DNA from: Kiritimatiellaceae bacterium
GTDB taxonomy: Bacteria > Verrucomicrobiota > Kiritimatiellia > Kiritimatiellales > Tichowtungiaceae
Assembly: GCA_013141415.1 (NCBI GenBank)
Contig: JABFQY010000003.1
Location: 333,729 to 397,728 of the forward strand
Direction: 5' to 3'
Length of the DNA: 64,000 bases
Shown here: one piece after another, positions 1 to 64,000 of the stretch
Layout of the letters: each line of letters begins with the position of its first letter
Numbering within the stretch: the first letter of the stretch is position 1
Program-made: the position numbers and the translations under genes
The notes under the pieces: generated by a model
The model's input: the letters and a program-made list of their open reading frames with translations, nothing else
Database searches by the model: none
What the model was told of the DNA's origin: nothing

Positions 1-298
1 CATTTCATGAATGGACTCCGGTTAAAGAGTGGCAAGGTGAGGACAGAGGACGGAGGACAGCAGACCGCAAGAAGTGGTTCCAAGGATCAGGAACGTAGTG
101 ACAGATGACAGGAAACAATTTGAAACCGTCACCGATGAGAAGCCTGCAAATAAAGGGCGATACCGCTTATGACACTTCTTATAGTATATATAAATAATAT
201 ATATAAGAGAGAGCGGAGCCGCGCACAGCCACATCCATAATACCGTATGGTGACGGGAAAATACTTTTTTAAGTGCAGTGTCACGCGTCAGTCTGTCA
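1..298. other. Non-coding stretch left of the primase-helicase gene
   Basis: I see no convincing gene. The stretch holds GAGGACAGAGGACGG-type short tandem repeats at about 38-60 and a related GTGACAGATGACAGG at about 97-112, similar to repeats found inside genes to the right. An AT-rich imperfect inverted repeat lies at 178-207. An ATG on the minus strand at 8-6 has a GGAG seven bases upstream and could start the next leftward gene, but only a few bases are in view. Confidence 0.4.
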
Positions 299-2404
299 TT
301 AAAAAGGTGTTGTTCCATCGCCAGTTCCTTTCGTAAGTTCCTGAACATCAATACTCCAGATGCGACGAGCGCCCGTGCGCGTTTGTGACAGCGAATAGTT
401 TTGCGATGCCAACTTGGATAACTCCCGACCTACCTTGTCCGGTGTGTATTTGGCCGCAATGCCGGCAAGACCGTCGTCGTCGTTGAGCATGGCGCTGAGA
501 AGTTCGGTTGCTGATCCCGTCCAAACATCGGAAACCTGTCCCTCGAAAAATTTCAATAAGACCTCAAGGAACGAATAGGCACTGGATGAATGACGGGCCG
601 CTTCAAATAGCGACGCCTCACAGTACGTTTGAACACCGTAACGGGAATCGCCAAGGACTTTGTCCGGCGGCGTCCAGTTGAGAAGCCAGCGTAAGAAAAA
701 GGGTAATTCCGCCTGAATGATTTCCGCGACGTTACGGGGAAAAGTGAAGGAATCCCGATCAGCTACACGAAACAGATTGATTTTGTCCCGGTTCGATAAA
801 TCCACGTCCGGCAAAATACGAATAGACTCCGGATCGGTATTACACGTCACTACCACTCGGCCATTCCACTCGATCAACTTGTCCACCCGGTACTTCTCGC
901 GGACTGAAAAAGTACGATTGGCCGCCATTTTTTTAATGAGCGCTGAAAAGCGCAGATGGGTTTTGGTATCGGTCAACGGAACCACATCGTCTACTGCCCA
1001 GACAGCGCTGTTAAACAAGTGACTGTTGAAATTATCCTCACCGGACAAAAAGTTACTGGCGTCGATATGACCACCGAAAATTCGTGAAAGTATTGCGGTA
1101 GAGAGCAGTGTCTTTCCGGTATTCGGGGCACCGGCAAAAAATGAAGCCTGACCGGGAAGCATACAACCATCGAGCGCAGAGGCATACCAGCGACGAAGCC
1201 ATGCGTAAAAATAGTCCAACTGCTCAACCGGATCGAATAGCGTTTGAAAATACGAACTCAACCACGGGAAATCACGGGAAGGATCAACCTGTGAATCCTC
1301 CGAAGGTTGGAACATTTCGACGGTAGATGTGTTTAACACCCGCTGGCCGTTGACGATGACGATGCCTTTGGGGCGGTGAATCAGAGGTGCGGCACAGGCA
1401 ATGTATTGCTGTTTTCGGATACGATTAAGGGCCAAAACAACCTCACTGGCAGCAGAACCGCGAGGAACTGTAGAACTAAGGCCGCGCTCTGCCTGTAGGT
1501 CATTCGCCATGTCCGATTTGTTTGTGGCTTGCCACTGCCCGTTTGAAAGTTGCGTCCAGTATTCACGCCCGTCAAAATAGACTTCAGTGACCGCACCACC
1601 GACCCGGTCGGCTTCAAACTGATTTACAAACTGTCTTCCAAGGATTGCTGACCACGGGACAAAAGCCTGCCCCCCTGTAAAGCATTGCATGCCAGATTCA
1701 CGAATGACGGCGGCGGTTTGATTATCCGCGGATGAATCCCAAAAACGAACCCCACGAACACCGACAGCGAACTCACCTTGCCAGCGACCGGGATACTGCT
1801 TTTCAACTTCGGCAGCAACGCGGTCAATCGGGATCGGATCACCTAGCTTGTTCCATGCGTAGTTGTGGGAGGATTCAATCGCCCACTGCATGATGAAGGC
1901 TGACGGGATTACATCGTCCGAAAGATGAACCCAGTCGGTACCAGATTCATAGTATTTACAGGGATCCACAAGAGCTTCTTCATCGAGTCCGACCAGAATC
2001 TTTGCGAGTTTCAACTTTTTCTTCACATGCCGCATGAGCTTTGCGGTGAGGTCATTGCGATGAAGAGGAAACGGGGTTTCGAGTTTCCAAAGAAGACGGG
2101 CGCCACCGGAAAATGTACGGCTGAGATACTGCGGACGGAAATCACCACACCGCGACAAGACGGTATCGCGCATGTGCTGGTCGACCTGGCCGTCGTAGTC
2201 AGCAACGAACCAATGTAGTAAAACAGCGGGATTATTTTTCGAGTCAATCCGAAGAGATTGAAGAACACCCTCAAAGCCCGAAAAATAACAGTGGTCGGTG
2301 TCCGAATTATTCCAGTCCGGTTTCGACGGCGCAATGGTTGTTGTTTCCCAGGGAAAGCACTGTTTGGCGCGCGAAGCGGACAGGTTTTTGATTGCGAGAA
2401 GCAT
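299..2404 (-). CDS. Primase-helicase (AEP-like N-terminus, SF3/DUF5906-type helicase C-terminus)
   Basis: This 701-residue protein probably primes and unwinds DNA for replication of the element. The N-terminal 200 residues contain an acidic ADYDG segment and an SGGARLLWKLE segment resembling archaeo-eukaryotic-type primases of mobile elements. The C-terminal half has a clear P-loop, AGAPNTGKT (Lys at about 431), followed some 50 residues later by the acidic AVDDV, then a conserved VVTCNTDPES stretch typical of phage superfamily-3 (D5-like) helicases. It is the last gene of a leftward cassette, 17 bp after the DNA polymerase gene, so it is probably co-transcribed with it. Length fits primase-helicases of this kind. 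The helicase half is secure from the motifs. The primase half is inferred from position and weak motifs; a true polymerase activity as in NrS-1-type enzymes cannot be excluded. Confidence 0.75.
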   Translation of the reverse strand: MLLAIKNLSASRAKQCFPWETTTIAPSKPDWNNSDTDHCYFSGFEGVLQSLRIDSKNNPAVLLHWFVADYDGQVDQHMRDTVLSRCGDFRPQYLSRTFSGGARLLWKLETPFPLHRNDLTAKLMRHVKKKLKLAKILVGLDEEALVDPCKYYESGTDWVHLSDDVIPSAFIMQWAIESSHNYAWNKLGDPIPIDRVAAEVEKQYPGRWQGEFAVGVRGVRFWDSSADNQTAAVIRESGMQCFTGGQAFVPWSAILGRQFVNQFEADRVGGAVTEVYFDGREYWTQLSNGQWQATNKSDMANDLQAERGLSSTVPRGSAASEVVLALNRIRKQQYIACAAPLIHRPKGIVIVNGQRVLNTSTVEMFQPSEDSQVDPSRDFPWLSSYFQTLFDPVEQLDYFYAWLRRWYASALDGCMLPGQASFFAGAPNTGKTLLSTAILSRIFGGHIDASNFLSGEDNFNSHLFNSAVWAVDDVVPLTDTKTHLRFSALIKKMAANRTFSVREKYRVDKLIEWNGRVVVTCNTDPESIRILPDVDLSNRDKINLFRVADRDSFTFPRNVAEIIQAELPFFLRWLLNWTPPDKVLGDSRYGVQTYCEASLFEAARHSSSAYSFLEVLLKFFEGQVSDVWTGSATELLSAMLNDDDGLAGIAAKYTPDKVGRELSKLASQNYSLSQTRTGARRIWSIDVQELTKGTGDGTTPF

Positions 2405-2421
2405 AGAACTCCTTTGGTGTA

Positions 2422-4371
2422 TTATTTGGTGTAACAGGTTGAAATTTTGGATTCAGCGGCGACAGGACAGCCGGACAGCCATGCGGGTGTGGTGGACATG
2501 ATGGCTTGAATCTGTTCGCGCGCTTCGGTTGCATGGGATTCCGGGACTTCTACGATGACTTCGTCGTGCACATGAAAAACGATGCGCCCTATACCAGCGC
2601 GATGGATTTGAAGAAGGTGCTCGGCAAAGAGATCACGGGCGGTGGCCTGGACAAGATTTTCAGCCAACAAGCAACCGTAGAGACTGCGCAGTTTTCCACC
2701 CCGTTCGGTAGCAGCGGCATAATAACCACGCGGCGTCTTGGCCACATTGAAATACCGCAACACCCGGCCCGAAGGCAGTTCGATGGAATAGTCACTGCCC
2801 GCACTGCGTTTGAAGTCACGGTCAAGCTGGTTCCAAAGTCTGGAAATTCGGGGATTCTTTGAGCGGAAATCCGCAACGATTTGTTTTGCATCGGCAAACG
2901 AGATGTCTATTCCACCGAGATTTTTTGCTACGGTGACAAACTTTTCCGGCCCGCAACCATAGCCAAGTCCAAGCACTCTTGCTTTGGCAAGGGCGCGTTT
3001 ATCGGGATCCACTTCTTTCAACGGGCGGGGATCGGAATAACCCATCGTTGAACGGGCATGGGCTTCGTAAATGTCCACACCACTGCGAACTAGCGACAGA
3101 AAAGCCTCATCTTCAATCAGCCATGCGAGAATGCGCGGTTCAATCTGGCAGAGGTCGGCGATGATAAAAACGTTGTCGTTCGAAGGTTGAAAACAACTGC
3201 GCAGATTCACACCGAACAGTTCACCACGCGGCATGTTTTGCACATTGAAACCAGCATCACCAGACCAGCGACCCGGAACAGCACCGAAGTATTTCAAGCC
3301 ATACGGGAAGCGGTCGAATGCCGGCAGAATGCGATCAGAAAACGGGGAAAGTGAGGGCTTGTTCAGAGTTACGGCGCGGGAACGGATGGTGTAGAAGCGG
3401 GAAAGCAGCATATTGGTGCGACGAAAGACGCGCATAGCTTCGACCCAAGGATATTCAGGGCCATATTTTTCTTCCCAGGCTTCGCACTCGGGATCGTCTA
3501 ATGCGAGTGAAAGTGGGCATGGGATGGCGGCAGCACGGCAGGCTTCGGCAAGCTTTCTGTGCGAAAGCGGTGTATCAATATCAAGATCATCAACCCACGG
3601 AAGCAGTTCAGCCGCATAGAATCGTTGCTGTTCGAGAGACTTAATCGCCTTGTCGAGTTCCCGGATATTAACCCCAATCCCTTGCTGTCCCCACTGGAAT
3701 GTCAGCGTCGCCAACTCCTGTTCATCCTTCGGCCACTGGTGATTAAATTTTTCCCAAAGCAGGAAGCAGAGCCGCGCATCTTCAAGGGCGTAAGCAAACA
3801 TGGCTTCATTGCCAAACAGATCGGCACCGGATTGTCCGCTTGCCTTACTGCGCTGGGTTTTATCCACGTCAATTCCAAGGAGTTGCTTACAGGCTCCTTT
3901 GAGGGAACGGGGAGCGGAGAGATAAACTGCAAGGGATGCGGTACAACGCCAGACTGGAGACTTGAAACTTGAAACCTGAAACTTGATATCGGGAATGATG
4001 CCCTGCTCTTGCAGGCGTTTAAAAACAAGTGAGTCAAAGGCGGCGTTGTGAGCAACGAGGATGGCGTTTTCGAAAAGGTGCCACTGATCAAAATCCTTTG
4101 GGTGGCCAACCCAGCGGAACGGAGTTCCGGGTGCAGGAGTATCAGGTGTCGGGTGGCAGGTGTCAGAAGATTGGGAGCCGAGGTCACGGCCCTCGGCTAC
4201 AGAAGACGGGATCACGCCATAGACGGACATGAGGTAGCAGTCGAATTTCGGGTGATGAACGTAAGACCACGCGTCCATCTTTTTCAGGGAATAGTCGCGG
4301 TCGTAGTAGGTTTCGAAGTCGACCGCCAGCGTTGCTGTCGTGGTTGTCGAGTGTCGGGTGTCGAGTGGCAT
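2422..4371 (-). CDS. Phage-type family A DNA polymerase with 3'-5' exonuclease domain
   Basis: This replicative polymerase of 649 residues shows an N-terminal exonuclease motif, AVDFETY (Asp18, Glu20). It has the family A polymerase motifs in order: motif A IIADLCQIEPR (Asp406), the motif B region KARVLGLGYGCG, and motif C HVHDEV (Asp603). It belongs to the short phage polymerases without a 5' nuclease domain. Upstream on the same strand, after 96 bp with two hairpins, is the 264-residue ssDNA-binding candidate; downstream is the primase-helicase. The exonuclease region carries two in-frame low-complexity insertions: residues encoded at 4138-4201 (QSSDTCHPTPDTP plus hairpin-coded AEGRDLGS) and at 3958-3990. 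The first codons also lie in a repeat, so the true start could be slightly downstream, but no better ATG precedes the DFETY motif. Identification is firm; the effect of the insertions is unknown. Confidence 0.9.
   Translation of the reverse strand: MPLDTRHSTTTTATLAVDFETYYDRDYSLKKMDAWSYVHHPKFDCYLMSVYGVIPSSVAEGRDLGSQSSDTCHPTPDTPAPGTPFRWVGHPKDFDQWHLFENAILVAHNAAFDSLVFKRLQEQGIIPDIKFQVSSFKSPVWRCTASLAVYLSAPRSLKGACKQLLGIDVDKTQRSKASGQSGADLFGNEAMFAYALEDARLCFLLWEKFNHQWPKDEQELATLTFQWGQQGIGVNIRELDKAIKSLEQQRFYAAELLPWVDDLDIDTPLSHRKLAEACRAAAIPCPLSLALDDPECEAWEEKYGPEYPWVEAMRVFRRTNMLLSRFYTIRSRAVTLNKPSLSPFSDRILPAFDRFPYGLKYFGAVPGRWSGDAGFNVQNMPRGELFGVNLRSCFQPSNDNVFIIADLCQIEPRILAWLIEDEAFLSLVRSGVDIYEAHARSTMGYSDPRPLKEVDPDKRALAKARVLGLGYGCGPEKFVTVAKNLGGIDISFADAKQIVADFRSKNPRISRLWNQLDRDFKRSAGSDYSIELPSGRVLRYFNVAKTPRGYYAAATERGGKLRSLYGCLLAENLVQATARDLFAEHLLQIHRAGIGRIVFHVHDEVIVEVPESHATEAREQIQAIMSTTPAWLSGCPVAAESKISTCYTK
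3958..3990. repeat. In-frame tandem ACTTGAAAC-type repeat in the polymerase gene
   Basis: The + strand reads ACTTGAAACTTGAAACCTGA and continues in the same style, a degenerate 9-10 bp unit repeated about three times. In the polymerase frame it encodes KFQVSSFKS. It differs from the GGTGTC-type repeats in neighbouring genes but has the same character: short, degenerate and tolerated in frame. Confidence 0.6.
4138..4201. repeat. Composite repeat plus hairpin inserted in frame in the polymerase gene
   Basis: Positions 4143-4166 are GGTGTC/GGTGGC units in tandem. They are followed by the inverted repeat GCCGAGG...CCTCGGC at about 4178-4198. Together they encode the low-complexity segment AEGRDLGSQSSDTCHPTPD between the first exonuclease motif and the next conserved block. 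The same GGTGTC unit recurs at 4343-4370, 5142-5169 and 7095-7130. Confidence 0.65.
4343..4370. repeat. GTGTCGGGTGTCGAGTGGCA repeat at the polymerase start
   Basis: Three degenerate GTGTC(G/A)(G/A) units span the first codons of the polymerase gene and encode PLDTRHST on the minus strand. The unit is the same as in the 4138-4201 insertion. Confidence 0.6.
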
Positions 4372-4414
4372 AGGAAAGACCTTAGGCTATGGGCTTTTGG
4401 CTTTAGGAAGAGAG

Positions 4415-4461
4415 CCCCGGGGTGGCGAACCACCCCGAGGAATGCGACGAGGGCGTCGCAT
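4415..4461. repeat. Two adjacent hairpins in the intergenic gap
   Basis: The first hairpin has a 7-bp perfect stem, GGGGTGG-CGAA-CCACCCC (4419-4436), extendable to 8 bp. The second is ATGCGAC...GTCGCAT (4442-4461). Neither is followed by a T-run, so they are not obvious terminators. They resemble REP-type palindromes and sit between the 264-residue gene and the polymerase gene. Confidence 0.6.
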
Positions 4462-4467
4462 CTACGT

Positions 4468-5262
4468 TCACAGTAGCGTGGTGATGAATGCGATAAATTC
4501 ATCAGAATGCTTGCCGTGTTGGCGCAGACGGGGAACGAATACGAGATTCGTGCCCAGTTTTTCCCGACGAACCTGCAACGTCCATTTACCTTTATGCAGC
4601 TCAGGCAATCCGGTGTCCTTATTGCGCAACGCAAAGCGCGCTGCGGTATTGATCGCCTTGCCTGCCCGGCTGTATGAAGTTCCCTTCATTGTCCAGAGTG
4701 CCAGCTCGTACGCTTTGCCGTCCGGTCCCTGAATGGAAAACTCTTCGGCCAGTGCGTCGGTCGGTGCCTCAATGAGAAGCAGCGCGGTAAGAATCGGACG
4801 CCACGGAGGCGGGGCATCGTCGCGCCAGTCCAGCCATCCACCACGGGCGGTGACTTCTTCCAGCGTTTCCACTGTCTCGGGCATATCCTCGCTACCGTAC
4901 TCAACATTTTCCTGAAACTGTTTCTTCGCATTCAGGACGGTGACGTTCAGCGGAGCACCCCAGATTTTGGGATCTTCAGATGCCGGCAGCAGAATCATGT
5001 CCTTGTTCAACACAATCGAACCGGCTTCAAAATCTTCCGAAAGCGGCCCAACGCTCTGAATGATATTGATACGCGGCAAACGGAAATCGCCTTCCTGATA
5101 GTCGCCCGAAATTCCACCCATCGGCGGAATTTCAGAGTTGCCGGTTGTCAGTTGGCGGGTGTCAGTTTTAGGGACAACTGCGGGGACAGCGGCAGGGATG
5201 CCGCTTCCACTCTCCGATTCTGCGGTGGTCGGTTTGTCTTTTTTGAATGATGTGGTAGCCAT
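4468..5262 (-). CDS. Unrecognised replication-cassette protein, possibly ssDNA-binding
   Basis: I do not recognise a family in this 264-residue protein. Residues 1-50 are low complexity (Ala, Pro, Thr, Ser) and include a repeat-coded segment, TDTRQLTTGNS. The rest looks like a compact soluble fold with GDFRLPRINIIQ near the start and a C-terminal block WTLQVRREKLGTNLVFVPR. There is no signal peptide or membrane segment. Upstream is a good ribosome site (AAGGAG, then ATG at 5262). It lies between the Cas4-like nuclease gene (14 bp gap) and the polymerase gene. In many phage cassettes this slot is held by a single-strand DNA-binding or annealing protein (for example DUF2815). That is the reason for the suggestion; sequence similarity to such a family is not evident to me. 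Confidence 0.6.
   Translation of the reverse strand: MATTSFKKDKPTTAESESGSGIPAAVPAVVPKTDTRQLTTGNSEIPPMGGISGDYQEGDFRLPRINIIQSVGPLSEDFEAGSIVLNKDMILLPASEDPKIWGAPLNVTVLNAKKQFQENVEYGSEDMPETVETLEEVTARGGWLDWRDDAPPPWRPILTALLLIEAPTDALAEEFSIQGPDGKAYELALWTMKGTSYSRAGKAINTAARFALRNKDTGLPELHKGKWTLQVRREKLGTNLVFVPRLRQHGKHSDEFIAFITTLL
5142..5169. repeat. GGTTGTCAGTTGGCGGGTGT repeat within the 264-residue gene
   Basis: Degenerate (G)GTGTCAGT/TGGCGGGTGTC units, in frame, encode KTDTRQLTTGN in the low-complexity N-terminus. It is the same class as the repeats at 4138-4201 and 7095-7130. Confidence 0.55.
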
Positions 5263-5276
5263 TTTGTTTCTCCTTG

Positions 5277-6374
5277 TTACTGGTTGTTTTGATGAGCTGT
5301 TTGCGTTTTTTCCTTGGCCAGATAGGAAACTTCAGAGCCGGATACACACAGTCCTTCGGCGGTGAGCAACTGGTTCATTTTCCTGACGGCCTCGGCGCCC
5401 TTCCCTCTCGCCTGAGATTTCTTGACGGCGGTTTCAAGCGCCGTGACTGAGATCGAGCAGGCGGTCAGAAATTCCTGGAGCGGAACGGAAAATTCCGCGT
5501 GTACAATGTCCCAGACCGCAACCAGTTCTTTGATGGTTCGCGGTCCGGAGCGATGGCGCAGTTCGTAGCCGAGGATTTCCTGCCCGTTTTGCACCATTTC
5601 CAGCGCATGGGCGCGGACGGATTCGGCCCACGCGGTCAATACCGGCGCAAGGTGAAGAGCCAACGCCATTTGATCGGGATGTGTTATTTGCGATGGATCA
5701 AGGATTGCCGGAAGCGCAAGCCGGTCGGGAAGCTGTTCTATTACCGCTAGGGCTTTGGCAGCCAGCGCGGGACAGCGAGCCTGTGCACCGCAGTAAGAAC
5801 AGTTTTCCGGATGGGGGCAATACGGACTGTGCGGGTCTTCCGCGAGCAGGATCACGGTAGCGACACGCGCCTGCATCCGCAGATAATCGGCTGTACGGCT
5901 GAAGGTATGCTCCGTGACCAGATCGCAACGGGGCTGGACGAAAACCACCTTGACCGCTTCAACTTCAAAAAGATCGAATGTGCCGAGCGCGTAAGCCCAG
6001 CCTTGCAGATTGACTGAGGCATCATCCACCGGCACCTTGCCCATTTTGTAATCAATGACGACGGCGGAATGTTGCCCGAGCAGGATCACGTCAGCCGTGC
6101 CGAAGGTTAGTCCGCAGACATCCACCTGCAATTCATTGAACCGCTTGCAGTCCGGAATGGATTCTTCTAATGCCTGGACATAATCCAGACAGAGCTGAAC
6201 CTGTATGGTCTGTTCCTCGTTGAGACCTTCCAAGTGGCCGGTATCGGCGGCACTGTGCATCATCGTGCCTTCATCGGCTGCCTTGGATGAACCGGGTCTA
6301 TTTGTCCAGTGCGGACAGAGCTCTTTGTTTTTCAGCGAGCTGGGGCTGTGTTTAGCGTGGAGTTTTTCGGTCAT
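5277..6374 (-). CDS. Cas4/RecB-like PD-(D/E)XK nuclease (DUF2800-like)
   Basis: This 365-residue protein has the core of a PD-(D/E)XK nuclease: GTADV (Asp95), then AVVIDYKMG (Asp108, Lys110), then QGWAYALG (Gln124, Trp126). One cysteine near the N-terminus (Cys20) and a C-terminal group (Cys186, Cys192, Cys195, Cys201) match the iron-sulfur arrangement of Cas4, AddB and phage DUF2800 proteins. The expected role is processing of DNA ends during element replication or recombination. Start ATG 6374 follows an AAGGAA ribosome site. It lies 22 bp after the ERCC4 nuclease gene and 14 bp before the 264-residue gene, in one leftward unit. The fold is well supported; polarity and partner are unknown. 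Confidence 0.8.
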   Translation of the reverse strand: MTEKLHAKHSPSSLKNKELCPHWTNRPGSSKAADEGTMMHSAADTGHLEGLNEEQTIQVQLCLDYVQALEESIPDCKRFNELQVDVCGLTFGTADVILLGQHSAVVIDYKMGKVPVDDASVNLQGWAYALGTFDLFEVEAVKVVFVQPRCDLVTEHTFSRTADYLRMQARVATVILLAEDPHSPYCPHPENCSYCGAQARCPALAAKALAVIEQLPDRLALPAILDPSQITHPDQMALALHLAPVLTAWAESVRAHALEMVQNGQEILGYELRHRSGPRTIKELVAVWDIVHAEFSVPLQEFLTACSISVTALETAVKKSQARGKGAEAVRKMNQLLTAEGLCVSGSEVSYLAKEKTQTAHQNNQ

Positions 6375-6396
6375 GGTTATTCCTTTTAGTTGTTGG

Positions 6397-6855
6397 TTAT
6401 TCGTCTTCCTGCTGCCTCAAATCTTCAAAACGGCGTTTTAGAAGGCGGTAGATGTCGCGGGTCGCTCCGAGCACATCACCGGAAAAAATGACGTGTACGT
6501 CGTGAAAGTATTCGAACTCTGAAAGCTGATGAAAGATGAAGTCCGGCCCGACTCTGCCGCCGGTGAAAAGGGAATAGTCAAAGTGCTCGATGTCTTCGCG
6601 GTTGGCTTCGACCACATAAAAGATGCGCGGCATGTTCTGGAGAGCACGGGCGCGGCGAATCTTTTTCAACTCGCGGCACCAGTTTTTCTGGATGGCCAGT
6701 GACTGAATGAGGTCGGGCAGTGATTTGCGCTCGATGGCAAAGCGAAACTGGTCGCCTTCAATGGCGTAGTCAAAGGTCTGAATAGTATTCCGGACAACGG
6801 CACAGCGGTCGAAGTCGAGGGGAAGCTGTTCGCGGGTGTCGATGCGGATTAACAT
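6397..6855 (-). CDS. ERCC4-domain nuclease
   Basis: This small protein of 152 residues consists essentially of one ERCC4 (XPF/Mus81-type) nuclease domain. Visible motifs are IDTRE at 5-9, EGDQFRFAIERKS (Asp35 and Glu42-Arg43-Lys44) and a following helical region RELKKIRRARAL. Such solitary domains occur in phage and island replication cassettes, where they are expected to cut branched DNA. The start follows GGAGGTGCCTC directly before ATG 6855. The gene overlaps the small upstream gene by 7 bp and is followed by the Cas4-like nuclease gene, so the pair may act together on recombination intermediates. No helix-hairpin-helix partner domain is attached. Confidence 0.85.
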   Translation of the reverse strand: MLIRIDTREQLPLDFDRCAVVRNTIQTFDYAIEGDQFRFAIERKSLPDLIQSLAIQKNWCRELKKIRRARALQNMPRIFYVVEANREDIEHFDYSLFTGGRVGPDFIFHQLSEFEYFHDVHVIFSGDVLGATRDIYRLLKRRFEDLRQQEDE

Positions 6856-7076
6856 GAGGCACCTCCGCAGGAAGAATTTTCACCACCCGCTTCGCTAGAG
6901 GAACAGCCGAGGGAGTCAGAGGGAGATTTCACCACGGAAGACACTGAAGACACGGAATCGACAGGGGGACATTCGGCGTGGAAGTCGAAACCAAATTCGT
7001 GCCAAAGCTGAGCAACAGATGCTTCGTCGCCATTGCGGGCAAGATCGAGAAGTTGGGAAAAGCGGGGATTATCCAC
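6849..7076 (-). CDS. Small hypothetical protein (75 aa), GTG start
   Basis: This is a 75-residue protein starting at GTG 7076, chosen because GGAGGC lies six bases upstream. A longer reading from 7124 would run through a tandem repeat and lacks a ribosome site. The first 32 residues (FSQLLDLARNGDEASVAQLW) are amphipathic and look like a folded helical unit. The rest is Ser/Gly/Cys-rich and partly encoded by a CACGGAAGACACTGAAGACA-type repeat. It overlaps the HTH gene by 8 bp and the ERCC4 nuclease gene by 7 bp, so translation is probably coupled. Function unknown. Confidence 0.5.
   Translation of the reverse strand: MDNPRFSQLLDLARNGDEASVAQLWHEFGFDFHAECPPVDSVSSVSSVVKSPSDSLGCSSSEAGGENSSCGGASC
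6928..6957. repeat. ACCACGGAAGACACTGAAGA repeat, in frame in the small gene
   Basis: Units of (A/C)AC(G/T)GAAGAC occur three times. They encode VSSVSSVVK in the 75-residue protein. This is a third repeat type in the same cassette, again without disrupting the frame. Confidence 0.55.
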
Positions 7077-7404
7077 GGGGAGCCTCCTTACGGGAGGTGG
7101 CAGGCGACAGGTGGCAGGTGGCACGGTGGCCGACCAGGGCGATGATGTCGGAACGGCGGAGACGGAATGCGCCGGGATAGAGTTCTACTTTTTCGAGGCG
7201 GCCCGCTTTAATGGTTCTCCAAAGCGTGGCGCGGCTTACATGAAGGAACGTTGCCGCTTCGCCCATTGAGAGTAAAAGTGGGCCGTTATCTAAAGGACGC
7301 GGCGATCCGTCCCTACCCTCCAGAATGGCAAGAGCGCTTGCCTTGGCTTCGTCGGTGGCGGTGAAGACCGCTCTGATGAGATCATCGTTGTTTGCTGGTT
7401 TCAT
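7069..7404 (-). CDS. Excisionase-like helix-turn-helix protein
   Basis: This 111-residue protein is a probable DNA-binding excisionase or regulator. It contains a MerR/excisionase-type winged helix, LLSMGEAATFLHVSRATLWR (about 44-63), followed by the wing TIKAGRLEKVELYPGAFRLRRSDI. A Gly/Arg/Asp-rich segment (EGRDGSPRPLDNG) just before the HTH is encoded by the palindrome at 7295-7312. The C-terminal tail (GHRATCHLSPATSRKEAP) is encoded by the tandem repeat at 7095-7130. The ribosome site GGAG lies seven bases before ATG 7404. It heads the leftward replication cassette, after a terminator of the preceding gene. Such proteins bend DNA for excision or activate early genes; which applies here is not shown. 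Confidence 0.75.
   Translation of the reverse strand: MKPANNDDLIRAVFTATDEAKASALAILEGRDGSPRPLDNGPLLLSMGEAATFLHVSRATLWRTIKAGRLEKVELYPGAFRLRRSDIIALVGHRATCHLSPATSRKEAPRG
7095..7130. repeat. GGTGGCAGGCGACAGGTGGC tandem repeat at the HTH gene 3' end
   Basis: Four degenerate GGTGGCA/GGCGACA units in a row encode the C-terminal residues RATCHLSPATS of the HTH protein in frame. It is the same family as the repeats at 4138-4201, 4343-4370 and 5142-5169. Confidence 0.6.
7295..7312. repeat. GGACG...CGTCC palindrome inside the HTH gene
   Basis: A short inverted repeat GGACG-N8-CGTCC is followed by CCTACCCTCC. It encodes EGRDGSPRPL just upstream of the HTH motif. It resembles a REP-type palindrome read in frame. 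Confidence 0.45.
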
Positions 7405-7433
7405 TTTCTGCTCCGTTCTTTTTGTGCGCGGAG

Positions 7434-7470
7434 CAAAAAAAACCTGCCCCGCGTTTAATACGGGACAGGT
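7434..7470 (-). terminator. Rho-independent terminator after the 309-aa gene
   Basis: On the minus strand a 10-bp stem with one mismatch (ACCTGTCCCG / CGGGGCAGGT, loop TATTAAACG) is followed directly by eight T residues. It lies 47 bp after the stop of the 7517-8446 gene and isolates it from the replication cassette. A second small hairpin (ATATGTG/CACATAT, 7489-7507) lies between. Confidence 0.8.
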
Positions 7471-7516
7471 CTATCAAGGAGCCGTGGTATATGTGGCGGG
7501 CACATATCCCATTATT

Positions 7517-8446
7517 TTACCAGTCGTCAAAATCCCCTTTGTTTATATGCTTTTTGAGCGTTACTTCGGACAGGGATACGTGCTGAGCCGCCTTTTTTCT
7601 GGCGGCACAAAAGCTCACCGCCGGATTTTTTTTATGGTATTCACGGATAAATTTTTTGGCCTCTTTATATTTCGGTTGGTAGAGATCGCCACGGGCTTTG
7701 CCACCCGCCGAAGCGGAACGGACTGTTGCCGCGCCACGGGCTGCGCCTGGAATGACGTTCTCTTCGATTTTGTCCAAGCGATGATCCAGATGCGTTTTTA
7801 AGGCGGTATTGCTGATGTCGGGCGGACGGCGCGTGGAACAGGTTTTCGGGCAGTCGCCAGAGAAGCCGGTTTTATTCAGCGAGAGACATTCGCGCAATGG
7901 AACGGTGGCAATGCCGCGACTATGCAGCAGCTCGGCGGCACCGGCATGATGGGATGGAAAAAGGACGCATCCAACCTTTTTGGGGTCGGCGTGTGGTAAT
8001 ACGGCATTAAGCGCCGCCGGGGCGGAATCTGCAAAGCAGGCGAAAACATGGCGCAACTCTCCGTTGCAATCGCACCGCCCGACAAAATCCAAATGCTCCA
8101 GTTGCGGGCCTGCGGCGGGCATCAGATTAAAGACACTGCGTAACGAATCACTGACAAGGTCAAGACTCGGCCGGTACGCCTGAACATCGTGCCAGTCCAA
8201 GACCACGTCCTCGAAGATTTCAGCGTGCTCACCTGTAGGAATGGCGCGGTACTTCTTGCCGGATTCGTGGACGGAAAGCTGGATGGACGGGTCGTCTGGG
8301 CAGGGATAGAAGTCTGCGCGTGTTCCGGAACAGGGAACCAAAAACGGCTGAACGGCCGGGAAAGCCCGCCCGAACACCTCCTCCCACCACGCTAAGGACT
8401 CCTGTGAGTTTTTGAATTTGAGCAGCTTTCGAAACGGGAATTCCAT
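7517..8446 (-). CDS. Unrecognised 309-aa protein, probable DNA-binding C-terminus
   Basis: I do not recognise this family. Residues 1-180 form an acidic-to-neutral domain beginning KLLKFKNSQESLAWWEEVF and containing several Cys and His (FYPCPDD, GRCDCNGELRHVF), perhaps a metal-binding fold. A hydrophobic GCVLFPSHHAG block suggests an alpha/beta unit. A linker around 215-250 is rich in Ala, Gly and Arg. The last 55 residues (YKEAKKFIREYHKKNP...SLSEVTLKKHI) look like a basic helix-turn-helix. The gene has a strong ribosome site (GGAGGT eight bases before ATG 8446) and its own terminator. It stands alone between the replication cassette and sspA. Its C-terminus suggests DNA binding; nothing shows whether it belongs to replication, regulation or defence. 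Confidence 0.6.
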   Translation of the reverse strand: MEFPFRKLLKFKNSQESLAWWEEVFGRAFPAVQPFLVPCSGTRADFYPCPDDPSIQLSVHESGKKYRAIPTGEHAEIFEDVVLDWHDVQAYRPSLDLVSDSLRSVFNLMPAAGPQLEHLDFVGRCDCNGELRHVFACFADSAPAALNAVLPHADPKKVGCVLFPSHHAGAAELLHSRGIATVPLRECLSLNKTGFSGDCPKTCSTRRPPDISNTALKTHLDHRLDKIEENVIPGAARGAATVRSASAGGKARGDLYQPKYKEAKKFIREYHKKNPAVSFCAARKKAAQHVSLSEVTLKKHINKGDFDDW

Positions 8447-8945
8447 GCGACAAGACCTCCAGATAATGGAGAGGGTCTATCCGGATGGCCGATAGAGCAA
8501 ATTCGCGGCGGAAGCATGAAGAGAAGAGGAAGCGGGGGTTTGAGAGCATTATCCTTTTCGCGACAACATAATACGCATAGCGAAACAGCAAGAATACCAG
8601 TGCACCCTCCCTCTCGGTTAGTATGCTTTAAAAAGTAAAACAAGGCGTACGAACGGAAAAGAAGAAAGTTTTAAAATGATGTAAAATTATTTCAACCTGT
8701 TGCAGAGGATGGGGTTCTGAAAATGTGTTTCGAGGTGGGTTTTTGATGTCTGGAATTGCATATCCTGACTACGCTTGAAAATCGGCCAAGCGCCTTTGAC
8801 CTGCCGGATCGGCTGGGTGTCGTCGTTGAATTTCGCCTTGCGATACTTAAATGCGATGACCCCGGCAACCTGACCCTGCCAATGGTGAGGAATGCAACGC
8901 TCTCACCAGTTGCCTCTCACCCAAACATCTGGCAGACTTTTACGC
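8447..8945. other. Intergenic region between the 309-aa gene and sspA
   Basis: About 500 bp without a gene I can support. It must contain the leftward promoter of the 309-aa gene and the rightward promoter of sspA. A short inverted repeat (TCTATC...GATAGA) lies near 8477-8497. A rightward frame at 8756-8965 is uninterrupted but has no ribosome site, overlaps the sspA start and resembles nothing I know. No clear terminator or riboswitch is visible. Confidence 0.4.
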
Positions 8946-10046
8946 ATGATTTATTTGGACTATAATGCGACAGGCCCAATGTTACCCGAGGTTCTGAATG
9001 CTATGTGTCCTTTTTTTTGCGAACAGTGGGCGAACCCCAGCAGTCCCTACGCCTTTGCAAAACAAGCTTCTGACGCTATCGAAATCGCAAGAAGTCATGT
9101 CGCATCGCTTATTGGTGCCAAACCAAATGAAATCGTTTTTTCGAGCTGTGCCACGGAAAGCAACCAAACGGTTCTGCATGGAGTCCGTGGCAAGGTGGCG
9201 ACCTCTACCGTGGAACACAGTTCCATTATAGATTTTCTGAAAGAACGAGATAACACTTGCTTTGTACCCGTCGATGGTGCCGGGCGACTAGATCTTGAAG
9301 CATTGGATTTCTCCCTGACCCAGCAACAGATAGAGCTAGTTTCTGTTATCTGGGCAAACAATGAAGTAGGTGTTATTTCGCCTATTGAGCAAACAGCCAA
9401 GATATGTAAAAAACACGGGGTTTTGTTCCATAGCGATGCAGTTCAAGCCGCTGGCAAAATAGAAGTCGATGTCAAAACAAACGAAGTCGATTACCTTAGC
9501 CTAAGTGCGCACAAAATATTCGGGCCAAAAGGTATTGGTGCGCTCTATGTAAGGGACGGTGCCCCATATAGACCCTTGCTAGTTGGTCGACAGGAGAAAG
9601 GCCGCCGAGGAGGAACAGAAGCTGTCCCTCTTATTGTTGGTTTTGGCAAGGCCGCTGAGCTTGCAAAAAAAGATCTCTCTGCACGCATGGGCCACACAAA
9701 AAAAATGCGAGACATGCTTGAGAACAGCATTCTTCAACAGATACCGGAGGCATATATCAATGGAGATAAAACTTGCCGCCTTCCCAACACGACCAATATT
9801 GGCTTCAAGGGAATCGATTCTGACACGTTCATCCAATTCCTGAGTACCCAAGGCATCATGGCAGCAAATGGCTCTGCCTGTAAATCTAGTGCAATTACGC
9901 CCTCACATGTCCTGACAGCCATGGGAAGAACCCACGAAGAGTCAAATGAGGCAATTCGCTTCAGCCTATCGCATCTCACTCAAGAAAACGATATTTGCTC
10001 TGCGGTAAGCATTTTGAAGACGCTCGCTGAATCACTTCGAGGCTGA
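8946..10046 (+). CDS. sspA: Cysteine desulfurase SspA (IscS/DndA family)
   Basis: This PLP-dependent cysteine desulfurase of 366 residues is expected to pass cysteine sulfur to SspD for DNA phosphorothioation. The start at ATG 8946 gives the family's canonical opening MIYLDYNATGP; a longer reading from 8892 adds 18 unrelated residues. Visible are the cofactor lysine in SAHKIFGPKG (Lys190), HSDAVQAAGK around the PLP-binding Asp, and the catalytic cysteine in ANGSACKSS (Cys312). It faces the sspBCDFGH operon and its last 15 bp overlap the end of sspH on the other strand. The family also includes IscS and NifS. The assignment to SspA rests on location beside sspD, sspC and sspB and on the absence of iron-sulfur assembly genes. 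No strong ribosome site is seen. Confidence 0.85.
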   Translation: MIYLDYNATGPMLPEVLNAMCPFFCEQWANPSSPYAFAKQASDAIEIARSHVASLIGAKPNEIVFSSCATESNQTVLHGVRGKVATSTVEHSSIIDFLKERDNTCFVPVDGAGRLDLEALDFSLTQQQIELVSVIWANNEVGVISPIEQTAKICKKHGVLFHSDAVQAAGKIEVDVKTNEVDYLSLSAHKIFGPKGIGALYVRDGAPYRPLLVGRQEKGRRGGTEAVPLIVGFGKAAELAKKDLSARMGHTKKMRDMLENSILQQIPEAYINGDKTCRLPNTTNIGFKGIDSDTFIQFLSTQGIMAANGSACKSSAITPSHVLTAMGRTHEESNEAIRFSLSHLTQENDICSAVSILKTLAESLRG

Positions 10047-13000
10047 TCCGTACAGCTTGGATATTTCAGTCACGAGAAAGACTAGCTGAGCATCACTAAT
10101 AAATGGCACCTGTGCATATACAATGTTGGGCTCTCCTTCTAGCTTAGCGGCAAGATGCCCTTTCCCCATTAGTCGCTCAGCGCCCTTCTCCCCGAGTGCT
10201 ATTTCGGACGTCCCTTCGCCGTCAACCCTTAGAACAAGCCGGTTCCCAAGTTGTGACCGAAGTTGTGGGGGCATGACCTGAGCTTCTGGACGTTGTGCTG
10301 CAAATATCAGGAAAATGCCAGCCGCTCGAGCTTTTACCCCCAACCGACCTACAGTTTTTGTTACGGCATCTTTATATTCATCGATCATCATCCATTCGGC
10401 AAATTCATCGTGGACGACCCAGATGTAAGGGAGTTTTTCAGATGCGCCTTTCTTAGAATTTAAGCCGGTAATATCTTTTACTCCGTTTTTCTTCAGCACC
10501 ATGTAGCGACGCTCCATCTCCCCAACAAGCGCCTCCACCCTCCCAACAGCTTTGGCCATGTCATCAATAACCCCTTCGCGAACATGCGGAAGTGCTGCCA
10601 GATCCTGGTAATCGACCATCTTAGGGTCGATAATGATAATTTCAGCATTGTCCGGTGAGTTTGTGGCCGCGATTCCAAGTACGATATTTTGGATAAGTAC
10701 GGATTTTCCACTACCGGTTGATCCCGCAACTAAAGTGTGCGGAGCATTCTTTTGGGGCGAGAACACAAGAGGGCTTCCATCTTCCTCTCGAACTCCTATT
10801 AGAAGAGAACAGTTCAGGGTTGTATCAGCGACATTCCATTTTTCCCAAATATTCTGAAGCATCAGGACTTCGCGTTCTGGACGAGCTATCGAAATAGACA
10901 CCACGCCGGGTTCCGCATTCACCGCCGTGATATTTAACCCATGCGATGTGAGAAATTCGCTTTGCCGCTTTCTGACCTGATCTACTGTCAAATTAGCGCT
11001 ACCCTCAAATTTTAATAGTGCGCAGTTTGGCGTTAATCGCGAGCTAACCAACTTTGCCTTTAGTTGAAATTGTTGCAACGCCCCCTTACATTCAACGGCT
11101 GTGTTTTGGAGCCACCCTTCAGCATCATTTATATGCTGCAAATTAACGGGAAAGGCGGCCTGCAGTTTTTGCACGAGGGTAGCAAATGCATTACCACTAC
11201 GGATAGCGGCAGGCTCGGCTGGTGTTGCGGGAGCTGTTTTAATCGGTTTTTTATCATCCTGCTTGTTGGCCAAATTCGTCGCCGTTTCGCCTGCCACTAC
11301 GGTTGAAGTTATTATTTCACCTGCCACTGTTGTCGCTCCAGCGTGCAACAGCTGCCAGGAGGGTCTTCCCCAGACATCTTCACCGGCATTGTCTTTGCGA
11401 ATTTGCCCGACAGGCCCTTCAGCAATATAAGCAGAGATAAGGCTGCGAACTTTCGCTCTCGAGAACACTTCCTGATAGGCATCATCAAGCTCTGCGACAA
11501 CAGAAAAATCGGAACACTCGGGGCTGTCCGAAGGGCCCGATATAAATACATGCGAATAACCCCGAACGAAAATTTCACAGCTTCCCTCGCGAAGAGCATC
11601 TCGCCATTTTGCTAATTGGGCCATCCTGTCGCTAGGCACGTGAACCCCCGTCATAACAAGATTTGAAAGACGAGAAAGCCATAAGTTTCGATCCATGCAT
11701 GCCGGTTCATCAAACAAGGCTTCTCGAATCCTTCGAACGGTGTCCCGCAACTGCTTCTGAGACTCTTTTCGCTTAGCGCTAAGCGATGAATGATCAATAT
11801 ATTTAGCCTCTGAAATAATGATGCCTAATTTAAACTTTCCGTCTTCAATAATTGGGCATAAAGCCATTAGATCGGCGATCTGCTCTTCCTTCTGCCCCAA
11901 CCACTCTGCGTAGTCATCGAGAAAATACCAGCCATGCAATGACGTGGCGCCTAGCTCATCCTCAATCAAATATTTACTGAGAACCACGCCCATCAACTCG
12001 CTGGCATTGCGGCCACGTTTAGCAGCTCTCAACACCAAATCCCCCGAGACTTCATTGGCATCCTCAATAAACCGTTCCACAAGACCGTTTAATATAGGTT
12101 CCTCTAAATTAAGATTCAGGTTGTTAATCCGCCCCTTCACCATAGCCTTCAAGAGCCCTAGCGGGGCTCTCGATGAGATCAGTAGATTTCGCCCCTGACT
12201 TGATGTTTGTTTATAGCGAATCACCCTGACCTGCTGATTCATCAACTGTCGGCGATCAAGTAATTCATCGTAATTGGCAACCCAGTTGCCAAGCTTGTGA
12301 ATCTCATCGAAAATATCGGCGGTTCGTGCATCATTGAAGTTAAGCTGTCGCGCTGGCAAAAGATGTTTCCCTTTTTCATGGAGATGCGGCTTCATGATAG
12401 AAGACAGGGCATTGATATATTTCCAGCCCGTTCTGGTTTGAACGGGACAAGTCAAATAAACAACCGATTTCATCTCATCGCGAGCGGACGGTTTACGCCG
12501 AGACCACTGTGGTGGGATAAGGTCTATGGCCTCAACAGGATTGGATTCGTCGGTATACCACTCCACCTCCGCATGCCGTGAAATAACATCCTGCAAGAAA
12601 ACGATATCAGTTGGTCTGCCATCTTTTGGGTCAGGCGTCGGAGCTTGATTTGCCATGATACCGATGCGCAACCGCGCCATAAAATCCGTTGCTGCTTCGC
12701 TTGCCACAAAAGAGTCTGAATTATCGTCAGAGGATTCGATTATCCGCTCATAAAGGTTCATCAATCGTCCAGCGTCGCGATGGCGCAAGACAATTTCACA
12801 TCTCATATCATCTTCATCTTCATGCAGTGCTGCGACTTGATCTACAAGTGCCACGGGAAGCCGCGAACAGTCACAATTAAAGAGCACGGTAGACAAATTC
12901 GCCTTCTCATGCGGATACAACTTGAGATATTTTTTTATCAGGTCCAGCACAAGCAGGGCCGTGGCTGAAGGAGATTCGTTGGTCTCATCCAATCCATCAT

Positions 13001-15266
13001 TTTCTGCCAAGGGGCTCTCGTGAAGGCTGTAATCAAGATGATGATCCGTACAAGCAAGCAGCTTGGGTGAAAAGGAATCCCAGCCCATTGCCATCTCCGG
13101 ATAATATGGATGCTTTAACCCCTCTGTCAGCTCACGGAAATAAAGCCGCGAATCGCTGAAATGAGTCTCATGGTTTGACAGCAACGCTTTGAGAAGACCG
13201 GAAATTTGTCTAATTTTTATCTCCATGGCAAAAAGTCGCAACGGATGCCACGGAGTAATAATCGCTGTTACTTTATCCCCAGAAATTTGTGCAGTTCCGA
13301 TTTCGAGCAGTGGCTTTAAAAGCAAATCTCTATTGCGATCGCCTTTTGCTTTTTCACAAATAATTCCAAGCAGATTCCCATAAGCTTCACATTGCGCACT
13401 GATTCCTTCAGCTAAAAACCCGTGTGTGCAAAACTCTTGAATTGACTGTTCATATGTCGTTTCAAAAGTTGACCAACAGGACTGAATCTCTTTTAATAGC
13501 TCATCGTTAATTAGGTTTTGGCTTCGCGCTTTACCTAAGTTTGATCCCCATATCAGCTTCAAATCGTTTTCTTTGCGATAAACGGGGACGAAAGATCCTC
13601 GGTCCTGCGCATAACTGGCATGCAAGGTTTGGGAGTTTTTTAAATCTATGGATTGGACATTGCCCTTTCCGCTTATGGTTTCTCTCGAGGCAAAGCAACA
13701 GAGGAACGGTCTATCAGAGAGTCGCCTCCAATCTCCTGGCAGCTCCGCAGCCACAGCATCGGGGTTAAATTGCCAGATAAGTTGTTTGGAAACGTTATCT
13801 TCACGGCCATTCAGATGTGTGATTTGGAGGTTTACAAAAAACTTAATGCGGAGTGCGGCTTTTGATGCAGAATGGTTGAGATGAGGGTTAGTCTCTCTAC
13901 GCCATGCGTCGAGGTGCGATTTGAAATTAAAAAGCTCTCCTGTATCCCAGACGACGCCATTGCCTAACAATGCAGGTAAGCCCTGATAACGGAATGCAAA
14001 ATATTCCCCCGCAGCAAAATTCAATTTTTTCAAATCCTGTTTGGTTCTACGATCCGAGGTGATGCAGAGCGATTTGCTTCTAACCGTTTCTGAATGATCA
14101 AATAATCCTTCAAGACAAATAACCAGCCCAGCTAAAAAATCTTCGCATTCGACCGGCTTCCCGAAAATAAATTGATCCCATTTTGTTTTAAGAAACCCAT
14201 CTTCCTTTAGTTCTAACCGATGGTTTTCATAAAAATCCTCATCGGGGGCATCTGCGCTCGATGTCGTTCGTCTTTTGGACAATGTTTCTAAATATTTCCG
14301 CTCTTCTTCGCCTAACAGAATTGCGTCACGCTCATCATAAAATTCTAGTGTTTTTGCCCCGAGATTAAATTTTTCCTTCTTCAGCCCATCAAAGAGAGCG
14401 CTAATGCCTTCCCATTCACACAGGCTCAATTCATATGCAGCCCCATTCCACCCGCTATCAGCAGAGATGAACTCTTTAATGCATGAATGATATTGCTGAA
14501 TTATGTTGTCCTTCACTTTATCAAAGGTCGTCTTGAGTTGATCTTGGGTCAGCAATCCTTGCGACGGTGTGTATTTAAAAAGGTAACAGGATCGCTGACG
14601 AATCGCTTTAGCATACAGTTGCTTCCAACGGGAAATATGCCCGGCATTTTTGTCATTCAGCACATTAAAAAATGTCTTATCTCTGGGAATTCTCAGGGTG
14701 GGCAAGGCTAGGCCTAAAGCCTCGAGCAACGGCTCGCCTTCTTCGAGAATTTGCCGCCTAGTTTCAATCACATAGCCAGCAAACGCCTCTAGCTGATATG
14801 TTCTAACCTCCAGCAGGCCCCGAAGCGCCAGCGCCCACCAGCCTTTTTGTTGTTCATCGCAACCTATTTCCGCATTAGCGTAATCGACCCAAAGGCCGGG
14901 ATGCCCTAAGAGTTGCGATGAGCCAATGGGCGTCATATCCTTAAGAGATTGTTGCTCATCGTCACCTGTTGTCGCCAATAAGAGAGCATCTCTTTCACAA
15001 TCTGCATTTCGAAAAAATGTTGTCCTTTCGTCCGTGAGAATATTCTCGGGCAACGAACACCCTTTGACAAAATTTCGAGGGAGCTTAATTTCTATTTTTT
15101 TGCTTAATACTGAATCGTTTAATATCGCTTGAGCAATCGCAGCCGTCTGTTTTGCAGATAAGCAATCAAGCAGATATCTTGCAGTCCCATCACTGCCATC
15201 CGCTGCCTCTAAACGATCTTTCAGATACTGGATTGCGACTTTTCCGATTAATTCGTCATTCGTCAT
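10032..15266 (-). CDS. sspH: SspH (DptH-like), FtsK/HerA-type ATPase of the restriction module
   Basis: This very large protein of about 1744 residues ends in an FtsK/SpoIIIE-type motor: Walker A AGSTGSGKSVLIQN (near residue 1514), Walker B IIIIDPK, then VVHDEFAEWM and FAAQRPEAQ. The long N-terminal region (over 1300 residues) has no motif I recognise, as is usual for DptH/DndH and SspH. These proteins work with the F and G subunits against DNA lacking phosphorothioates. ATG 15266 is preferred over 15323 because AGGAG precedes it with correct spacing. It follows sspG by 17 bp and is last in the operon. Its 3' end overlaps convergent sspA by 15 bp. The SspH rather than DptH name follows from the sspB-type modification genes; the two families are related. 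Confidence 0.82.
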   Translation of the reverse strand: MTNDELIGKVAIQYLKDRLEAADGSDGTARYLLDCLSAKQTAAIAQAILNDSVLSKKIEIKLPRNFVKGCSLPENILTDERTTFFRNADCERDALLLATTGDDEQQSLKDMTPIGSSQLLGHPGLWVDYANAEIGCDEQQKGWWALALRGLLEVRTYQLEAFAGYVIETRRQILEEGEPLLEALGLALPTLRIPRDKTFFNVLNDKNAGHISRWKQLYAKAIRQRSCYLFKYTPSQGLLTQDQLKTTFDKVKDNIIQQYHSCIKEFISADSGWNGAAYELSLCEWEGISALFDGLKKEKFNLGAKTLEFYDERDAILLGEEERKYLETLSKRRTTSSADAPDEDFYENHRLELKEDGFLKTKWDQFIFGKPVECEDFLAGLVICLEGLFDHSETVRSKSLCITSDRRTKQDLKKLNFAAGEYFAFRYQGLPALLGNGVVWDTGELFNFKSHLDAWRRETNPHLNHSASKAALRIKFFVNLQITHLNGREDNVSKQLIWQFNPDAVAAELPGDWRRLSDRPFLCCFASRETISGKGNVQSIDLKNSQTLHASYAQDRGSFVPVYRKENDLKLIWGSNLGKARSQNLINDELLKEIQSCWSTFETTYEQSIQEFCTHGFLAEGISAQCEAYGNLLGIICEKAKGDRNRDLLLKPLLEIGTAQISGDKVTAIITPWHPLRLFAMEIKIRQISGLLKALLSNHETHFSDSRLYFRELTEGLKHPYYPEMAMGWDSFSPKLLACTDHHLDYSLHESPLAENDGLDETNESPSATALLVLDLIKKYLKLYPHEKANLSTVLFNCDCSRLPVALVDQVAALHEDEDDMRCEIVLRHRDAGRLMNLYERIIESSDDNSDSFVASEAATDFMARLRIGIMANQAPTPDPKDGRPTDIVFLQDVISRHAEVEWYTDESNPVEAIDLIPPQWSRRKPSARDEMKSVVYLTCPVQTRTGWKYINALSSIMKPHLHEKGKHLLPARQLNFNDARTADIFDEIHKLGNWVANYDELLDRRQLMNQQVRVIRYKQTSSQGRNLLISSRAPLGLLKAMVKGRINNLNLNLEEPILNGLVERFIEDANEVSGDLVLRAAKRGRNASELMGVVLSKYLIEDELGATSLHGWYFLDDYAEWLGQKEEQIADLMALCPIIEDGKFKLGIIISEAKYIDHSSLSAKRKESQKQLRDTVRRIREALFDEPACMDRNLWLSRLSNLVMTGVHVPSDRMAQLAKWRDALREGSCEIFVRGYSHVFISGPSDSPECSDFSVVAELDDAYQEVFSRAKVRSLISAYIAEGPVGQIRKDNAGEDVWGRPSWQLLHAGATTVAGEIITSTVVAGETATNLANKQDDKKPIKTAPATPAEPAAIRSGNAFATLVQKLQAAFPVNLQHINDAEGWLQNTAVECKGALQQFQLKAKLVSSRLTPNCALLKFEGSANLTVDQVRKRQSEFLTSHGLNITAVNAEPGVVSISIARPEREVLMLQNIWEKWNVADTTLNCSLLIGVREEDGSPLVFSPQKNAPHTLVAGSTGSGKSVLIQNIVLGIAATNSPDNAEIIIIDPKMVDYQDLAALPHVREGVIDDMAKAVGRVEALVGEMERRYMVLKKNGVKDITGLNSKKGASEKLPYIWVVHDEFAEWMMIDEYKDAVTKTVGRLGVKARAAGIFLIFAAQRPEAQVMPPQLRSQLGNRLVLRVDGEGTSEIALGEKGAERLMGKGHLAAKLEGEPNIVYAQVPFISDAQLVFLVTEISKLYGSASK

Positions 15267-15283
15267 AGTAGCTCCTGAAGCTT

Positions 15284-16819
15284 TTAATCCAGCGTTGAGA
15301 AAGGGTTGAGAACGTAAGCGCATCCGTCAGACAGCCGCTTTAGCAACCCGATACTTGAAAGGCGCTGCTCGAGGCGTTCAGAGTTGTTTTTGAATTCTTT
15401 TTTATCAAAATCGCATTTCACCACTTCGGCATAGTACTCCGCTTCATTACTGCCCAATACGATGCCATATTTATTGAGCACCTCGCTCAAGAACAGCTCT
15501 AACTCCATGCGTTTCCCAACCGTGCTTAATACGATGCTCTTAAGAAAAGCATCCGTTGGAGCATAACGAAGTCTATTGGTACCCCGCTTTGAAATCAGGC
15601 CTATTTCGCGGCCATACACCCTGTGAATATTTGCGAAATGCTGGGAGTGCCTCTGGCGTGCCGCATCGCGAAAGGCCTGTAGTAGATCGTCAGGGTGAGG
15701 AACGCCGACATAATCCATCTTTTCTCGAGGCCACAGGACAGTGTTTTTCAGAATCTCAAGGCATTCGTTATAGGGGTCGCTACCGCCCAGCGCTTCCCTC
15801 CAAATCTCGCTTTTTTCGATATCCGCGATATATGACTCAACCGCCTTAGCCGAAAGAACGTTGTTGTCCTGATATGATTCAACAGAGAGCTCTCGCACCA
15901 TTGTTTTTTTAGGGGCAACAATTTCGGAAATAAACAAACTGGGGCGGTCATCGCCAATGATTTCTCGAGCAACCTGCTGCTGATAGCGCAAAATATGAAA
16001 CCCAGCGACTCGAACCAGATGAGGAATAAGATCATACGAAGGTGCGTCCAGCTTCAATATCGTGATCCAATCTTTGGTTACTGCATCAAATACCGGATGT
16101 GAACGATAGGGAAGAAATCCGCCTGCCTTTTCTTTTGGCAGAGGTTCGGATGGCGGCTGTAGGCACTTAATTACAGTGTTCCATATCGTCTCGTGCTGAA
16201 ACAGGCGCTGTTCCAAAAGAGCAGAGAGCTCTGTCTTGTCGGCAGCCCGACAAAACATCAAATAAAGCAGCTCCCCCGTACGCCCAAAAAATCGTCGATC
16301 ATTCGATCTAGCGGTCTTGTCCAGATCCTCAAACAGGGCTTCGGGGCAATAAGGGAAAACAAATTTCGAAGTCCAGCGCTTATTGCTATTCACTTCCAGG
16401 CAGGTGGAGTGGATCACCTTTATGACTTCAACAAACTCGGCGAAGCTTTCAAAATGATTCTTCAGGTATGAGAAGTCGGGATTAACCAATCCCTGCTGCG
16501 ATTCCTCCATCTCTTTCAACCACAACTGCCACTGCTGGGCATCTCCCGAGGTTTTTTTACACAGCTGCTCCATTTTGGTCAGCGGATAGTTAAACAGGAT
16601 ATTACGCAAATACAGCCGATGGGCTGGCACGTAAGACAATGTGTTGTATTCCTGCTCATCAAATATTTTCCCGCTCGAACGCACATAGGCGTAAACATTC
16701 ATGAATTCCAGGTACACAAACCAGGGTGTTTGCTCATCATAGAGCCGATGCCCCCAGATGGCCTCATCTACCCACATAGACGGTTCAGGATTTTTGTTTT
16801 TTGGCTCCAGTCGTTCCAT
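15284..16819 (-). CDS. sspG: SspG (DptG-like) restriction module subunit
   Basis: This 511-residue soluble protein has no catalytic motif that I can see. It is assigned by position: the middle gene of the conserved F-G-H trio, starting 2 bp after the sspF stop, so translation is coupled (the AAAAGG ribosome site overlaps the end of sspF). The N-terminus (EPSMWVDEAIWGHRLYDEQT) and following helical region are typical of DptG-like proteins, whose biochemical role is not settled. The length is in the range expected. It is followed by sspH after 17 bp. Without its neighbours I would not have named it. Confidence 0.7.
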   Translation of the reverse strand: MERLEPKNKNPEPSMWVDEAIWGHRLYDEQTPWFVYLEFMNVYAYVRSSGKIFDEQEYNTLSYVPAHRLYLRNILFNYPLTKMEQLCKKTSGDAQQWQLWLKEMEESQQGLVNPDFSYLKNHFESFAEFVEVIKVIHSTCLEVNSNKRWTSKFVFPYCPEALFEDLDKTARSNDRRFFGRTGELLYLMFCRAADKTELSALLEQRLFQHETIWNTVIKCLQPPSEPLPKEKAGGFLPYRSHPVFDAVTKDWITILKLDAPSYDLIPHLVRVAGFHILRYQQQVAREIIGDDRPSLFISEIVAPKKTMVRELSVESYQDNNVLSAKAVESYIADIEKSEIWREALGGSDPYNECLEILKNTVLWPREKMDYVGVPHPDDLLQAFRDAARQRHSQHFANIHRVYGREIGLISKRGTNRLRYAPTDAFLKSIVLSTVGKRMELELFLSEVLNKYGIVLGSNEAEYYAEVVKCDFDKKEFKNNSERLEQRLSSIGLLKRLSDGCAYVLNPFSTLD

Positions 16820-16821
16820 GG

Positions 16822-18663
16822 CTACCTTTTTATCGTAATAGTTTTGTGTTCAAGCTTCCCGTTGTCCGAGTTCAATATCTGCAACTCAACACAATTATCG
16901 CCGATAGAAACCTCGCTTGATTGCAGGTCATTGGCCTTCGCAATCAAGCGGCTTTTGAATGCCTGGATGTCTTCGTAACATTCTTTTGAAAAACTTGTCG
17001 GGAGCGCCCCCTCTGAGGCCACACGCGAAAGGAACTCAAATCGCACGAGATTCAACTCGAGAGAGATGAAGTCATGTAGAGAAAAATACACCTGAAGATC
17101 TATCCGTTTAGTTTGGTCGTTAAGCGCAATCGAAATTCGCTCTCCTTTGCTCGGTTGTACGGATATGTGTCCCAAGTACACCCGGCTGATTTTCGCTTGA
17201 GAGTGGCTTCCGCTGGTCGCGAGATAAAGCCTCCGTTCATCATCAACCAGCATTCCGGTAAAGACGCGGTTGAGACCCTTAATCAATCGGCCAAGAATGC
17301 GGCGATCTACCCCGCCACCTGACATAAGCAATTCACATACATCTGAAACATATTCGCCTGCGTGTTTGAAGACAGTGAGCTCCCAAAACTTAAACTCCTT
17401 CTCTTGTTCTCTAGGAATCTTAAAGAAAATCCCCCGTCGCTGCCGCACAAGCATCTCGAGAAAAGCATTCGCAGAATCTTCGTCCTCATCACCGGCTTCG
17501 ACATATTGCTTTCGAGCCATCTGATAACTGGCGTCGGCACCATAGAATGAGTCAGACCCGATCAAAGAGTCGTATTCGCGTTTTACAAACTCGTCGTACT
17601 CGCCATAGATAAGGATATTGTCGATCCGATTATTGGTCTCATAACCGATCTGGAGCCGGTTAAAGTAGTTAAATATGGTGATCGAACTTCTACTGCGCTC
17701 CGAAAGGTTGCCGCCAAAAATGTTGTTGTATATTGCCCCTTTAGAAATCTCGCCTGATGCTATGATTTTAGGAACATCAATAGCCCGCATGAGATTTTCA
17801 TGAGCAGACGGGTGTCCCAAAACAGCATTTGTAAGAAGAAGCAGGATTTGTCGAATAGGCAGGTGCAAATTGTTATAGTCACATAGTTCAAAGAGAAGAT
17901 GGATGCGTTGCTGCATCAAGGGCTGTTGGAGCAATTCATAATTTCTCCGTACAGGGCACTGATTCCCAAAAAATTCATCTGGCCCGGCGTTGAGCGCATA
18001 GCACTCTTTCCATCCAGGATGATCTAAAAAAGCCTTAACAGCCCGGTCAAACAGCTCTGCAGAACTTCCGCGACTCAGGTTGAAGAAATCAAGCTCGACA
18101 CCTTTTAATAATTGAAGATCCTCTACCAGTAACTCTTCAATCGCATCCCGAGCCTTAACCACCACATCAGATGAATCAAGCCGACGAAGCGCCTCAATCA
18201 ACTGTCCATCATTTCCCGCAATCATAAATACATCTGATGGTTTTTTTGCGAACAACGATTCACAAAAAACCCCCATGAGTTTCTTTTTGTGCGGCACGTC
18301 ACTCCAGGACGTCCCCTGTGGAGGCGCCCAGCCGCTCAAGTCCCGAATGAAATGGAGATTTAGAGATCTCGATACGGGAAGTAAAAGATACGGATCATCG
18401 GAGGCCCACAGAGCAGCATCTCCGCCGAGACTGTTCCAAACCTCTCGGCAAAGATGTGTTTTGCCGTCTCCGGCAGTCCCTGTGAGAATTATCGAGCGAA
18501 GCTGTTCGCGCTTGAAACATTCAAAAACGCGTTGCTGAAATGGATGCTCAAATAGGATTGGATCAATTTTATTCCGTTGAGCCGACCGCTGGATCGTCTC
18601 GTCGAACATGTTGTCATTACGAGGTATTGGCCCATATTTGCGGAGAAAGTTAATCCATTTCAT
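16822..18663 (-). CDS. sspF: SspF (DptF-like) P-loop ATPase of the restriction module
   Basis: This 613-residue protein has one clear P-loop, TGTAGDGKTH (about 61-70), preceded by a short helical N-terminus (PFQQRVFECFKREQ) and followed by a long helical region, as in DptF. It is the first gene of the F-G-H restriction trio. The expected role is ATP-driven attack on phage or other DNA that lacks phosphorothioate marks, together with SspG and SspH. It starts 13 bp after sspD, so modification and restriction subunits share a transcript. An AGGGA sequence about 11 bases before ATG 18663 may be the ribosome site. Naming as SspF rather than DptF follows from the SspBCD genes upstream. Confidence 0.78.
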   Translation of the reverse strand: MKWINFLRKYGPIPRNDNMFDETIQRSAQRNKIDPILFEHPFQQRVFECFKREQLRSIILTGTAGDGKTHLCREVWNSLGGDAALWASDDPYLLLPVSRSLNLHFIRDLSGWAPPQGTSWSDVPHKKKLMGVFCESLFAKKPSDVFMIAGNDGQLIEALRRLDSSDVVVKARDAIEELLVEDLQLLKGVELDFFNLSRGSSAELFDRAVKAFLDHPGWKECYALNAGPDEFFGNQCPVRRNYELLQQPLMQQRIHLLFELCDYNNLHLPIRQILLLLTNAVLGHPSAHENLMRAIDVPKIIASGEISKGAIYNNIFGGNLSERSRSSITIFNYFNRLQIGYETNNRIDNILIYGEYDEFVKREYDSLIGSDSFYGADASYQMARKQYVEAGDEDEDSANAFLEMLVRQRRGIFFKIPREQEKEFKFWELTVFKHAGEYVSDVCELLMSGGGVDRRILGRLIKGLNRVFTGMLVDDERRLYLATSGSHSQAKISRVYLGHISVQPSKGERISIALNDQTKRIDLQVYFSLHDFISLELNLVRFEFLSRVASEGALPTSFSKECYEDIQAFKSRLIAKANDLQSSEVSIGDNCVELQILNSDNGKLEHKTITIKR

Positions 18664-18676
18664 TTAAGCACATTCC

Positions 18677-19486
18677 CTATAAGTGGCAGATCAAGCAGCC
18701 GGGACTCGAAGTATCTTCAACTTCAATCTCCCCAAAAGTTTCAACCAATCGTTTATTGCCCTTTCGAGATTTTAACCACTGCTGCCGTTCAGCATATTTT
18801 CGCTTAATCTCTTCCTGTAATTTAGGATCGCGCAATGCTGAAATCGGCATGTCATCCATCCAGGTAAACAGCGTGCCGGTCTTCTGATCTTTGCGCTCGT
18901 ACTTCTCTGCTTCGGCAAATTGTTCAGGGTACTGTTCTAGCAGGCGTACCCATTCATACTTCGATTGGTAGAAGCAGAAGAAGCAGCCGGAATGAGACCT
19001 TCCCCAACTTAGATAAGGCGGCATGCCAATGCCACTTTCTGTCAGAATGCGCATCACGCCATCAAAATCGATGCCATCTTCTTTGAAGGGAAATACGGTT
19101 GTTAGATTTGGCTTAGCGCTAATGAGCCCAGTACGATCTTCATCGGCACGAATACCGATATAGCTAATCACAGGGTCATTACCGATATATTCTTCGTAGG
19201 GCTTGAGCTTGAGAAGCTTGGTGCACCAGCGGGCTTTTGGGGATGGGAGGTAATTGCCGAACACATCCAGCCAGTGGTCAAAATCTCTCTTGGCATTAAG
19301 ATAAACGATTTTTTTACCGAGAAATGCCTCTACAAGAGCCAGGTACTCATAGGTTTCCTGCAGTTCTTTGCCGGTATCACAGAAAACATATTCCATTCCC
19401 GGAACCTTGTCCCTCATGTACAAGGCCAGCGCCGTGCTGTCCTTTCCCCCGGATAGGCCGCAAATATGTCGTACTTGATGGTTCAT
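18677..19486 (-). CDS. sspD: SspD (DndC-like) PP-loop sulfurtransferase
   Basis: This 269-residue member of the PAPS-reductase/ATP-pyrophosphatase family probably activates the DNA backbone and transfers sulfur from SspA during phosphorothioation. The PP-loop SGGKDST is at residues 12-18. Conserved cysteines are WCTKLLK (near 89), GCFFCF (near 170-173) and a C-terminal GCLICHL, an arrangement fit for an iron-sulfur cluster as in DndC. It is shorter than DndC (about 500 residues), which agrees with the shorter SspD type. It lies 7 bp after sspC and 13 bp before sspF. A CysH-like assimilatory reductase is unlikely given the company. Confidence 0.85.
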   Translation of the reverse strand: MNHQVRHICGLSGGKDSTALALYMRDKVPGMEYVFCDTGKELQETYEYLALVEAFLGKKIVYLNAKRDFDHWLDVFGNYLPSPKARWCTKLLKLKPYEEYIGNDPVISYIGIRADEDRTGLISAKPNLTTVFPFKEDGIDFDGVMRILTESGIGMPPYLSWGRSHSGCFFCFYQSKYEWVRLLEQYPEQFAEAEKYERKDQKTGTLFTWMDDMPISALRDPKLQEEIKRKYAERQQWLKSRKGNKRLVETFGEIEVEDTSSPGCLICHL

Positions 19487-19493
19487 CCAATAC

Positions 19494-22400
19494 TTAGCCC
19501 TTCAGATTGTCCCACACTGCCTTAGATGCGGCGACTAGCGCAAGATCGCCGTGCTCTTTTATGAGCTTTTGTATTGTCTCTTGCAGGGCCGAAATTGCAC
19601 CGCGATCACTTACCGCCGCTGTAAGAACCTGCTTCTTTTCGGTTCCGTCAGGCAGGGTGACGCATAGCCGCATAGATCCGCTTTCGTAATTACCTTTTTT
19701 GTCAAAGGCAACGCCTTCCGTGCGGACAAAACGGCCAGTTAGCTCCGAAAGGTGCTCATTGAATATCTGCTCATCCTGATCTGCCCATTTTTCGGGCGGC
19801 TTGGCGGCAATCATACTGGCCACAGAATCCAGCCAGTCGTTGTCGGATAACAACGAGTCTTTTAGTCGAAAACAAAACGCTTTTAGCCGGGCTTCTGCAA
19901 CAAAGGACGATAATGCGTCTGCCCGTGCTCCGATTTCCTTTCGGAAGTCGCCAGCTTTCTTTTTTGAATAACCAAAATTTTCGATCAACGCATTTTTCAT
20001 TCGTTCCTGCAACGCCAAGTAACACCCCCTCAGCTCATCGATGGCCTGTGAAAGCGATCGGGCGTACTGCTTCGCGGTGTGCCCATTTTTGTCGTCTGGC
20101 CCAATCGGCTCATAGCCACAAGCAATAGGTAGCAACTCGAATAGTAGCTTCAAGGGGTCTCTTGCGTCCATAAGAGCGTTTCGAACCGCTACAGCACTCG
20201 GTGAAAGTTGTTTTGTTTTCTGAGCGTATGGGCACAGTCGCGCCACGATGACGCACAAGGGACGAACTACATCCAGGAGGTCTGGCTGCTCCCTGCTGGC
20301 ATTAACGTTAAGTACCCGGGCAAGTTGTTCGAACGCAACAATGCGAAGGCCTTCGACATTGCAGTATTGAAACTCAAACGTTTCGGGTCTTTTAGTTAAA
20401 CGTAAAAATTCGGCTCCGGAAAGCTCGCTAAGAAAGGTGCCGTTCTCATAACAAGCAATATTCCGCCTGTGTATTACGTAGAAGACTGCAAGCAACAGGG
20501 GAGCCAAGCCTTCCCGAATGCCGAACGGAATCGCTGCTAACTCATTTAAAAGAAGGCTTACACGAATAGGTCTGTCAGGTTCGCCCTTCAGTCGTGATTC
20601 AATGTGAGTAAAGGTGGGCAACAATTTTAAGCGGTCATTCGGTTCGCTTGGAAGAACAAATCGACTCATCGTCTCAGTTTCTACATGAAGCCCTCCGTGC
20701 TGAAGGACGGACATGTACATCGACATTTCCGGCGGCTTTTTCTCGGGATCCATTCCTAACAATCGCTCGTTAGGTGCTTCCAAGACGCGCTCTATTAGGC
20801 GCATTCTTGCGGCCGCCGCTGCAGAACTGATATTGCGGCGATTAATTAACTCATTATGAACAATGGGCGCGGTCCTAAATAAACGGTCGCAGATGTCCGA
20901 AAGCGTGGATAACAGTTCGCGACCAGATGCAATCTCTAGAGGTTTTCCCTTCCAAAAGAATTTTAGAGAAAAAGATTCGCCTAGATTGTCGAGGCCGATA
21001 ACTTGACTGATCGCCTCATCCATGGCCTGTTGCGCTGTCGCCATTTTCCTGGAAACGGTTTCTCTTCCATACCTGTCGCCGTTCAATTCTGGAGTGTTTG
21101 TTGCTATCCAATTCCAAACCTGAACTTCTCGAATAAATGGCGACAGACTCTGCAGTTGCCCGGGAATAGCCACCAAATATTCGCTGCGCGCCTTAAACCC
21201 AGCTGACTGGGCCATCTTGATCGCATCAGCAACAGCTTTTTGGTTTAAGCACAGGGGCGTCAGTATAATTCCATCGCCGTCTTCCTTGGGTAAATTAACG
21301 GGATCTTCCAAGTCCTTTGGATTACAGAAAACGACCGAAAAGTATCTTAGATTCCCGGTCTTGATGTAGTGCCTCCTTGCCACCAAATTTGTGTTGTCGA
21401 GATGCGCTCGGATAAAGTCTGCCGGGCTTTTGATCGGGCCGATCATGGACTCTGCTGTTTTCTGAGCACGTTCAATATCTACGCTGATATGAGGCCACAA
21501 ACACAACCCGCCAGAAGCGCCCCGATCGAATAAGACCCGCTTCCCAACGTCCGACTTTAGAAGGCTGATGGCCTTATGGACATTAGCATCGTCTTTTCTG
21601 CCGGTTAAACAAAGTGAAACCGATTCCACCGTGGGGGTCAGGTCGCTGCTATTCAGCAGATTTAAAACACCGACTGTTTTGACAATCTGGGTGTGCAAAA
21701 GGTTGTCTGAGATAAACGAGCTAACCATCGAATTAATTGTGGTCCAATGGGTAGAGGTATACACCGAAGCTAGGTGATGGCCTAAGTTCGAATGGATGTA
21801 GTCATAAAGATGATGAATTCGGTAGAACTGACCGTCACATTCTTTCAGAAAAGCAAGCAACGCAAACGGCTCGCTTCCAAATAAAAAACTGAAAATAGAC
21901 CTCTGATTTTGCCCAAAACGATGCAAAATTCGGCTCATGATGGGCAACACGCATGGATCAAGGGGAGAAATTCGAGGCGCCTGCTTTTCCAGTGAGGTAT
22001 AACTTGCAGTAGATCCATACCAGCCAAGCTGAATAGCTTGTTTCATGGTTTGCTTGGAAGAGGCCATATCTGTTTGCTTAAGCTCGCCGACCGGAACATT
22101 GAGCGCCTCAGCGACCAACGCTGCTGTTTGTTCCATCGGGTGCTGAAAAACGATTTCATCATATCGCCCGGCAACTTTGTCCCACTCGCGCTTAGCGGTT
22201 AATCCCAGCGCGGCGGCATACGCCCCAAACCCCTGATGCAGGATACCTATAACAAAAAGCGGCGTCTCCCCGCTGCGGGACGCTTCTTCAGCCAGTCGTT
22301 GCATTAAAAAAACATCACTTTCGCCGGCGGCTGAGGCGGCGTGCTCTAAGGATTTCCCGAGTTCGTCAATAATGAGTAACAGTCCTCGACCCTTGTTATC

Positions 22401-22919
22401 TGCAGATATCCGGGATTTAACCAATGCGATCAACTTAAGCACATCCCCGTCGTTTATTTTCTCCTGTTTCAACAGGGCGTTGATTTTGCAGGGTCCTTTA
22501 CCTAACCCGGACGGATAGTGATGCTCTAATGCGCTACTTATGCCTCGACGGATTGTTTCTCCTAATGCCTCTCTTGCTCCTGTTACGAGAACGGGTAAAA
22601 GCCGAGGCGTCGAGACCCCAATCGTTGTGTAGGCCAAACGGGATGAAAGGCCTTTGGGGATTTTTTTTGCATCTCCGGAAAACCAATGGGCCAACAAGAG
22701 AGCGAAGCTTGATTTCCCAGAACCATAGTCCCCTATGATGCGCCAGCATCTCTGACCGGATCCCTTCTTCAGCCCATTTGCTATTCGCCGAAGACAGTCC
22801 GTCGCAACATCCGTTAACACATATGAGCTCAACGCCTCTGGATCATAAAAGTCCCGTTCCAGGTTGGTGGACCTTAAAAAACGAAGCGGGGGTTTGATAA
22901 ATTGTTGCTGCTTCTTCAT
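19494..22919 (-). CDS. sspC: SspC-type large P-loop ATPase of the modification module
   Basis: This 1141-residue protein has Walker A IGDYGSGKSSFALLLA (about 62-77) and a Walker B LLLIIDELGKSLE (about 180-192), followed by a conserved LFVIGILHQGFGAYA segment typical of STAND/ORC-like ATPases. The remaining 900 residues have no recognised enzymatic motif. In Ssp systems the large ATPase sits between SspB and SspD and is needed for phosphorothioation, probably for site recognition or remodelling. It overlaps sspB by 4 bp (ATGA) and ends 7 bp before sspD. The order B-C-D is diagnostic. It is not a DndD (SMC-like coiled-coil) protein: the P-loop context and lack of long coiled coil differ. Confidence 0.8.
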   Translation of the reverse strand: MKKQQQFIKPPLRFLRSTNLERDFYDPEALSSYVLTDVATDCLRRIANGLKKGSGQRCWRIIGDYGSGKSSFALLLAHWFSGDAKKIPKGLSSRLAYTTIGVSTPRLLPVLVTGAREALGETIRRGISSALEHHYPSGLGKGPCKINALLKQEKINDGDVLKLIALVKSRISADNKGRGLLLIIDELGKSLEHAASAAGESDVFLMQRLAEEASRSGETPLFVIGILHQGFGAYAAALGLTAKREWDKVAGRYDEIVFQHPMEQTAALVAEALNVPVGELKQTDMASSKQTMKQAIQLGWYGSTASYTSLEKQAPRISPLDPCVLPIMSRILHRFGQNQRSIFSFLFGSEPFALLAFLKECDGQFYRIHHLYDYIHSNLGHHLASVYTSTHWTTINSMVSSFISDNLLHTQIVKTVGVLNLLNSSDLTPTVESVSLCLTGRKDDANVHKAISLLKSDVGKRVLFDRGASGGLCLWPHISVDIERAQKTAESMIGPIKSPADFIRAHLDNTNLVARRHYIKTGNLRYFSVVFCNPKDLEDPVNLPKEDGDGIILTPLCLNQKAVADAIKMAQSAGFKARSEYLVAIPGQLQSLSPFIREVQVWNWIATNTPELNGDRYGRETVSRKMATAQQAMDEAISQVIGLDNLGESFSLKFFWKGKPLEIASGRELLSTLSDICDRLFRTAPIVHNELINRRNISSAAAAARMRLIERVLEAPNERLLGMDPEKKPPEMSMYMSVLQHGGLHVETETMSRFVLPSEPNDRLKLLPTFTHIESRLKGEPDRPIRVSLLLNELAAIPFGIREGLAPLLLAVFYVIHRRNIACYENGTFLSELSGAEFLRLTKRPETFEFQYCNVEGLRIVAFEQLARVLNVNASREQPDLLDVVRPLCVIVARLCPYAQKTKQLSPSAVAVRNALMDARDPLKLLFELLPIACGYEPIGPDDKNGHTAKQYARSLSQAIDELRGCYLALQERMKNALIENFGYSKKKAGDFRKEIGARADALSSFVAEARLKAFCFRLKDSLLSDNDWLDSVASMIAAKPPEKWADQDEQIFNEHLSELTGRFVRTEGVAFDKKGNYESGSMRLCVTLPDGTEKKQVLTAAVSDRGAISALQETIQKLIKEHGDLALVAASKAVWDNLKG

Positions 22920-23827
22920 TTATAAATCCTTTTCAGCAGCTTCCCAGAAATTTGTTCAAAATCGGTAAACTTTCTTTTCAAAGACCGACTAGTCGATGAG
23001 TCCGTGAATACAAAATACTCACTGTCATCAGTCAAGCCTGCCAAACGCGCCTGTATGTCATCATCGGTGAGTTTGAAAACCTGTCCGGGGCTCCCCTCGC
23101 TACTGGTAATCTGACTGAAAGATAGGGTCGTTTCGTCAGGGGAGGTCTTCCGCCAATAGTCGTTCAGGCAATAAAGAAAAAGCGCCTGGCTAATCTCGGG
23201 TTTTTCGCCTCTGCGAAAGGCATAAATTGGCTCTTTTCTACCAGAAGACAAATCTCGCTCTCCGCCATATTCGATCAACCGAAGCTGAACGAGGGGGCAG
23301 TCCAAATTATCTTCGACCACTTTGTTTTTGTGACCGCGAGTTGGAACGTATGTGTGAAAGAAAACCTTCACAAGACTGTCGAGTGAGTTCGCAGATAGCT
23401 TATGTTCCTCCCCTAACTCTCTCCGTATCATAGGAACAATGACCGCGCCCGCCATCTCTGACTCCTGCCAGCGATTGAGAAGGTAATGCCAGACATAAAG
23501 AGGCTCTGCGGCCGCCGAAAGACGCCAATGAAGCAACCACAGCGTCTGGATGTCCTCAAGATATGGATCCAATCCGCGATCTGGGTCTAGCAGCATTGTG
23601 CTAAACGGAGTCACCTGAAGTGAGTTTTCGCCGTCTGGCTCAATTATCCCGAGAAGAGTTGCCCAAAATCGGATGGAGCGAACCATGTTTTTCCCAACGC
23701 CCAACTCAACCATAGCCCGATCTTCGTCGGAAAATATTTTATCGTCAAATTTCACCGCCTGATATGCTTTTGGAAGCCACGCATATCGAAAGGCAAATGT
23801 TTCATGTCCTGAAAACTTATAATTCAC
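22916..23827 (-). CDS. sspB: SspB, DUF4007-family DNA nicking component of phosphorothioation
   Basis: This 303-residue protein shows the DUF4007 signature: FSGHETFAFRYAWLPKAY at the N-terminus and LGVGKNMVRSIRFWA (about 43-57). In the Ssp pathway SspB provides the nicking activity required for single-strand phosphorothioate insertion. It is the first gene of the leftward operon, with AAGGTG five bases before ATG 23827, and overlaps sspC by 4 bp. The 155-bp divergent region to the MerR-like gene holds a 17-bp palindrome that could control it. Family assignment is firm; the biochemical role is taken from the family. Confidence 0.85.
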   Translation of the reverse strand: MNYKFSGHETFAFRYAWLPKAYQAVKFDDKIFSDEDRAMVELGVGKNMVRSIRFWATLLGIIEPDGENSLQVTPFSTMLLDPDRGLDPYLEDIQTLWLLHWRLSAAAEPLYVWHYLLNRWQESEMAGAVIVPMIRRELGEEHKLSANSLDSLVKVFFHTYVPTRGHKNKVVEDNLDCPLVQLRLIEYGGERDLSSGRKEPIYAFRRGEKPEISQALFLYCLNDYWRKTSPDETTLSFSQITSSEGSPGQVFKLTDDDIQARLAGLTDDSEYFVFTDSSTSRSLKRKFTDFEQISGKLLKRIYK

Positions 23828-23906
23828 CTTTTGCCTTTGTTTTAAATTCCACCTCAGGGCGCACCACTTCGCTTCGCGCTCAATTGCTAAACATTTCTAT
23901 AGATTT

Positions 23907-23923
23907 CTTCCAATCATTGGAAG
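23907..23923. promoter_or_regulatory. 17-bp palindrome in the sspB / MerR-like divergent region
   Basis: CTTCCAATCATTGGAAG is a perfect inverted repeat with a one-base centre. It lies 84 bp upstream of sspB and 60 bp upstream of the MerR-like gene. A TATAGA sequence lies a few bases to its left. It is a good candidate operator for the adjacent regulator. No promoter can be fixed with confidence. Confidence 0.5.
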
Positions 23924-23982
23924 CGCGGGGTGAAACATTCTGAACAGTTGACCCTTGCCCGTCTTGGGGGCATAAGAAGCCC

Positions 23983-24498
23983 ATGAAACTGAAAGAGCTG
24001 GCGGAGAAAGTCGGGCAGAGCGTCCCGACGGTGATGAATTACCAGAAAAAGTTTGAACTGCCCGTTGCCAAGGATTATTCGGACGGGTATGCCGTATTGC
24101 TCGGCAAGCTGATCCACCTGTCGGTCTGCGGAGTCCCCCAAAAAGATATTACCGCCATGCTTTCTCGCGAGCGTAAACTTCTGGAACTGCTCAAGGTGGA
24201 TTCTTTGTACAACTCCCCGCTCTGGTTTGAGAATCTCTGCGTGGACAAATTCGGGCACTCCCGCCTTCTGCTTTCCGGTTACGATCTGGGTCACATGCTG
24301 AACCGATCTGCCGTACAGACGGGTCTGGATTTCGCCGAACGGGACAGTGAATTGTTCGGTAGCAGGGAAATGGGCGACAATGCGCTCCGAGCCCTGCAGA
24401 AATGCTTAGACAGCCAGGAAGTTGTTCTTGCCCGCCTGCGGCAGGAAATCCCTACCGTTTCCGATGCTCTAAAATGGGCGCGGAGAGTCACCGATTGA
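23983..24498 (+). CDS. MerR-like helix-turn-helix regulator
   Basis: This 171-residue protein begins with a MerR-type DNA-binding helix pair: MKLKELAEKVGQSVPTVMNY (1-20) with the following wing-like KKFELPVAKDYSDGYAVLLG. A helical C-terminal part (ALRALQKCLDSQEVVLARLR) may dimerise. It reads away from sspB across a 155-bp region with a perfect 17-bp palindrome, so control of both directions is plausible. Downstream on the same strand are the SLOG-like and nuclease genes. The ribosome site is weak (AAGAAG before the ATG). Its target is inferred from position only. Confidence 0.65.
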   Translation: MKLKELAEKVGQSVPTVMNYQKKFELPVAKDYSDGYAVLLGKLIHLSVCGVPQKDITAMLSRERKLLELLKVDSLYNSPLWFENLCVDKFGHSRLLLSGYDLGHMLNRSAVQTGLDFAERDSELFGSREMGDNALRALQKCLDSQEVVLARLRQEIPTVSDALKWARRVTD

Positions 24499-24585
24499 GT
24501 CTGCGCTCCAAATAGTTTCCAATACCACTGGCTTAAAAGCATGTTTTCTTGTCAGCCGCTTTGCCCCGTTGTAGCTTGCCTGCAA

Positions 24586-25146
24586 ATGCCGATTATAAAA
24601 ATAGTCTCGGGCGGGCAAACCGGCGTAGATCAAGCGGCACTGGCTACCGCCATCCATTGCAGTATTCCACATGGTGGGTGGTGCCCAAAGGGGCGAAAGT
24701 CTGAATACGGCGTTATTCCCGCACAATACCACCTCAAAGAGACGGGTTCCGCTGATTATCTGGTTCGCACGGAGGCAAACGTGGTGGATTCAGATGCCAC
24801 TTTAATCATCACGCCGAAACGACTGACCGGCGGCTCCCTGAGAACCCTTGAGTTCTGCATGAAGCATAGGAAGCCGTGGCATCATATTGCTTTTGAAACT
24901 GTTTCTTCTCGTCAGGCCGCCGAAGAGGTCAAGGTGTGGCTCAACGGTGATCCGGAAATGAACGATTATGAGGATTACGAAGCATGCCCGCCCAAGCAGT
25001 GTGTTCTGAATGTTGCGGGCACTAGAGGTTCGAAGCTGACTGTTCACGAAAACTTAATCATAAACCTGCTTCTCGACGTGATATGGAAGGTGAATGGGAC
25101 AATGTTTTATCCGCTGACCGTTCCGCACCCTGATTGTATTGATTGA
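24586..25146 (+). CDS. SLOG-superfamily protein (YpsA / putative molybdenum-carrier-like)
   Basis: This 186-residue protein starts at ATG 24586 with PIIKIVSGGQTGVDQAALAT, a Rossmann-type nucleotide-binding loop typical of the YpsA and 'putative molybdenum carrier' families. Further signatures are GWCPKGRKSEYG and DATLIITPKRLTGGSLRTLEF. A longer reading from 24541 adds 15 Cys-rich residues with no support. SLOG-fold proteins bind nucleotide-derived ligands, and some serve in defence signalling. Here it sits 8 bp before a nuclease gene and downstream of a regulator, next to the Ssp locus. Ligand and role are unknown; the molybdenum label is historical. Confidence 0.75.
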   Translation: MPIIKIVSGGQTGVDQAALATAIHCSIPHGGWCPKGRKSEYGVIPAQYHLKETGSADYLVRTEANVVDSDATLIITPKRLTGGSLRTLEFCMKHRKPWHHIAFETVSSRQAAEEVKVWLNGDPEMNDYEDYEACPPKQCVLNVAGTRGSKLTVHENLIINLLLDVIWKVNGTMFYPLTVPHPDCID

Positions 25147-25153
25147 GGCTATT

Positions 25154-25789
25154 ATGAAAAAGACGCTTTGTTTTCTACTGCCGCTTTTATTCACCCTCGT
25201 AGCATTCGGATACCCCGCCAAGGTGGTCGGCATCTCAGACGGGGATACCTGCACGGTGCTGACCGCAGACAACCAGCAGGTAAAAATCCGGCTGGCCGGC
25301 ATAGACACCCCGGAAAAGTCTCAAGCGTTTGGCACTAAAGCCAAGCAGGCTCTTTCCGACAAGGTGTTCGGGCAAACCGTAGAGGTCAAAGAGCAGTCCA
25401 AAGACCGCTATGGTCGAACGGTGGCCGATCTGTACCTTGGCGCACGCTGGATCAATCTGGAAATGGTGGCCGAAGGCTGGGCGTGGCATTACAAAGCCTA
25501 TTCAAAGGATTCCCGGCTGTCCGATGCGGAACAGGCGGCGCGTTCGCGGAGTCTGGGGCTGTGGGCTGACAAGGCTCCTCAGCCTCCGTGGGAGTTCCGC
25601 GCCGATGGCAAGGCTGAGACTCGGGCGCAGCCCCAAACTTCGCTGCAACAGCCCGTAGAAGGCGGCTATTGGCTGAATACGAACGGCAATACCCGGCACA
25701 ACAGCCGGTGCAAGTATTTCAATAACACGAAGAACGGACGGCCTTGCTCCAAGGATGAAGGCAAGGCGTGCGGGACATGCGGCGGCTGA
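25154..25789 (+). CDS. Secreted thermonuclease (staphylococcal nuclease family)
   Basis: This 211-residue protein starts at ATG 25154 with a signal peptide (MKKTLCFLLPLLFTLVAFG). The SNase domain follows: VVGISDGDTCTVL, IRLAGIDTPEKSQ, DRYGRTVADLYL (catalytic Asp, Arg and Glu-type positions) and GWAWHYK. The C-terminal 40 residues form a small Cys-rich module, NTRHNSRCKYF...GKACGTCGG, seen at the end of many bacterial SNase proteins. It degrades nucleic acid outside the cytoplasm. It is the last gene of the rightward trio and ends one base before the stop of the convergent small gene. Export makes a direct role in intracellular defence unlikely. Confidence 0.88.
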   Translation: MKKTLCFLLPLLFTLVAFGYPAKVVGISDGDTCTVLTADNQQVKIRLAGIDTPEKSQAFGTKAKQALSDKVFGQTVEVKEQSKDRYGRTVADLYLGARWINLEMVAEGWAWHYKAYSKDSRLSDAEQAARSRSLGLWADKAPQPPWEFRADGKAETRAQPQTSLQQPVEGGYWLNTNGNTRHNSRCKYFNNTKNGRPCSKDEGKACGTCGG

Positions 25790-25960
25790 TTATTTTTCAG
25801 CGAGCGTCAGTTTGTTTCCCGAAGCAATCCACCGACGCAGGACGATTTCGCAGTATTGGCTCTTCGAAATGTTCATTGAGGCCGCACGCATTTCGATCTC
25901 AGCGACCATTTTTACACCAAAATTGACGCCGATCGTCTTGGTGCCTTTTCCTATTGGCAT
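25790..25960 (-). CDS. Small ribbon-helix-helix protein (56 aa), copy 1
   Basis: This 56-residue protein is read on the minus strand from ATG 25960. Its first part, KGTKTIGVNFGVKMVAEIEM, fits the beta-strand and first helix of a ribbon-helix-helix DNA-binding fold; the second helix is NISKSQYCEIVLRRWI. It is about two-thirds identical (37 of 55 aligned residues by eye) to the upstream gene at 25974-26153, 13 bp away, so the two arose by tandem duplication. Being small, basic and next to the integrase, they probably regulate element genes. The stop is directly adjacent to the nuclease stop. Confidence 0.65.
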   Translation of the reverse strand: MPIGKGTKTIGVNFGVKMVAEIEMRAASMNISKSQYCEIVLRRWIASGNKLTLAEK

Positions 25961-25973
25961 GGGTGCGATCCTT

Positions 25974-26153
25974 CTACTTCTCGCCGAGGGTCAGCTTCTT
26001 GCCGGACTTTATCCATTCGCCGAGTACGATCTTGCAGTATTTGCTTTTGGAAATGTGCATTGAGTCGGCGCGACGTTCCAGTTCTTCCGCCATTTTCTTG
26101 GGCATGTTGATTCCGATGGTCTGCGTGCCTTTTCCGATTGGGTTGGTAGCCAT
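25974..26153 (-). CDS. Small ribbon-helix-helix protein (59 aa), copy 2
   Basis: This 59-residue protein starts at ATG 26153 behind an excellent ribosome site, AAAGGAGGTCATCT. It has the same plan as its neighbour: NPIGKGTQTIGINMPKKMAE (strand and helix 1), then MHISKSKYCKIVLGEWIKSG (helix 2). The strong translation signal suggests abundant expression. Two palindromes upstream (26189-26203 and 26263-26280) are natural candidates for self-binding sites. The pair might form heterodimers; this is speculation. DNA-binding is inferred from the fold pattern only. Confidence 0.72.
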   Translation of the reverse strand: MATNPIGKGTQTIGINMPKKMAEELERRADSMHISKSKYCKIVLGEWIKSGKKLTLGEK

Positions 26154-26188
26154 AGATGACCTCCTTTTTTATAAAGGTATTTTAAGAT

Positions 26189-26203
26189 GTTGCGGCATGC
26201 AAC
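26189..26203. promoter_or_regulatory. Inverted repeat GTTGC-N5-GCAAC upstream of the RHH pair
   Basis: GTTGCGGCATGCAAC lies 36 bp upstream of ATG 26153, where a promoter for the pair is expected. A TTGCAT on the minus strand overlaps it and could be a -35 element, with a poor -10 (TACCTT) 17 bp on. Possible autoregulatory operator. Confidence 0.35.
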
Positions 26204-26262
26204 TATTTTCCGCTTTTGTGGTGAAAACGCCTACGAAAGATTTTTTCACTTTTTTTTCAAAA

Positions 26263-26280
26263 AGTTTGATATATCAAACT
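26263..26280. promoter_or_regulatory. 18-bp perfect palindrome between integrase and RHH pair
   Basis: AGTTTGATATATCAAACT is perfectly self-complementary. It lies 31 bp after the integrase stop and 110 bp upstream of the RHH start. On the minus strand it is followed by four T residues and then an A-run. It may be an operator for one of the element's regulators or, less likely, a weak terminator for the integrase gene. Confidence 0.45.
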
Positions 26281-26311
26281 GGGCTCTGCTCACCTTGTTT
26301 CACCACCCCAC

Positions 26312-27664
26312 TCAGGCGGCGAGGACGGCGGCGGCTTTTTGGGCTTTCGTCATGCGGGCAACCTTCTTTGCCAGCGCCTTGAGTTTTTTGACGACCTCTT
26401 CCGGTTTCAATGATTTCGCCTCTTTGTCGAGTTTCAATATTTCCTCGGGCAGGTCGAGGCTTTCTTCTTCCTCTCCGCCGGTGAGCAGTTTGGGCAGGGC
26501 CTTACCCAGCGAGGCCCGGAAGGCTTCGCGACCGGGGCGGAAGTAGTGTTTTAAAACTACCTCAACCGTTGAATGGCCGGTGACGCGGCGGACCAGTTCC
26601 ATCGGTACGCCCGCCGACAGCGCCATGGTGATCCACGTCGTCCGTAATGAGTGGAAGTCCTTCAAGCTGGATCGCTGACTGGCGTTCTCGTTAGCTATGT
26701 GGGTGTTTTTAATGCCCGCAGCAGTCAAGGCCTTCTGAAACCGCCACGTGAGACCGTGTATGTTTTCCCGGAGCATTTCTTCGGCTTCCGGAAAAACGTA
26801 CTCGCTGGTGCGGGGGAGTTTTTCCAGTTCCGCCCGTAGAACAGGAAACAGCGGTATTTCGGCCATTTCACCCGTTTTGGATGTTTTTACCATTACAAAC
26901 CCGACATCAAAATCCACCGATTCCCATTTGAGCCGACAACAGTCCCCCCGGCGCATGGCCGTGCACATGCCCGTCAGCACTACCGGTCGGATAATGGCAT
27001 CACAGTGATTCAGAATCTTTGTCAATTCTTCCTGAGTGAACGGCTGCCGATGTACGGTCTTTTTAACCTTCGCTAAACAGCCGGCAAAAGGATTCCTGAT
27101 CACCCCGGCCTCAGAACCAACACGCTCGAAAAACCCTTTGAGGACATACATTTTGTCGTTGTAGGTTCGCGCGGAATTCTTCTGAGCCTCCAAGGAAGAC
27201 AACCAGCCCTGTGCCATGATTCTGTTGACCTGGGACACAAACGTTACCGCCGGATAGTTTTCCTGCATAAAGGAAATAAAGTCGCGCATGACAACGAGCT
27301 GCGCTTCGTCTCGGGCAGAAGACCGCCCTCGCCGATCCGGAGGCAAAAATTTTGCATGGGCAATATCTGAAATTGATATCTGAGTGAGCGACTCTCCAGC
27401 TTTGAGCTCGTAAAGCTCCTGCAGGTGCTTCTCGGCCGCCTTGTGACTATGCGCCTCAGCGATCAGCTCTTTCAATTTGGCGGAAGCCAATGTTCTTGAA
27501 CACTCAAAGGCCATGTCACCCTTCTTGCGTATGTTTTTCGGCACATTCCCGTTTACCTCCACATTCAGATTTGTGAAGTATCGTTTGCCGTTAATCATGT
27601 ATCTGCCGTACCACCATTTTGAGCGGAGGTTGTGCTTTTTATCTCTTCTCAGTTCCAGTCCCAT
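26312..27664 (-). CDS. int: Tyrosine recombinase / integrase
   Basis: This site-specific recombinase of 450 residues starts at ATG 27664 behind AAGGAGACGAGTC; a longer GTG reading from 27748 has no ribosome site. The N-terminal SAM-like core-binding domain covers about 115-200. The catalytic domain shows TAMRRGD (Arg238), TSKT (Lys263), FHSLR (His338, Arg341), VTGH (His364) and the nucleophile Tyr374 in LKHYFRPG. A further 75 residues, rich in Lys, Glu and Ala, follow the nucleophile and are unusually long. The gene begins about 150 bp from the 3' end of tRNA-Arg, so this tRNA is very probably its attachment site. The closest relatives are phage/island integrases, not XerC/D. Confidence 0.93.
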   Translation of the reverse strand: MGLELRRDKKHNLRSKWWYGRYMINGKRYFTNLNVEVNGNVPKNIRKKGDMAFECSRTLASAKLKELIAEAHSHKAAEKHLQELYELKAGESLTQISISDIAHAKFLPPDRRGRSSARDEAQLVVMRDFISFMQENYPAVTFVSQVNRIMAQGWLSSLEAQKNSARTYNDKMYVLKGFFERVGSEAGVIRNPFAGCLAKVKKTVHRQPFTQEELTKILNHCDAIIRPVVLTGMCTAMRRGDCCRLKWESVDFDVGFVMVKTSKTGEMAEIPLFPVLRAELEKLPRTSEYVFPEAEEMLRENIHGLTWRFQKALTAAGIKNTHIANENASQRSSLKDFHSLRTTWITMALSAGVPMELVRRVTGHSTVEVVLKHYFRPGREAFRASLGKALPKLLTGGEEEESLDLPEEILKLDKEAKSLKPEEVVKKLKALAKKVARMTKAQKAAAVLAA

Positions 27665-27775
27665 GACTCGTCTCCTTGTTGTAAACGCAATGCGTTGCTT
27701 TGCTACAAGGCGGGAAATCAAATGGGCCAAAGCCACACTTTTGGCCACATTTCCCGCGAGTCAGAGAAATTCTAG

Positions 27776-27814
27776 AAAATAAAAAATCTCCATGGTACTG
27801 AATACCAAGGAGAT
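27776..27814 (-). terminator. Rho-independent terminator of tRNA-Arg
   Basis: On the minus strand the stem ATCTCCTTGGTA / TACCATGGAGAT (12 bp, one mismatch, loop TTCAG) is followed by TTTTTTATTTT. It begins four bases after the encoded CCA of the tRNA. If the attachment core lies within the tRNA, this terminator would be part of the element. Confidence 0.8.
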
Positions 27815-27817
27815 AGA

Positions 27818-27894
27818 TGGTACCCCGGACAGGATTCGAACCTGTGACCGTCGGATTAGAAATCCGATGCTCTATCCAGCTGAGCTACCGGGGT
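27818..27894 (-). tRNA. tRNA-Arg (anticodon TCT)
   Basis: The minus strand folds as a complete tRNA: acceptor ACCCCGG / CCGGGGT (27894-27888 with 27828-27822), D-arm GCTC AGCTGGATA GAGC, anticodon stem TCGGA/TCCGA with loop TTTCTAA, T-arm ACAGG TTCGAAT CCTGT. The anticodon is TCT, reading AGA/AGG (Arg). Discriminator A is at 27821 and CCA is encoded (27820-27818). Its 3' end faces the integrase gene and is the probable integration site. Confidence 0.95.
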
Positions 27895-28513
27895 AATTGC
27901 ACTTAAATTGTTTGTTTTAAACGATTTATAACTTTTTATCTTTAGACTTATAACCCTAAGTAGTTACCCGTTAAATTTTTTGTATTCCTACAACGTCAAA
28001 CAACCCTGACATACAACGCGTTGGAGAATGTCTCCACCGCTCGCAAACGTCAAAAATATACTATGCAATTATCAGGCGTAGCGACAAGCAAATCAAACGC
28101 TCGCTAAAGACTACTGATTAGGCCTTAGCAAGCGGCGAACTTCAGCCCGGTCTGGAAGTAGCGTCCGTGATTCACTTTCAACGAACCAGCGAGCTTTTCG
28201 GCTGAAACAGCCTCTTACATTTTAGAAATGTAAAATCCGCCGAGATTCGTGGCATCCTCCAGAACTTGGATTAAGAAGTCCTACTAATCCAAGATAATGC
28301 ACCTTATTGAATTAACGGCAACCCGGGGAATTTCTCTGGCTGCTCTGGCCGAACGCTATCAGCCGTTTATCTTTCCCGCTGAGCGCCTTGCCTCCGGGGG
28401 GAACGGCAATTCCGCGACCATCGCCACCCCGTTTGGCGCTTCCCTGTGGCGAAATGGAAACCATTCTCCATCCGATCCGGCGTCTGACTCTAGAAATTAT
28501 GCTTCCCGACAAA
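27895..28513. other. Intergenic region right of tRNA-Arg
   Basis: Six hundred bases without a supported gene. Two clean inverted repeats occur: TTACATTT-TAG-AAATGTAA (28215-28233) and CTTGGATTA-N11-TAATCCAAG (28265-28293). A rightward frame of 95 codons (28297-28584) opens with a segment faintly like a phosphomannomutase C-terminus and then becomes unlike any protein; it overlaps the esterase gene. On the minus strand around 28130-28215 a short frame (HGRYFQTGLKFAAC) may be a relic. The tRNA promoter must lie at about 27900-27960. Confidence 0.4.
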
Positions 28514-30118
28514 TTACTCGACACCCAATGTTTCTAAAACAGTCTGAGCGTAAACTCGCACTAAAAAGTCGTTCGGGTGATTGACGTGGTTGCCGGTCAT
28601 GTCCCAGTAGGTTTTGTGCTGGAGAAGATAGCCATGCATCGACCACATATCTGCAACCGCGACACCAGGACCTTCCAATTTCTTAAAGGCTGCAAGGTAT
28701 TCGGTCATCAGATCTAAACTGCGCCATTTGCTGTTCGGCTGAAAAGACATCAGCAAAATGAATTCCGCCGACGGGTTCTGTTTACGGACGGAGTCCATCA
28801 TAGCCTGCGTATTGGCGACAAACTGTTCTACGGCAAAGGGACTCCCTGCGTCATTCATGCCGAACCCCAGAATAACCAAATCGGGCTTTTGGAAAGAGAC
28901 CAACCCATCCACCGTATCTTTTCCCCAATCCGCACGCATGCCGCCCAGCGACGGATTCATTAAGTCAACAGTCGAACCATAAACGCGCCCCAGCTCATCT
29001 GCCACCAGATCAGCCCAGATCGGCATCCACGGGGCGCGGTTACCTTTCCCACTGGCGCTGGCTCCAATCGAAATACTGTCACCAAAAACAACCAGCTTGA
29101 GCGGTTGCTTGGCCTTTAGCTTCGCAAAAGTTTTGGAAAGGTTCTTTTCGGCTGACAGGGGAACCGGCCCGGCCCACGGCTCGGCATGTTCATAAGTGAC
29201 CGCCAGCTGTTTGTCGTTAAAATAGGCAGATTCGCTGAAAGTTAAATAGCCGCCATCCACCGTTTTCATAGCACCCGGCTTGGCTTGCGGGTCATTGTGA
29301 TACAAATCGCTGTAGTTAAAAAATGGAATGGCACTTCCGGGAACCAACCGAATGGTACGCCCCTCAACAGTGTAGTCTTTTCCTGCCTCATACGTCTTGT
29401 CCAGCGCGTAGTTTTTCACGCTGATAATTTTTGAAGGAATAAAGGCCAGATTCGCTTCCGCAGGTTTACCGTCATACGACGTGGGTGCGGCCGTTTCATT
29501 CACCATACGAAGACCTTTCCAAACCGGCTGTAGCAAATCGGCAAGTTGATAGGCCGGGGTCTGCGCTTTAGCTACGGTCAAAGACGGCGTTTCGGAAAAC
29601 TCAACTGCCTGAGAAAAACCGGGAGCACTGTACATTTCAATCAGAAAAGAGACCTTGCCGTCTTTGATGTGCTGCCTCACATAGCTGCTGACTGGAAATG
29701 GAATCGGGCCGTTCACATTCGGCTTAACGGTTACTTCGGCAATCCGTTCGATTTTTCGCGGCAGTGTATTCATGCAGACAGCATTGGCATCCCAATCATT
29801 ATCGACGCCATAAATCGCAAACGAAGGATTTGATCCGGGGCCTGAAGCTTTTCCCTTGTACCAAATGACACTGTTCAGCGATGTCTCCAGCGGCATTTCA
29901 GACAAATCATACCGGATCAGTATGGCGCTACACTCATCTGCAGTCGCCCCGCGCTGAACAACCAGCGGTTCGCCTGATGATAAGTTCTTACCGGCAGAAA
30001 CACCGCCGCGCACGACCGTACGCGCCGTTGGCTGAACGATATAACGCCAACCGTCATCACGAACCTGTCCCCATACAACACTTGCTACAAACCAAACGCT
30101 TAGTAGGATTTTCTTCAT
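28514..30118 (-). CDS. Secreted SGNH/GDSL esterase with N-terminal beta-sandwich domain
   Basis: This 534-residue exported protein (signal peptide MKKILLSVWFVASVVWG) has two parts. Residues 20-185 resemble a DNRLRE-type beta-sandwich (RYDLSEMPLETSLNSVIWY, SYVRQHIKDGKVSFLIEM), probably carbohydrate-binding. Residues 340-530 are an SGNH hydrolase: FGDSISIG (Ser348), LGFGMNDAG (the Asn block) and a C-terminal HVNHPNDF with the His. The likely reaction is removal of acetyl or other ester groups from polysaccharide. It is the last gene of the six-gene operon and overlaps the preceding sulfatase by 4 bp. Substrate is unknown. Confidence 0.82.
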   Translation of the reverse strand: MKKILLSVWFVASVVWGQVRDDGWRYIVQPTARTVVRGGVSAGKNLSSGEPLVVQRGATADECSAILIRYDLSEMPLETSLNSVIWYKGKASGPGSNPSFAIYGVDNDWDANAVCMNTLPRKIERIAEVTVKPNVNGPIPFPVSSYVRQHIKDGKVSFLIEMYSAPGFSQAVEFSETPSLTVAKAQTPAYQLADLLQPVWKGLRMVNETAAPTSYDGKPAEANLAFIPSKIISVKNYALDKTYEAGKDYTVEGRTIRLVPGSAIPFFNYSDLYHNDPQAKPGAMKTVDGGYLTFSESAYFNDKQLAVTYEHAEPWAGPVPLSAEKNLSKTFAKLKAKQPLKLVVFGDSISIGASASGKGNRAPWMPIWADLVADELGRVYGSTVDLMNPSLGGMRADWGKDTVDGLVSFQKPDLVILGFGMNDAGSPFAVEQFVANTQAMMDSVRKQNPSAEFILLMSFQPNSKWRSLDLMTEYLAAFKKLEGPGVAVADMWSMHGYLLQHKTYWDMTGNHVNHPNDFLVRVYAQTVLETLGVE

Positions 30119-31545
30119 TTCTGTCTCTCTATTAATGTTTCAAAATAGTCGCGATATAACCGCGTTTCCAGCTCCAGCTGAGCCGGACGAACCGGTTTGC
30201 GCGCACCGCATCCGGCCTGCCATTTAGCAAGTTCGGCCTTTAATTCTGCGGCAACTTCCGGGTATTCACCCGTTCTGTTGCGCTTCTCTGACAAATCGTC
30301 GGCCAGCGAAAAAAGAAAGTCACCGCTGGTCTGTGTGGTAATCATTTTCCAATTCCCCTTACGAACCACAGACTGCCCGCCGAATGCCCAGAAAAGGTAT
30401 TCGCGAGGCAACTCGTTTGTCCGGCCAGTCAGCAATGGCATCAGATTAACTCCGTCGAGGCTTTGCGTATCCGAACCGGCCAACGTCAGCGCTGTTGCAG
30501 CGATATCGAGCGTAATGACCGGTGTGCCGATAACCTGCCCGGCAGGAATAACTTTTGGCCAGCAGGCAATGAATGGAACATGAACGCCGCCTTCGGCGAG
30601 CATAACTTTCTCGCCCGTCATGGGCGTATTGAGAGATCCGTTCCATTCCGACAGGTTCAGCTGGCTGACCGGAAGATTCCGATCGCGGCATTTCAGCGGC
30701 GCACCGTTGTCACTAACGAAAAAGATCAGCGTATTTTCGTCCAGCTCAAGCGCCTTCAAACGATCCGTTATCCGTCCGACTCCGTCATCGATCGCGGAGA
30801 TCATCGCCAGTGCATAACGACGAGCTTCAGGTTTGGCATCTGGAAAACGATCCAAATATTTCTGCGGCGCCTCCAGCGGGGTGTGCGGAGCGAGATAGGC
30901 CAGATAGAGAAAAAACGGTTCCGCTTTATTGCGGTCAATAAACTGAAGTGCCGCTTCGGTGTGGTTGTCCGTACGATACCCTTCGACCTCAATCCATTTA
31001 GCTTCCGGGAAAAACTCCCCCGTCAACGAATGGGTGGCCAGTATCCGTTTCGGAGCATTAACGAAATCTCCGTGCTTCATAAAAAATTCATCAAATCCCC
31101 AAGACTTGGGATTATCGCCATTATCGCCGTTAATCGGGAGATGAAGTTTACCAACCATGCCGGTTCGGTACCCAGACGCACGAAGGCGTTGCGGCAAAGA
31201 GGGCCCTTTGTAATTAAACGGCAGGTCGGCATTATCATAGACTCCGAACCGCTCTTGGTATTGCCCGGACAACAGGCCGGCCCGTGACGGCCCGCAAACC
31301 GGTGCTGTAGAATAGCCGTGCGTAAAGCGCACCCCTTCCCGCGCCAGCCGGTCAATATTCGGAGTTTGAATATCTTTAAGAATTCCTTGTGCCCCTAGAT
31401 CAGCAAAACCCTGATCATCCGTAAGGATCACGACGACATTCGGCTGGCGAACCGCCACCGCGTCGCCGGCCTGTACCTGTCCAACCCCGAGCAGGGTCGA
31501 AAAAATCGGGCCCATCACTTTCAATGGATGTGCGCTGCATCTCAT
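30115..31545 (-). CDS. Formylglycine sulfatase (Cys type)
   Basis: This 476-residue S1-family sulfatase is expected to remove sulfate esters from a glycan. The N-terminal 26 residues are a signal peptide (cleavage near VQA). Metal-binding Asp43-Asp44 are in VILTDDQGF. The maturation motif is C84-G-P-S-R. GKLHLP, a variant of the usual GKWH, and VSDNGAP follow. The start has GAGG eight bases upstream. It follows the larger Ser-type sulfatase by 10 bp and overlaps the SGNH esterase gene by 4 bp, so the three are co-translated. The second residue of the maturation motif is Gly rather than the common Ser/Thr, which the family tolerates. Substrate linkage cannot be told from sequence by eye. Confidence 0.9.
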   Translation of the reverse strand: MRCSAHPLKVMGPIFSTLLGVGQVQAGDAVAVRQPNVVVILTDDQGFADLGAQGILKDIQTPNIDRLAREGVRFTHGYSTAPVCGPSRAGLLSGQYQERFGVYDNADLPFNYKGPSLPQRLRASGYRTGMVGKLHLPINGDNGDNPKSWGFDEFFMKHGDFVNAPKRILATHSLTGEFFPEAKWIEVEGYRTDNHTEAALQFIDRNKAEPFFLYLAYLAPHTPLEAPQKYLDRFPDAKPEARRYALAMISAIDDGVGRITDRLKALELDENTLIFFVSDNGAPLKCRDRNLPVSQLNLSEWNGSLNTPMTGEKVMLAEGGVHVPFIACWPKVIPAGQVIGTPVITLDIAATALTLAGSDTQSLDGVNLMPLLTGRTNELPREYLFWAFGGQSVVRKGNWKMITTQTSGDFLFSLADDLSEKRNRTGEYPEVAAELKAELAKWQAGCGARKPVRPAQLELETRLYRDYFETLIERQK

Positions 31546-31555
31546 TTCAAAGTCC

Positions 31556-33466
31556 TCACTTAACGGGGTTAAACGTCATCAGCTCAATTTTTCGGACTTC
31601 AATATAATCAGGCTGTGTTGCCGGATCATAATGGCCAGTTTCGCGCAGGTGAGTCGGCCCGGCCAGCCGGAGTTCCGCCAGCGGTAAATCGCTTTGGAAA
31701 ACAGCGGTATAGGTATGCCATTCGCCATCGCGTTGCGGGAAAAATTCGACAATTCCAGGCTTTCCGTCCGACCCTTTCCACGAAAAACGGATACGTCCGC
31801 TGGTAGCCACGCGAAGATCCATCTGCACAACATAACTTCCGCTGGATAACCCGGCCACATCCGTGGTAACGATTTCAGGATAAACTCCGTCGGCATGCAT
31901 TTGCAGCGCACCGTTCTTCACTTCGGTTTTTATCATCCGGCCGACTCGCCACATTCCGATTCCAGAATCAAAAGTCCACGAACGAACTTCCTTCGTGTTG
32001 GCTGGCATTTCACTTTTTTCAATCTGTCGGGGAATGACATAATCCGGATTATAAGCGGGATTGGGTTGTGGCTGTGCAATTCCGGTTCCAGTCAGCCAGC
32101 CATCAATCAACGCTTCAAACGTCTTTGCACGCTCAGGCTCCTGCTCCGCCAGATTTTTCAACTCCGACGGATCGGCATCCAAATTGTAGAGTTCAAGGGG
32201 GCGACCAAAAAATTTGATCATCTTCCACGAACCTTTACGAACAGCCGCGCCGGGCAGAATCAGACTTCCATTTTCCATGGCACTGCTTTTCATCTCATAC
32301 CAGAAAAGAGCCCGCTCCCGCAGCGCCGTCTGATCCCCAGATGTTAAGAGCGGAACCAGGCTAAGCCCGTCGACCAGCTGATTCGTTGGCAGCGCCGCCC
32401 CAGCGATATCAAGAATCGTCGGATAGAAATCAATCAGACTGACCGGTTGATCTGATGACGATCCCGTTCGGGTATGTCCTGGCCAAAACACCACCATCGG
32501 CTCACGAACCCCGCCTTCATTCATATATTCTTTTTCTCCGCGCAGCGGAGCAACCGAAGTAATCGGCACAGACCCCAGCGTGGCCTGAGCACCGTTATCC
32601 GACGTCAGCAGAATCACCGTGTTATCACTCAGGCCCAGCGATTCCAATTCCTGACGAATACGTCCGACGCCCTGATCCACCACGTCAATCATCGCGGCAT
32701 ATGTTGGATTGAGAGAATAGTCGCCCATCTGTTGCCGTTTTTTCCGATACTTGGAAGCGACAGCCTCTGGTGCCATGATCGGTGTATGCGGGGCATAATG
32801 CCAGAGCTGGACGTAAAACGGACGGTCTTTGTTCTGCCGGATAAACTTTATCGTTTCATCAGTCAGACGGTCGGTCAGGTATTCACCCGGCGGCGCAGTC
32901 ACGTTGCCGGGCAATCCTTCATAAGGCGCGAAAAAGTTTTTGACGGCACCGACATGGGTGCTGCCGCCAAAATTTACATCAAACCCCTCGCTCTCAGGGG
33001 TAATCTCACCGACTTCGAAATGCCACTTGCCAATATGCCCCGTCGCATACCCCTTTGATTTCAGAGCCTCCGCTATACTGGTAAACTCCGGACGACGTTG
33101 CGTCCACGCCGGAGCTCCATAAGGAGAAAAAGGCGATACGATGCGGGGTGCGTCAGGGCTTTTCATTTCGGAGCGCTGCATCCAGGCCGTGCGGGCCGGC
33201 CACTGACCCGTCATCAGACTCTGCCGACTGGGAGCGGAAAACGGATGGGCGGAATACGCCGTGGAAAAGCGCATCCCCTGAGCCGCAAGACAATCCATAT
33301 TGGGGGTTTCAATAAACGAATTCCCGGCAAACCCCAAATCCCGCCAGCCTGCATCATCCAGCAGAATGACGAGAAAATTAAACGGCTTCTCCGCCGCATC
33401 CGCAACAGAAACGGCCGCGCCCAAACACGTTCCGGCAGCGACACAGCCACTCATCCAGCGCTTCAT
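31556..33466 (-). CDS. Formylglycine sulfatase, Ser type, with C-terminal beta-sandwich
   Basis: This 636-residue exported sulfatase has signal peptide MKRWMSGCVAAGTCLGAAVSVADA. LLDDAGWRDLG provides the metal Asp pair. The maturation motif is S77-A-P-S-R (codon TCC), not Cys, so it needs a radical-SAM anaerobic sulfatase-maturing enzyme. GKWHFEVG and LTSDNGAQ follow. After residue 490 a separate domain (RSWTFDSGIGMWRVGRM...DGEWHTYTAVFQ) looks like a jelly-roll carbohydrate-binding module. It overlaps the MFS transporter gene by 4 bp (ATGA). Of the five sulfatases here it is the only Ser-type one. Confidence 0.88.
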   Translation of the reverse strand: MKRWMSGCVAAGTCLGAAVSVADAAEKPFNFLVILLDDAGWRDLGFAGNSFIETPNMDCLAAQGMRFSTAYSAHPFSAPSRQSLMTGQWPARTAWMQRSEMKSPDAPRIVSPFSPYGAPAWTQRRPEFTSIAEALKSKGYATGHIGKWHFEVGEITPESEGFDVNFGGSTHVGAVKNFFAPYEGLPGNVTAPPGEYLTDRLTDETIKFIRQNKDRPFYVQLWHYAPHTPIMAPEAVASKYRKKRQQMGDYSLNPTYAAMIDVVDQGVGRIRQELESLGLSDNTVILLTSDNGAQATLGSVPITSVAPLRGEKEYMNEGGVREPMVVFWPGHTRTGSSSDQPVSLIDFYPTILDIAGAALPTNQLVDGLSLVPLLTSGDQTALRERALFWYEMKSSAMENGSLILPGAAVRKGSWKMIKFFGRPLELYNLDADPSELKNLAEQEPERAKTFEALIDGWLTGTGIAQPQPNPAYNPDYVIPRQIEKSEMPANTKEVRSWTFDSGIGMWRVGRMIKTEVKNGALQMHADGVYPEIVTTDVAGLSSGSYVVQMDLRVATSGRIRFSWKGSDGKPGIVEFFPQRDGEWHTYTAVFQSDLPLAELRLAGPTHLRETGHYDPATQPDYIEVRKIELMTFNPVK

Positions 33467-34887
33467 GCCTTTTCTCCCAGTTCTTTTTTGATCTGATCTG
33501 CCAGTTCGGCGCTGATTTCATATTTCCGCAACAGCAGATTGGCCGCAATAAACGTGGCGGCAGGAACCAGCGCAATCAGGATGCGCATCCATAAAATGGT
33601 TCCGGCATCTTGGCCTGCCCCTGACGACACTTTAAATCCGGTCATTACCAGCACGAGGCCGGAAACCAGTATGGATGCAGATCCGCCGATTTTGGTGAAC
33701 CATCCGTACGCTGCACCGAACGCTCCTTCGCGCCGCATTCCGGTTTTCCATTCATCATAGTCGCATACATCAGCAATCATGGATGGAGCAATGATCCAAA
33801 GGCCAGTTGTGGCCGGACCGCCGAGAAAAAGTCCAAGAACCTGAAGGTACGGATAATTGGGATTAACTAAAATAAAAGACAAAAGGCTGCCGATTGCTCC
33901 TACGGTCATAAGGCTGCGCAACGTTCTTTTTTTACCGAAGACCCGGCTGCAATGCGCCACCGCCGGAATAACCAGTAACGAGCTTAAAACATACCCGGTT
34001 CCGATCACACCTTGCAACTGACCGGCAAAAGCCTGACTGCCCTTACAGACATAATAAATATTCAGATACATACCAACCTGCATAATCGAAAGCTGACCGA
34101 CGATAATCAGCACACAAACCGATACAACCCGTACAAACGGACGCACCTTCCAGGCCACCGAGAAACTTTCATAAAAAGAAATCTTCCGCTCAACTGCATC
34201 CTTCTTGGCCGGAAGGACCCGTTCTTTACAGAACAGCGCGGTCACCACACTGGTTAAAATGACAAATCCACCGAGGATCAAGCCGATAACCTTCATCCCT
34301 TGCACCGTATCCACGAAACAAGGTCGTGTGCATCCCCAGTAGATCCACTGCATGAGAATGCTACCAACGAGACTGAAAAAGCTCCGGTAACTCATAAGGG
34401 TTGTGCGTTCGTGATAGTCTGGACTCATTTCAAATCCAAGCGCCAGATACGGCACAATAAACACGGTGAAGCAGGCAAAGAAAATCAGCATATAGAAGAG
34501 AAAAAGCCAGAACGTGGCCATTTCGCTCCAGCCGCGCGGCAGCATCCAGATCAGTGCAAAGGCAAGTCCGGATAGAATTCCGCCAACCAGAACAAATGGA
34601 CGGCGGCGTCCGAAGCGCGATTTGAAATTGTCGCTGATACGCCCCATCAACGGATCGACGAAGGCATCTATGAAGCGAGGCACCATCAATGCGACACTGA
34701 CCAACACAGGACTGACCCCAAGCCCAATGTTTAGAATTGGATTGGCCATCATACCGGTCGCGTTGTGGAGAATGTTTTCGGATGAGCCACTCGCACCCCA
34801 GGCAACTTTTTCAACTTTGCTCAACACGCCGTCTTTTTTTCGGGGAGACCGCCGTGATCTTTCGCGCCATTTATTAATTATACTCAT
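33463..34887 (-). CDS. MFS sugar:cation symporter (GPH/MelB-like)
   Basis: This membrane protein of 474 residues has about 12 hydrophobic segments, starting at ATG 34887 behind AAGGAACC; a TTG reading from 34917 adds 10 residues without support. The segment FVDPLMGRISDNFKSRFGRRRPFVLVGG is the loop signature of the GPH and SLC45-like symporters, with Asp and Arg residues that couple cation and sugar. It probably imports oligo- or monosaccharides released by its operon neighbours. It overlaps the Ser-type sulfatase by 4 bp and follows the acetylesterase-type gene by 38 bp. It fills the place a SusC/SusD pair would take in Bacteroidota. Confidence 0.88.
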   Translation of the reverse strand: MSIINKWRERSRRSPRKKDGVLSKVEKVAWGASGSSENILHNATGMMANPILNIGLGVSPVLVSVALMVPRFIDAFVDPLMGRISDNFKSRFGRRRPFVLVGGILSGLAFALIWMLPRGWSEMATFWLFLFYMLIFFACFTVFIVPYLALGFEMSPDYHERTTLMSYRSFFSLVGSILMQWIYWGCTRPCFVDTVQGMKVIGLILGGFVILTSVVTALFCKERVLPAKKDAVERKISFYESFSVAWKVRPFVRVVSVCVLIIVGQLSIMQVGMYLNIYYVCKGSQAFAGQLQGVIGTGYVLSSLLVIPAVAHCSRVFGKKRTLRSLMTVGAIGSLLSFILVNPNYPYLQVLGLFLGGPATTGLWIIAPSMIADVCDYDEWKTGMRREGAFGAAYGWFTKIGGSASILVSGLVLVMTGFKVSSGAGQDAGTILWMRILIALVPAATFIAANLLLRKYEISAELADQIKKELGEKA

Positions 34888-34925
34888 GCTGGTTCCTTTT
34901 GGTGGTGGTTGATTCAAATCCCTAT

Positions 34926-37187
34926 TTAATTTCCGGCTGAAAACACAAAGCGGCTGTATTTAAAAAGAGGCTCGGCAGACGGTATCCCAAGATAACAGCC
35001 AACACTTCCGCCAAACGTCGCCGAGCCGCCGTCACGCTTTACGCGGCTGACCAATATCTGTCCAGTCGAAGCCTCGCATATTTCAAATTTATAAAGACCA
35101 TCTACTTTAAACGAACCAGTCCGAACGCCTTGAACTTTAATGCGGTACGATTTCCCGACTTCAAACCGGCCAGACGACTCAGCCCGGTCAAGTACGAGCG
35201 GCTTACCATTCCGATAATGGATGAACTGGCTCTCTGTTGTTCCGGCGCAGATTCTCACCACATAAAAGTCGTCCGGGCCAACATAATTAAATGCAATACC
35301 GCCCCAGGCCTGCATCCGACAGGCCGCAAAATCTGTTTCGACCGAAAATCGATTCTGCTCTTTTACGGTCGCTGATGGCGGATAAAAAACGACAGGCTTC
35401 CCTTCCGAGAAAAACAGCTCAAGCATCTCGCCATTTACAGCCGTATTCAGCGGCAGACTCTTCTGCCAGCCGTCAAGCCGGTCACGACTGAAGTCGGCAG
35501 AAAAAGCAGAAGTCGGCTTTGAAATTTCAAAAATCGTGTCATCCAAAGCCGGCACCTGGTCAAACACCGGCATCTCGAAATGATCTGTTCGAAACGGAAC
35601 AGCAGTCAACCCTGCACCGTTATAGAGATTACAAAGCGAAAAATTGGCCCATCCGTAACGGACAGCAACAGGAGAACGTACGGCATCCGACCAGATGCGG
35701 ACGGTGTCCGGGCCTATAATTTCAGCCTGAGCCTTTACGAATTTCCGGTCCGCGCCGCAGATCATGAATCCTTCCAGAGTGTCTGCGTCCGCAATAAAAG
35801 CTTCTGCATCTTCGCCCTGCTTAAGGCACATGTTTTTGTTCATGACCACCCTCTTTGCAGTAAGGCCTGAACCGACTTCCGAAAAAGTGATGCAGGCTTT
35901 TCCCTCTTTAAATTGAACGGATTTAATCATCGGACTGCGGGCGGCGATCTTTTGATCATCTAATGATTCAGCCAGCAACGCCAGCCGCTCGCCGACCGAC
36001 TTTTTATTCTGCGGATGAATGTCTTTATATTCACCGGAATCAATCAGCACAACCATCCCGGTCTCCGGCAACTTGAGCGCGGAAGCTTGCGCCTCGCGCT
36101 GCCATGCCCAGGCCTCTTCGGTATTATCCCATGAAACCGCTCCATAAGAAGGCAACTGAACAAACAGGAACGGGAAGTCATACCCCCAGGCCTTCCTCCA
36201 AGTTTCAATCAGGTCTTTGAACATGACCGGATAAGCCGCGATGTCTCGATCATCGGATTCGCCCTGATACCAAATGACCCCGCGAATAGCAAAACGGGTC
36301 AATGGATGAATCGTGCCATTGTACAGATAAGATGGCGCCCGGATGGCGCCCGGATTATCCGCCCGAGGCGTCCACTCCGGATTTTTTTTGCTGAGAAATT
36401 TTGCATATACGTCACGGCCTGCCATTGCACTCATCGGAAGCCACATATTCACCTGTGTACCGCCACGATTGGCATAAATCAGGCCGATCGGCACACCGGT
36501 GTCCTGCTGAAGTTTCCGCCCGAAAAAACAGGCCGTCGCTGAAAACGGCGCGGCAAACCGCGGCGTCATGGACTGCCATGATCCGCTGAAAGCGCCATCT
36601 ATTGTAACCGTATCGGTCTGGACTGGACTGCCGACCCCCTCATGCTTGCTTTTGAACAGTCTTACCGCCGGGCCCTGCATTAAAGGAATATCGCTTTTCA
36701 GTGATGGGTAGGTTTGCATCACACTGGCCATATTCGATTGACCGGCGCACAACCAGATATCGCCGACCAAAACATCTGAAATCTGAAGCTTGAACCCCGG
36801 GGTTTGAGAAGTAACGGTCAATACAGACGGTTCGGATGACGCACTCATTGGATCAAGTTTGACCATCCAGTTGCCGTTTTCATCCGCTTCTGCCGTCTTC
36901 TTCTGCCCGGCGAATTCGACGGTGACGATCTGTTTTGGCTTAGCCGTTCCGTACACCGGCACCGGCATGTTTCGTTGCAGAATCATGTGATCGGTGAACA
37001 GTGCGTTTAAAGCAGGCTCAGAAGATTTTTCTCTCCCCACTTCTGCCAGTGCCGGACTGCCGCCCTGTACGAACATTGCCGTTGATACGCATGTGATAAA
37101 CAGGCTTCGCCTGAAAAATCCAAACAAACTGTTCCGCAGAGCAATCAGCTGGCGAACAACATTCAGCCCTTCTGAGTGTTTGATCAT
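34926..37187 (-). CDS. Sialate O-acetylesterase-type hydrolase
   Basis: This 753-residue protein has an N-terminal signal or anchor (FGFFRRSLFITCVSTAMFV) and the marks of the SASA family: CAGQSNM (Ser151), VIWYQGESD and DIHPQNKK with the His. A beta-sandwich domain precedes the hydrolase (residues 60-140), and a C-terminal 200-residue region (FSVETDFAACRMQAWGGIAF) looks like a jelly-roll module. It probably removes acetyl groups from polysaccharide before cleavage. The start overlaps the stop of the GH42-like gene by 4 bp (ATGA), with GGGAGAG upstream. 'Sialate' is the family name; the substrate need not be sialic acid. Confidence 0.87.
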   Translation of the reverse strand: MIKHSEGLNVVRQLIALRNSLFGFFRRSLFITCVSTAMFVQGGSPALAEVGREKSSEPALNALFTDHMILQRNMPVPVYGTAKPKQIVTVEFAGQKKTAEADENGNWMVKLDPMSASSEPSVLTVTSQTPGFKLQISDVLVGDIWLCAGQSNMASVMQTYPSLKSDIPLMQGPAVRLFKSKHEGVGSPVQTDTVTIDGAFSGSWQSMTPRFAAPFSATACFFGRKLQQDTGVPIGLIYANRGGTQVNMWLPMSAMAGRDVYAKFLSKKNPEWTPRADNPGAIRAPSYLYNGTIHPLTRFAIRGVIWYQGESDDRDIAAYPVMFKDLIETWRKAWGYDFPFLFVQLPSYGAVSWDNTEEAWAWQREAQASALKLPETGMVVLIDSGEYKDIHPQNKKSVGERLALLAESLDDQKIAARSPMIKSVQFKEGKACITFSEVGSGLTAKRVVMNKNMCLKQGEDAEAFIADADTLEGFMICGADRKFVKAQAEIIGPDTVRIWSDAVRSPVAVRYGWANFSLCNLYNGAGLTAVPFRTDHFEMPVFDQVPALDDTIFEISKPTSAFSADFSRDRLDGWQKSLPLNTAVNGEMLELFFSEGKPVVFYPPSATVKEQNRFSVETDFAACRMQAWGGIAFNYVGPDDFYVVRICAGTTESQFIHYRNGKPLVLDRAESSGRFEVGKSYRIKVQGVRTGSFKVDGLYKFEICEASTGQILVSRVKRDGGSATFGGSVGCYLGIPSAEPLFKYSRFVFSAGN

Positions 37188-39415
37188 CGATTTCTCTCCC
37201 AGTAAATATATTCCGGAACGCCCGGCTCAAGCTTAAGCTCCACGGACACGGCATTTGTCGCGATCAGACCGCCTTCACCATCAGCCCACCGGTAAATATT
37301 TTCTGCTTTTTCAGGCAGACAAATTGTTTTTGCGCCGCCGCTGAAGGACTGCACCATTAAAAAGTTTCCGGACGCTTGAATGAAATCGGGCGCATCAAAC
37401 TCGTCCGAAACCTGTCCCAAATAGAGGTGACAGCCCGCCTTCTTAAACAAAGCCCGCCAGACATCAACGCTCAGCCGGGATGTGCCGAGATAGACCGAAG
37501 TCCAGTCCTCTTTCACCTTCCAAGCACAGGACGGTTCGCCGGTTGCTGTATATTTGGCAAACACAACCGCGTTGGAGTCAGACACCGTCAGATATGGATT
37601 CACATCCGCCAGCACCGTGCCGGGACAGGTTGTTATAAAAGAAAGGTCGCAGTTGTCGCCCAGCACTTTTTTGTATTTCCCCGGCAGCAACGTATCGGGT
37701 ATCAGCCGCGATTCGGGATTAACAGGCTTCCGGTGCAGCTTGAGGTCTATACCGCAGAATCCGGAAAGCTCCGGCGGACGGTTTTCATCGAACAGATCCG
37801 GCAGGTAGCAGAAAACCACCATGCGTCCGCCCTTCATAAATTTTGTCTGAAGGGCCGCTTTCTGTTCCGGTGAAATGTGGTATGGCGTTAAAAGGATTAC
37901 ACAGCGAACGGAGTCCGGAATTTTATCCAGATCGCTTTGCAGATAATAGCCGCAGGTGACATCGACCCGCGCAAGCATCAGGCGCGTCTCATAGACCCAG
38001 CGGCCAAAAACCGAGCGAGCCGAAACCTGCTGCCAAATTGGATAGGTTTCATCAAGCACCACCGCCACTTGAGGGCGATACGTTTCGTCCAGATGCAGGG
38101 CCTGCTGGAAAGCAAACGCTTTGTTGTACCACTCCCAGACACGCTTGTCGTTAAAGCGCCCGTCAGAGAGCAAATCCTGCCAGTGCATGATTTCACCGTG
38201 CGCAATCGTCACGCCCATATTCCGTTTCAAAACGGCCATGGTCTGTTCAAAGTTAACCGTACGCTGCGGCCAGCCGGGGGCCCAGTCACAATCCGGAGCC
38301 ACCGCTAAATGCGTATAGGAATCCTCCTCGAAAAATACCGCCTTGCCATTCAGCCGGGCGCTGTCGTGCGGACTGATAAAATCAATGGGCAACCCGAACT
38401 TGCGGTTGAACATATTGTAGGAATAGGAACAGCCGTAGAAATCAACGTATGGGGAGGCGAGCAGCTTTGACAAACCGAGATGGCCGCTCTGCTGCGGCCA
38501 GGTGTCGTTCCAAGCGTGTTCAAACAGATAGCCGTAAAAATAGCCGACAAGGGAATGCCCGCCGGTTTTTTCTTTGATCGTTTTGGCGATTGAAAGCATC
38601 AGCTCCGGACAGCGCGTATTAAAAAAGAGCGCAAAATCAATTTCACGCTGTTGTTGTGACGGGTCTCTGAAAACACCAAAGGTTCCTTTATAGCGCTCGT
38701 CTTTGGACGGCAATTTGATTTCCGAGAACTGATGGTGCGCCGAACCCCAGGCCGCATTCAACTGATCAATGGAACCGTATTTCTGCGCGAGCCATTGCTG
38801 GAAAGCGGTTGCCATCAGCGGGGAATAGCCGCCGGATTTTTCCAGCTCCCACATGTGCCATTCACCGGTGAAGTAATAGAGAGGAATCACTCCGATAAAT
38901 CGACTGGCATATTTTGAACCGGCAATCAGATCAAGCAGCTCGCCCATGCGCCCTTCGGTTTCCGTCAGCCATTTTTCTGAAACCGGCGAAGCAATGTCCT
39001 TCACCGTGCTGCCGTCCGCGAACATATACAACTGATCCGGATTGTTTTTGTACCAATCGGAGGAAACCCCCATCCAGACGCGCGGAAGGATCAGCGCATC
39101 AGGGAACGGCTCACTGAATTTTTCCAAGGTTTGGAGAATCTCATTGGAAGAAGCCGTGCCCGGCAGCAGCAACTGGATTGAAAGCACACGAAACCCGGCA
39201 TCATACGCCTTGCGCATGCCTTCGAGAGCTAACTCATCGCGCTGATATTGATTGTTGGCATAATAGATCGTGGCTGGAAATTCCTTCCCATTCACAACAA
39301 AAAGCGGGCCTTGAGGACTGGACGGAATAACCCTCGTTTCAGGGAAATCCGGCGATGCACAAACGCCTGCGCACCAGCCTATCATGACTAAAAGCGAAAC
39401 TATTTTCTTCATCAT
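37184..39415 (-). CDS. Secreted GH42-like (clan A) glycoside hydrolase
   Basis: This 743-residue exported protein (signal peptide MMKKIVSLLVMIGWCAGVCA) opens with FVVNGKEFPATIYYANNQYQ and a barrel-like region where FTGEWHMWE (near 190) and AVFFEEDSYTH (near 360) could supply the catalytic acids. The later part (AVVLDETYPIWQQVS, VILLTPYHISPEQKAAL) matches the alpha/beta trimerisation-like domain after the barrel in GH42 enzymes. A beta-galactosidase-like activity is suggested. It heads the operon. A promoter-like element shared with three other units lies 57-94 bp upstream. Family assignment is by architecture; GH165 or another clan A family is possible. Confidence 0.65.
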   Translation of the reverse strand: MMKKIVSLLVMIGWCAGVCASPDFPETRVIPSSPQGPLFVVNGKEFPATIYYANNQYQRDELALEGMRKAYDAGFRVLSIQLLLPGTASSNEILQTLEKFSEPFPDALILPRVWMGVSSDWYKNNPDQLYMFADGSTVKDIASPVSEKWLTETEGRMGELLDLIAGSKYASRFIGVIPLYYFTGEWHMWELEKSGGYSPLMATAFQQWLAQKYGSIDQLNAAWGSAHHQFSEIKLPSKDERYKGTFGVFRDPSQQQREIDFALFFNTRCPELMLSIAKTIKEKTGGHSLVGYFYGYLFEHAWNDTWPQQSGHLGLSKLLASPYVDFYGCSYSYNMFNRKFGLPIDFISPHDSARLNGKAVFFEEDSYTHLAVAPDCDWAPGWPQRTVNFEQTMAVLKRNMGVTIAHGEIMHWQDLLSDGRFNDKRVWEWYNKAFAFQQALHLDETYRPQVAVVLDETYPIWQQVSARSVFGRWVYETRLMLARVDVTCGYYLQSDLDKIPDSVRCVILLTPYHISPEQKAALQTKFMKGGRMVVFCYLPDLFDENRPPELSGFCGIDLKLHRKPVNPESRLIPDTLLPGKYKKVLGDNCDLSFITTCPGTVLADVNPYLTVSDSNAVVFAKYTATGEPSCAWKVKEDWTSVYLGTSRLSVDVWRALFKKAGCHLYLGQVSDEFDAPDFIQASGNFLMVQSFSGGAKTICLPEKAENIYRWADGEGGLIATNAVSVELKLEPGVPEYIYWERNR

Positions 39416-39471
39416 GCTCCCGAACGTAATGATTTAATTTCTCACGCATCTTATAGTCCTTGGCGTTCCGG

Positions 39472-39509
39472 CTCTATATGTATTTGCGTATGAAATTTAA
39501 TGTTTTTCG
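39472..39509 (-). promoter_or_regulatory. Shared promoter-like element, copy 1 (GH42-like operon)
   Basis: On the minus strand it reads CGAAAAACATTAAATTTCAT then ACGCAAATACATATAGAG, ending 56 bp upstream of ATG 39415. Three other copies lie at 40813-40848, 43025-43061 and 43115-43155, each upstream of a different gene. TATAGA may be the -10 hexamer; the upstream AAAACATTAA block could be a -35 region or a regulator site. Confidence 0.6.
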
Positions 39510-39604
39510 TATTTTAAGGCCGGTGGCTGCAGTTTCCGGTCACCTGTGCGGATAACTTTGGCACATTTTGCCGAGGGAGTTTGGGGCGCGAAGGATTAAA
39601 GCAA

Positions 39605-39632
39605 ATTGCTGCCGGATAATTCCGGCAGCAAT
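39605..39632 (-). terminator. Stem-loop after the 39690-40763 gene
   Basis: A perfect 12-bp stem ATTGCTGCCGGA / TCCGGCAGCAAT with a four-base loop, 57 bp after the stop codon. The following T tract on the minus strand is weak (TTGCTTTAAT). It separates this gene from the next leftward operon, so termination is its likely role. Confidence 0.6.
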
Positions 39633-39689
39633 CTTTAGAGACGGGCCAAAAGCATCTCCCTGACGACCTTTCCAGCGTCTCGAAGCTGA

Positions 39690-40763
39690 TCAATAGATCG
39701 TTGAGGCGGATAGCCATATCCCCTTATAGCTCATGCTGAAAGGATATTTACTCCCGTCTTTATTAGGATCTAAGCTGGCTTCAATCCCCACGTTGACCGC
39801 ACTCAAATAGTAGTCATTTGGATTTGTGGAATACTGACGATGTCCATTAGTCGGATGGGCAGTCAGATAGGCGTTCATGTCATTGATAGCCAAAAGCAAC
39901 TGTGCGCGGCTGATTGTAACGCCGAAGGATTGAAGCGTAGGCCAAGTTGTTGTTTTTGAATCCGAAGTTCCCAGCCGCGTACAGTATTTTGTACCGCTTC
40001 CAAGATAACTGAAAACCGACATCTCACCACTGCCGATTTCACAAACTCTTTCGCTAAACCCTCGCTTATCAAAGTACATGAGGAGGAAGTGCATCGCCTG
40101 AGGGGTCACCCCGGCTTTTCTGTCGATTAAAATAACGACCGCTTGCCCAAAACCAATCGCGCGACTTCCCTCAGCTTTACCATAATCATCGTATAACGGC
40201 ACCGCGGCATTGAACTCAAATGCGAGCTTAGCCGTGGAGCTATTCGTGAACGGTTTAGGTTCCGTGGCCATTGAAAAGGCATAGGCATAACGCAGGCTCG
40301 GCTGCAGCCAGCCATCACTGGGAACCTCCCAGTGACGCATGTAACCTCCCCATGCGAAATTTTCTGCCTGCATCGCCGACCTTACAAACGGAGCGGGCCC
40401 GCAAGCCACTTGAGAACGATCGCTATCAAGTGCGTAGTTGGCCGGGGCAAAGCCGGTGTACGCGCCCACATTCCAATGGCACGCCGTTGTCGCAATGTTG
40501 GTAAGATTCCAGCCCGCCATGTAATACACATTCCGCGGCAACCCCTCAGATACAACCCGTATATCGTCCCGGCTCCGATCAACGAGATTGGTTATCAGGG
40601 TTGCCGTTGTCATCTGCGTATGAAGAACTTCGGCTCCCTGCACATGCAGCGCCGCTGCGGTAATAATCACAGCAACGAAAGAGATCGCGGAACACCGGGA
40701 GTGAACTGACTTGATCCCGCACAATTGTTTCTCTGCTGAATATTTCTCACAGCTCGCATTCAT
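39690..40763 (-). CDS. Secreted protein of an unrecognised paralogous family, member 1
   Basis: This 357-residue protein has a basic N-terminal stretch and a hydrophobic segment (ISFVAVIITAAALHVQG) ending at a likely cleavage site before AEVLHTQM. I recognise no family. It is clearly homologous to the 43239-44333 product over its whole length. Shared blocks are GGYMRH(W/Y)EVPS, ILIDRKAGV, YFDKRG, FGVTISRAQLLLAI, and YSTNPNDYYLSAVNVGIE at the end. Beta-strand-rich character and location suggest an exported carbohydrate-active or binding protein. AGGGAG precedes ATG 40763, and a copy of the shared promoter element ends 49 bp upstream. A stem-loop follows the gene. Confidence 0.7.
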   Translation of the reverse strand: MNASCEKYSAEKQLCGIKSVHSRCSAISFVAVIITAAALHVQGAEVLHTQMTTATLITNLVDRSRDDIRVVSEGLPRNVYYMAGWNLTNIATTACHWNVGAYTGFAPANYALDSDRSQVACGPAPFVRSAMQAENFAWGGYMRHWEVPSDGWLQPSLRYAYAFSMATEPKPFTNSSTAKLAFEFNAAVPLYDDYGKAEGSRAIGFGQAVVILIDRKAGVTPQAMHFLLMYFDKRGFSERVCEIGSGEMSVFSYLGSGTKYCTRLGTSDSKTTTWPTLQSFGVTISRAQLLLAINDMNAYLTAHPTNGHRQYSTNPNDYYLSAVNVGIEASLDPNKDGSKYPFSMSYKGIWLSASTIY

Positions 40764-40812
40764 AGCAGCTCCCTTTCATTTGTTCGTTTTAGACTTACAA
40801 CTCCTGCTTAGG

Positions 40813-40848
40813 CTCACTCTATCGCATCCCGTTCATCTCTTTTTCTCG
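40813..40848 (-). promoter_or_regulatory. Shared promoter-like element, copy 4 (divergent variant)
   Basis: On the minus strand: GAAAAAGAGATGAACGGGAT then GCGATAGAGTGAG. It keeps the AACGGGAWGC and ATAGAG parts of the other copies but has lost the ACATTAA block. It ends 49 bp upstream of ATG 40763. Confidence 0.4.
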
Positions 40849-40856
40849 TGTTAAAA

Positions 40857-41387
40857 TTAAAACAGATAATTGCCGGACGAGGCCGGAAGCAATCCTTCGG
40901 CATGAAGCCGCTGGTCAACTCCGGCGGAACTGAAAGGCAGTTGGGGTTGTCCTTCACGTACGGCTTCAACCTGATAGTCCTCAATTTCTTTTTTGATCCA
41001 CTCCGGATCGGCCCGCAGATCGATCAACCGCACAATTAACGCCTGTCGCAAGGACAGCGATTCAACCAAAGCAGGCTGTTCTGCCTGAGGAGTTTTTGTT
41101 GAAAGAGCCAAGCGATAACACTGCCCGCCCTGCTCGACAATGGCGGTTCCGGCGGATGGCGATACCGAAACCAGCATAACGCCTTCTTTGGATATCCCAG
41201 GCGCGAGCAACAGGCTTCGTCCTGTATCCGAATTCGAGAGACCGGCGCATTCCGTTGCGCCGTCACAAAGCAAAGTTAGATGATACCCGGCCACATGCTC
41301 TGCTTCGATCGGGCTGTTACCCAGAGGAATTTGAGCCTCCGCCTGAGTCAGCCAAAAACAAAGCAGAACCTGTGCAGCTTTTTTCAT
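40857..41387 (-). CDS. Small exported hypothetical protein (176 aa)
   Basis: This 176-residue protein has a signal peptide (MKKAAQVLLCFWLTQAEA) and no family that I recognise. Residues 20-110 look like a beta-sandwich (HVAGYHLTLLCDGATECAGL, GGQCYRLALS), with two Cys that may pair. The last 60 residues are helical and acidic (QALIVRLIDLRADPEWIKKEIEDY). It lies 10 bp after the 518-residue member of the neighbouring family, so the two are probably co-transcribed and may act together. No catalytic residues stand out. Confidence 0.6.
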   Translation of the reverse strand: MKKAAQVLLCFWLTQAEAQIPLGNSPIEAEHVAGYHLTLLCDGATECAGLSNSDTGRSLLLAPGISKEGVMLVSVSPSAGTAIVEQGGQCYRLALSTKTPQAEQPALVESLSLRQALIVRLIDLRADPEWIKKEIEDYQVEAVREGQPQLPFSSAGVDQRLHAEGLLPASSGNYLF

Positions 41388-41397
41388 GCCGTGCGTC

Positions 41398-42954
41398 CTA
41401 TTTATTGTGCAGATAGATATTCCGCACCTTCATCCCGCAGTTCCGCTCATCGGATTCGCCATTCGGACAAGCCATCTCCATAGCCACATTGACGGACTGT
41501 ATCCGCCAGTCGTCGGGATTGGTCGAATAACGATAGGTGTTTGTGGTGGTTGCCAGATAGGCATTCAGGTCGTTTGCGATATTAACAATCTGGTTGCGCG
41601 AAACGGAAAAACCAAAAGGCTCCCAATTCGTATATACGTTCGTTTTATAGCTGGAGCTGTAACCCATCGTAGTCGAATACCGAGTACCGCCCGGCATCGT
41701 CCGAACTGTGGGGGTTGCCGTCATGGCGTCCCACCCGATGTTTTCTCCGACAAATATATAATCACCGCGCGGATCAAAAAACCGCCAGCTCAGCCAGCAT
41801 GCTTTTGAAATAGACGTATCGACCATATAGTTACAGCATAACGTATATGGGAGCGCACTTCCGGTCGCGCTGAGAGTGTCTACGGAAGAGTCAAAATTCC
41901 AAACCAATGTTGCACTGGCGCCATAAGAAGAAGATTTCCAAGCATAGAGATACGGACTGCTGATCCGATAGGTGATGTAACTTGCATAGATATTATTTCC
42001 GCCTGCAGGCAGAGGCGGACAAGCCCATGAATTTATAAACACGCCGAATGTTGAAGCCTTGATCTGCAGTGCAGACTTGCCGTAGGTCGCATTGCTATTG
42101 GCCGCCTGATAGAGCGTTTTTGTACCCGCTGGATAATAACCGGTAAAGTCGCCAACAGCCCACGAGACTGGATTCGTTACGGTGCCCTGCTTCCAAGTAA
42201 CAACCTGAAACTGATTATAAACCGCGCCGGTCGTGTCACTGTAAATATTTCCGGCAATGCCGTTAAGCGCCTTTTGATCCGCATCAATGTGCCTGGTTCC
42301 CACACTGTTTTTCAGACGGAACTCATCAAAGTCACAAAGGCCGGACGTTCCACAAAATCCCCCATAGCCATCTGAGCTGTTACTTGCGCCGCTATTAACG
42401 GCAGTCGTTGCAAAGACAACCGTTTCAGTTACGGTGTCAAAAATTTCGCAGGCATATTGGTTGGCATTTGTGGATGAGACGGTCAGCCGGTACGGCCGGT
42501 TTTGGACAGGTGTAAAAGCACTGGGAACACTGAGAAAAGCGGTTCCATTGGGACGCAAAAACCAAACATCACCGATACCGCTGTATCGGAAAACAACCCC
42601 CGTTTTCGTGCTGGTTTTATAATTAACAACCAAGCCGATCGATGCGGAGCTAGAGGTTGTATCCAGCATAGTAAGTCCTGTAACCGTAAACTGATTTGTT
42701 CCACCGGAATTTAAGGTTGTCAGCCCGGTGTTGTAAATTGTCCCGGCGCCGGTTGTGCTTACGATCTCCAGCTTATTGCCACTGATTTTCCAAGTAGAGG
42801 CGGTGTCGGAATTCCAATTTGCACCGATAACCGACGGCACTTGAGCGGCAGAGGCATTCGCGGTGTCGGCCCGGTTGAAGTAGTCTACTGTGATATCTGA
42901 ATAAACACATTGAACCGTTACGATCAGACCCAGAATCATCCATATACGCTTCAT
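41398..42954 (-). CDS. Secreted two-domain protein: jelly-roll plus unrecognised family domain, member 2
   Basis: This 518-residue exported protein (signal MKRIWMILGLIVTVQCVYS) has an N-terminal domain (20-215) like a LamG/jelly-roll module (DYFNRADTANASAA, GLVVNYKTSTKTGVVFRYSG, LCDFDEFRLKN). The C-terminal 300 residues share blocks with the genes at 39690 and 43239: FFDPRG, FGFSVSRNQIVNIANDLNAY and YSTNPDDWRIQSVNVAMEM. AAGGAG precedes ATG 42954. The shared promoter element ends 70 bp upstream. Followed after 10 bp by the 176-residue gene. Function unknown; the added module supports carbohydrate binding. Confidence 0.7.
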   Translation of the reverse strand: MKRIWMILGLIVTVQCVYSDITVDYFNRADTANASAAQVPSVIGANWNSDTASTWKISGNKLEIVSTTGAGTIYNTGLTTLNSGGTNQFTVTGLTMLDTTSSSASIGLVVNYKTSTKTGVVFRYSGIGDVWFLRPNGTAFLSVPSAFTPVQNRPYRLTVSSTNANQYACEIFDTVTETVVFATTAVNSGASNSSDGYGGFCGTSGLCDFDEFRLKNSVGTRHIDADQKALNGIAGNIYSDTTGAVYNQFQVVTWKQGTVTNPVSWAVGDFTGYYPAGTKTLYQAANSNATYGKSALQIKASTFGVFINSWACPPLPAGGNNIYASYITYRISSPYLYAWKSSSYGASATLVWNFDSSVDTLSATGSALPYTLCCNYMVDTSISKACWLSWRFFDPRGDYIFVGENIGWDAMTATPTVRTMPGGTRYSTTMGYSSSYKTNVYTNWEPFGFSVSRNQIVNIANDLNAYLATTTNTYRYSTNPDDWRIQSVNVAMEMACPNGESDERNCGMKVRNIYLHNK

Positions 42955-43024
42955 ACTATCTCCTTTTTGTCAGGGAACATGAGGACTTATGGCAAGCTGT
43001 ACATATCATTGATGATTGAGCCTC

Positions 43025-43061
43025 CTCTATAGACGTTTCCGTATAAATTTTAATGTTTTCC
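43025..43061 (-). promoter_or_regulatory. Shared promoter-like element, copy 2
   Basis: On the minus strand it reads GGAAAACATTAAAATTTATA then CGGAAACGTCTATAGAG, 70 bp upstream of ATG 42954. It matches copy 1 over nearly its full length with single-base shifts. Confidence 0.6.
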
Positions 43062-43114
43062 AAACCGGCAGACACAAGCCCCACCTGAAGAGCATGCGGC
43101 TTTTTACAGGCTGA

Positions 43115-43155
43115 CGAAAAACATTAAGATTAAAACGGGAAGCATTATAGACGAG
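43115..43155 (+). promoter_or_regulatory. Shared promoter-like element, copy 3
   Basis: On the plus strand it reads CGAAAAACATTAAGATTAAA then ACGGGAAGCATTATAGACGAG, about 87 bp upstream of ATG 43239. It faces away from copy 2 in the 284-bp divergent region 42955-43238, which holds no gene. Confidence 0.6.
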
Positions 43156-43238
43156 CTTCAGATTGAGCGATCTACTGGCGAACAGCGGGTAGAGCTATAG
43201 GGTGATACAAACTTAAACATAGCGACGAAAGGTGGATC

Positions 43239-44333
43239 ATGAAAAAAAGGATAGCCGGAGTGATGAGTGTTTGTGCCGCATTCGCAGTCGTACAGGGTGC
43301 TGAACTTTTGCACACCGTGATGAGCACCACCACGCAAGTAACCAATATTGTCGGCCGAGCTTATGCTGACACCGGCACCACTCCGCCACCAAAGGGTGTA
43401 TATTATGTTTATGCATGCAGCCTGGGTTATATAACCAATTCGGTCTGCACCTGGGATGTGGGCCAATATACCGCGTGGCACGCGACGAACTACTTTCCAG
43501 GCACCAATTGTCAGGTAGCCATGAACGGAAACAATACACCGAAGTCCGCCATGCAGGCGGCAGGTTTTGGCTGGGGCGGCTACATGCGCCATTACGAGGT
43601 TCCTTCTCTGCCGGTATGGCAACAACCCACGATTCGCTATTGCTATGCCTTTACCAACTACGCGGAACCATCACCATTCGCTTACGGAAATACAACAAAA
43701 CTGGTGGGCGAGTTTGATTGCACTATTCCAACCTACAATTCGAGCACTCTCGTTACCGGCGGAGAAACATTCAAATCGCTGGGGTGGGGATATTTGTCGT
43801 TTATTTTGATCGATAGAAAGGCTGGAGTGAGCGCCCAACCTCTAAGTTACTGTGCTTTCTTTTTCGATACACGAGGAAGTTACGTGCCGGGCAGCGGCAT
43901 TGCAGTACCCGGAGGAATTTCAGAGAGTGCCTATCAAGTGGGAAGCGGAGAAATGATGGTTCGCACCGTTTTTTCACCCGCTACCAAGTATTGCACGCTT
44001 GAGACTGGTTCAGTGAGTTTTAAGACCAATACATTTTCAAGTCAGCATTTTGGCATCTCAATCAGCCGGGCGCAGTTACTTCTGGCAATTACAAACCTCA
44101 ATACATACATGGCGGATTATCGTATTGCACATGGCGGAGCCTCTCCGACAAACAGGCTCGGCATAGCCTATCGTGATTATTCCACAAATCCGGATGACTA
44201 TCGCTTAGGGGCCGTCAATGTCGCCGTAGAAGCCGCATTGGACTTTGTTAAATCGGACGGAAGTTTAACGCCTACGATTCCTTTCAATATGGGGTTCAGC
44301 GGAAAACAGATGAAAGCCAAGTCCGTCTGGTAA
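43239..44333 (+). CDS. Secreted protein of the unrecognised paralogous family, member 3
   Basis: This 364-residue exported protein (signal MKKRIAGVMSVCAAFAVVQG, then AELLHTVMS) is the only rightward gene in the right half. It is homologous end to end to the 39690-40763 product: TNIVGRAY, FGWGGYMRHYEVPSLPVWQQ, ILIDRKAGVSAQPL, FFDTRG, FGISISRAQLLLAITNLN and YSTNPDDYRLGAVNVAVEAAL. GGTGG lies four bases before ATG 43239, behind copy 3 of the shared promoter element. No known catalytic motif is seen. Conserved Trp, Tyr, His and Arg in GGYMRHYEVPS would suit carbohydrate contact, which is speculation. Confidence 0.72.
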   Translation: MKKRIAGVMSVCAAFAVVQGAELLHTVMSTTTQVTNIVGRAYADTGTTPPPKGVYYVYACSLGYITNSVCTWDVGQYTAWHATNYFPGTNCQVAMNGNNTPKSAMQAAGFGWGGYMRHYEVPSLPVWQQPTIRYCYAFTNYAEPSPFAYGNTTKLVGEFDCTIPTYNSSTLVTGGETFKSLGWGYLSFILIDRKAGVSAQPLSYCAFFFDTRGSYVPGSGIAVPGGISESAYQVGSGEMMVRTVFSPATKYCTLETGSVSFKTNTFSSQHFGISISRAQLLLAITNLNTYMADYRIAHGGASPTNRLGIAYRDYSTNPDDYRLGAVNVAVEAALDFVKSDGSLTPTIPFNMGFSGKQMKAKSVW

Positions 44334-44352
44334 ACAGGAGCCGCATTGAATG

Positions 44353-44381
44353 CAGGTGCAATGGAATGCCATTTGCACCTG
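44353..44381. terminator. Stem-loop between convergent genes
   Basis: CAGGTGCAA / TTGCACCTG, a perfect 9-bp stem extendable by TGG/CCA with a bulged T, 19 bp after the stop at 44333. There is no T-run in either direction, so intrinsic termination is uncertain. The rest of 44334-44507 shows nothing. Confidence 0.4.
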
Positions 44382-44507
44382 AAACAGTCACCCGACAGGG
44401 AATCATTCTATGCCGGTCAGGTTCTGATTGTTGGCACTCCGATTCAACGCCAGGCTGCCCCCGGATAAATTCGAACCCTGCTCTATATTCATCGTCCCCA
44501 TTTTTGA

Positions 44508-46436
44508 TTATTCGCTGTAGTAGTAAGCCTCATCGCCATAGAGTTTATCGGCGCCAACCTGAATCCAGTTGATATTCACATTGCCGATGACGCGGATAAA
44601 CACCCATCGTTTGTAAGTATACCTTGGTGCGATTGCATCAAACCGGGCGCCTGCGTTTATGCTGACGGTCTGATAAAGGTCTGGGGACGCTGTATTGTAA
44701 ATCGCTCCGGGTATATTGGTTGTTATGATTGTATCAAAGTTCCGATTCCGGAATATAATCCTTGAATCAGATGTAAGCTGGGAGCCCAGTGTGGTGCCGG
44801 GCGTAATGGTGAAGACGACATAATTATTTTCCCCCAGCGAATCATCCACCTCGCAAAGGGCCATAATTTTCGCACTGCTATCCCTGAAATATGTGCGGAT
44901 TTGCAGATTATCCTGATGAGCGTAATGCTTGACCGGAAAAACCATCAAATCATGCATCCACTCTTGCCCGGCAGGGGTCGTAGAACACTGAAGAATTCTA
45001 TTCGTACCACTTACAACAACTGCCGCATTAGACCACATTTCAACAGGATGTTTTCCGGCGCTGTTAGTCCAGTTAAAGTCAATAAACCTTCCGACCTCAT
45101 TGAGAGAAAGCTTATCGTCCGTCAGCAATATCCCGGCCCCCGCTGCGAGAGTGACATTGGTATTACTATAGAGATTTCCTGTGCGATCGTATTTCACTCC
45201 GGATACATAGTACGTTCTGGGTGTGAGCCCGCTGTCGTGCGGATGAACCAATACGATCCCTTTACTAAAAACTCTTTGATACAGACCTGAAGAAGCCGAC
45301 GGAGTCATTAGCGTACTGTACGATCCTGCACTGCCTAGATAGTTGGTCTGCATATAAAATTGATCGGCGTACATGTCGAGACCGGCACTTCGTCCGCCTG
45401 CTGGTGTTGTCCAGAAGGTGTAGTGGTATTTAAAGGAGTGTCTGCTCGATGCGCCCAGCAGGTAGCAGGAAAACAGATACCTCTGTTTATTATAATTCTG
45501 CGCGTAGGTATCGTAAGATTTCGCTCCCCGGGCAAACACCATCAAGTGTTTTCCACGCGCGTTCATATCAATCATCGCATCGACCTGAGTTAAAATCTCC
45601 GCGAATGAATTGGTGACTATGATGCCGTTGTCAAAATCACGACATCCGAAAAACTCAATTATCGCACCGTCTGCATAATTGGACAGCAGATGCAACTGAG
45701 ACTGTTCCCACTTATATTCATCCGGAGCACCTCCCGTTGAGCTTCGTGGATAAAACAGCCCGTTATAAAATGAAATTTTCCCGCTGTTGCGAATATCTCG
45801 AGAAGCCTTATCGAAGCCATCGATATAGTTTGCGCGCCACACAGGGTCATTCGTTGCTTTGCTCTTCAGAAGAGTTACATTCGCCGGATCCCGGTTCATG
45901 GCGAGATCGAACGCGACTCCGTCCGCGCCCATATTGGTGATCATACTGCGAACTTTGCCGATAAACCATGCAGTGTAATTTGTGTTCGCAAAATCACCGA
46001 ATGATTCGTCTGAATTGTTGCTAATAACCACTCCTGATGCATCTTTCACTCTTGGCTGACTGTAGAATTGTGTTTTCCCCAATGTGGACCAGGTTATCGA
46101 GGACGATGGTCCTGCCATGATTTTGTTACAGTAGTTGAGCGTACGTAGTGATGGTTTTATGGTTCTGATTCGCCCCTGAACAGCGGCCATGCCATATCCA
46201 TCGCCCGGGTCAACCCCATTGGTGGGAAAGTTGAGCACGATCCAGTCGGATGATGTTTTCGCTATCGTACGAACTGTAGCTTCGTCGAATACGCCTCCAG
46301 ATCCTCCCGCAATCCAGAATGCTGTTTTTACGGCCACCGCAGGTGGCTCTTCATATAAGCTAAAAAAGAACGCTGACAGCTTTCCACTGAAACAGAAAAA
46401 AAAGAAAAATAAATAAATCCAGATTCTATTTTTCAT
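44508..46436 (-). CDS. Secreted putative glycoside hydrolase (GHL15-like)
   Basis: This 642-residue exported protein (signal MKNRIWIYLFFFFFCFSGKLSA) has an N-terminal barrel-like region with TSSDWIVLNFPTNG, MGADGVAFDLAMNRDP and ADGAIIEFFGCRDF, the pattern of 'hypothetical glycosyl hydrolase family 15' proteins. Asp and Glu in those strands could be catalytic. The last 170 residues form a beta-rich domain (VKHYAHQDNLQIRTYFRDSSA), perhaps carbohydrate-binding. It lies 40 bp after the truncated URO-D-like gene and appears to end the long leftward run. Enzymatic identity is inferred from fold pattern; substrate unknown. Confidence 0.65.
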   Translation of the reverse strand: MKNRIWIYLFFFFFCFSGKLSAFFFSLYEEPPAVAVKTAFWIAGGSGGVFDEATVRTIAKTSSDWIVLNFPTNGVDPGDGYGMAAVQGRIRTIKPSLRTLNYCNKIMAGPSSSITWSTLGKTQFYSQPRVKDASGVVISNNSDESFGDFANTNYTAWFIGKVRSMITNMGADGVAFDLAMNRDPANVTLLKSKATNDPVWRANYIDGFDKASRDIRNSGKISFYNGLFYPRSSTGGAPDEYKWEQSQLHLLSNYADGAIIEFFGCRDFDNGIIVTNSFAEILTQVDAMIDMNARGKHLMVFARGAKSYDTYAQNYNKQRYLFSCYLLGASSRHSFKYHYTFWTTPAGGRSAGLDMYADQFYMQTNYLGSAGSYSTLMTPSASSGLYQRVFSKGIVLVHPHDSGLTPRTYYVSGVKYDRTGNLYSNTNVTLAAGAGILLTDDKLSLNEVGRFIDFNWTNSAGKHPVEMWSNAAVVVSGTNRILQCSTTPAGQEWMHDLMVFPVKHYAHQDNLQIRTYFRDSSAKIMALCEVDDSLGENNYVVFTITPGTTLGSQLTSDSRIIFRNRNFDTIITTNIPGAIYNTASPDLYQTVSINAGARFDAIAPRYTYKRWVFIRVIGNVNINWIQVGADKLYGDEAYYYSE

Positions 46437-46476
46437 TTTTATGTTCTACCAAACTATCTTAGAATTGATATGAGTT

Positions 46477-46815
46477 TCACGAATTAGCCTTAAACGACTC
46501 CCGGTCATGAATGACCGAACCTTCATTTAGGGAATAAGAGGCTTTAGAACCTTTTCCACCGACCTCGGTTTGAAAGGTAAAATTCGGCAGTTTGATGGAT
46601 GCATAGTCATAACCCAGATTTCTGAAGCCGAGAATGGTAGTCAGCATTTTTTGAAGTTCTTCCGGGCAGTCCGGTGGAAGCGGGCCGGCGAATTGCTGAT
46701 AAAGCGGCCAGTTCAAGTAAAACTCAAACAATGTCGGGCGGGCCGGGCGCTTGTTCTGCAGTACGGCGAGAATATTATTAAAATCAGGAGCTGGAACGTA
46801 TTTTTCAATAGACAT
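46477..46815 (-). pseudogene. Truncated uroporphyrinogen-decarboxylase-like gene
   Basis: The 112-residue reading begins like a URO-D/methyltransferase-family protein: NILAVLQNKRPARPTLFEFYLN, then ILGFRNLGYDYASIKLP. Complete members have about 340-370 residues with a full TIM barrel. Here the frame stops at 46477 and the next gene starts 40 bp later, so the C-terminal two-thirds are missing. No frameshifted continuation fits in the gap. A deletion relic is most likely; a small functional derivative is possible but less so. Confidence 0.6.
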
Positions 46816-46882
46816 ACCTATGCTTTTAATTCTTTGTTAAACTGGGTTGTTAAAATTAAATCCTACTGCTCTTTTATCTTCA

Positions 46883-49189
46883 CTATTTCATGAGAACTAC
46901 GACCTTGAATTCGCCATCCTTTTCATAAGGCAGCAAATTTCCTTCCCACGGCTTTTCGTTCACGATGATTTGAGCAATTCCTGACTGGCTCCGGTTTGGA
47001 TTGTTCACGGAAATCTCATAACGGCATCCCCGAAAAATCCGGATAACACTGTAGTGCTCCCATTGGCTGTGTATGCAGGGCTGAATCCGAAGCCCCTCAA
47101 AAGTTCTCCGGATACCCAGCATATGCTCGGTAAAGGCAAACCATACCCAGCTGACCGTGCCGGTCGCCCAGAACTGGTGCGCCCGGCCCCCTAGATAGGG
47201 ATGAAACATGGCCGCTCTGGAATTGGTATAGGCATAGGGAGTGCAGTCAGCCTGTGTATTGCTTTGATCTGCCGACCCGCCCGGAATGATTTTCATCAGC
47301 GAGTCATGCGCCCTGTCACCGCGTCCGTGCTTCAAGTCGGCAACGATTTTAAATGCGGCAGCATGGCAATAGCAGGAACCGTTTTCAATGTATCCGGGAT
47401 GAAAGCTTGTGAGGAAGCCGATATTTCTATCCACCTTGGTATAGGGAGGTGTCAACATCAGGGGCCCGACCTCCGAATCCAGCATTTCATCCACCGCCTT
47501 GAAGCATTGAGTCAACCGCTCGCCTTGTGCTATTCCTGACATGGCCGCCCATGTCTGCGGATTCAGGAACACCCGGCCTTCCTCATTGCGATAACTGCCA
47601 ACAACAGATCCATTGTCGTCATAAGCAAAACGATACCACTCTCCATCCCATCCGTTCTTGTTCACTGCATCATAAACGTCAGTCGCCATGCTTCTTATTT
47701 CATCAGCCAGAATTTTATTCCCCTGATATTCTACAAGTTCAAGGGTCTCTATCAGGGCGTTGTACAATGCAATATTAAGCCAGACCCCCTCGCCACGCCC
47801 TGCTTTTCCTATATTGTTAGCACTGTCACACCAGTCTCCCTCATGAATCAGCGTCAGATTATGCTCGCCCCGATCGCTCCATAAGAAGCGCAAGGCCGCC
47901 AGCAGATGCTCGAGAACGGTACCTTCCCCGCCGTCATAATACGGACAAACCACTTCAAGAACGGATAGGTCGCCGGTTTCCTTTATATATTCGTTTACAG
48001 CCAAAGGAATCCAGATGGGTCCGTCGGTATAAAATTCATCACTCAGAGCAGTGGAGGCGGCATCCCAGGCTCTCCGGCATCGGCCACTGCCATACACATA
48101 AGCCATTGCTTCTAACAAATTTTGCCGCGAAATGCTTGCGTCGATGGAGCAGACACCCATGGTATCCTGCAACACATCTCTGAAACCCCGGCTATATACC
48201 CTTGTCCATAATGCGTTCAGCAACAGGTTGTGTTTAGTCCAATAATTGAAAAGCCTGTTCAGGTTTTCATCGGGAGTATTGATTTGGTATTTCCCGAATA
48301 CTTCGTCCAGATACCCCTGATATTCGCACAAAGCGGCATCCAGACCGCCTGGTTTTAAATACCGGCTGATTGCACTATGGATCTCTGCCTCATCTTGAAA
48401 AACAGCCAGAAGCAACTGTATTTCTCTGGTCTCGCCAGGCTCCAGCTCTACATCCAATTGCAAAGCCCCCGTCAGATCGTTATCCACCAGTCGCTCGCCA
48501 ACAAAGCCTTGATTCAGGATGTTGTCGCATTGACCTCGTATAACCGCCGCGGGTCTTTCCTTATTCCTTTTAGGCCCCAAAAAGAACTCGCCGACTGTAG
48601 AAAAAGACGAGATTTTAACATCTGCTGCCAGATATCCGTTAAAGTACGGGTATTTGCAAAATGCATCGTTACCATGATAGACAATCGCATTTCGTGCTGA
48701 GTCAAAAGATAACTTTGTCTTCTTCACGAGAAAGGGCGTTGGATAGCCTGCCAAATCCACCTCTGTATAGTTAAAAACCGTTAATTTTCTGGGTGCACCG
48801 CCGATATTTTTAACCCGGACGGTATAAGCCTCGCCCTTGAGGTCGGTAGGGACGCTAAGACGCACGGACAGCTCCAGTCCATCCCAAACATCTTTGTAAA
48901 TACTGTATCCCATACCGTATACTACCTGACTCGAAGCCTCGCTGGTTCCCATTCTATAAAAGGCCCCACTCTCCCTGTCCCGTATATAAAAATATTTCTT
49001 TGAGCCATTGCTCAGAGTGGATCGAAGGCCCCCTTTGTGCTTGTAAAAGCTTTTGACGGTGAAATCCTGACCGGCATTGCAATAAAAACTTTTATTCCAC
49101 ATGAGGTTTTCCCATCGTCTGGGAATGTCACCTGGGGCCGTGATTACATATTCTTTCCCGTCAGGGCTGAAGTGTCCGTAGTTTTTCAT
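46883..49189 (-). CDS. GH94-family glycoside phosphorylase (cellobiose-phosphorylase-like)
   Basis: This 768-residue protein without signal peptide is typical of cytoplasmic disaccharide phosphorylases. It opens with MKNYGHFSPDGKEYVITAPG and a beta-sandwich, then an (alpha/alpha)6 barrel. EGDWCDSANNIGK corresponds to the family's GDWND region with the catalytic Asp. Later come GYIENGSCYCHAAAFK and FWATGTVSWVWFAFTEHML, where phosphate and sugar bind. The reaction would be reversible phosphorolysis of a disaccharide to a sugar-1-phosphate. Set among exported enzymes, it probably processes the imported product. It lies 67 bp before the URO-D relic and 52 bp after a sulfatase. The exact sugar is unknown. 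Confidence 0.85.
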   Translation of the reverse strand: MKNYGHFSPDGKEYVITAPGDIPRRWENLMWNKSFYCNAGQDFTVKSFYKHKGGLRSTLSNGSKKYFYIRDRESGAFYRMGTSEASSQVVYGMGYSIYKDVWDGLELSVRLSVPTDLKGEAYTVRVKNIGGAPRKLTVFNYTEVDLAGYPTPFLVKKTKLSFDSARNAIVYHGNDAFCKYPYFNGYLAADVKISSFSTVGEFFLGPKRNKERPAAVIRGQCDNILNQGFVGERLVDNDLTGALQLDVELEPGETREIQLLLAVFQDEAEIHSAISRYLKPGGLDAALCEYQGYLDEVFGKYQINTPDENLNRLFNYWTKHNLLLNALWTRVYSRGFRDVLQDTMGVCSIDASISRQNLLEAMAYVYGSGRCRRAWDAASTALSDEFYTDGPIWIPLAVNEYIKETGDLSVLEVVCPYYDGGEGTVLEHLLAALRFLWSDRGEHNLTLIHEGDWCDSANNIGKAGRGEGVWLNIALYNALIETLELVEYQGNKILADEIRSMATDVYDAVNKNGWDGEWYRFAYDDNGSVVGSYRNEEGRVFLNPQTWAAMSGIAQGERLTQCFKAVDEMLDSEVGPLMLTPPYTKVDRNIGFLTSFHPGYIENGSCYCHAAAFKIVADLKHGRGDRAHDSLMKIIPGGSADQSNTQADCTPYAYTNSRAAMFHPYLGGRAHQFWATGTVSWVWFAFTEHMLGIRRTFEGLRIQPCIHSQWEHYSVIRIFRGCRYEISVNNPNRSQSGIAQIIVNEKPWEGNLLPYEKDGEFKVVVLMK

Positions 49190-49241
49190 TCTTACTTTCT
49201 CTCTCTAGTTATTTCCAAAATCCCGCTGAAATCAATGACGC

Positions 49242-50705
49242 TTAGGGCGCCTCCTGCGGCCACGGATAGTCATTCTTTCCCGCATTTTTTTCGAGCGGAC
49301 CCGCCGGAAGAGTCTGCTGCCACGCAAGCACCTTTTTGCTAAGCCGCACTGCAATCTCCGGCTGATTCGCTACTAAATTACTCTGCTCACTGGGATCACT
49401 CTCCATGTCGTAAAGTTCGATCCGATTGCTGTCCGGATTCATCAGCAGCTTCCACTTCCCGTCGCGAATCGCCAAAATCGGACTGCCATTTAACGGGCGA
49501 TTATATACAGCATCACGCCACTCCCACATCAGAGGTACGGTGCGGAGAAAGGTTTTATCACCTTTAAGTGCGGGCACGACACTCTGTCCGCGCAAAAGCA
49601 GCTGTTCTTTTCCCGGAATCGCCGCGTTCGCAAGTTCACAGATCGTTGGCAGCAAATCTGCACCGCTTACCACGGTTTGCGTGTTGACCTGTCCGGCTGG
49701 TGCGCCTCCTTGCGGCCAGCGCACTATAAACGGCACACGTGTCCCGCCCTCATACAAACTGCGCTTACGTCCGCGCAAAGGTCCGGCACTTCCGGCCGCC
49801 GACCAAGATGCACCAGCATCAGTTATATCCTCTGGCCCGTTATCCGAAGTCAAGATTACGACGGTGTTCTGTGACAGCCCCAGTTTATCCAATTCATTCA
49901 GCAACCGCCCGAGCTGGCGATCCATTTCAGTTACTGTAGCAGCATAAACCATGAACGGTGATGTAAATCCGGGCGGCACACCTTTACTGAACGATTTCAT
50001 CTGCGCTTCCGAAGGTGCCAGCGCCGCATGCGGATCGTTGAGCCAAAGCTGACAGTAAAACGGCGATCCTGCTTGCTTGAGAATGTTTAACTCTGAAATC
50101 GTCTCATCGACCAGCACGCGGGATGCACGGGGTCGCTCAGCAAGATCCCAAAGATTGGTCGTTCCGCTTATGCAATCAATCCATTGTGCAACGCCAAACC
50201 CGTACACAGAAAGTGATTCGCCCGACTCCGGCGGGCGTCCCAAATGCCACTTACCCACATGCACCGTCGTATACCCCGCCTGTTGCAGCAGTTTCGGCAA
50301 AGTCTCCGCCTGAGTACTCAGAAAATTCGGCATGCCTCGATCCGCATTCTTCTGCTCTTTCAGCGCCAAATGCCCGTGGATCCCTAATTCCGACGGCCAG
50401 CGACCGGTGAGCAGTGTCGCCCGCGAGGGCGAGCATACTGACCCTCCCTGATAAAACTGCGTGAACAGAGTTCCCTGCTTCGCTAACCGATCAATTGAGG
50501 GCGTCTTGAATCTTAGATTTCCGTAACAACTCGGATCACCCCACCCCAAATCGTCGGCGAGAATGAACAGAATATTGGGGCGGGTGCCTGCGGTATGGTT
50601 CTGCGTGACGGTTTGCGCACTGGCAGAAAGCACCGCTGGGACCCCCGCCATAGCTACGGCGCCTAGACCAACGCTCCGGAAAACTGATGCTCTTACTTTT
50701 TTCAT
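49242..50705 (-). CDS. Formylglycine sulfatase (Cys type)
   Basis: This 487-residue exported S1-family sulfatase starts at ATG 50705 (GGAG nine bases upstream); a TTG reading from 50720 adds five residues. The N-terminus SVGLGAVAMAGVPAVLSASA is almost the same as that of the 52525-54051 sulfatase. Asp51-Asp52 are in LADDLGWGD. The maturation motif is C91-S-P-S-R, followed by GKWHLG and LTSDNGPED. A Lys/Pro-rich tail (LPAGPLEKNAGKNDYPW) ends the protein. It lies between another sulfatase (47 bp) and the GH94 gene. Likely one step of desulfation; linkage unknown. Confidence 0.9.
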   Translation of the reverse strand: MKKVRASVFRSVGLGAVAMAGVPAVLSASAQTVTQNHTAGTRPNILFILADDLGWGDPSCYGNLRFKTPSIDRLAKQGTLFTQFYQGGSVCSPSRATLLTGRWPSELGIHGHLALKEQKNADRGMPNFLSTQAETLPKLLQQAGYTTVHVGKWHLGRPPESGESLSVYGFGVAQWIDCISGTTNLWDLAERPRASRVLVDETISELNILKQAGSPFYCQLWLNDPHAALAPSEAQMKSFSKGVPPGFTSPFMVYAATVTEMDRQLGRLLNELDKLGLSQNTVVILTSDNGPEDITDAGASWSAAGSAGPLRGRKRSLYEGGTRVPFIVRWPQGGAPAGQVNTQTVVSGADLLPTICELANAAIPGKEQLLLRGQSVVPALKGDKTFLRTVPLMWEWRDAVYNRPLNGSPILAIRDGKWKLLMNPDSNRIELYDMESDPSEQSNLVANQPEIAVRLSKKVLAWQQTLPAGPLEKNAGKNDYPWPQEAP

Positions 50706-50752
50706 TTCTATTGTCTCCAATTCTTAACAAAGCTCCTGTGCGAGTAACCGCC

Positions 50753-52438
50753 CTATTTTTTCAGGGGCTCGATATCTAAATAAATAAAACCTGGATTCAC
50801 CAAGCCGTATCCAACCTTACTTACAGAAGGAACGACCTCGATGAATACATCGAACCGGTGGTCGCCCTTCTTGAAAACAACGGGTGGAATATCGATCCCC
50901 TTAGCGGCATCCACCGCTTGTTCGAAAATCAGCTTGCCATCCATATACATCCGGCATAGTCCGTCCGGTTTCCGATACGGCTCCCCTTCGCGCAGACTGA
51001 TCTTGCAGGTGACATCCTCCGGCGCAAACATGCGCCAGCCGCCAGGCGGGTGCGCACCATTTTCCAACACCAGTTTTTCCGATGAGACCTCGTACGGTAA
51101 CGGGCCGAAACCCCGTTCACTGCTTACTTCATCGAACCAAAGGGAATATGCTTTGCGCAGAGCGGCAACCCGTTCGGGAAATTCTGCCGAGAGGTCATTT
51201 TTTTCCTCCCGGTCGGTATCCATACGGTAGAGCTCTTTACCGTCAACAAGCTTCCAATTCCCCTGCCAAATGCAACCGTTGTTCCAGCGTCTGGGTTTAT
51301 CGCCTTCGACGGCAGGCCGGCGATCCTGTTGCATACAGATGGTCCGCTCACCGATTGAATCAGCCTGCCCCTGAAGCAAGCTGCGAATATTAACTCCATC
51401 CAGAACCCGGTCTGCCGGCAGACTTCCGCCGGAATAATCCGCCAGCGTAGGGAACAAATCCATGACGCAAACAGGCGCTTCTACAACCGTACCGGCCTTA
51501 AGTTCGCGCGGATACCGGACAAACATCGGAGAGACGATTCCTCCATTATAAATGGTTCCTTTTTTCCCGCGCAGACCGCAATTGTATCGGTCCCCGTATT
51601 TGAGTTTCGGATTGTTCCGCATGGCTCCGTTGTCGGAAAAGAAAACCACAAGGGTCTGATCTTTCTTGCCGGACCGATCCAGTGCATCCAGCAGGCGCCC
51701 GATATTAGAATCCAACCGATCCACCATGCCGTATACTTCTGCATCCCCATCACCGAGACACGGGGTGGCGCGAACCGCCTCCAGATATTTCAGACGGTTC
51801 TCCTCTGGCACCATCGGCCCTTCGATGTCGTGCGGCAGCTTAGATGCTACATACATAAAAAACGGCTGATTGTTCGTACGGGTCACATAATCAATCGCCC
51901 GGTCAAAAATGGCATCGTCCTGAAATCCCTTGATCGGAACATCCCGTCTCCCATCCGGACCGGAATAACAAAACGTTCCGTCAAACCGCTGGTTATTATC
52001 AAACCAAACCTCTTGAAATCCTTGATTTTCAGGGCGAAATGGATGTGCATCTCCCAAATGCCATTTCCCGAATAAAGCAGTCCGGTAACCGGCGGCCTTC
52101 AACATTTCCGCCAGTGTTATTTCGTCGCTGGCCATAGACTGGCGACCCAGATAGGTATCCCAAACGCCGGTTCGATAACAAAACCGCCCAGTCATTACAC
52201 AGGCCCGCGTCGGCGAACAAAGCGGAGTGGTAATGAGGGTTTTCACATATACGCTTTGTTCCTTCAGCCGATCAAGATTGGGAGTTTTAAGAATCGGATT
52301 TCCAAAGCAACTGAAGTCGCCATAGCCTTGATCGTCCGAAATAATCATTAGAATATTTGGCCGCGCATCTGCCTCCTTCGTTTCCGCCCGGCACAAAAGA
52401 CCCGCCCATAAAAACAACCCTATTTTAAACCTTCTCAT
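50753..52438 (-). CDS. Formylglycine sulfatase (Cys type, CSPTR) with C-terminal domain
   Basis: This 561-residue exported sulfatase begins at ATG 52438 (AAGAAGG upstream) with signal MRRFKIGLFLWAGLLCRA; the longer reading from 52477 has a poor start. Metal Asp pair in ISDDQGYGD. Maturation motif C74-S-P-T-R. GKWHLGDA and FSDNGAM follow. The last 110 residues (LPYEVSSEKLVLENGAH...GDHRFDVFIEV) are a beta-rich extension not found in the other Cys-type enzymes here, possibly for substrate binding. Flanked by sulfatases at 47 and 86 bp. Its motif differs from its neighbours, so it is not a recent copy of them. Confidence 0.9.
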   Translation of the reverse strand: MRRFKIGLFLWAGLLCRAETKEADARPNILMIISDDQGYGDFSCFGNPILKTPNLDRLKEQSVYVKTLITTPLCSPTRACVMTGRFCYRTGVWDTYLGRQSMASDEITLAEMLKAAGYRTALFGKWHLGDAHPFRPENQGFQEVWFDNNQRFDGTFCYSGPDGRRDVPIKGFQDDAIFDRAIDYVTRTNNQPFFMYVASKLPHDIEGPMVPEENRLKYLEAVRATPCLGDGDAEVYGMVDRLDSNIGRLLDALDRSGKKDQTLVVFFSDNGAMRNNPKLKYGDRYNCGLRGKKGTIYNGGIVSPMFVRYPRELKAGTVVEAPVCVMDLFPTLADYSGGSLPADRVLDGVNIRSLLQGQADSIGERTICMQQDRRPAVEGDKPRRWNNGCIWQGNWKLVDGKELYRMDTDREEKNDLSAEFPERVAALRKAYSLWFDEVSSERGFGPLPYEVSSEKLVLENGAHPPGGWRMFAPEDVTCKISLREGEPYRKPDGLCRMYMDGKLIFEQAVDAAKGIDIPPVVFKKGDHRFDVFIEVVPSVSKVGYGLVNPGFIYLDIEPLKK

Positions 52439-52524
52439 AATCCTTCTTTTCCTTTGACGCCGCACCAAGTTCCACATGATTCAGATAAAAGTAGTGCGGT
52501 GTGTTCCCAGACTCATGACAGCAA

Positions 52525-54051
52525 CTATTGCTTCTCTCCATCTCCATTTTCATGGGCTGGATCCAGACAATCCGGCGCAGGCGTTCTTGGTAAAGCATCT
52601 CCCCATGCTTTCAGCCGTTTAAGAAGATCGGCTGTTATTTCCGGATACTGTTCAGCAATATTTTTTATCTCATAAGGATCTTTGATGAGATCATACAGCT
52701 CCGTGCGTCCGGTAGCGTACTCATAGACAAGCTTCATGGCTCCGTCCCGGATTGATAAGTTCGCCCAGTCATGAGGTTGCCACTTTGCATCCAGCGTGGC
52801 TTTCCACGGGATTTCTATTCCCTTAAAATTAACGATATCCGTATAAAGAACGCTGTCAAAAACGGGCTTTGTGCGCAGAATCTCTTTCCCTTCAAGAGCC
52901 GGCAGGAGATTTTCCCCATCAGAAACATACCCTTTCGGCAACGATATCCCGGCCGCGGCACAAAGAGTCGGAAGCATGTCCACTGCCGTAAGCAACGTGT
53001 TGCGGTTTACGTAGTCCGCCGGAACCTTCCCCGGCCAGCGGATGAAAAACGGAACTCTCACGCCGCCTTCAAATAAACTGCGTTTACGCCCTTTGAACCC
53101 TCCCGTTTCGCCGCGCGAACCGAAACGGTCATCTTTCGGATTCGGCACCATAACTTCCGGTCCGTTATCACTCGTGAAAATGACAATCGTGTTGGTGCGC
53201 AATCCGTTGTCATCTAAAAATTTAAACAGCTCTCCCAGAAATCGATCTGCATTGCCCAGCGATGCATAATAAGTTTGCTCCGGCTCAGGAATCTCCTTAT
53301 AGGGCGCCCGATATGATGGAAGCGGATCAAACGGAGCATGTCCCTCACGGATATGCAGATTTACAAAAAACGGCTGCCCTTTATTTTTACTGATGAACTC
53401 CATTGTTTTGCGAACCGCCATCTCACTGCGGATTCCCACGGAAGGAAGCCCTTTCCCCCGTGTTTTCCGATATTCTTCCGGCCAGTATTCCTCTCCCAGA
53501 TCAACGATCTGCGGACCATTACGACTGCTCCATATACATGCGTCATCATACCCATATTGAGTTACAGGCGGCGCAGAAGGCGCGTCTGCACTTGCAAGAT
53601 GCCACTTGCCATAGTGTGCCGTTGCGTAACCGGCTTCCTTGAAGAGCCGGGGCAGCATCACCGCATTGACATCCAGCCAGTCCGGCGCGGGATATCTCCT
53701 GCTCTTTTTCGCATCCAACGCATGCTGTATGAAAAAACGACCGGGGAACTGCCCGGTGATAAAGGCCGCCCGGCTCGGTGAACAGATCGGGCTGTTCACA
53801 TTAAACTGGAAAAAATCCGTCCCCTCGCGCGCAAAACGATCCAGATTCGGGGTCTTCAACACCGGATGTCCGTGACAGGAAAGATCCCCCCACCCCCAGT
53901 CGTCGGCGAGAATAAACAGGACGTTGGGGCGAGTATCCGTATTTGTATTCTGCACAACGGCTTGCGCGCTGGCGGGGAGCAGCGTCGGAAGACCAATAGC
54001 CACGGCACCCAACCCAACATTCCTAAGAACTGATATTTCCACTCTTTTCAT
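52525..54051 (-). CDS. Formylglycine sulfatase (Cys type)
   Basis: This 508-residue exported sulfatase has N-terminus MKRVEISVLRNVGLGAVAIG, LPTLLPASA, closely like that of the 49242 sulfatase. ADDWGWGDLSC carries the metal Asp pair and C90-S-P-S-R is the maturation motif. GKWHLASA, RKRSLFEGGVRVPF and TSDNGPEV are also typical. It shares many blocks with the 49242 product, suggesting duplication followed by divergence with the 50753 gene between them. It lies 76 bp after the 1017-residue beta-helix gene. Confidence 0.9.
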   Translation of the reverse strand: MKRVEISVLRNVGLGAVAIGLPTLLPASAQAVVQNTNTDTRPNVLFILADDWGWGDLSCHGHPVLKTPNLDRFAREGTDFFQFNVNSPICSPSRAAFITGQFPGRFFIQHALDAKKSRRYPAPDWLDVNAVMLPRLFKEAGYATAHYGKWHLASADAPSAPPVTQYGYDDACIWSSRNGPQIVDLGEEYWPEEYRKTRGKGLPSVGIRSEMAVRKTMEFISKNKGQPFFVNLHIREGHAPFDPLPSYRAPYKEIPEPEQTYYASLGNADRFLGELFKFLDDNGLRTNTIVIFTSDNGPEVMVPNPKDDRFGSRGETGGFKGRKRSLFEGGVRVPFFIRWPGKVPADYVNRNTLLTAVDMLPTLCAAAGISLPKGYVSDGENLLPALEGKEILRTKPVFDSVLYTDIVNFKGIEIPWKATLDAKWQPHDWANLSIRDGAMKLVYEYATGRTELYDLIKDPYEIKNIAEQYPEITADLLKRLKAWGDALPRTPAPDCLDPAHENGDGEKQ

Positions 54052-54127
54052 TTTTGTTTTTCCGCTTTGAACATCAAATACTTTTTTTCTTGCGGCTTAA
54101 AAGCGAGCCACACCCGGCGCGTATTTG

Positions 54128-57100
54128 TTATTGCGTTAACAGGCGCAGTTCCGCGAAGTTCATCGCTTCTGATACCGTCTTACGCAAGCGGACATAGCTG
54201 TAGGCTGTCGCATTGGTCACACTGCCGACCCAGGTTGATTCGGATGGGAAGGCTGTACTCCCCTGACTGGCCAACTGTACCCAGACGATGCCGTTAGTGG
54301 ATCCTTCGATAACAAAATTACGCCGCGCGACGGGCTGATCCCATCCCTGACGGGCCACCAACTCAACCTGCCGGAAACGTATGGGCCGGTTGAACTCAAT
54401 GCAATATTCCGGCTTGGCTCCGCTCCCCTCGGATCCAGAAGCCCAAATGGTATTGGTGTCGTTATCAACACCACGGTCGGGCAGATAGCTTCCATTGGTA
54501 GAACTGGTCGTGGAGCTCGCAGAAACCTTGCGATTGAGCGCGACGTTTAAGATGGTCGGCAAAGGCGCGGCAACCCAGTTTTTTGCACCGATCCACTCGG
54601 GCTGAATCCCCGCACGGTCTTTTACCGCCTGATCCTGAATGTCGTTATTCGTTGAAACGGTGTTGTAATACTGTGCCGCCTGCGCCGCTGTAATCGGGAA
54701 ACTGGGAATAGGCGTACCATCAGGAAACGTCGTTGACGTTCCGTAATTGTGAAAAAATACGGACGGCCAATTTGTGTCAATATTTTCCATTACATTCCGC
54801 TGAGCAATCACATCATAAGTGCCGCTATCAAAATACAGGCCGCAAATAGGCTGAATGCTCTCTGCATAAGGGCTCCTTACGATGTCTTTCAAGTAATTCT
54901 CGAATATCCACAGATCATCCTGATGATTCCCATAGGTATAAATTCCAGCTCCGTCCTGAACATATTCAAACATGTCATGAATATAGTTAGCCTTGATCTC
55001 GTTATCCCATAATGGAGCGTTGGCATAGTCGGCGCGATTAAGCCCCCATCCCCATGAGATGCCGCTGTAAGGACCCCCGTCAATTTCGTTGTGGGTAATC
55101 AGATGTCCCGGCCCCATCACACCGACCAGCGCCGGTGTCATTTCGTAAACAGAGCCGGAGTTCTTCATATAGTTGTTTACGATGCGGCAGTCCTGAACGT
55201 ATTCAGTCGCCTGGTTAAACTGGTTTGTATCGAATGTCGAAGCCGCGCCATAAATCTCAACCGCCGCGCCGCCGACGTCCCTGAAATAACAGCCTTCAAT
55301 ATCACTGCTCGTTACACTCTTATAAAACCCCAGCGCCGTTGTCGCAAGGCGGTAGAACCGGCACCGGACAAAGTCGATCCGATCCGCATTTTCCACCAGA
55401 ACGGCCAGCGGAATTTTGGCGCGATTTCCGTTTCGATCATAATGGCCGACCGCCTGCGTACCGAGAAAGCCATAGCTGGTCGTTTCATTCCATGTGTTTT
55501 CAGAGAAGTTAATTCCCCGGAAGACAATGTCATGAGCGCGGCTAGTCAGGGTTGTGCCTTTGACTTCCATAACCCGGTCTCCGAGCGGAACCGCCACCAC
55601 CAGATTGTCCGTCGTTTCTCCGGTGCGATGTTTATAGTAAATATATTGACTGCCTTTCCAGAACTCACCCTCTTGATCGATGAACGTCGGCGAATTCTGA
55701 AACCGGTAAGAGTACAGTATGTTTTGATTCTGATACCAAACGCCGTAATAATCGGCGGTAAAAGTACCACTCGGATTGTTATTAAACATGCGATTCCGCT
55801 CGGAAGTCCGGGGCTTTAAATAAACATAGCCGCCTGACTCATAAGCCGATTCGATCCGAGCGATGGTGTGCGCCCATTTATGATAAAGTTTAATTTCCAC
55901 CGGGTACCCGGCGGCAAGTGCATTCGTGGCCTGTGTGACCAATGTGCTTTTAGCGACCCGGATCGTATTTGAAATGCTGCTGGATGTGTTGGTTTTGATA
56001 AGAGCCGCTCCGCGCGTCACCATATCCGAACGGGCCAGAACGGCGGGGGTGCCGGGGCCGTTTATACCTGTTGAAAGATCCCGGAATAAATTGGTAACCG
56101 TCGCGACGGACCACCAATACGAAGGGCCCACATTCCACCCTGTAACAATCTGCTTGCTTCGGCTGATCGCCGGAAAACATCCTTCGTCATTGCGATAGAT
56201 CACTTTATAGCCGTCTTTACCGGAGTCGCTTTCATTGAACACCAAGATGGAATCCATACAATAAAAGCCGCTGGCTAAGACAACTTCCACGTCTCCATAC
56301 CAAGTGCCGGTTAAATTCCTTATTTTATCGCGAGCCCCTGTAAGTGTCGTCGCATTGGCCCAGTTAACTCCGCTTGCACTTTCGCTGCCGTCCACTTTGA
56401 CATAGTAGCTCTTCCATGCCGGCTCCGGAATGCTTTCAATCTGAATATTATCGATATTGAATTTACTGCCCGACTGCCCAAGAGCCCCGCCGGTTCCAAA
56501 CGTGAACGTATCGAGAAAGGCTACACCACTCATGAAACCGAGGCCGGTCTTGTCAATTACCAATACGCCATTGGTGGTGCTGCCCTGTCCTTCCCAAACC
56601 TTTATATCAAAGGTATCGGAGCTGCTGCTCATCCCGTGAACTGCAATGGCCACCCGGTACCAATAACTTGTGGACAATACATAGGAACTCACCGCCACCA
56701 GACCGCTTCCATCATTGTATTTCATCGTTCCGTCTCCATTCATGAGATTCACCTGTACGGCGGGAGTGGCTCCAGAGTAGAGAAAGAGTGAGGGATTCTG
56801 GCCGTTGGTTCGAACATTGAAATCAAATGAAAAAAGCATGGCATGGTTCTGGGTATCAAATATGTTGGAAATTCGCTGATTCGCCAAAGTGGGTGTCGTG
56901 TTGCTGTCATAGATATACAACGATCTGCCGCCACCGCTGAAATAGGATGATATTCCGCCGATACTATTCGTCTGACTGCCCGTCGCGTTGACAGCCGTCC
57001 ACCCATCCTGTCCAATGATCGGAGCCAATACGTTGTAACTCTCAAAGTCCTCGGAAAACAGGATACCCCCGTGAGCCGATCCGACGGCTGCGAACAAAAG

Positions 57101-57181
57101 GGAAAACAGAATACTCCCGTAAGCCGCCCCAGCGGTTGCGAGCACAAGAAACCCAGCGATTACTTTCTTAACTAATCTCAT
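54128..57181 (-). CDS. Three-domain secreted protein: jelly-roll, beta-helix, F5/8 type C
   Basis: This 1017-residue protein has a signal region (MRLVKKVIAGFLVLATAGAAYG) whose second half is tandemly repeated (14-27 and 30-43). Residues 40-255 form a jelly-roll domain like those at 59.8-62.4 kb, ending in NIDNIQIESIPEPA, a PEP-CTERM-like tag now internal. Residues 255-870 form a right-handed beta-helix (GH141/pectate-lyase-like: DIVFRGINFSENTW, GHLITHNEIDGGPYSGISWG). Residues 875-1017 are a discoidin-type carbohydrate-binding domain (NVALNRKVSASSTT). It probably binds and cleaves polysaccharide. The gene looks like a fusion; see the split pair next door. Confidence 0.78.
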   Translation of the reverse strand: MRLVKKVIAGFLVLATAGAAYGSILFSLLFAAVGSAHGGILFSEDFESYNVLAPIIGQDGWTAVNATGSQTNSIGGISSYFSGGGRSLYIYDSNTTPTLANQRISNIFDTQNHAMLFSFDFNVRTNGQNPSLFLYSGATPAVQVNLMNGDGTMKYNDGSGLVAVSSYVLSTSYWYRVAIAVHGMSSSSDTFDIKVWEGQGSTTNGVLVIDKTGLGFMSGVAFLDTFTFGTGGALGQSGSKFNIDNIQIESIPEPAWKSYYVKVDGSESASGVNWANATTLTGARDKIRNLTGTWYGDVEVVLASGFYCMDSILVFNESDSGKDGYKVIYRNDEGCFPAISRSKQIVTGWNVGPSYWWSVATVTNLFRDLSTGINGPGTPAVLARSDMVTRGAALIKTNTSSSISNTIRVAKSTLVTQATNALAAGYPVEIKLYHKWAHTIARIESAYESGGYVYLKPRTSERNRMFNNNPSGTFTADYYGVWYQNQNILYSYRFQNSPTFIDQEGEFWKGSQYIYYKHRTGETTDNLVVAVPLGDRVMEVKGTTLTSRAHDIVFRGINFSENTWNETTSYGFLGTQAVGHYDRNGNRAKIPLAVLVENADRIDFVRCRFYRLATTALGFYKSVTSSDIEGCYFRDVGGAAVEIYGAASTFDTNQFNQATEYVQDCRIVNNYMKNSGSVYEMTPALVGVMGPGHLITHNEIDGGPYSGISWGWGLNRADYANAPLWDNEIKANYIHDMFEYVQDGAGIYTYGNHQDDLWIFENYLKDIVRSPYAESIQPICGLYFDSGTYDVIAQRNVMENIDTNWPSVFFHNYGTSTTFPDGTPIPSFPITAAQAAQYYNTVSTNNDIQDQAVKDRAGIQPEWIGAKNWVAAPLPTILNVALNRKVSASSTTSSTNGSYLPDRGVDNDTNTIWASGSEGSGAKPEYCIEFNRPIRFRQVELVARQGWDQPVARRNFVIEGSTNGIVWVQLASQGSTAFPSESTWVGSVTNATAYSYVRLRKTVSEAMNFAELRLLTQ

Positions 57182-57222
57182 GGCCTATCTCCTTTTGCTT
57201 GTTTTTCTGACTGTTGAAAAAA

Positions 57223-59850
57223 TTACAGAGCCGTCCGGTGAATCAGCACCAGTTCAGGCCGGGAGTCCTCATACGCTGTATTGCTCAGATAAAAACCGGG
57301 GGCATTGGTCGAACGATCATTGACGACAACCATAAAGGTAACGCTGTGATCCGTATCCTGATTGATCATCGCCAGTCCCTTGGCATTCAAAGGAATACTG
57401 AAGGCGGTCTGAGACAGGGTTCCCGCCGGAACCGTAACCGATGCGGCGAGCGCGGTGTCGGCTGGCACAAACGGATTCGGATTGGCTGCCGGATTCCATG
57501 CCTGCGACGGGACGCTACTCGCATTGTGCGCCGGCGCATTGTTCCACGTCAGCGTGTTTTCTGTCCAGCCGGTCTCCGCCGCCTCATTAGTGATCGCCAC
57601 AATGCTGTAGCTGTTGCCCTCAGAACAATTGGTGGTAATACCCAGCTTGAGCGCGGCCGAAATCGCTACGGGAACATTGGCCGGCAGGTTAAACCGATAG
57701 TAAATAACCCTCTTGAAAGTCCCGGTCCCATTCCATAAACATCTGCCATTATAGGTGGCGCCAGCATAGGTGGTGTCCGGCTGATCTGCGGCAATGTAAC
57801 CCGATTCAACGGATACAACCGGAAAGGTATGCTCAAGGGTCTTCACCAGTCCCGTCCAGGCCGCCTCTCCGTAAAGTCCGGCGGCGGCATAATTAATGGC
57901 CTGGAATCCCAGAGAAAACGCCGGCGAATTGGTCGGAAGAGTAAAATCATCCGTAAGCGGGTTTACAAACAGAGGATCGGCCAGCCGGGAATGCACGTCG
58001 TGCCCTGCCGCCTTCCACTGCGTAAATGTATTGGATCCAAACAGGATGTTGGTCGGCGTATTCCAATACAGGTTGTAGTCCATCTGCACAGGATGAGTGG
58101 CGTCCACGGCGCGATAAAACTGATTTGTCCCGTTGCAGTAGCTGATATTGCAGTTGATGTAGAAGTTGGTGTGTCCGGACGGAGTATTCGTGCCGGCCAG
58201 TCCAGACTGGTAAAGATAGCCGCAGTAAGCAAAAATATTATTCCGTGCCGTGTTGTCCCACCCCATATTCCGCATCAGCCCCACCGATTCAGCCCGGTAC
58301 ACCAGATTGCTTTCAAACAGCATGTCGCAGCCGTACGCGTCGGCATAAAGACCTTCTCCTCCATACTCGTAACAGGTCACGTCGTGAATGATGTTGTTGC
58401 GAACCACTGTTCCCGGCGACTTATTCACCAGATAAATGCCCGCCAGATCACTCAGCACATTCCGCCCGATATAACCGATACGGTTATATGCAATCAGGTT
58501 GTTAGAGGAAGAACCGGCCGTCGTGCTCCATCCCCAGCCGACCGATATGCCGGTGTAGTCCTGATCGGAAATTTCATTGTGCGAAACCACATTGTTCGCA
58601 CTGTTTAAAATCCCGATCCCGCAGCCGCCGCGGAAAACACGTCCGCAATCGTGGATCAGGTTGTTATCCACCGTAATCCGCTGTGTCAGTTCGGCGCTCG
58701 GAACCGGATCCGGATAGGACATCGTTCCCGCCTTCAGAGCGGAGCCGCCGATGTCATAAAAGTGATTCTTTTGAATCAGTACATCCCGGCAGCCGTCCTC
58801 CAGCCAGACGGCATCGGCACCAACATGCCTGAAAACACAGTCCGTGATGGCTGCCTCTTGCAGATAATCACCGTGCACCGCATAGGAGCGCATACTGCGG
58901 CCCAACTGGCCATCTGCTGAGTTGGTACGCGGTATATCCCAGCCGCAATGTTCAAACACAATCCCTTTTACGGCCACATGGGTCACGGGCTGGCCAACCG
59001 TTCCGGCAAACAGCAGCAGATTGCTGACTGCCGGAGCAACGGCGTTTGTAATCGTCTCCCCCTCTTCCAGTATGTAATAGACCTTGCCGGCCGACTTATC
59101 CAAATACCACTCGCCCGGAGCATCCAAAGCGGCGCGGTAGTTTTCGATAATGAACCGGATATCCGATGTAAAACGGGTGATCGGATGATAGGTGTCTGCC
59201 GCCAAATAAACCAGATTGGTCGTATAGTCCACATGGGTGATCGCGTGCAAAGAGGTGGTCCAGGCATGAAAAACAGTCATATAAATATTCGTGATATCAG
59301 AAGGCGAAGGCACCCCGTCAAGCTGACCCGCTTTGAAATAAAAGCGGTTGTAATTTTCCCGGTAATTCGTATCCGTAACCTTAGCCGGGTTATATGCGCG
59401 AGCGCCATGATACCAGCCTTCGTTCGGCGTGCGGGCGCGCGTTTTACGCTCCCCGTTGATAAACAGTTGTCCGAAATCCATCCCCGCCGGAACTGTCGCG
59501 CTCCACAGCCCGTTGGACACCTGCTGCCATCCGGCGATCTCCGGACCGCCGCTGATCACGGCATTCCCCGTATGTTCCGCTTTCAGGATAATCCCGGAAT
59601 GCTGCGCTCCGAAAAAGAGCGGGTTGCTGATCCGGTAGCACCCGTCTTTCAGTACGACGGTGACCGTGCGTTGAGACAGCGCAGCGGCTTTGTCCAGCCC
59701 AACCTGAACGGAGGCCACCGGCTGCTCCGCCGTGCCGTTATTCGCATCGCTCCCGGCGGGAGAAACATACACGCTGGTTTCCGTGCCCTGTAACAACAGG
59801 AGTAATCCCAGCATTGTATTGAGCGGAGTTCCAAACATCTCAACCTGCAT
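57223..59850 (-). CDS. Right-handed beta-helix glycoside hydrolase (GH141-like)
   Basis: This protein of about 875 residues starts at ATG 59850, overlapping the preceding stop as TGATG. A hydrophobic N-terminus (TMLGLLLLLQG) may direct export. SVYVSPAGSDANNGTAEQPV, VISGGPEIAGWQQ and ERKTRARTPNEGWY are the opening signature of GH141-like beta-helix enzymes, a family with fucosidase and xylanase members. The helix continues to about 640. The last 180 residues are a DNRLRE-type beta-sandwich (YYRFNLPANVPVAISAALKL, GWTENTLTWNNAPAH). With sulfatases beside it, a sulfated fucose-containing target is possible but not proven. Confidence 0.8.
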   Translation of the reverse strand: MQVEMFGTPLNTMLGLLLLLQGTETSVYVSPAGSDANNGTAEQPVASVQVGLDKAAALSQRTVTVVLKDGCYRISNPLFFGAQHSGIILKAEHTGNAVISGGPEIAGWQQVSNGLWSATVPAGMDFGQLFINGERKTRARTPNEGWYHGARAYNPAKVTDTNYRENYNRFYFKAGQLDGVPSPSDITNIYMTVFHAWTTSLHAITHVDYTTNLVYLAADTYHPITRFTSDIRFIIENYRAALDAPGEWYLDKSAGKVYYILEEGETITNAVAPAVSNLLLFAGTVGQPVTHVAVKGIVFEHCGWDIPRTNSADGQLGRSMRSYAVHGDYLQEAAITDCVFRHVGADAVWLEDGCRDVLIQKNHFYDIGGSALKAGTMSYPDPVPSAELTQRITVDNNLIHDCGRVFRGGCGIGILNSANNVVSHNEISDQDYTGISVGWGWSTTAGSSSNNLIAYNRIGYIGRNVLSDLAGIYLVNKSPGTVVRNNIIHDVTCYEYGGEGLYADAYGCDMLFESNLVYRAESVGLMRNMGWDNTARNNIFAYCGYLYQSGLAGTNTPSGHTNFYINCNISYCNGTNQFYRAVDATHPVQMDYNLYWNTPTNILFGSNTFTQWKAAGHDVHSRLADPLFVNPLTDDFTLPTNSPAFSLGFQAINYAAAGLYGEAAWTGLVKTLEHTFPVVSVESGYIAADQPDTTYAGATYNGRCLWNGTGTFKRVIYYRFNLPANVPVAISAALKLGITTNCSEGNSYSIVAITNEAAETGWTENTLTWNNAPAHNASSVPSQAWNPAANPNPFVPADTALAASVTVPAGTLSQTAFSIPLNAKGLAMINQDTDHSVTFMVVVNDRSTNAPGFYLSNTAYEDSRPELVLIHRTAL

Positions 59851-60566
59851 CAAGGCTGTTCGGATAAAGGGGCTATCTGAATATTATCGAGATAAAATTC
59901 GCAACCGCCTGTTCCGGCATTAGCAATGGTTCCGAACTGGAAATGAGTAAGGGCTGCGCCCTTGTTCCGAAAAGCAAGCCCCTTTACATTGATCACCTCT
60001 GTGCCGTTCGATCCGCCGGCTCCCTCCAGAATCCGCAAGTCATAGGTGTCGGAGCTTCCGCTAAGATCACCCATTGTAATCTCTACATGATACCACAGAC
60101 CCGTGGATAATTTATAGGAAGCAACGTCTTCCAGTTTTTCGGCACTACGATGCCTCACTGTTCCCGTCACATTAAAAAAATTCAGCGACAGAATTGCTTT
60201 CGTTCCAGCAAACAATGTAAGCGAAGGATTTTGCACGTTCGTTAAAACATTATAATCGAATGAAAAAACCACCGGTTCGGACAGCTTTATCGATTTGTTG
60301 ACCACGAGCAAATTAAGCAAGCTGGGCGCATTATCTTTATCTGAATAAAAAAGAGATTTTGATCCCCCGTTAAAAAATGATCCCGCTTCAACAATTGATT
60401 GTTTCTGTTTCGCCGTCTCGTCAACCGTTGTAAAACCATTCTGACGGCTGATGCTGCTCCCCGGCTCATAACTCTCGAAGTTTTCGGAAAATATACTGTT
60501 GCCACAGGCTGCTCTGACTACGATGAGCATGATGGCAGCAACTACTGTTGCTTTGGACAATTTCAT
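59850..60566 (-). CDS. Secreted jelly-roll protein (238 aa)
   Basis: This 238-residue exported protein (signal VVAAIMLIVVRAACG) begins SIFSENFESYEPGSSISRQNG and ends YLDNIQIAPLSEQP. It has the same domain as the N-terminus of the 1017-residue fusion protein and the two proteins to its right. It lacks a PEP-CTERM anchor, having only the stub after LDNIQI. Its stop overlaps the start of the GH141-like gene (TGATG), so the two are translationally coupled. It probably binds carbohydrate or aids the enzyme; the function is unproven. Confidence 0.7.
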   Translation of the reverse strand: MKLSKATVVAAIMLIVVRAACGNSIFSENFESYEPGSSISRQNGFTTVDETAKQKQSIVEAGSFFNGGSKSLFYSDKDNAPSLLNLLVVNKSIKLSEPVVFSFDYNVLTNVQNPSLTLFAGTKAILSLNFFNVTGTVRHRSAEKLEDVASYKLSTGLWYHVEITMGDLSGSSDTYDLRILEGAGGSNGTEVINVKGLAFRNKGAALTHFQFGTIANAGTGGCEFYLDNIQIAPLSEQP

Positions 60567-60632
60567 TTTTCTTTCCTCCTGATTGAATGTTTATTCTGCC
60601 CGCCAGCCTATTGACCTGCCGTAACAGCTGGT

Positions 60633-61433
60633 TCAGTTTGTAATCATAAAGAGTGATAGTTTTGCCGGGCCGGCAGTGCCCCCGACCTGAATATTATCTA
60701 TGTTGTAAAGAGATGCCGTATTGGTCGACTGCGTTCTGAAGTCAAGCCCGTCAATATAGGAGGCATTAATCCGCATCGCCACATTAGTGAGATCGACAAC
60801 CAAGGTACCGGCTTGATTATAGCCGCCCGCCGGTGCCGCTTGCCACACCTTCAAGTTATAGGTGTCAGTCGCCGTGCTGAGATCGCCGATTGTCATCTCT
60901 ATGCGATACCAGTTGGCCGTGCTGACACTAACGCTACTAATAGAGGACGCGTTGGTAACAAAATTTTGAAAATAACGGTTGGTCGTACCGCCCAGATTCA
61001 GCGTTGCAACCCACGCATTCCCCGCGCGAAGATCAAACGTGGGAGTCACGCCCGCCGAACCAGGGGCTCCATTTGATCTTATGTTAAAATCAAACGAGAT
61101 TTTTACGTTCCCGTTATTGGATATCGACGTTGCGCCGCTGTTCGTTGAACTGTATATCAGCGTCTGATTCAGAGGATTAGTGGTGCTGGAATCAAATACA
61201 TACAAAGACCTTAGAGTGGTGTTTGTCGTGAAAAAAGACCCGACACCGCCAATGCTGTTAGATTGGTTTCCGGCCATGCCTGTGCCTGTCCATCCGTTTC
61301 CACTGCCAATAAAGCCAGTAGCTCCGCCTGCGTAACTCTGGAAGTCTTCGGAATATAACCCGGCACCGTAAGCCGCTCCAACGGCTGCGAGCGCGAAAGC
61401 ACCTGCTACTACTTTTTTAATAACGCACTTCAT
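60633..61433 (-). CDS. Secreted jelly-roll protein (266 aa), duplicate without anchor
   Basis: This 266-residue exported protein starts at ATG 61433 (AAGGAG upstream) with MKCVIKKVVAGAFALAAVGA. A longer reading from 61514 is rejected because it would translate through the terminator of the upstream gene. It is nearly the same as the 61536 product through the central domain, with an apparently identical 386-bp DNA block. The C-terminus after YNIDNIQVGG is only TAGPAKLSLFMITN, with no PEP-CTERM signal. It is probably released, while its twin is anchored. Binding role inferred from fold. Confidence 0.75.
   Translation of the reverse strand: MKCVIKKVVAGAFALAAVGAAYGAGLYSEDFQSYAGGATGFIGSGNGWTGTGMAGNQSNSIGGVGSFFTTNTTLRSLYVFDSSTTNPLNQTLIYSSTNSGATSISNNGNVKISFDFNIRSNGAPGSAGVTPTFDLRAGNAWVATLNLGGTTNRYFQNFVTNASSISSVSVSTANWYRIEMTIGDLSTATDTYNLKVWQAAPAGGYNQAGTLVVDLTNVAMRINASYIDGLDFRTQSTNTASLYNIDNIQVGGTAGPAKLSLFMITN
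60799..61184. repeat. 386-bp block duplicated at 61741-62126
   Basis: Reading both copies side by side I find no difference over 386 bp, offset 942 bp. Flanking bases differ by scattered substitutions. It lies in the two neighbouring jelly-roll genes and points to recent duplication or gene conversion. Confidence 0.8.
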
Positions 61434-61483
61434 TTCGTTTCTCCTTTTTTGATTAAAGCCATTACCGGGTCTCATACGGATAT

Positions 61484-61518
61484 AAGAAAAAAGAGTGCTC
61501 TCCGCAGAGAGCACTCTT
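61484..61518 (-). terminator. Rho-independent terminator after the PEP-CTERM jelly-roll gene
   Basis: On the minus strand AAGAGTGCTCTC / GAGAGCACTCTT, a perfect 12-bp stem with loop TGCG, is followed by TTTTTT. It lies 17 bp after the 61536 stop and separates the two duplicated genes. Confidence 0.9.
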
Positions 61519-61535
61519 AGCCGTCGCCGGTTCGT

Positions 61536-62375
61536 TTACCGACCGGCAAGCTGGCGGCGGATGAGCACCAACCCTCCCGCGCCAAAAACCAGCATCCCGA
61601 TTGTAGCCGGTTCAGGGATGGTCACGACGGATATATTGTCGATGTTATAAAGAGATGCCGTATTGGTCGACTGCGTTCTGAAGTCAAACCCGTCAAAATA
61701 GGAGGCATTAACCCGCATCGCCACATTAGTAAGATCGACCACCAAGGTACCGGCTTGATTATAGCCGCCCGCCGGTGCCGCTTGCCACACCTTCAAGTTA
61801 TAGGTGTCAGTCGCCGTGCTGAGATCGCCGATTGTCATCTCTATGCGATACCAGTTGGCCGTGCTGACACTAACGCTACTAATAGAGGACGCGTTGGTAA
61901 CAAAATTTTGAAAATAACGGTTGGTCGTACCGCCCAGATTCAGCGTTGCAACCCACGCATTCCCCGCGCGAAGATCAAACGTGGGAGTCACGCCCGCCGA
62001 ACCAGGGGCTCCATTTGATCTTATGTTAAAATCAAACGAGATTTTTACGTTCCCGTTATTGGATATCGACGTTGCGCCGCTGTTCGTTGAACTGTATATC
62101 AGCGTCTGATTCAGAGGATTAGTGGTAATGTTGTCATTTACATACAAGGATCTCAGAGAAGGGGTGTTTGCTGTGAAAAGAGACCCGACACCGCCAATAC
62201 TGTTGGTCTGGCCTGAAGTCATGCCTGTGCCTGTCCAGCCGTTTCCACTGCCGATGAAGCCGGTAGCTCCGTTTGAGTAACTCTGGAAGTCTTGTTGGTA
62301 CAATATACCTCCGTAAGAGACTCCGACTGCTGCGAGCACACATGCACCCACCATGATTATTTTGATCCATTTCAT
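61536..62375 (-). CDS. Jelly-roll protein with PEP-CTERM sorting signal (279 aa)
   Basis: This 279-residue protein starts at ATG 62375 (AAGGAAGCAGAAA before it) with signal MKWIKIIMVGACVLAAVGVS. The jelly-roll domain is followed by the C-terminal tag VTIPEPATIGMLVFGAGGLV and a basic end RRQLAGR. PEP-CTERM proteins are processed by an exosortase and attached to the envelope or exopolysaccharide; the exosortase gene is not in this window. It has its own terminator. The 62376-62603 gap upstream is AT-rich and presumably holds its promoter. Likely a surface-displayed binding protein. Confidence 0.82.
   Translation of the reverse strand: MKWIKIIMVGACVLAAVGVSYGGILYQQDFQSYSNGATGFIGSGNGWTGTGMTSGQTNSIGGVGSLFTANTPSLRSLYVNDNITTNPLNQTLIYSSTNSGATSISNNGNVKISFDFNIRSNGAPGSAGVTPTFDLRAGNAWVATLNLGGTTNRYFQNFVTNASSISSVSVSTANWYRIEMTIGDLSTATDTYNLKVWQAAPAGGYNQAGTLVVDLTNVAMRVNASYFDGFDFRTQSTNTASLYNIDNISVVTIPEPATIGMLVFGAGGLVLIRRQLAGR
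61741..62126. repeat. 386-bp block duplicated at 60799-61184
   Basis: Second copy of the block described at 60799-61184, within the PEP-CTERM jelly-roll gene. Confidence 0.8.
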
Positions 62376-62603
62376 TTTCTGCTTCCTTTCATTTTCCGGT
62401 TTCTTTCGTCTCAGCGCACGACCACTTCCCGTGCGTATTTTCACTCAACGACTGATGTTATAATAACTATTTCTCGGGATGGCAATTTAAATTTTAATAA
62501 TTAAATTAATCTATTACAGGCTCTGACGACTCAGCTCAGCCAAAAAGTATCCGGCAGAACGGCCCTGATCGTTTCCGCTAAAAAACAACCAGCTGTTTCC
62601 TTT

Positions 62604-64000
62604 CTACACCTGTTCGATTTCGATTCCGCCGACCAATCGGCGGGCTTCAACCATGGCGTTGGCTCTCACCGTGTATTCCCCGGAATCCAGCGTCTTGCAT
62701 CCCGCAAGGGATTTCTTTTCCATAGCCACGCGGAGAAGCTGCTCCGCCAGCAGGGCATTGTTCCGCTCTGTTTCACTGCCACCGGTTTTCAGTTTTTCCG
62801 CTTTTGTCAGAATCAGTCTGCTCTGCATATCAAGGATTTCTCCCAGCGTAACCGCCACATCAGTGGAAAGGCTGTCAAGCTCAACTCCCCCGACCAGATG
62901 ATGAGCCGTTAACAGATGCTCAAAACAATAGCTGTAGTTGAACGGGTGAATAATATGGGGCGCGTTCGGAAGCGTAGGCGGCCATTGGCCATCGCTATTG
63001 TAGCTGTTGGTCAGATGATACCAGCTCTTTTCCGCAACATGCTTCGGAAGCTGCATTTCAATCCGGCTGAGTTTTTCGCGGATAAGATCCTGCCACGGGC
63101 GAAGCAGTCTGGCCATCGGTGTGGAGGCCCAGGTGCTGGCCTGAGCTCCATGCCAGGCCGCATCATCATCCCAGGTAATGGGCTGTGTATTAGGCGTCAG
63201 CTCGCACGCCTCTGCAAAGGTGGCAAATTCCCCGCGCTGCTGAACTGCTTCAACCAGTGCAATCAGTTTTTCTTTGGCATCCGGAACACGCTCGAATACC
63301 CGATCCGGCTCGTTCTGATATTTCAAACGAAACCAGCCGTTCGTACCGATATATTCAGCATCATCCGCAAAAATAACCAAAGCGCCTTCGCCCATTCCTT
63401 TGCGATCCCCGCTATAACGGTCAATGGTTGCCAGATATTCCTCGTGGGAATACCCTTTCATCCCCATGAAATAGCGAACGGCATACTGGCACACGCGATC
63501 GGATCTCAAAAAGACTCTAAGCTCATCGGGCTCCAGTCCTTGCACATGATTAAAAGGATAGTGCAGAGCGTAGTCATCTGACGGCAGGTCATACTTGAAG
63601 TCGAAATTGTAAAAATTCTTTTCCTTGGTGGCTTCCTTCGCATAGATTTCAGGTCGTTGCGGGGTTCCGGACGGGCCGTTTTCGCAACGACTGTAGGATT
63701 CAAAGTCCCCGGTCAGATATTTGTATCCCGCATCCCGCACAATCCCGGGAACATAACTCCGCCAGCCGCATTCCGGATTCCAGAAACTGACCGGACGCAG
63801 GCCAAGAATCTTCTCATAGATCCGATGAGAAAATTCCAGCGTCCAAAGGCCGTCTTTTTCCGGAAAATTAGGCAACATCGGATGGGCATACGGGGAGCCC
63901 ATGAACTCGCAAGAGCCGTTCTGGATGGCGGCTTTGAGTTTTTCAACCACATCCGGCGTATATTTTTCCATCATCTCAATGGTGTACCCGCTCGCTTCAA
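62604..64000 (-). CDS. GH57-type glycoside hydrolase (5' end beyond window)
   Basis: The frame is open to the window edge: codons before the ATG at 63974 read EASGYTIE and continue the protein, so the start lies beyond 64000. WNPECGW matches the GH57 motif with the catalytic Glu, and VIFADDAEYIG supplies the second catalytic acid. After these comes a helical C-terminal domain (LLRPWQDLIREKLSRIE). GH57 enzymes are mostly alpha-amylase, branching or galactosidase types acting inside the cell. It may process alpha-linked oligosaccharide imported with its neighbours' help. Substrate unknown; family well supported. Confidence 0.8.
   Translation of the reverse strand, partial: EASGYTIEMMEKYTPDVVEKLKAAIQNGSCEFMGSPYAHPMLPNFPEKDGLWTLEFSHRIYEKILGLRPVSFWNPECGWRSYVPGIVRDAGYKYLTGDFESYSRCENGPSGTPQRPEIYAKEATKEKNFYNFDFKYDLPSDDYALHYPFNHVQGLEPDELRVFLRSDRVCQYAVRYFMGMKGYSHEEYLATIDRYSGDRKGMGEGALVIFADDAEYIGTNGWFRLKYQNEPDRVFERVPDAKEKLIALVEAVQQRGEFATFAEACELTPNTQPITWDDDAAWHGAQASTWASTPMARLLRPWQDLIREKLSRIEMQLPKHVAEKSWYHLTNSYNSDGQWPPTLPNAPHIIHPFNYSYCFEHLLTAHHLVGGVELDSLSTDVAVTLGEILDMQSRLILTKAEKLKTGGSETERNNALLAEQLLRVAMEKKSLAGCKTLDSGEYTVRANAMVEARRLVGGIEIEQV

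What the first reader, a model, noticed from the sequence alone, without database searches (positions are those of the whole stretch)
8946..23827. Complete SspABCD-SspFGH phosphorothioation defence locus on an integrative element
The sequence shows SspB (DUF4007), SspC ATPase, SspD PP-loop protein and SspF-G-H in one leftward run with overlaps or gaps of 17 bp or less, plus SspA. From established knowledge, SspABCD adds single-strand phosphorothioates and SspFGH acts on DNA lacking them; no SspE is present. The host phylum is an inference, but such systems are little studied outside Proteobacteria. Carriage on an element with an integrase suggests both mobility and a self-preserving role.
Basis: partly seen in the sequence, partly recalled or inferred. 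Interest (0 to 1): 0.72.

Follow-up and report, generated by a model that had tools for sequence, protein, structure and literature searches.

The report
Phage-capsid element carrying sulphur-DNA defence
A complete bacterial defence system that marks its own DNA with sulphur and attacks unmarked DNA sits as swappable cargo on an integrated, virus-derived element that makes its own capsid but seems to lack a tail, so very large defence systems may travel between bacteria in satellite-type particles.

Summary
SspA, B, C, D, F, G and H are intact and each matches its PADLOC model; catalytic motifs are present; SspE is absent. A 48-bp direct repeat of the tRNA-Arg 3' end brackets a 40,770-bp element that starts 12.9 kb left of the window. 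It encodes integrase, PolA, primase, terminase, portal, protease, major capsid protein and a probable neck adaptor, but no recognisable tail genes. A second defence, Pycsar, lies between terminase and portal. Relatives occur across Kiritimatiellota, four in one complete genome. One has a type III R-M system in the same slot. In another family of the phylum, a second tail-less capsid element carries Ssp independently; its 89-97% identical sibling in the same genome carries a DISARM/Hma-like plus CBASS cassette exactly there. So Ssp is exchangeable cargo of cfPICI-like elements. Large systems were reported as rare or absent on prophages and satellites (PMC9090908, PMC9122126). Dependence on a helper's tail, mobility and phosphorothioation are inferred.

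The parts
27817..27864 (.). right attachment repeat (48 bp, identical to the left copy at L006:7095-7142 = C3:320823-320870, 12.9 kb left of the window)
27818..27894 (-). tRNA-Arg(tct), integration target
26312..27748 (-). tyrosine integrase
   Evidence: Pfam PF00589 1.3e-14, phrog_1 2.3e-36
25139..25789 (+). staphylococcal-nuclease-like protein, cargo of unknown role
   Evidence: PF00565 2.7e-27
24541..25146 (+). circularly permuted YpsA/SLOG protein, cargo of unknown role
   Evidence: PF12694 1.1e-42
22916..23827 (-). SspB (DUF4007), DNA-nicking subunit of modification
   Evidence: PADLOC SspB 6e-103; PF13182; solved SspB 6juf/6lb9 1.7e-31
19494..22919 (-). SspC ATPase, Walker A GDYGSGKS at residue 63
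18677..19486 (-). SspD, PP-loop SGGKDS at residue 12, paired cysteines 168/171 and 264/267
16822..18663 (-). SspF, Walker A GTAGDGKT at residue 62
15284..16819 (-). SspG
   Evidence: PADLOC 5.3e-183
10032..15323 (-). SspH with C-terminal FtsK/SpoIIIE motor, Walker A GSTGSGKS at residue 1534
8946..10046 (+). SspA cysteine desulfurase (longest ORF from 8892), PLP lysine in SAHK (K208), catalytic Cys330 in GSAC loop
7517..8446 (-). o309, conserved in some sister elements, function unknown
7069..7404 (-). excisionase/MerR-like regulator
   Evidence: phrog_66 1.4e-05
6397..6855 (-). ERCC4-type nuclease
5277..6374 (-). DUF2800/PD-(D/E)XK exonuclease
4468..5262 (-). o264, conserved core protein of the element family
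2422..4371 (-). family A DNA polymerase
   Evidence: PF00476 5e-29, phrog_17 1e-87
299..2404 (-). primase/helicase (DUF5906)
   Evidence: Further left, outside the window: terS-like/terL C3:331200-331643/330094-331371, PycTIR 328977-329891, PycC 328274-328969, portal 326138-327298, protease 324844-325965, MCP 323362-324297, neck adaptor 322810-323205

Best explanation
A complete SspABCD-SspFGH phosphorothioation defence locus is carried as an exchangeable cassette by a 40.8-kb, tRNA-Arg-integrated element that encodes its own replication, packaging and capsid genes but no recognisable tail: a capsid-forming, satellite-type element of Kiritimatiellota, analogous to capsid-forming PICIs. SspA supplies sulphur, SspD activates the phosphate, SspB nicks and SspC (ATPase) helps to place single-stranded phosphorothioates in host DNA; the SspF-G-H complex (SspH an FtsK-type DNA motor) damages incoming DNA that lacks the mark. 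The element thereby protects its host, and itself, from competing phages. A resident prophage would be marked along with the chromosome and so could be spared as a helper. Loss of the modification genes would expose the chromosome to SspFGH. Shown here: gene content, intact motifs, att repeats, capsid module, absence of recognisable tail genes, cargo exchange between sibling elements. Inferred from the characterised system: modification and restriction. Inferred only: excision, packaging, use of a helper's tail, sparing of the helper.
For: Seven full-length Ssp proteins with active-site motifs. 48-bp att repeats, 40,770 bp. Capsid and packaging genes and neck-adaptor fold of a close homologue (model, pLDDT 85; Mu neck subunit, prob 0.92-0.96; E-values 0.28-0.66 are weak). 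Largest coding-strand ORF between MCP and att is 198 aa. Same core in four copies in one complete genome and in four 18-20 kb IMG/VR contigs. The same slot holds type III R-M in sister T3. Independent second Ssp on a tail-less capsid element in G203, with a 25-bp tRNA-Glu repeat 37.1 kb apart. Its sibling is 89-97% identical in core and resumes at 93-98% after the cargo, with a different defence cassette between. Ssp cargo G+C 47% against 54% for the core.
Against: No helper was found: PhageMin_Tail gives no match in own or four related genomes, although that model may not cover phages of this phylum. No empty site was found in relatives. Several element proteins have no family. A fibre-like 635-aa homologue of o198 in L030 leaves room for a minimal short tail. 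The element (41 kb) is about twice the ~20-kb core of its sisters, so it may exceed capsid capacity.
Confidence: 0.7

Rival explanations
1. The carrier is a complete temperate phage with a very short or unrecognised tail (podovirus-like), not a satellite; Ssp is a lysogenic-conversion cargo.
For: PolA, primase, terminase, portal, protease, MCP and an adaptor are present; o198 has a 635-aa homologue with YadA-like repeats in L030; weak structural matches of the adaptor include Sf6 gp7 and P22 gp4; G008 holds a longer relative with a collagen-type fibre gene.
Against: Only three ORFs of 131-198 aa follow the MCP in this element; in G203 only a ~104-aa ORF separates MCP from SspB and its sibling is the same up to that point; no spike, ejection protein or tape measure was recognised.
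Confidence: 0.3
2. A decayed prophage that lost its tail region, with Ssp inserted later into a dead remnant.
For: Draft genome of 7 contigs; no proof of mobility.
Against: Intact att repeats, open reading frames throughout, the same tail-less layout in T1-T4, P19 and four viral contigs, and in the distantly related G203 pair.
Confidence: 0.1
3. The Ssp genes act only as an epigenetic modification locus, SspFGH being inactive here.
For: Published survey: most sspBCD loci have neither SspE nor SspFGH (PMC8092258); no activity was measured here.
Against: SspF and SspH Walker motifs are intact and SspFGH reading frames are conserved with G306 (52-56% identity) and G203.
Confidence: 0.08

Closest known systems
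SspABCD-SspFGH of Vibrio anguillarum FF-93 (PMC8092258)
   Same: All of SspB, C, D, F, G, H; Walker A in SspF; FtsK/SpoIIIE-like C-terminus in SspH; no SspE.
   Different: Here sspA is linked (FF-93 uses IscS) and the whole set lies on a capsid-encoding element in Kiritimatiellota.
Capsid-forming PICI (cf-PICI; Alqurainy et al. 2023, definition read in PMC10690885)
   Same: Integrase, own replication genes, terminase, portal, protease, MCP and connector, no tail genes.
   Different: 41 kb with ~19 kb of cargo, PolA-based replication, no HNH found, no known helper, different phylum; no sequence link to known cf-PICIs was tested.
P4/P2 defence hotspots (PMC9122126)
   Same: Defence genes vary at a fixed slot in a phage or satellite.
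   Different: Those carry short systems and lack large ones; here the slots hold 14-16 kb systems.
MulchRoom/MiniFlayer satellites (PMC10690885)
   Same: Satellites with own capsid and packaging genes.
   Different: Those lack replication genes and depend on virulent Streptomyces phages.

Membership tests
SspABCD-SspFGH | SspB/C/D modification genes with intact motifs | tested here: met
SspABCD-SspFGH | SspF, SspG, SspH in one run next to sspBCD | tested here: met
SspABCD-SspFGH | Cysteine desulfurase SspA/IscS available | tested here: met
SspABCD-SspFGH | Single-strand phosphorothioate in host DNA; SspFGH damages PT-free DNA | not testable with these tools
   needs LC-MS/MS and plaque or toxicity assays
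SspABCD-SspE | SspE (GmrSD-type N-terminus) | tested here: not met
   no PF03235 match in the genome
DndABCDE-FGH | DndB-E and DndFGH rather than SspBCD/FGH | tested here: not met
   Ssp models win by a wide margin for B, C, D, F, G and H
capsid-forming PICI | Own MCP, protease, portal, terminase | tested here: met
capsid-forming PICI | Head-tail connector | tested here: inconclusive
   fold of homologue resembles Mu neck subunit with prob 0.92-0.96 but E 0.28-0.66
capsid-forming PICI | No tail genes | tested here: inconclusive
   none recognised, but unassigned proteins remain
capsid-forming PICI | HNH endonuclease in the packaging module | tested here: inconclusive
   none among the element proteins scanned; a few small ORFs were not scanned against Pfam
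capsid-forming PICI | Mobilised by a helper phage whose tails it uses | not testable with these tools
   no helper identified

The most novel reading that the evidence does not exclude
PVC-group bacteria harbour a widespread kind of tail-less, capsid-forming satellite that specialises in moving very large, modification-based defence systems (Ssp, type III R-M, DISARM/Hma-like), and the self-mark lets the satellite spare a resident helper prophage while blocking outside phages.
Probability: 0.35. Interest if true: 0.78.

Novelty: new variant of a known kind. Interest (0 to 1): 0.6.

Why it matters
DefenseFinder's census found Dnd almost never on prophages and suggested that size excludes Dnd, BREX and DISARM (PMC9090908); P2 and P4 carry only short systems (PMC9122126). 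Here 14-16 kb systems sit in fixed slots of capsid-encoding elements, twice independently for Ssp, with a natural swap between sibling elements in one genome. This gives phosphorothioation systems a concrete vehicle, could help explain their patchy distribution, and makes testable whether a self-mark system can favour a helper over competitors. No paper found in the searches joins Kiritimatiellota with prophages or Ssp with capsid-forming satellites.

Tried and rejected
SspG fold without an alignment failed (pLDDT 36), so the nuclease of SspFGH was not located. SspF and SspC have no relative in the PDB by sequence. SspG has no match in 50,697 phage records or IMG/VR, and SspB only three weak hits in unannotated faecal phages, so Ssp on sequenced phages is not common. 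The idea that most Ssp loci of the phylum ride capsid elements was rejected: of 12 DUF4007 loci among 388 genomes, 2 do (own, G203); G306 and nine further loci checked show no capsid genes of this kind nearby, though some contigs are short. Empty-site search in five same-genus contigs failed. Helper search with PF10145 and with the 319-aa post-MCP protein of the G008 prophage found nothing outside G008. Left att of T1 and T4 not found. ICE reading dropped: no conjugation gene was hit among the element proteins searched.

Full report
Check of the observation. Active-site motifs are intact: SspA SAHK lysine and GSAC cysteine, SspD SGGKDS and paired cysteines, Walker A in SspC, SspF and SspH (SspA alignment). 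SspB resembles the solved SspB 6juf. No SspE-type protein exists in the genome. Junctions in the B-C-D-F-G-H run are -4, +7, +13, +2 and -40 bp.

The carrier. The window is part of a 630-kb contig of a 2.2-Mb genome. The 3' end of tRNA-Arg at 27818-27894 is repeated, 48 of 48 bases, 40,722 bp further left, outside the window. Between the repeats lie the integrase, the Ssp block, a replication set (excisionase-like, ERCC4 nuclease, DUF2800 exonuclease, PolA, primase), a terminase, portal, head maturation protease and major head protein, and small proteins. After the major head protein only three ORFs of 131-198 aa precede the attachment site. The first belongs to a family found after the MCP in all 22 regions compared (single-linkage clustering); AlphaFold of its close homologue (pLDDT 85) is most like the Mu neck subunit and, lower, Sf6 gp7 and P22 gp4. 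The E-values (0.28 and above) are weak, so 'neck adaptor' is tentative but fits the gene order. The terminase-portal interval holds PycC and PycTIR, a Pycsar system.

Relatives. The head protein has relatives of 68-95% identity in Kiritimatiellota and other PVC-labelled genomes, among them a named Pontiellaceae strain, and in IMG/VR contigs, and in 14 of 97 related genomes including own, four times in the single-contig genome G009 of the same genus. Gene order is conserved: excisionase, ERCC4, exonuclease, o264, PolA, primase, terminase, portal, protease, o150, MCP, adaptor. In G009 the T1, T3 and T4 copies end in an integrase at a tRNA within about 9 kb of the MCP and carry no recognised tail gene; T3 has 51-bp att repeats (one mismatch) 33.9 kb apart, and in the slot where our element has Ssp it carries a type III methyltransferase and restriction enzyme plus an SNF2 helicase. 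The closest viral contig, L027, has a DUF4143 ATPase (PADLOC PDC-S01) between terminase and portal, where our element has Pycsar. So there are at least two cargo slots.

Independent second case. SspG of this type occurs in 3 of 388 genomes of the phylum and in no further genome of 273 from the order of G203. In G203, a complete genome from a different family, sspBCDFGHA lies inside an element with an integrase at tRNA-Glu, att repeats 37.1 kb apart, and a primase, terminase, portal, protease and MCP. The MCP is followed by a ~104-aa ORF and then sspB. The two Ssp sets are only 29-54% identical and differ in position and in sspA orientation, while our SspFGH is closer (52-56%) to G306 than to G203: separate acquisitions. 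G203 has a sibling element at 2.78 Mb. The two align at 89-97% up to just after the MCP, lose all similarity over 16.2 kb (Ssp) versus 14.4 kb, and align again at 93-98%. The sibling's insert encodes a DISARM/Hma-like helicase, methyltransferase and DUF499/HmaC ATPase set with a CBASS cyclase and 2TM effector inside it; a third copy, in G157, has HmaABC-like genes after its MCP. This is a natural cargo exchange and the strongest evidence that the Ssp block is a passenger cassette of capsid elements.

How it most likely works. For the chemistry I rely on the characterised system: SspABCD makes single-strand PT at CCA, SspFGH damages PT-free DNA and is toxic to cells without PT (PMC8092258). On a satellite-type element this would block incoming phages while sparing chromosomal DNA and any resident prophage. 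That last step, the use of a helper's tail, and mobility are inference. I put about 0.55 on 'satellite that needs tails' and 0.3 on 'minimal short-tailed phage'; either way the carrier is phage-derived and capsid-encoding.

Compared with the known. As a defence system it is an ordinary member of SspABCD-SspFGH. As a carrier it works like a capsid-forming PICI (definition in PMC10690885) but is larger, not linked to known ones by any test made here, and without a known helper. Defence cargo on satellites is established (PMC9122126), but that work notes short systems only, and the DefenseFinder census reports Dnd almost never on prophages and suggests size as the reason (PMC9090908). Limits: 2 of 12 DUF4007 loci in the sampled genomes are on capsid elements, so this is one route among others.

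Noticed in passing
L006:14546-16163 (window -5454 to -3837): Pycsar system (PycC cyclase and cNMP-binding TIR effector) between terminase and portal of the same element.
   Followed up: yes
L115:4967-16559 (G203 sibling element): CBASS cyclase and 2TM effector nested inside a DISARM/Hma-like helicase-methyltransferase-ATPase cassette.
   Followed up: partly
L058-L061 (G009 element T3): Type III R-M plus SNF2/HKD-type helicase in the slot that holds Ssp in the window.
   Followed up: yes
L090:4034-8379: In G306 two genes (787 and 661 aa) are inserted between sspD and sspF; the first has HSP90-like and histidine-kinase-like (GHKL) regions. Possible extra partner of Ssp.
   Followed up: partly
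L152-L153, near tRNA-Pro: G015 has sspB and a shorter sspC (72% and 65% identical to the window's) beside a tRNA-Pro, with no other ssp gene nearby; perhaps the relic of an element.
   Followed up: partly
L027:11437-12408 and homologues: Two conserved post-MCP proteins begin with what look like signal peptides, odd for virion proteins; the second has a 635-aa form with YadA-like repeats in L030.
   Followed up: no
L066:7116-12227: A 1703-aa LRR/PKD/CARDB/CBM96 protein gene lies between portal and protease of a sister element in G025.
   Followed up: no
window 26260-26280 and window about -7641: A 21-bp sequence containing a palindrome (AGTTTGATATATCAAACTTTT) occurs twice inside the element; possible operator.
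   Followed up: no
window 24541-25789: cpYpsA (SLOG) and staphylococcal-nuclease-like genes between Ssp and integrase; possible further cargo.
   Followed up: no
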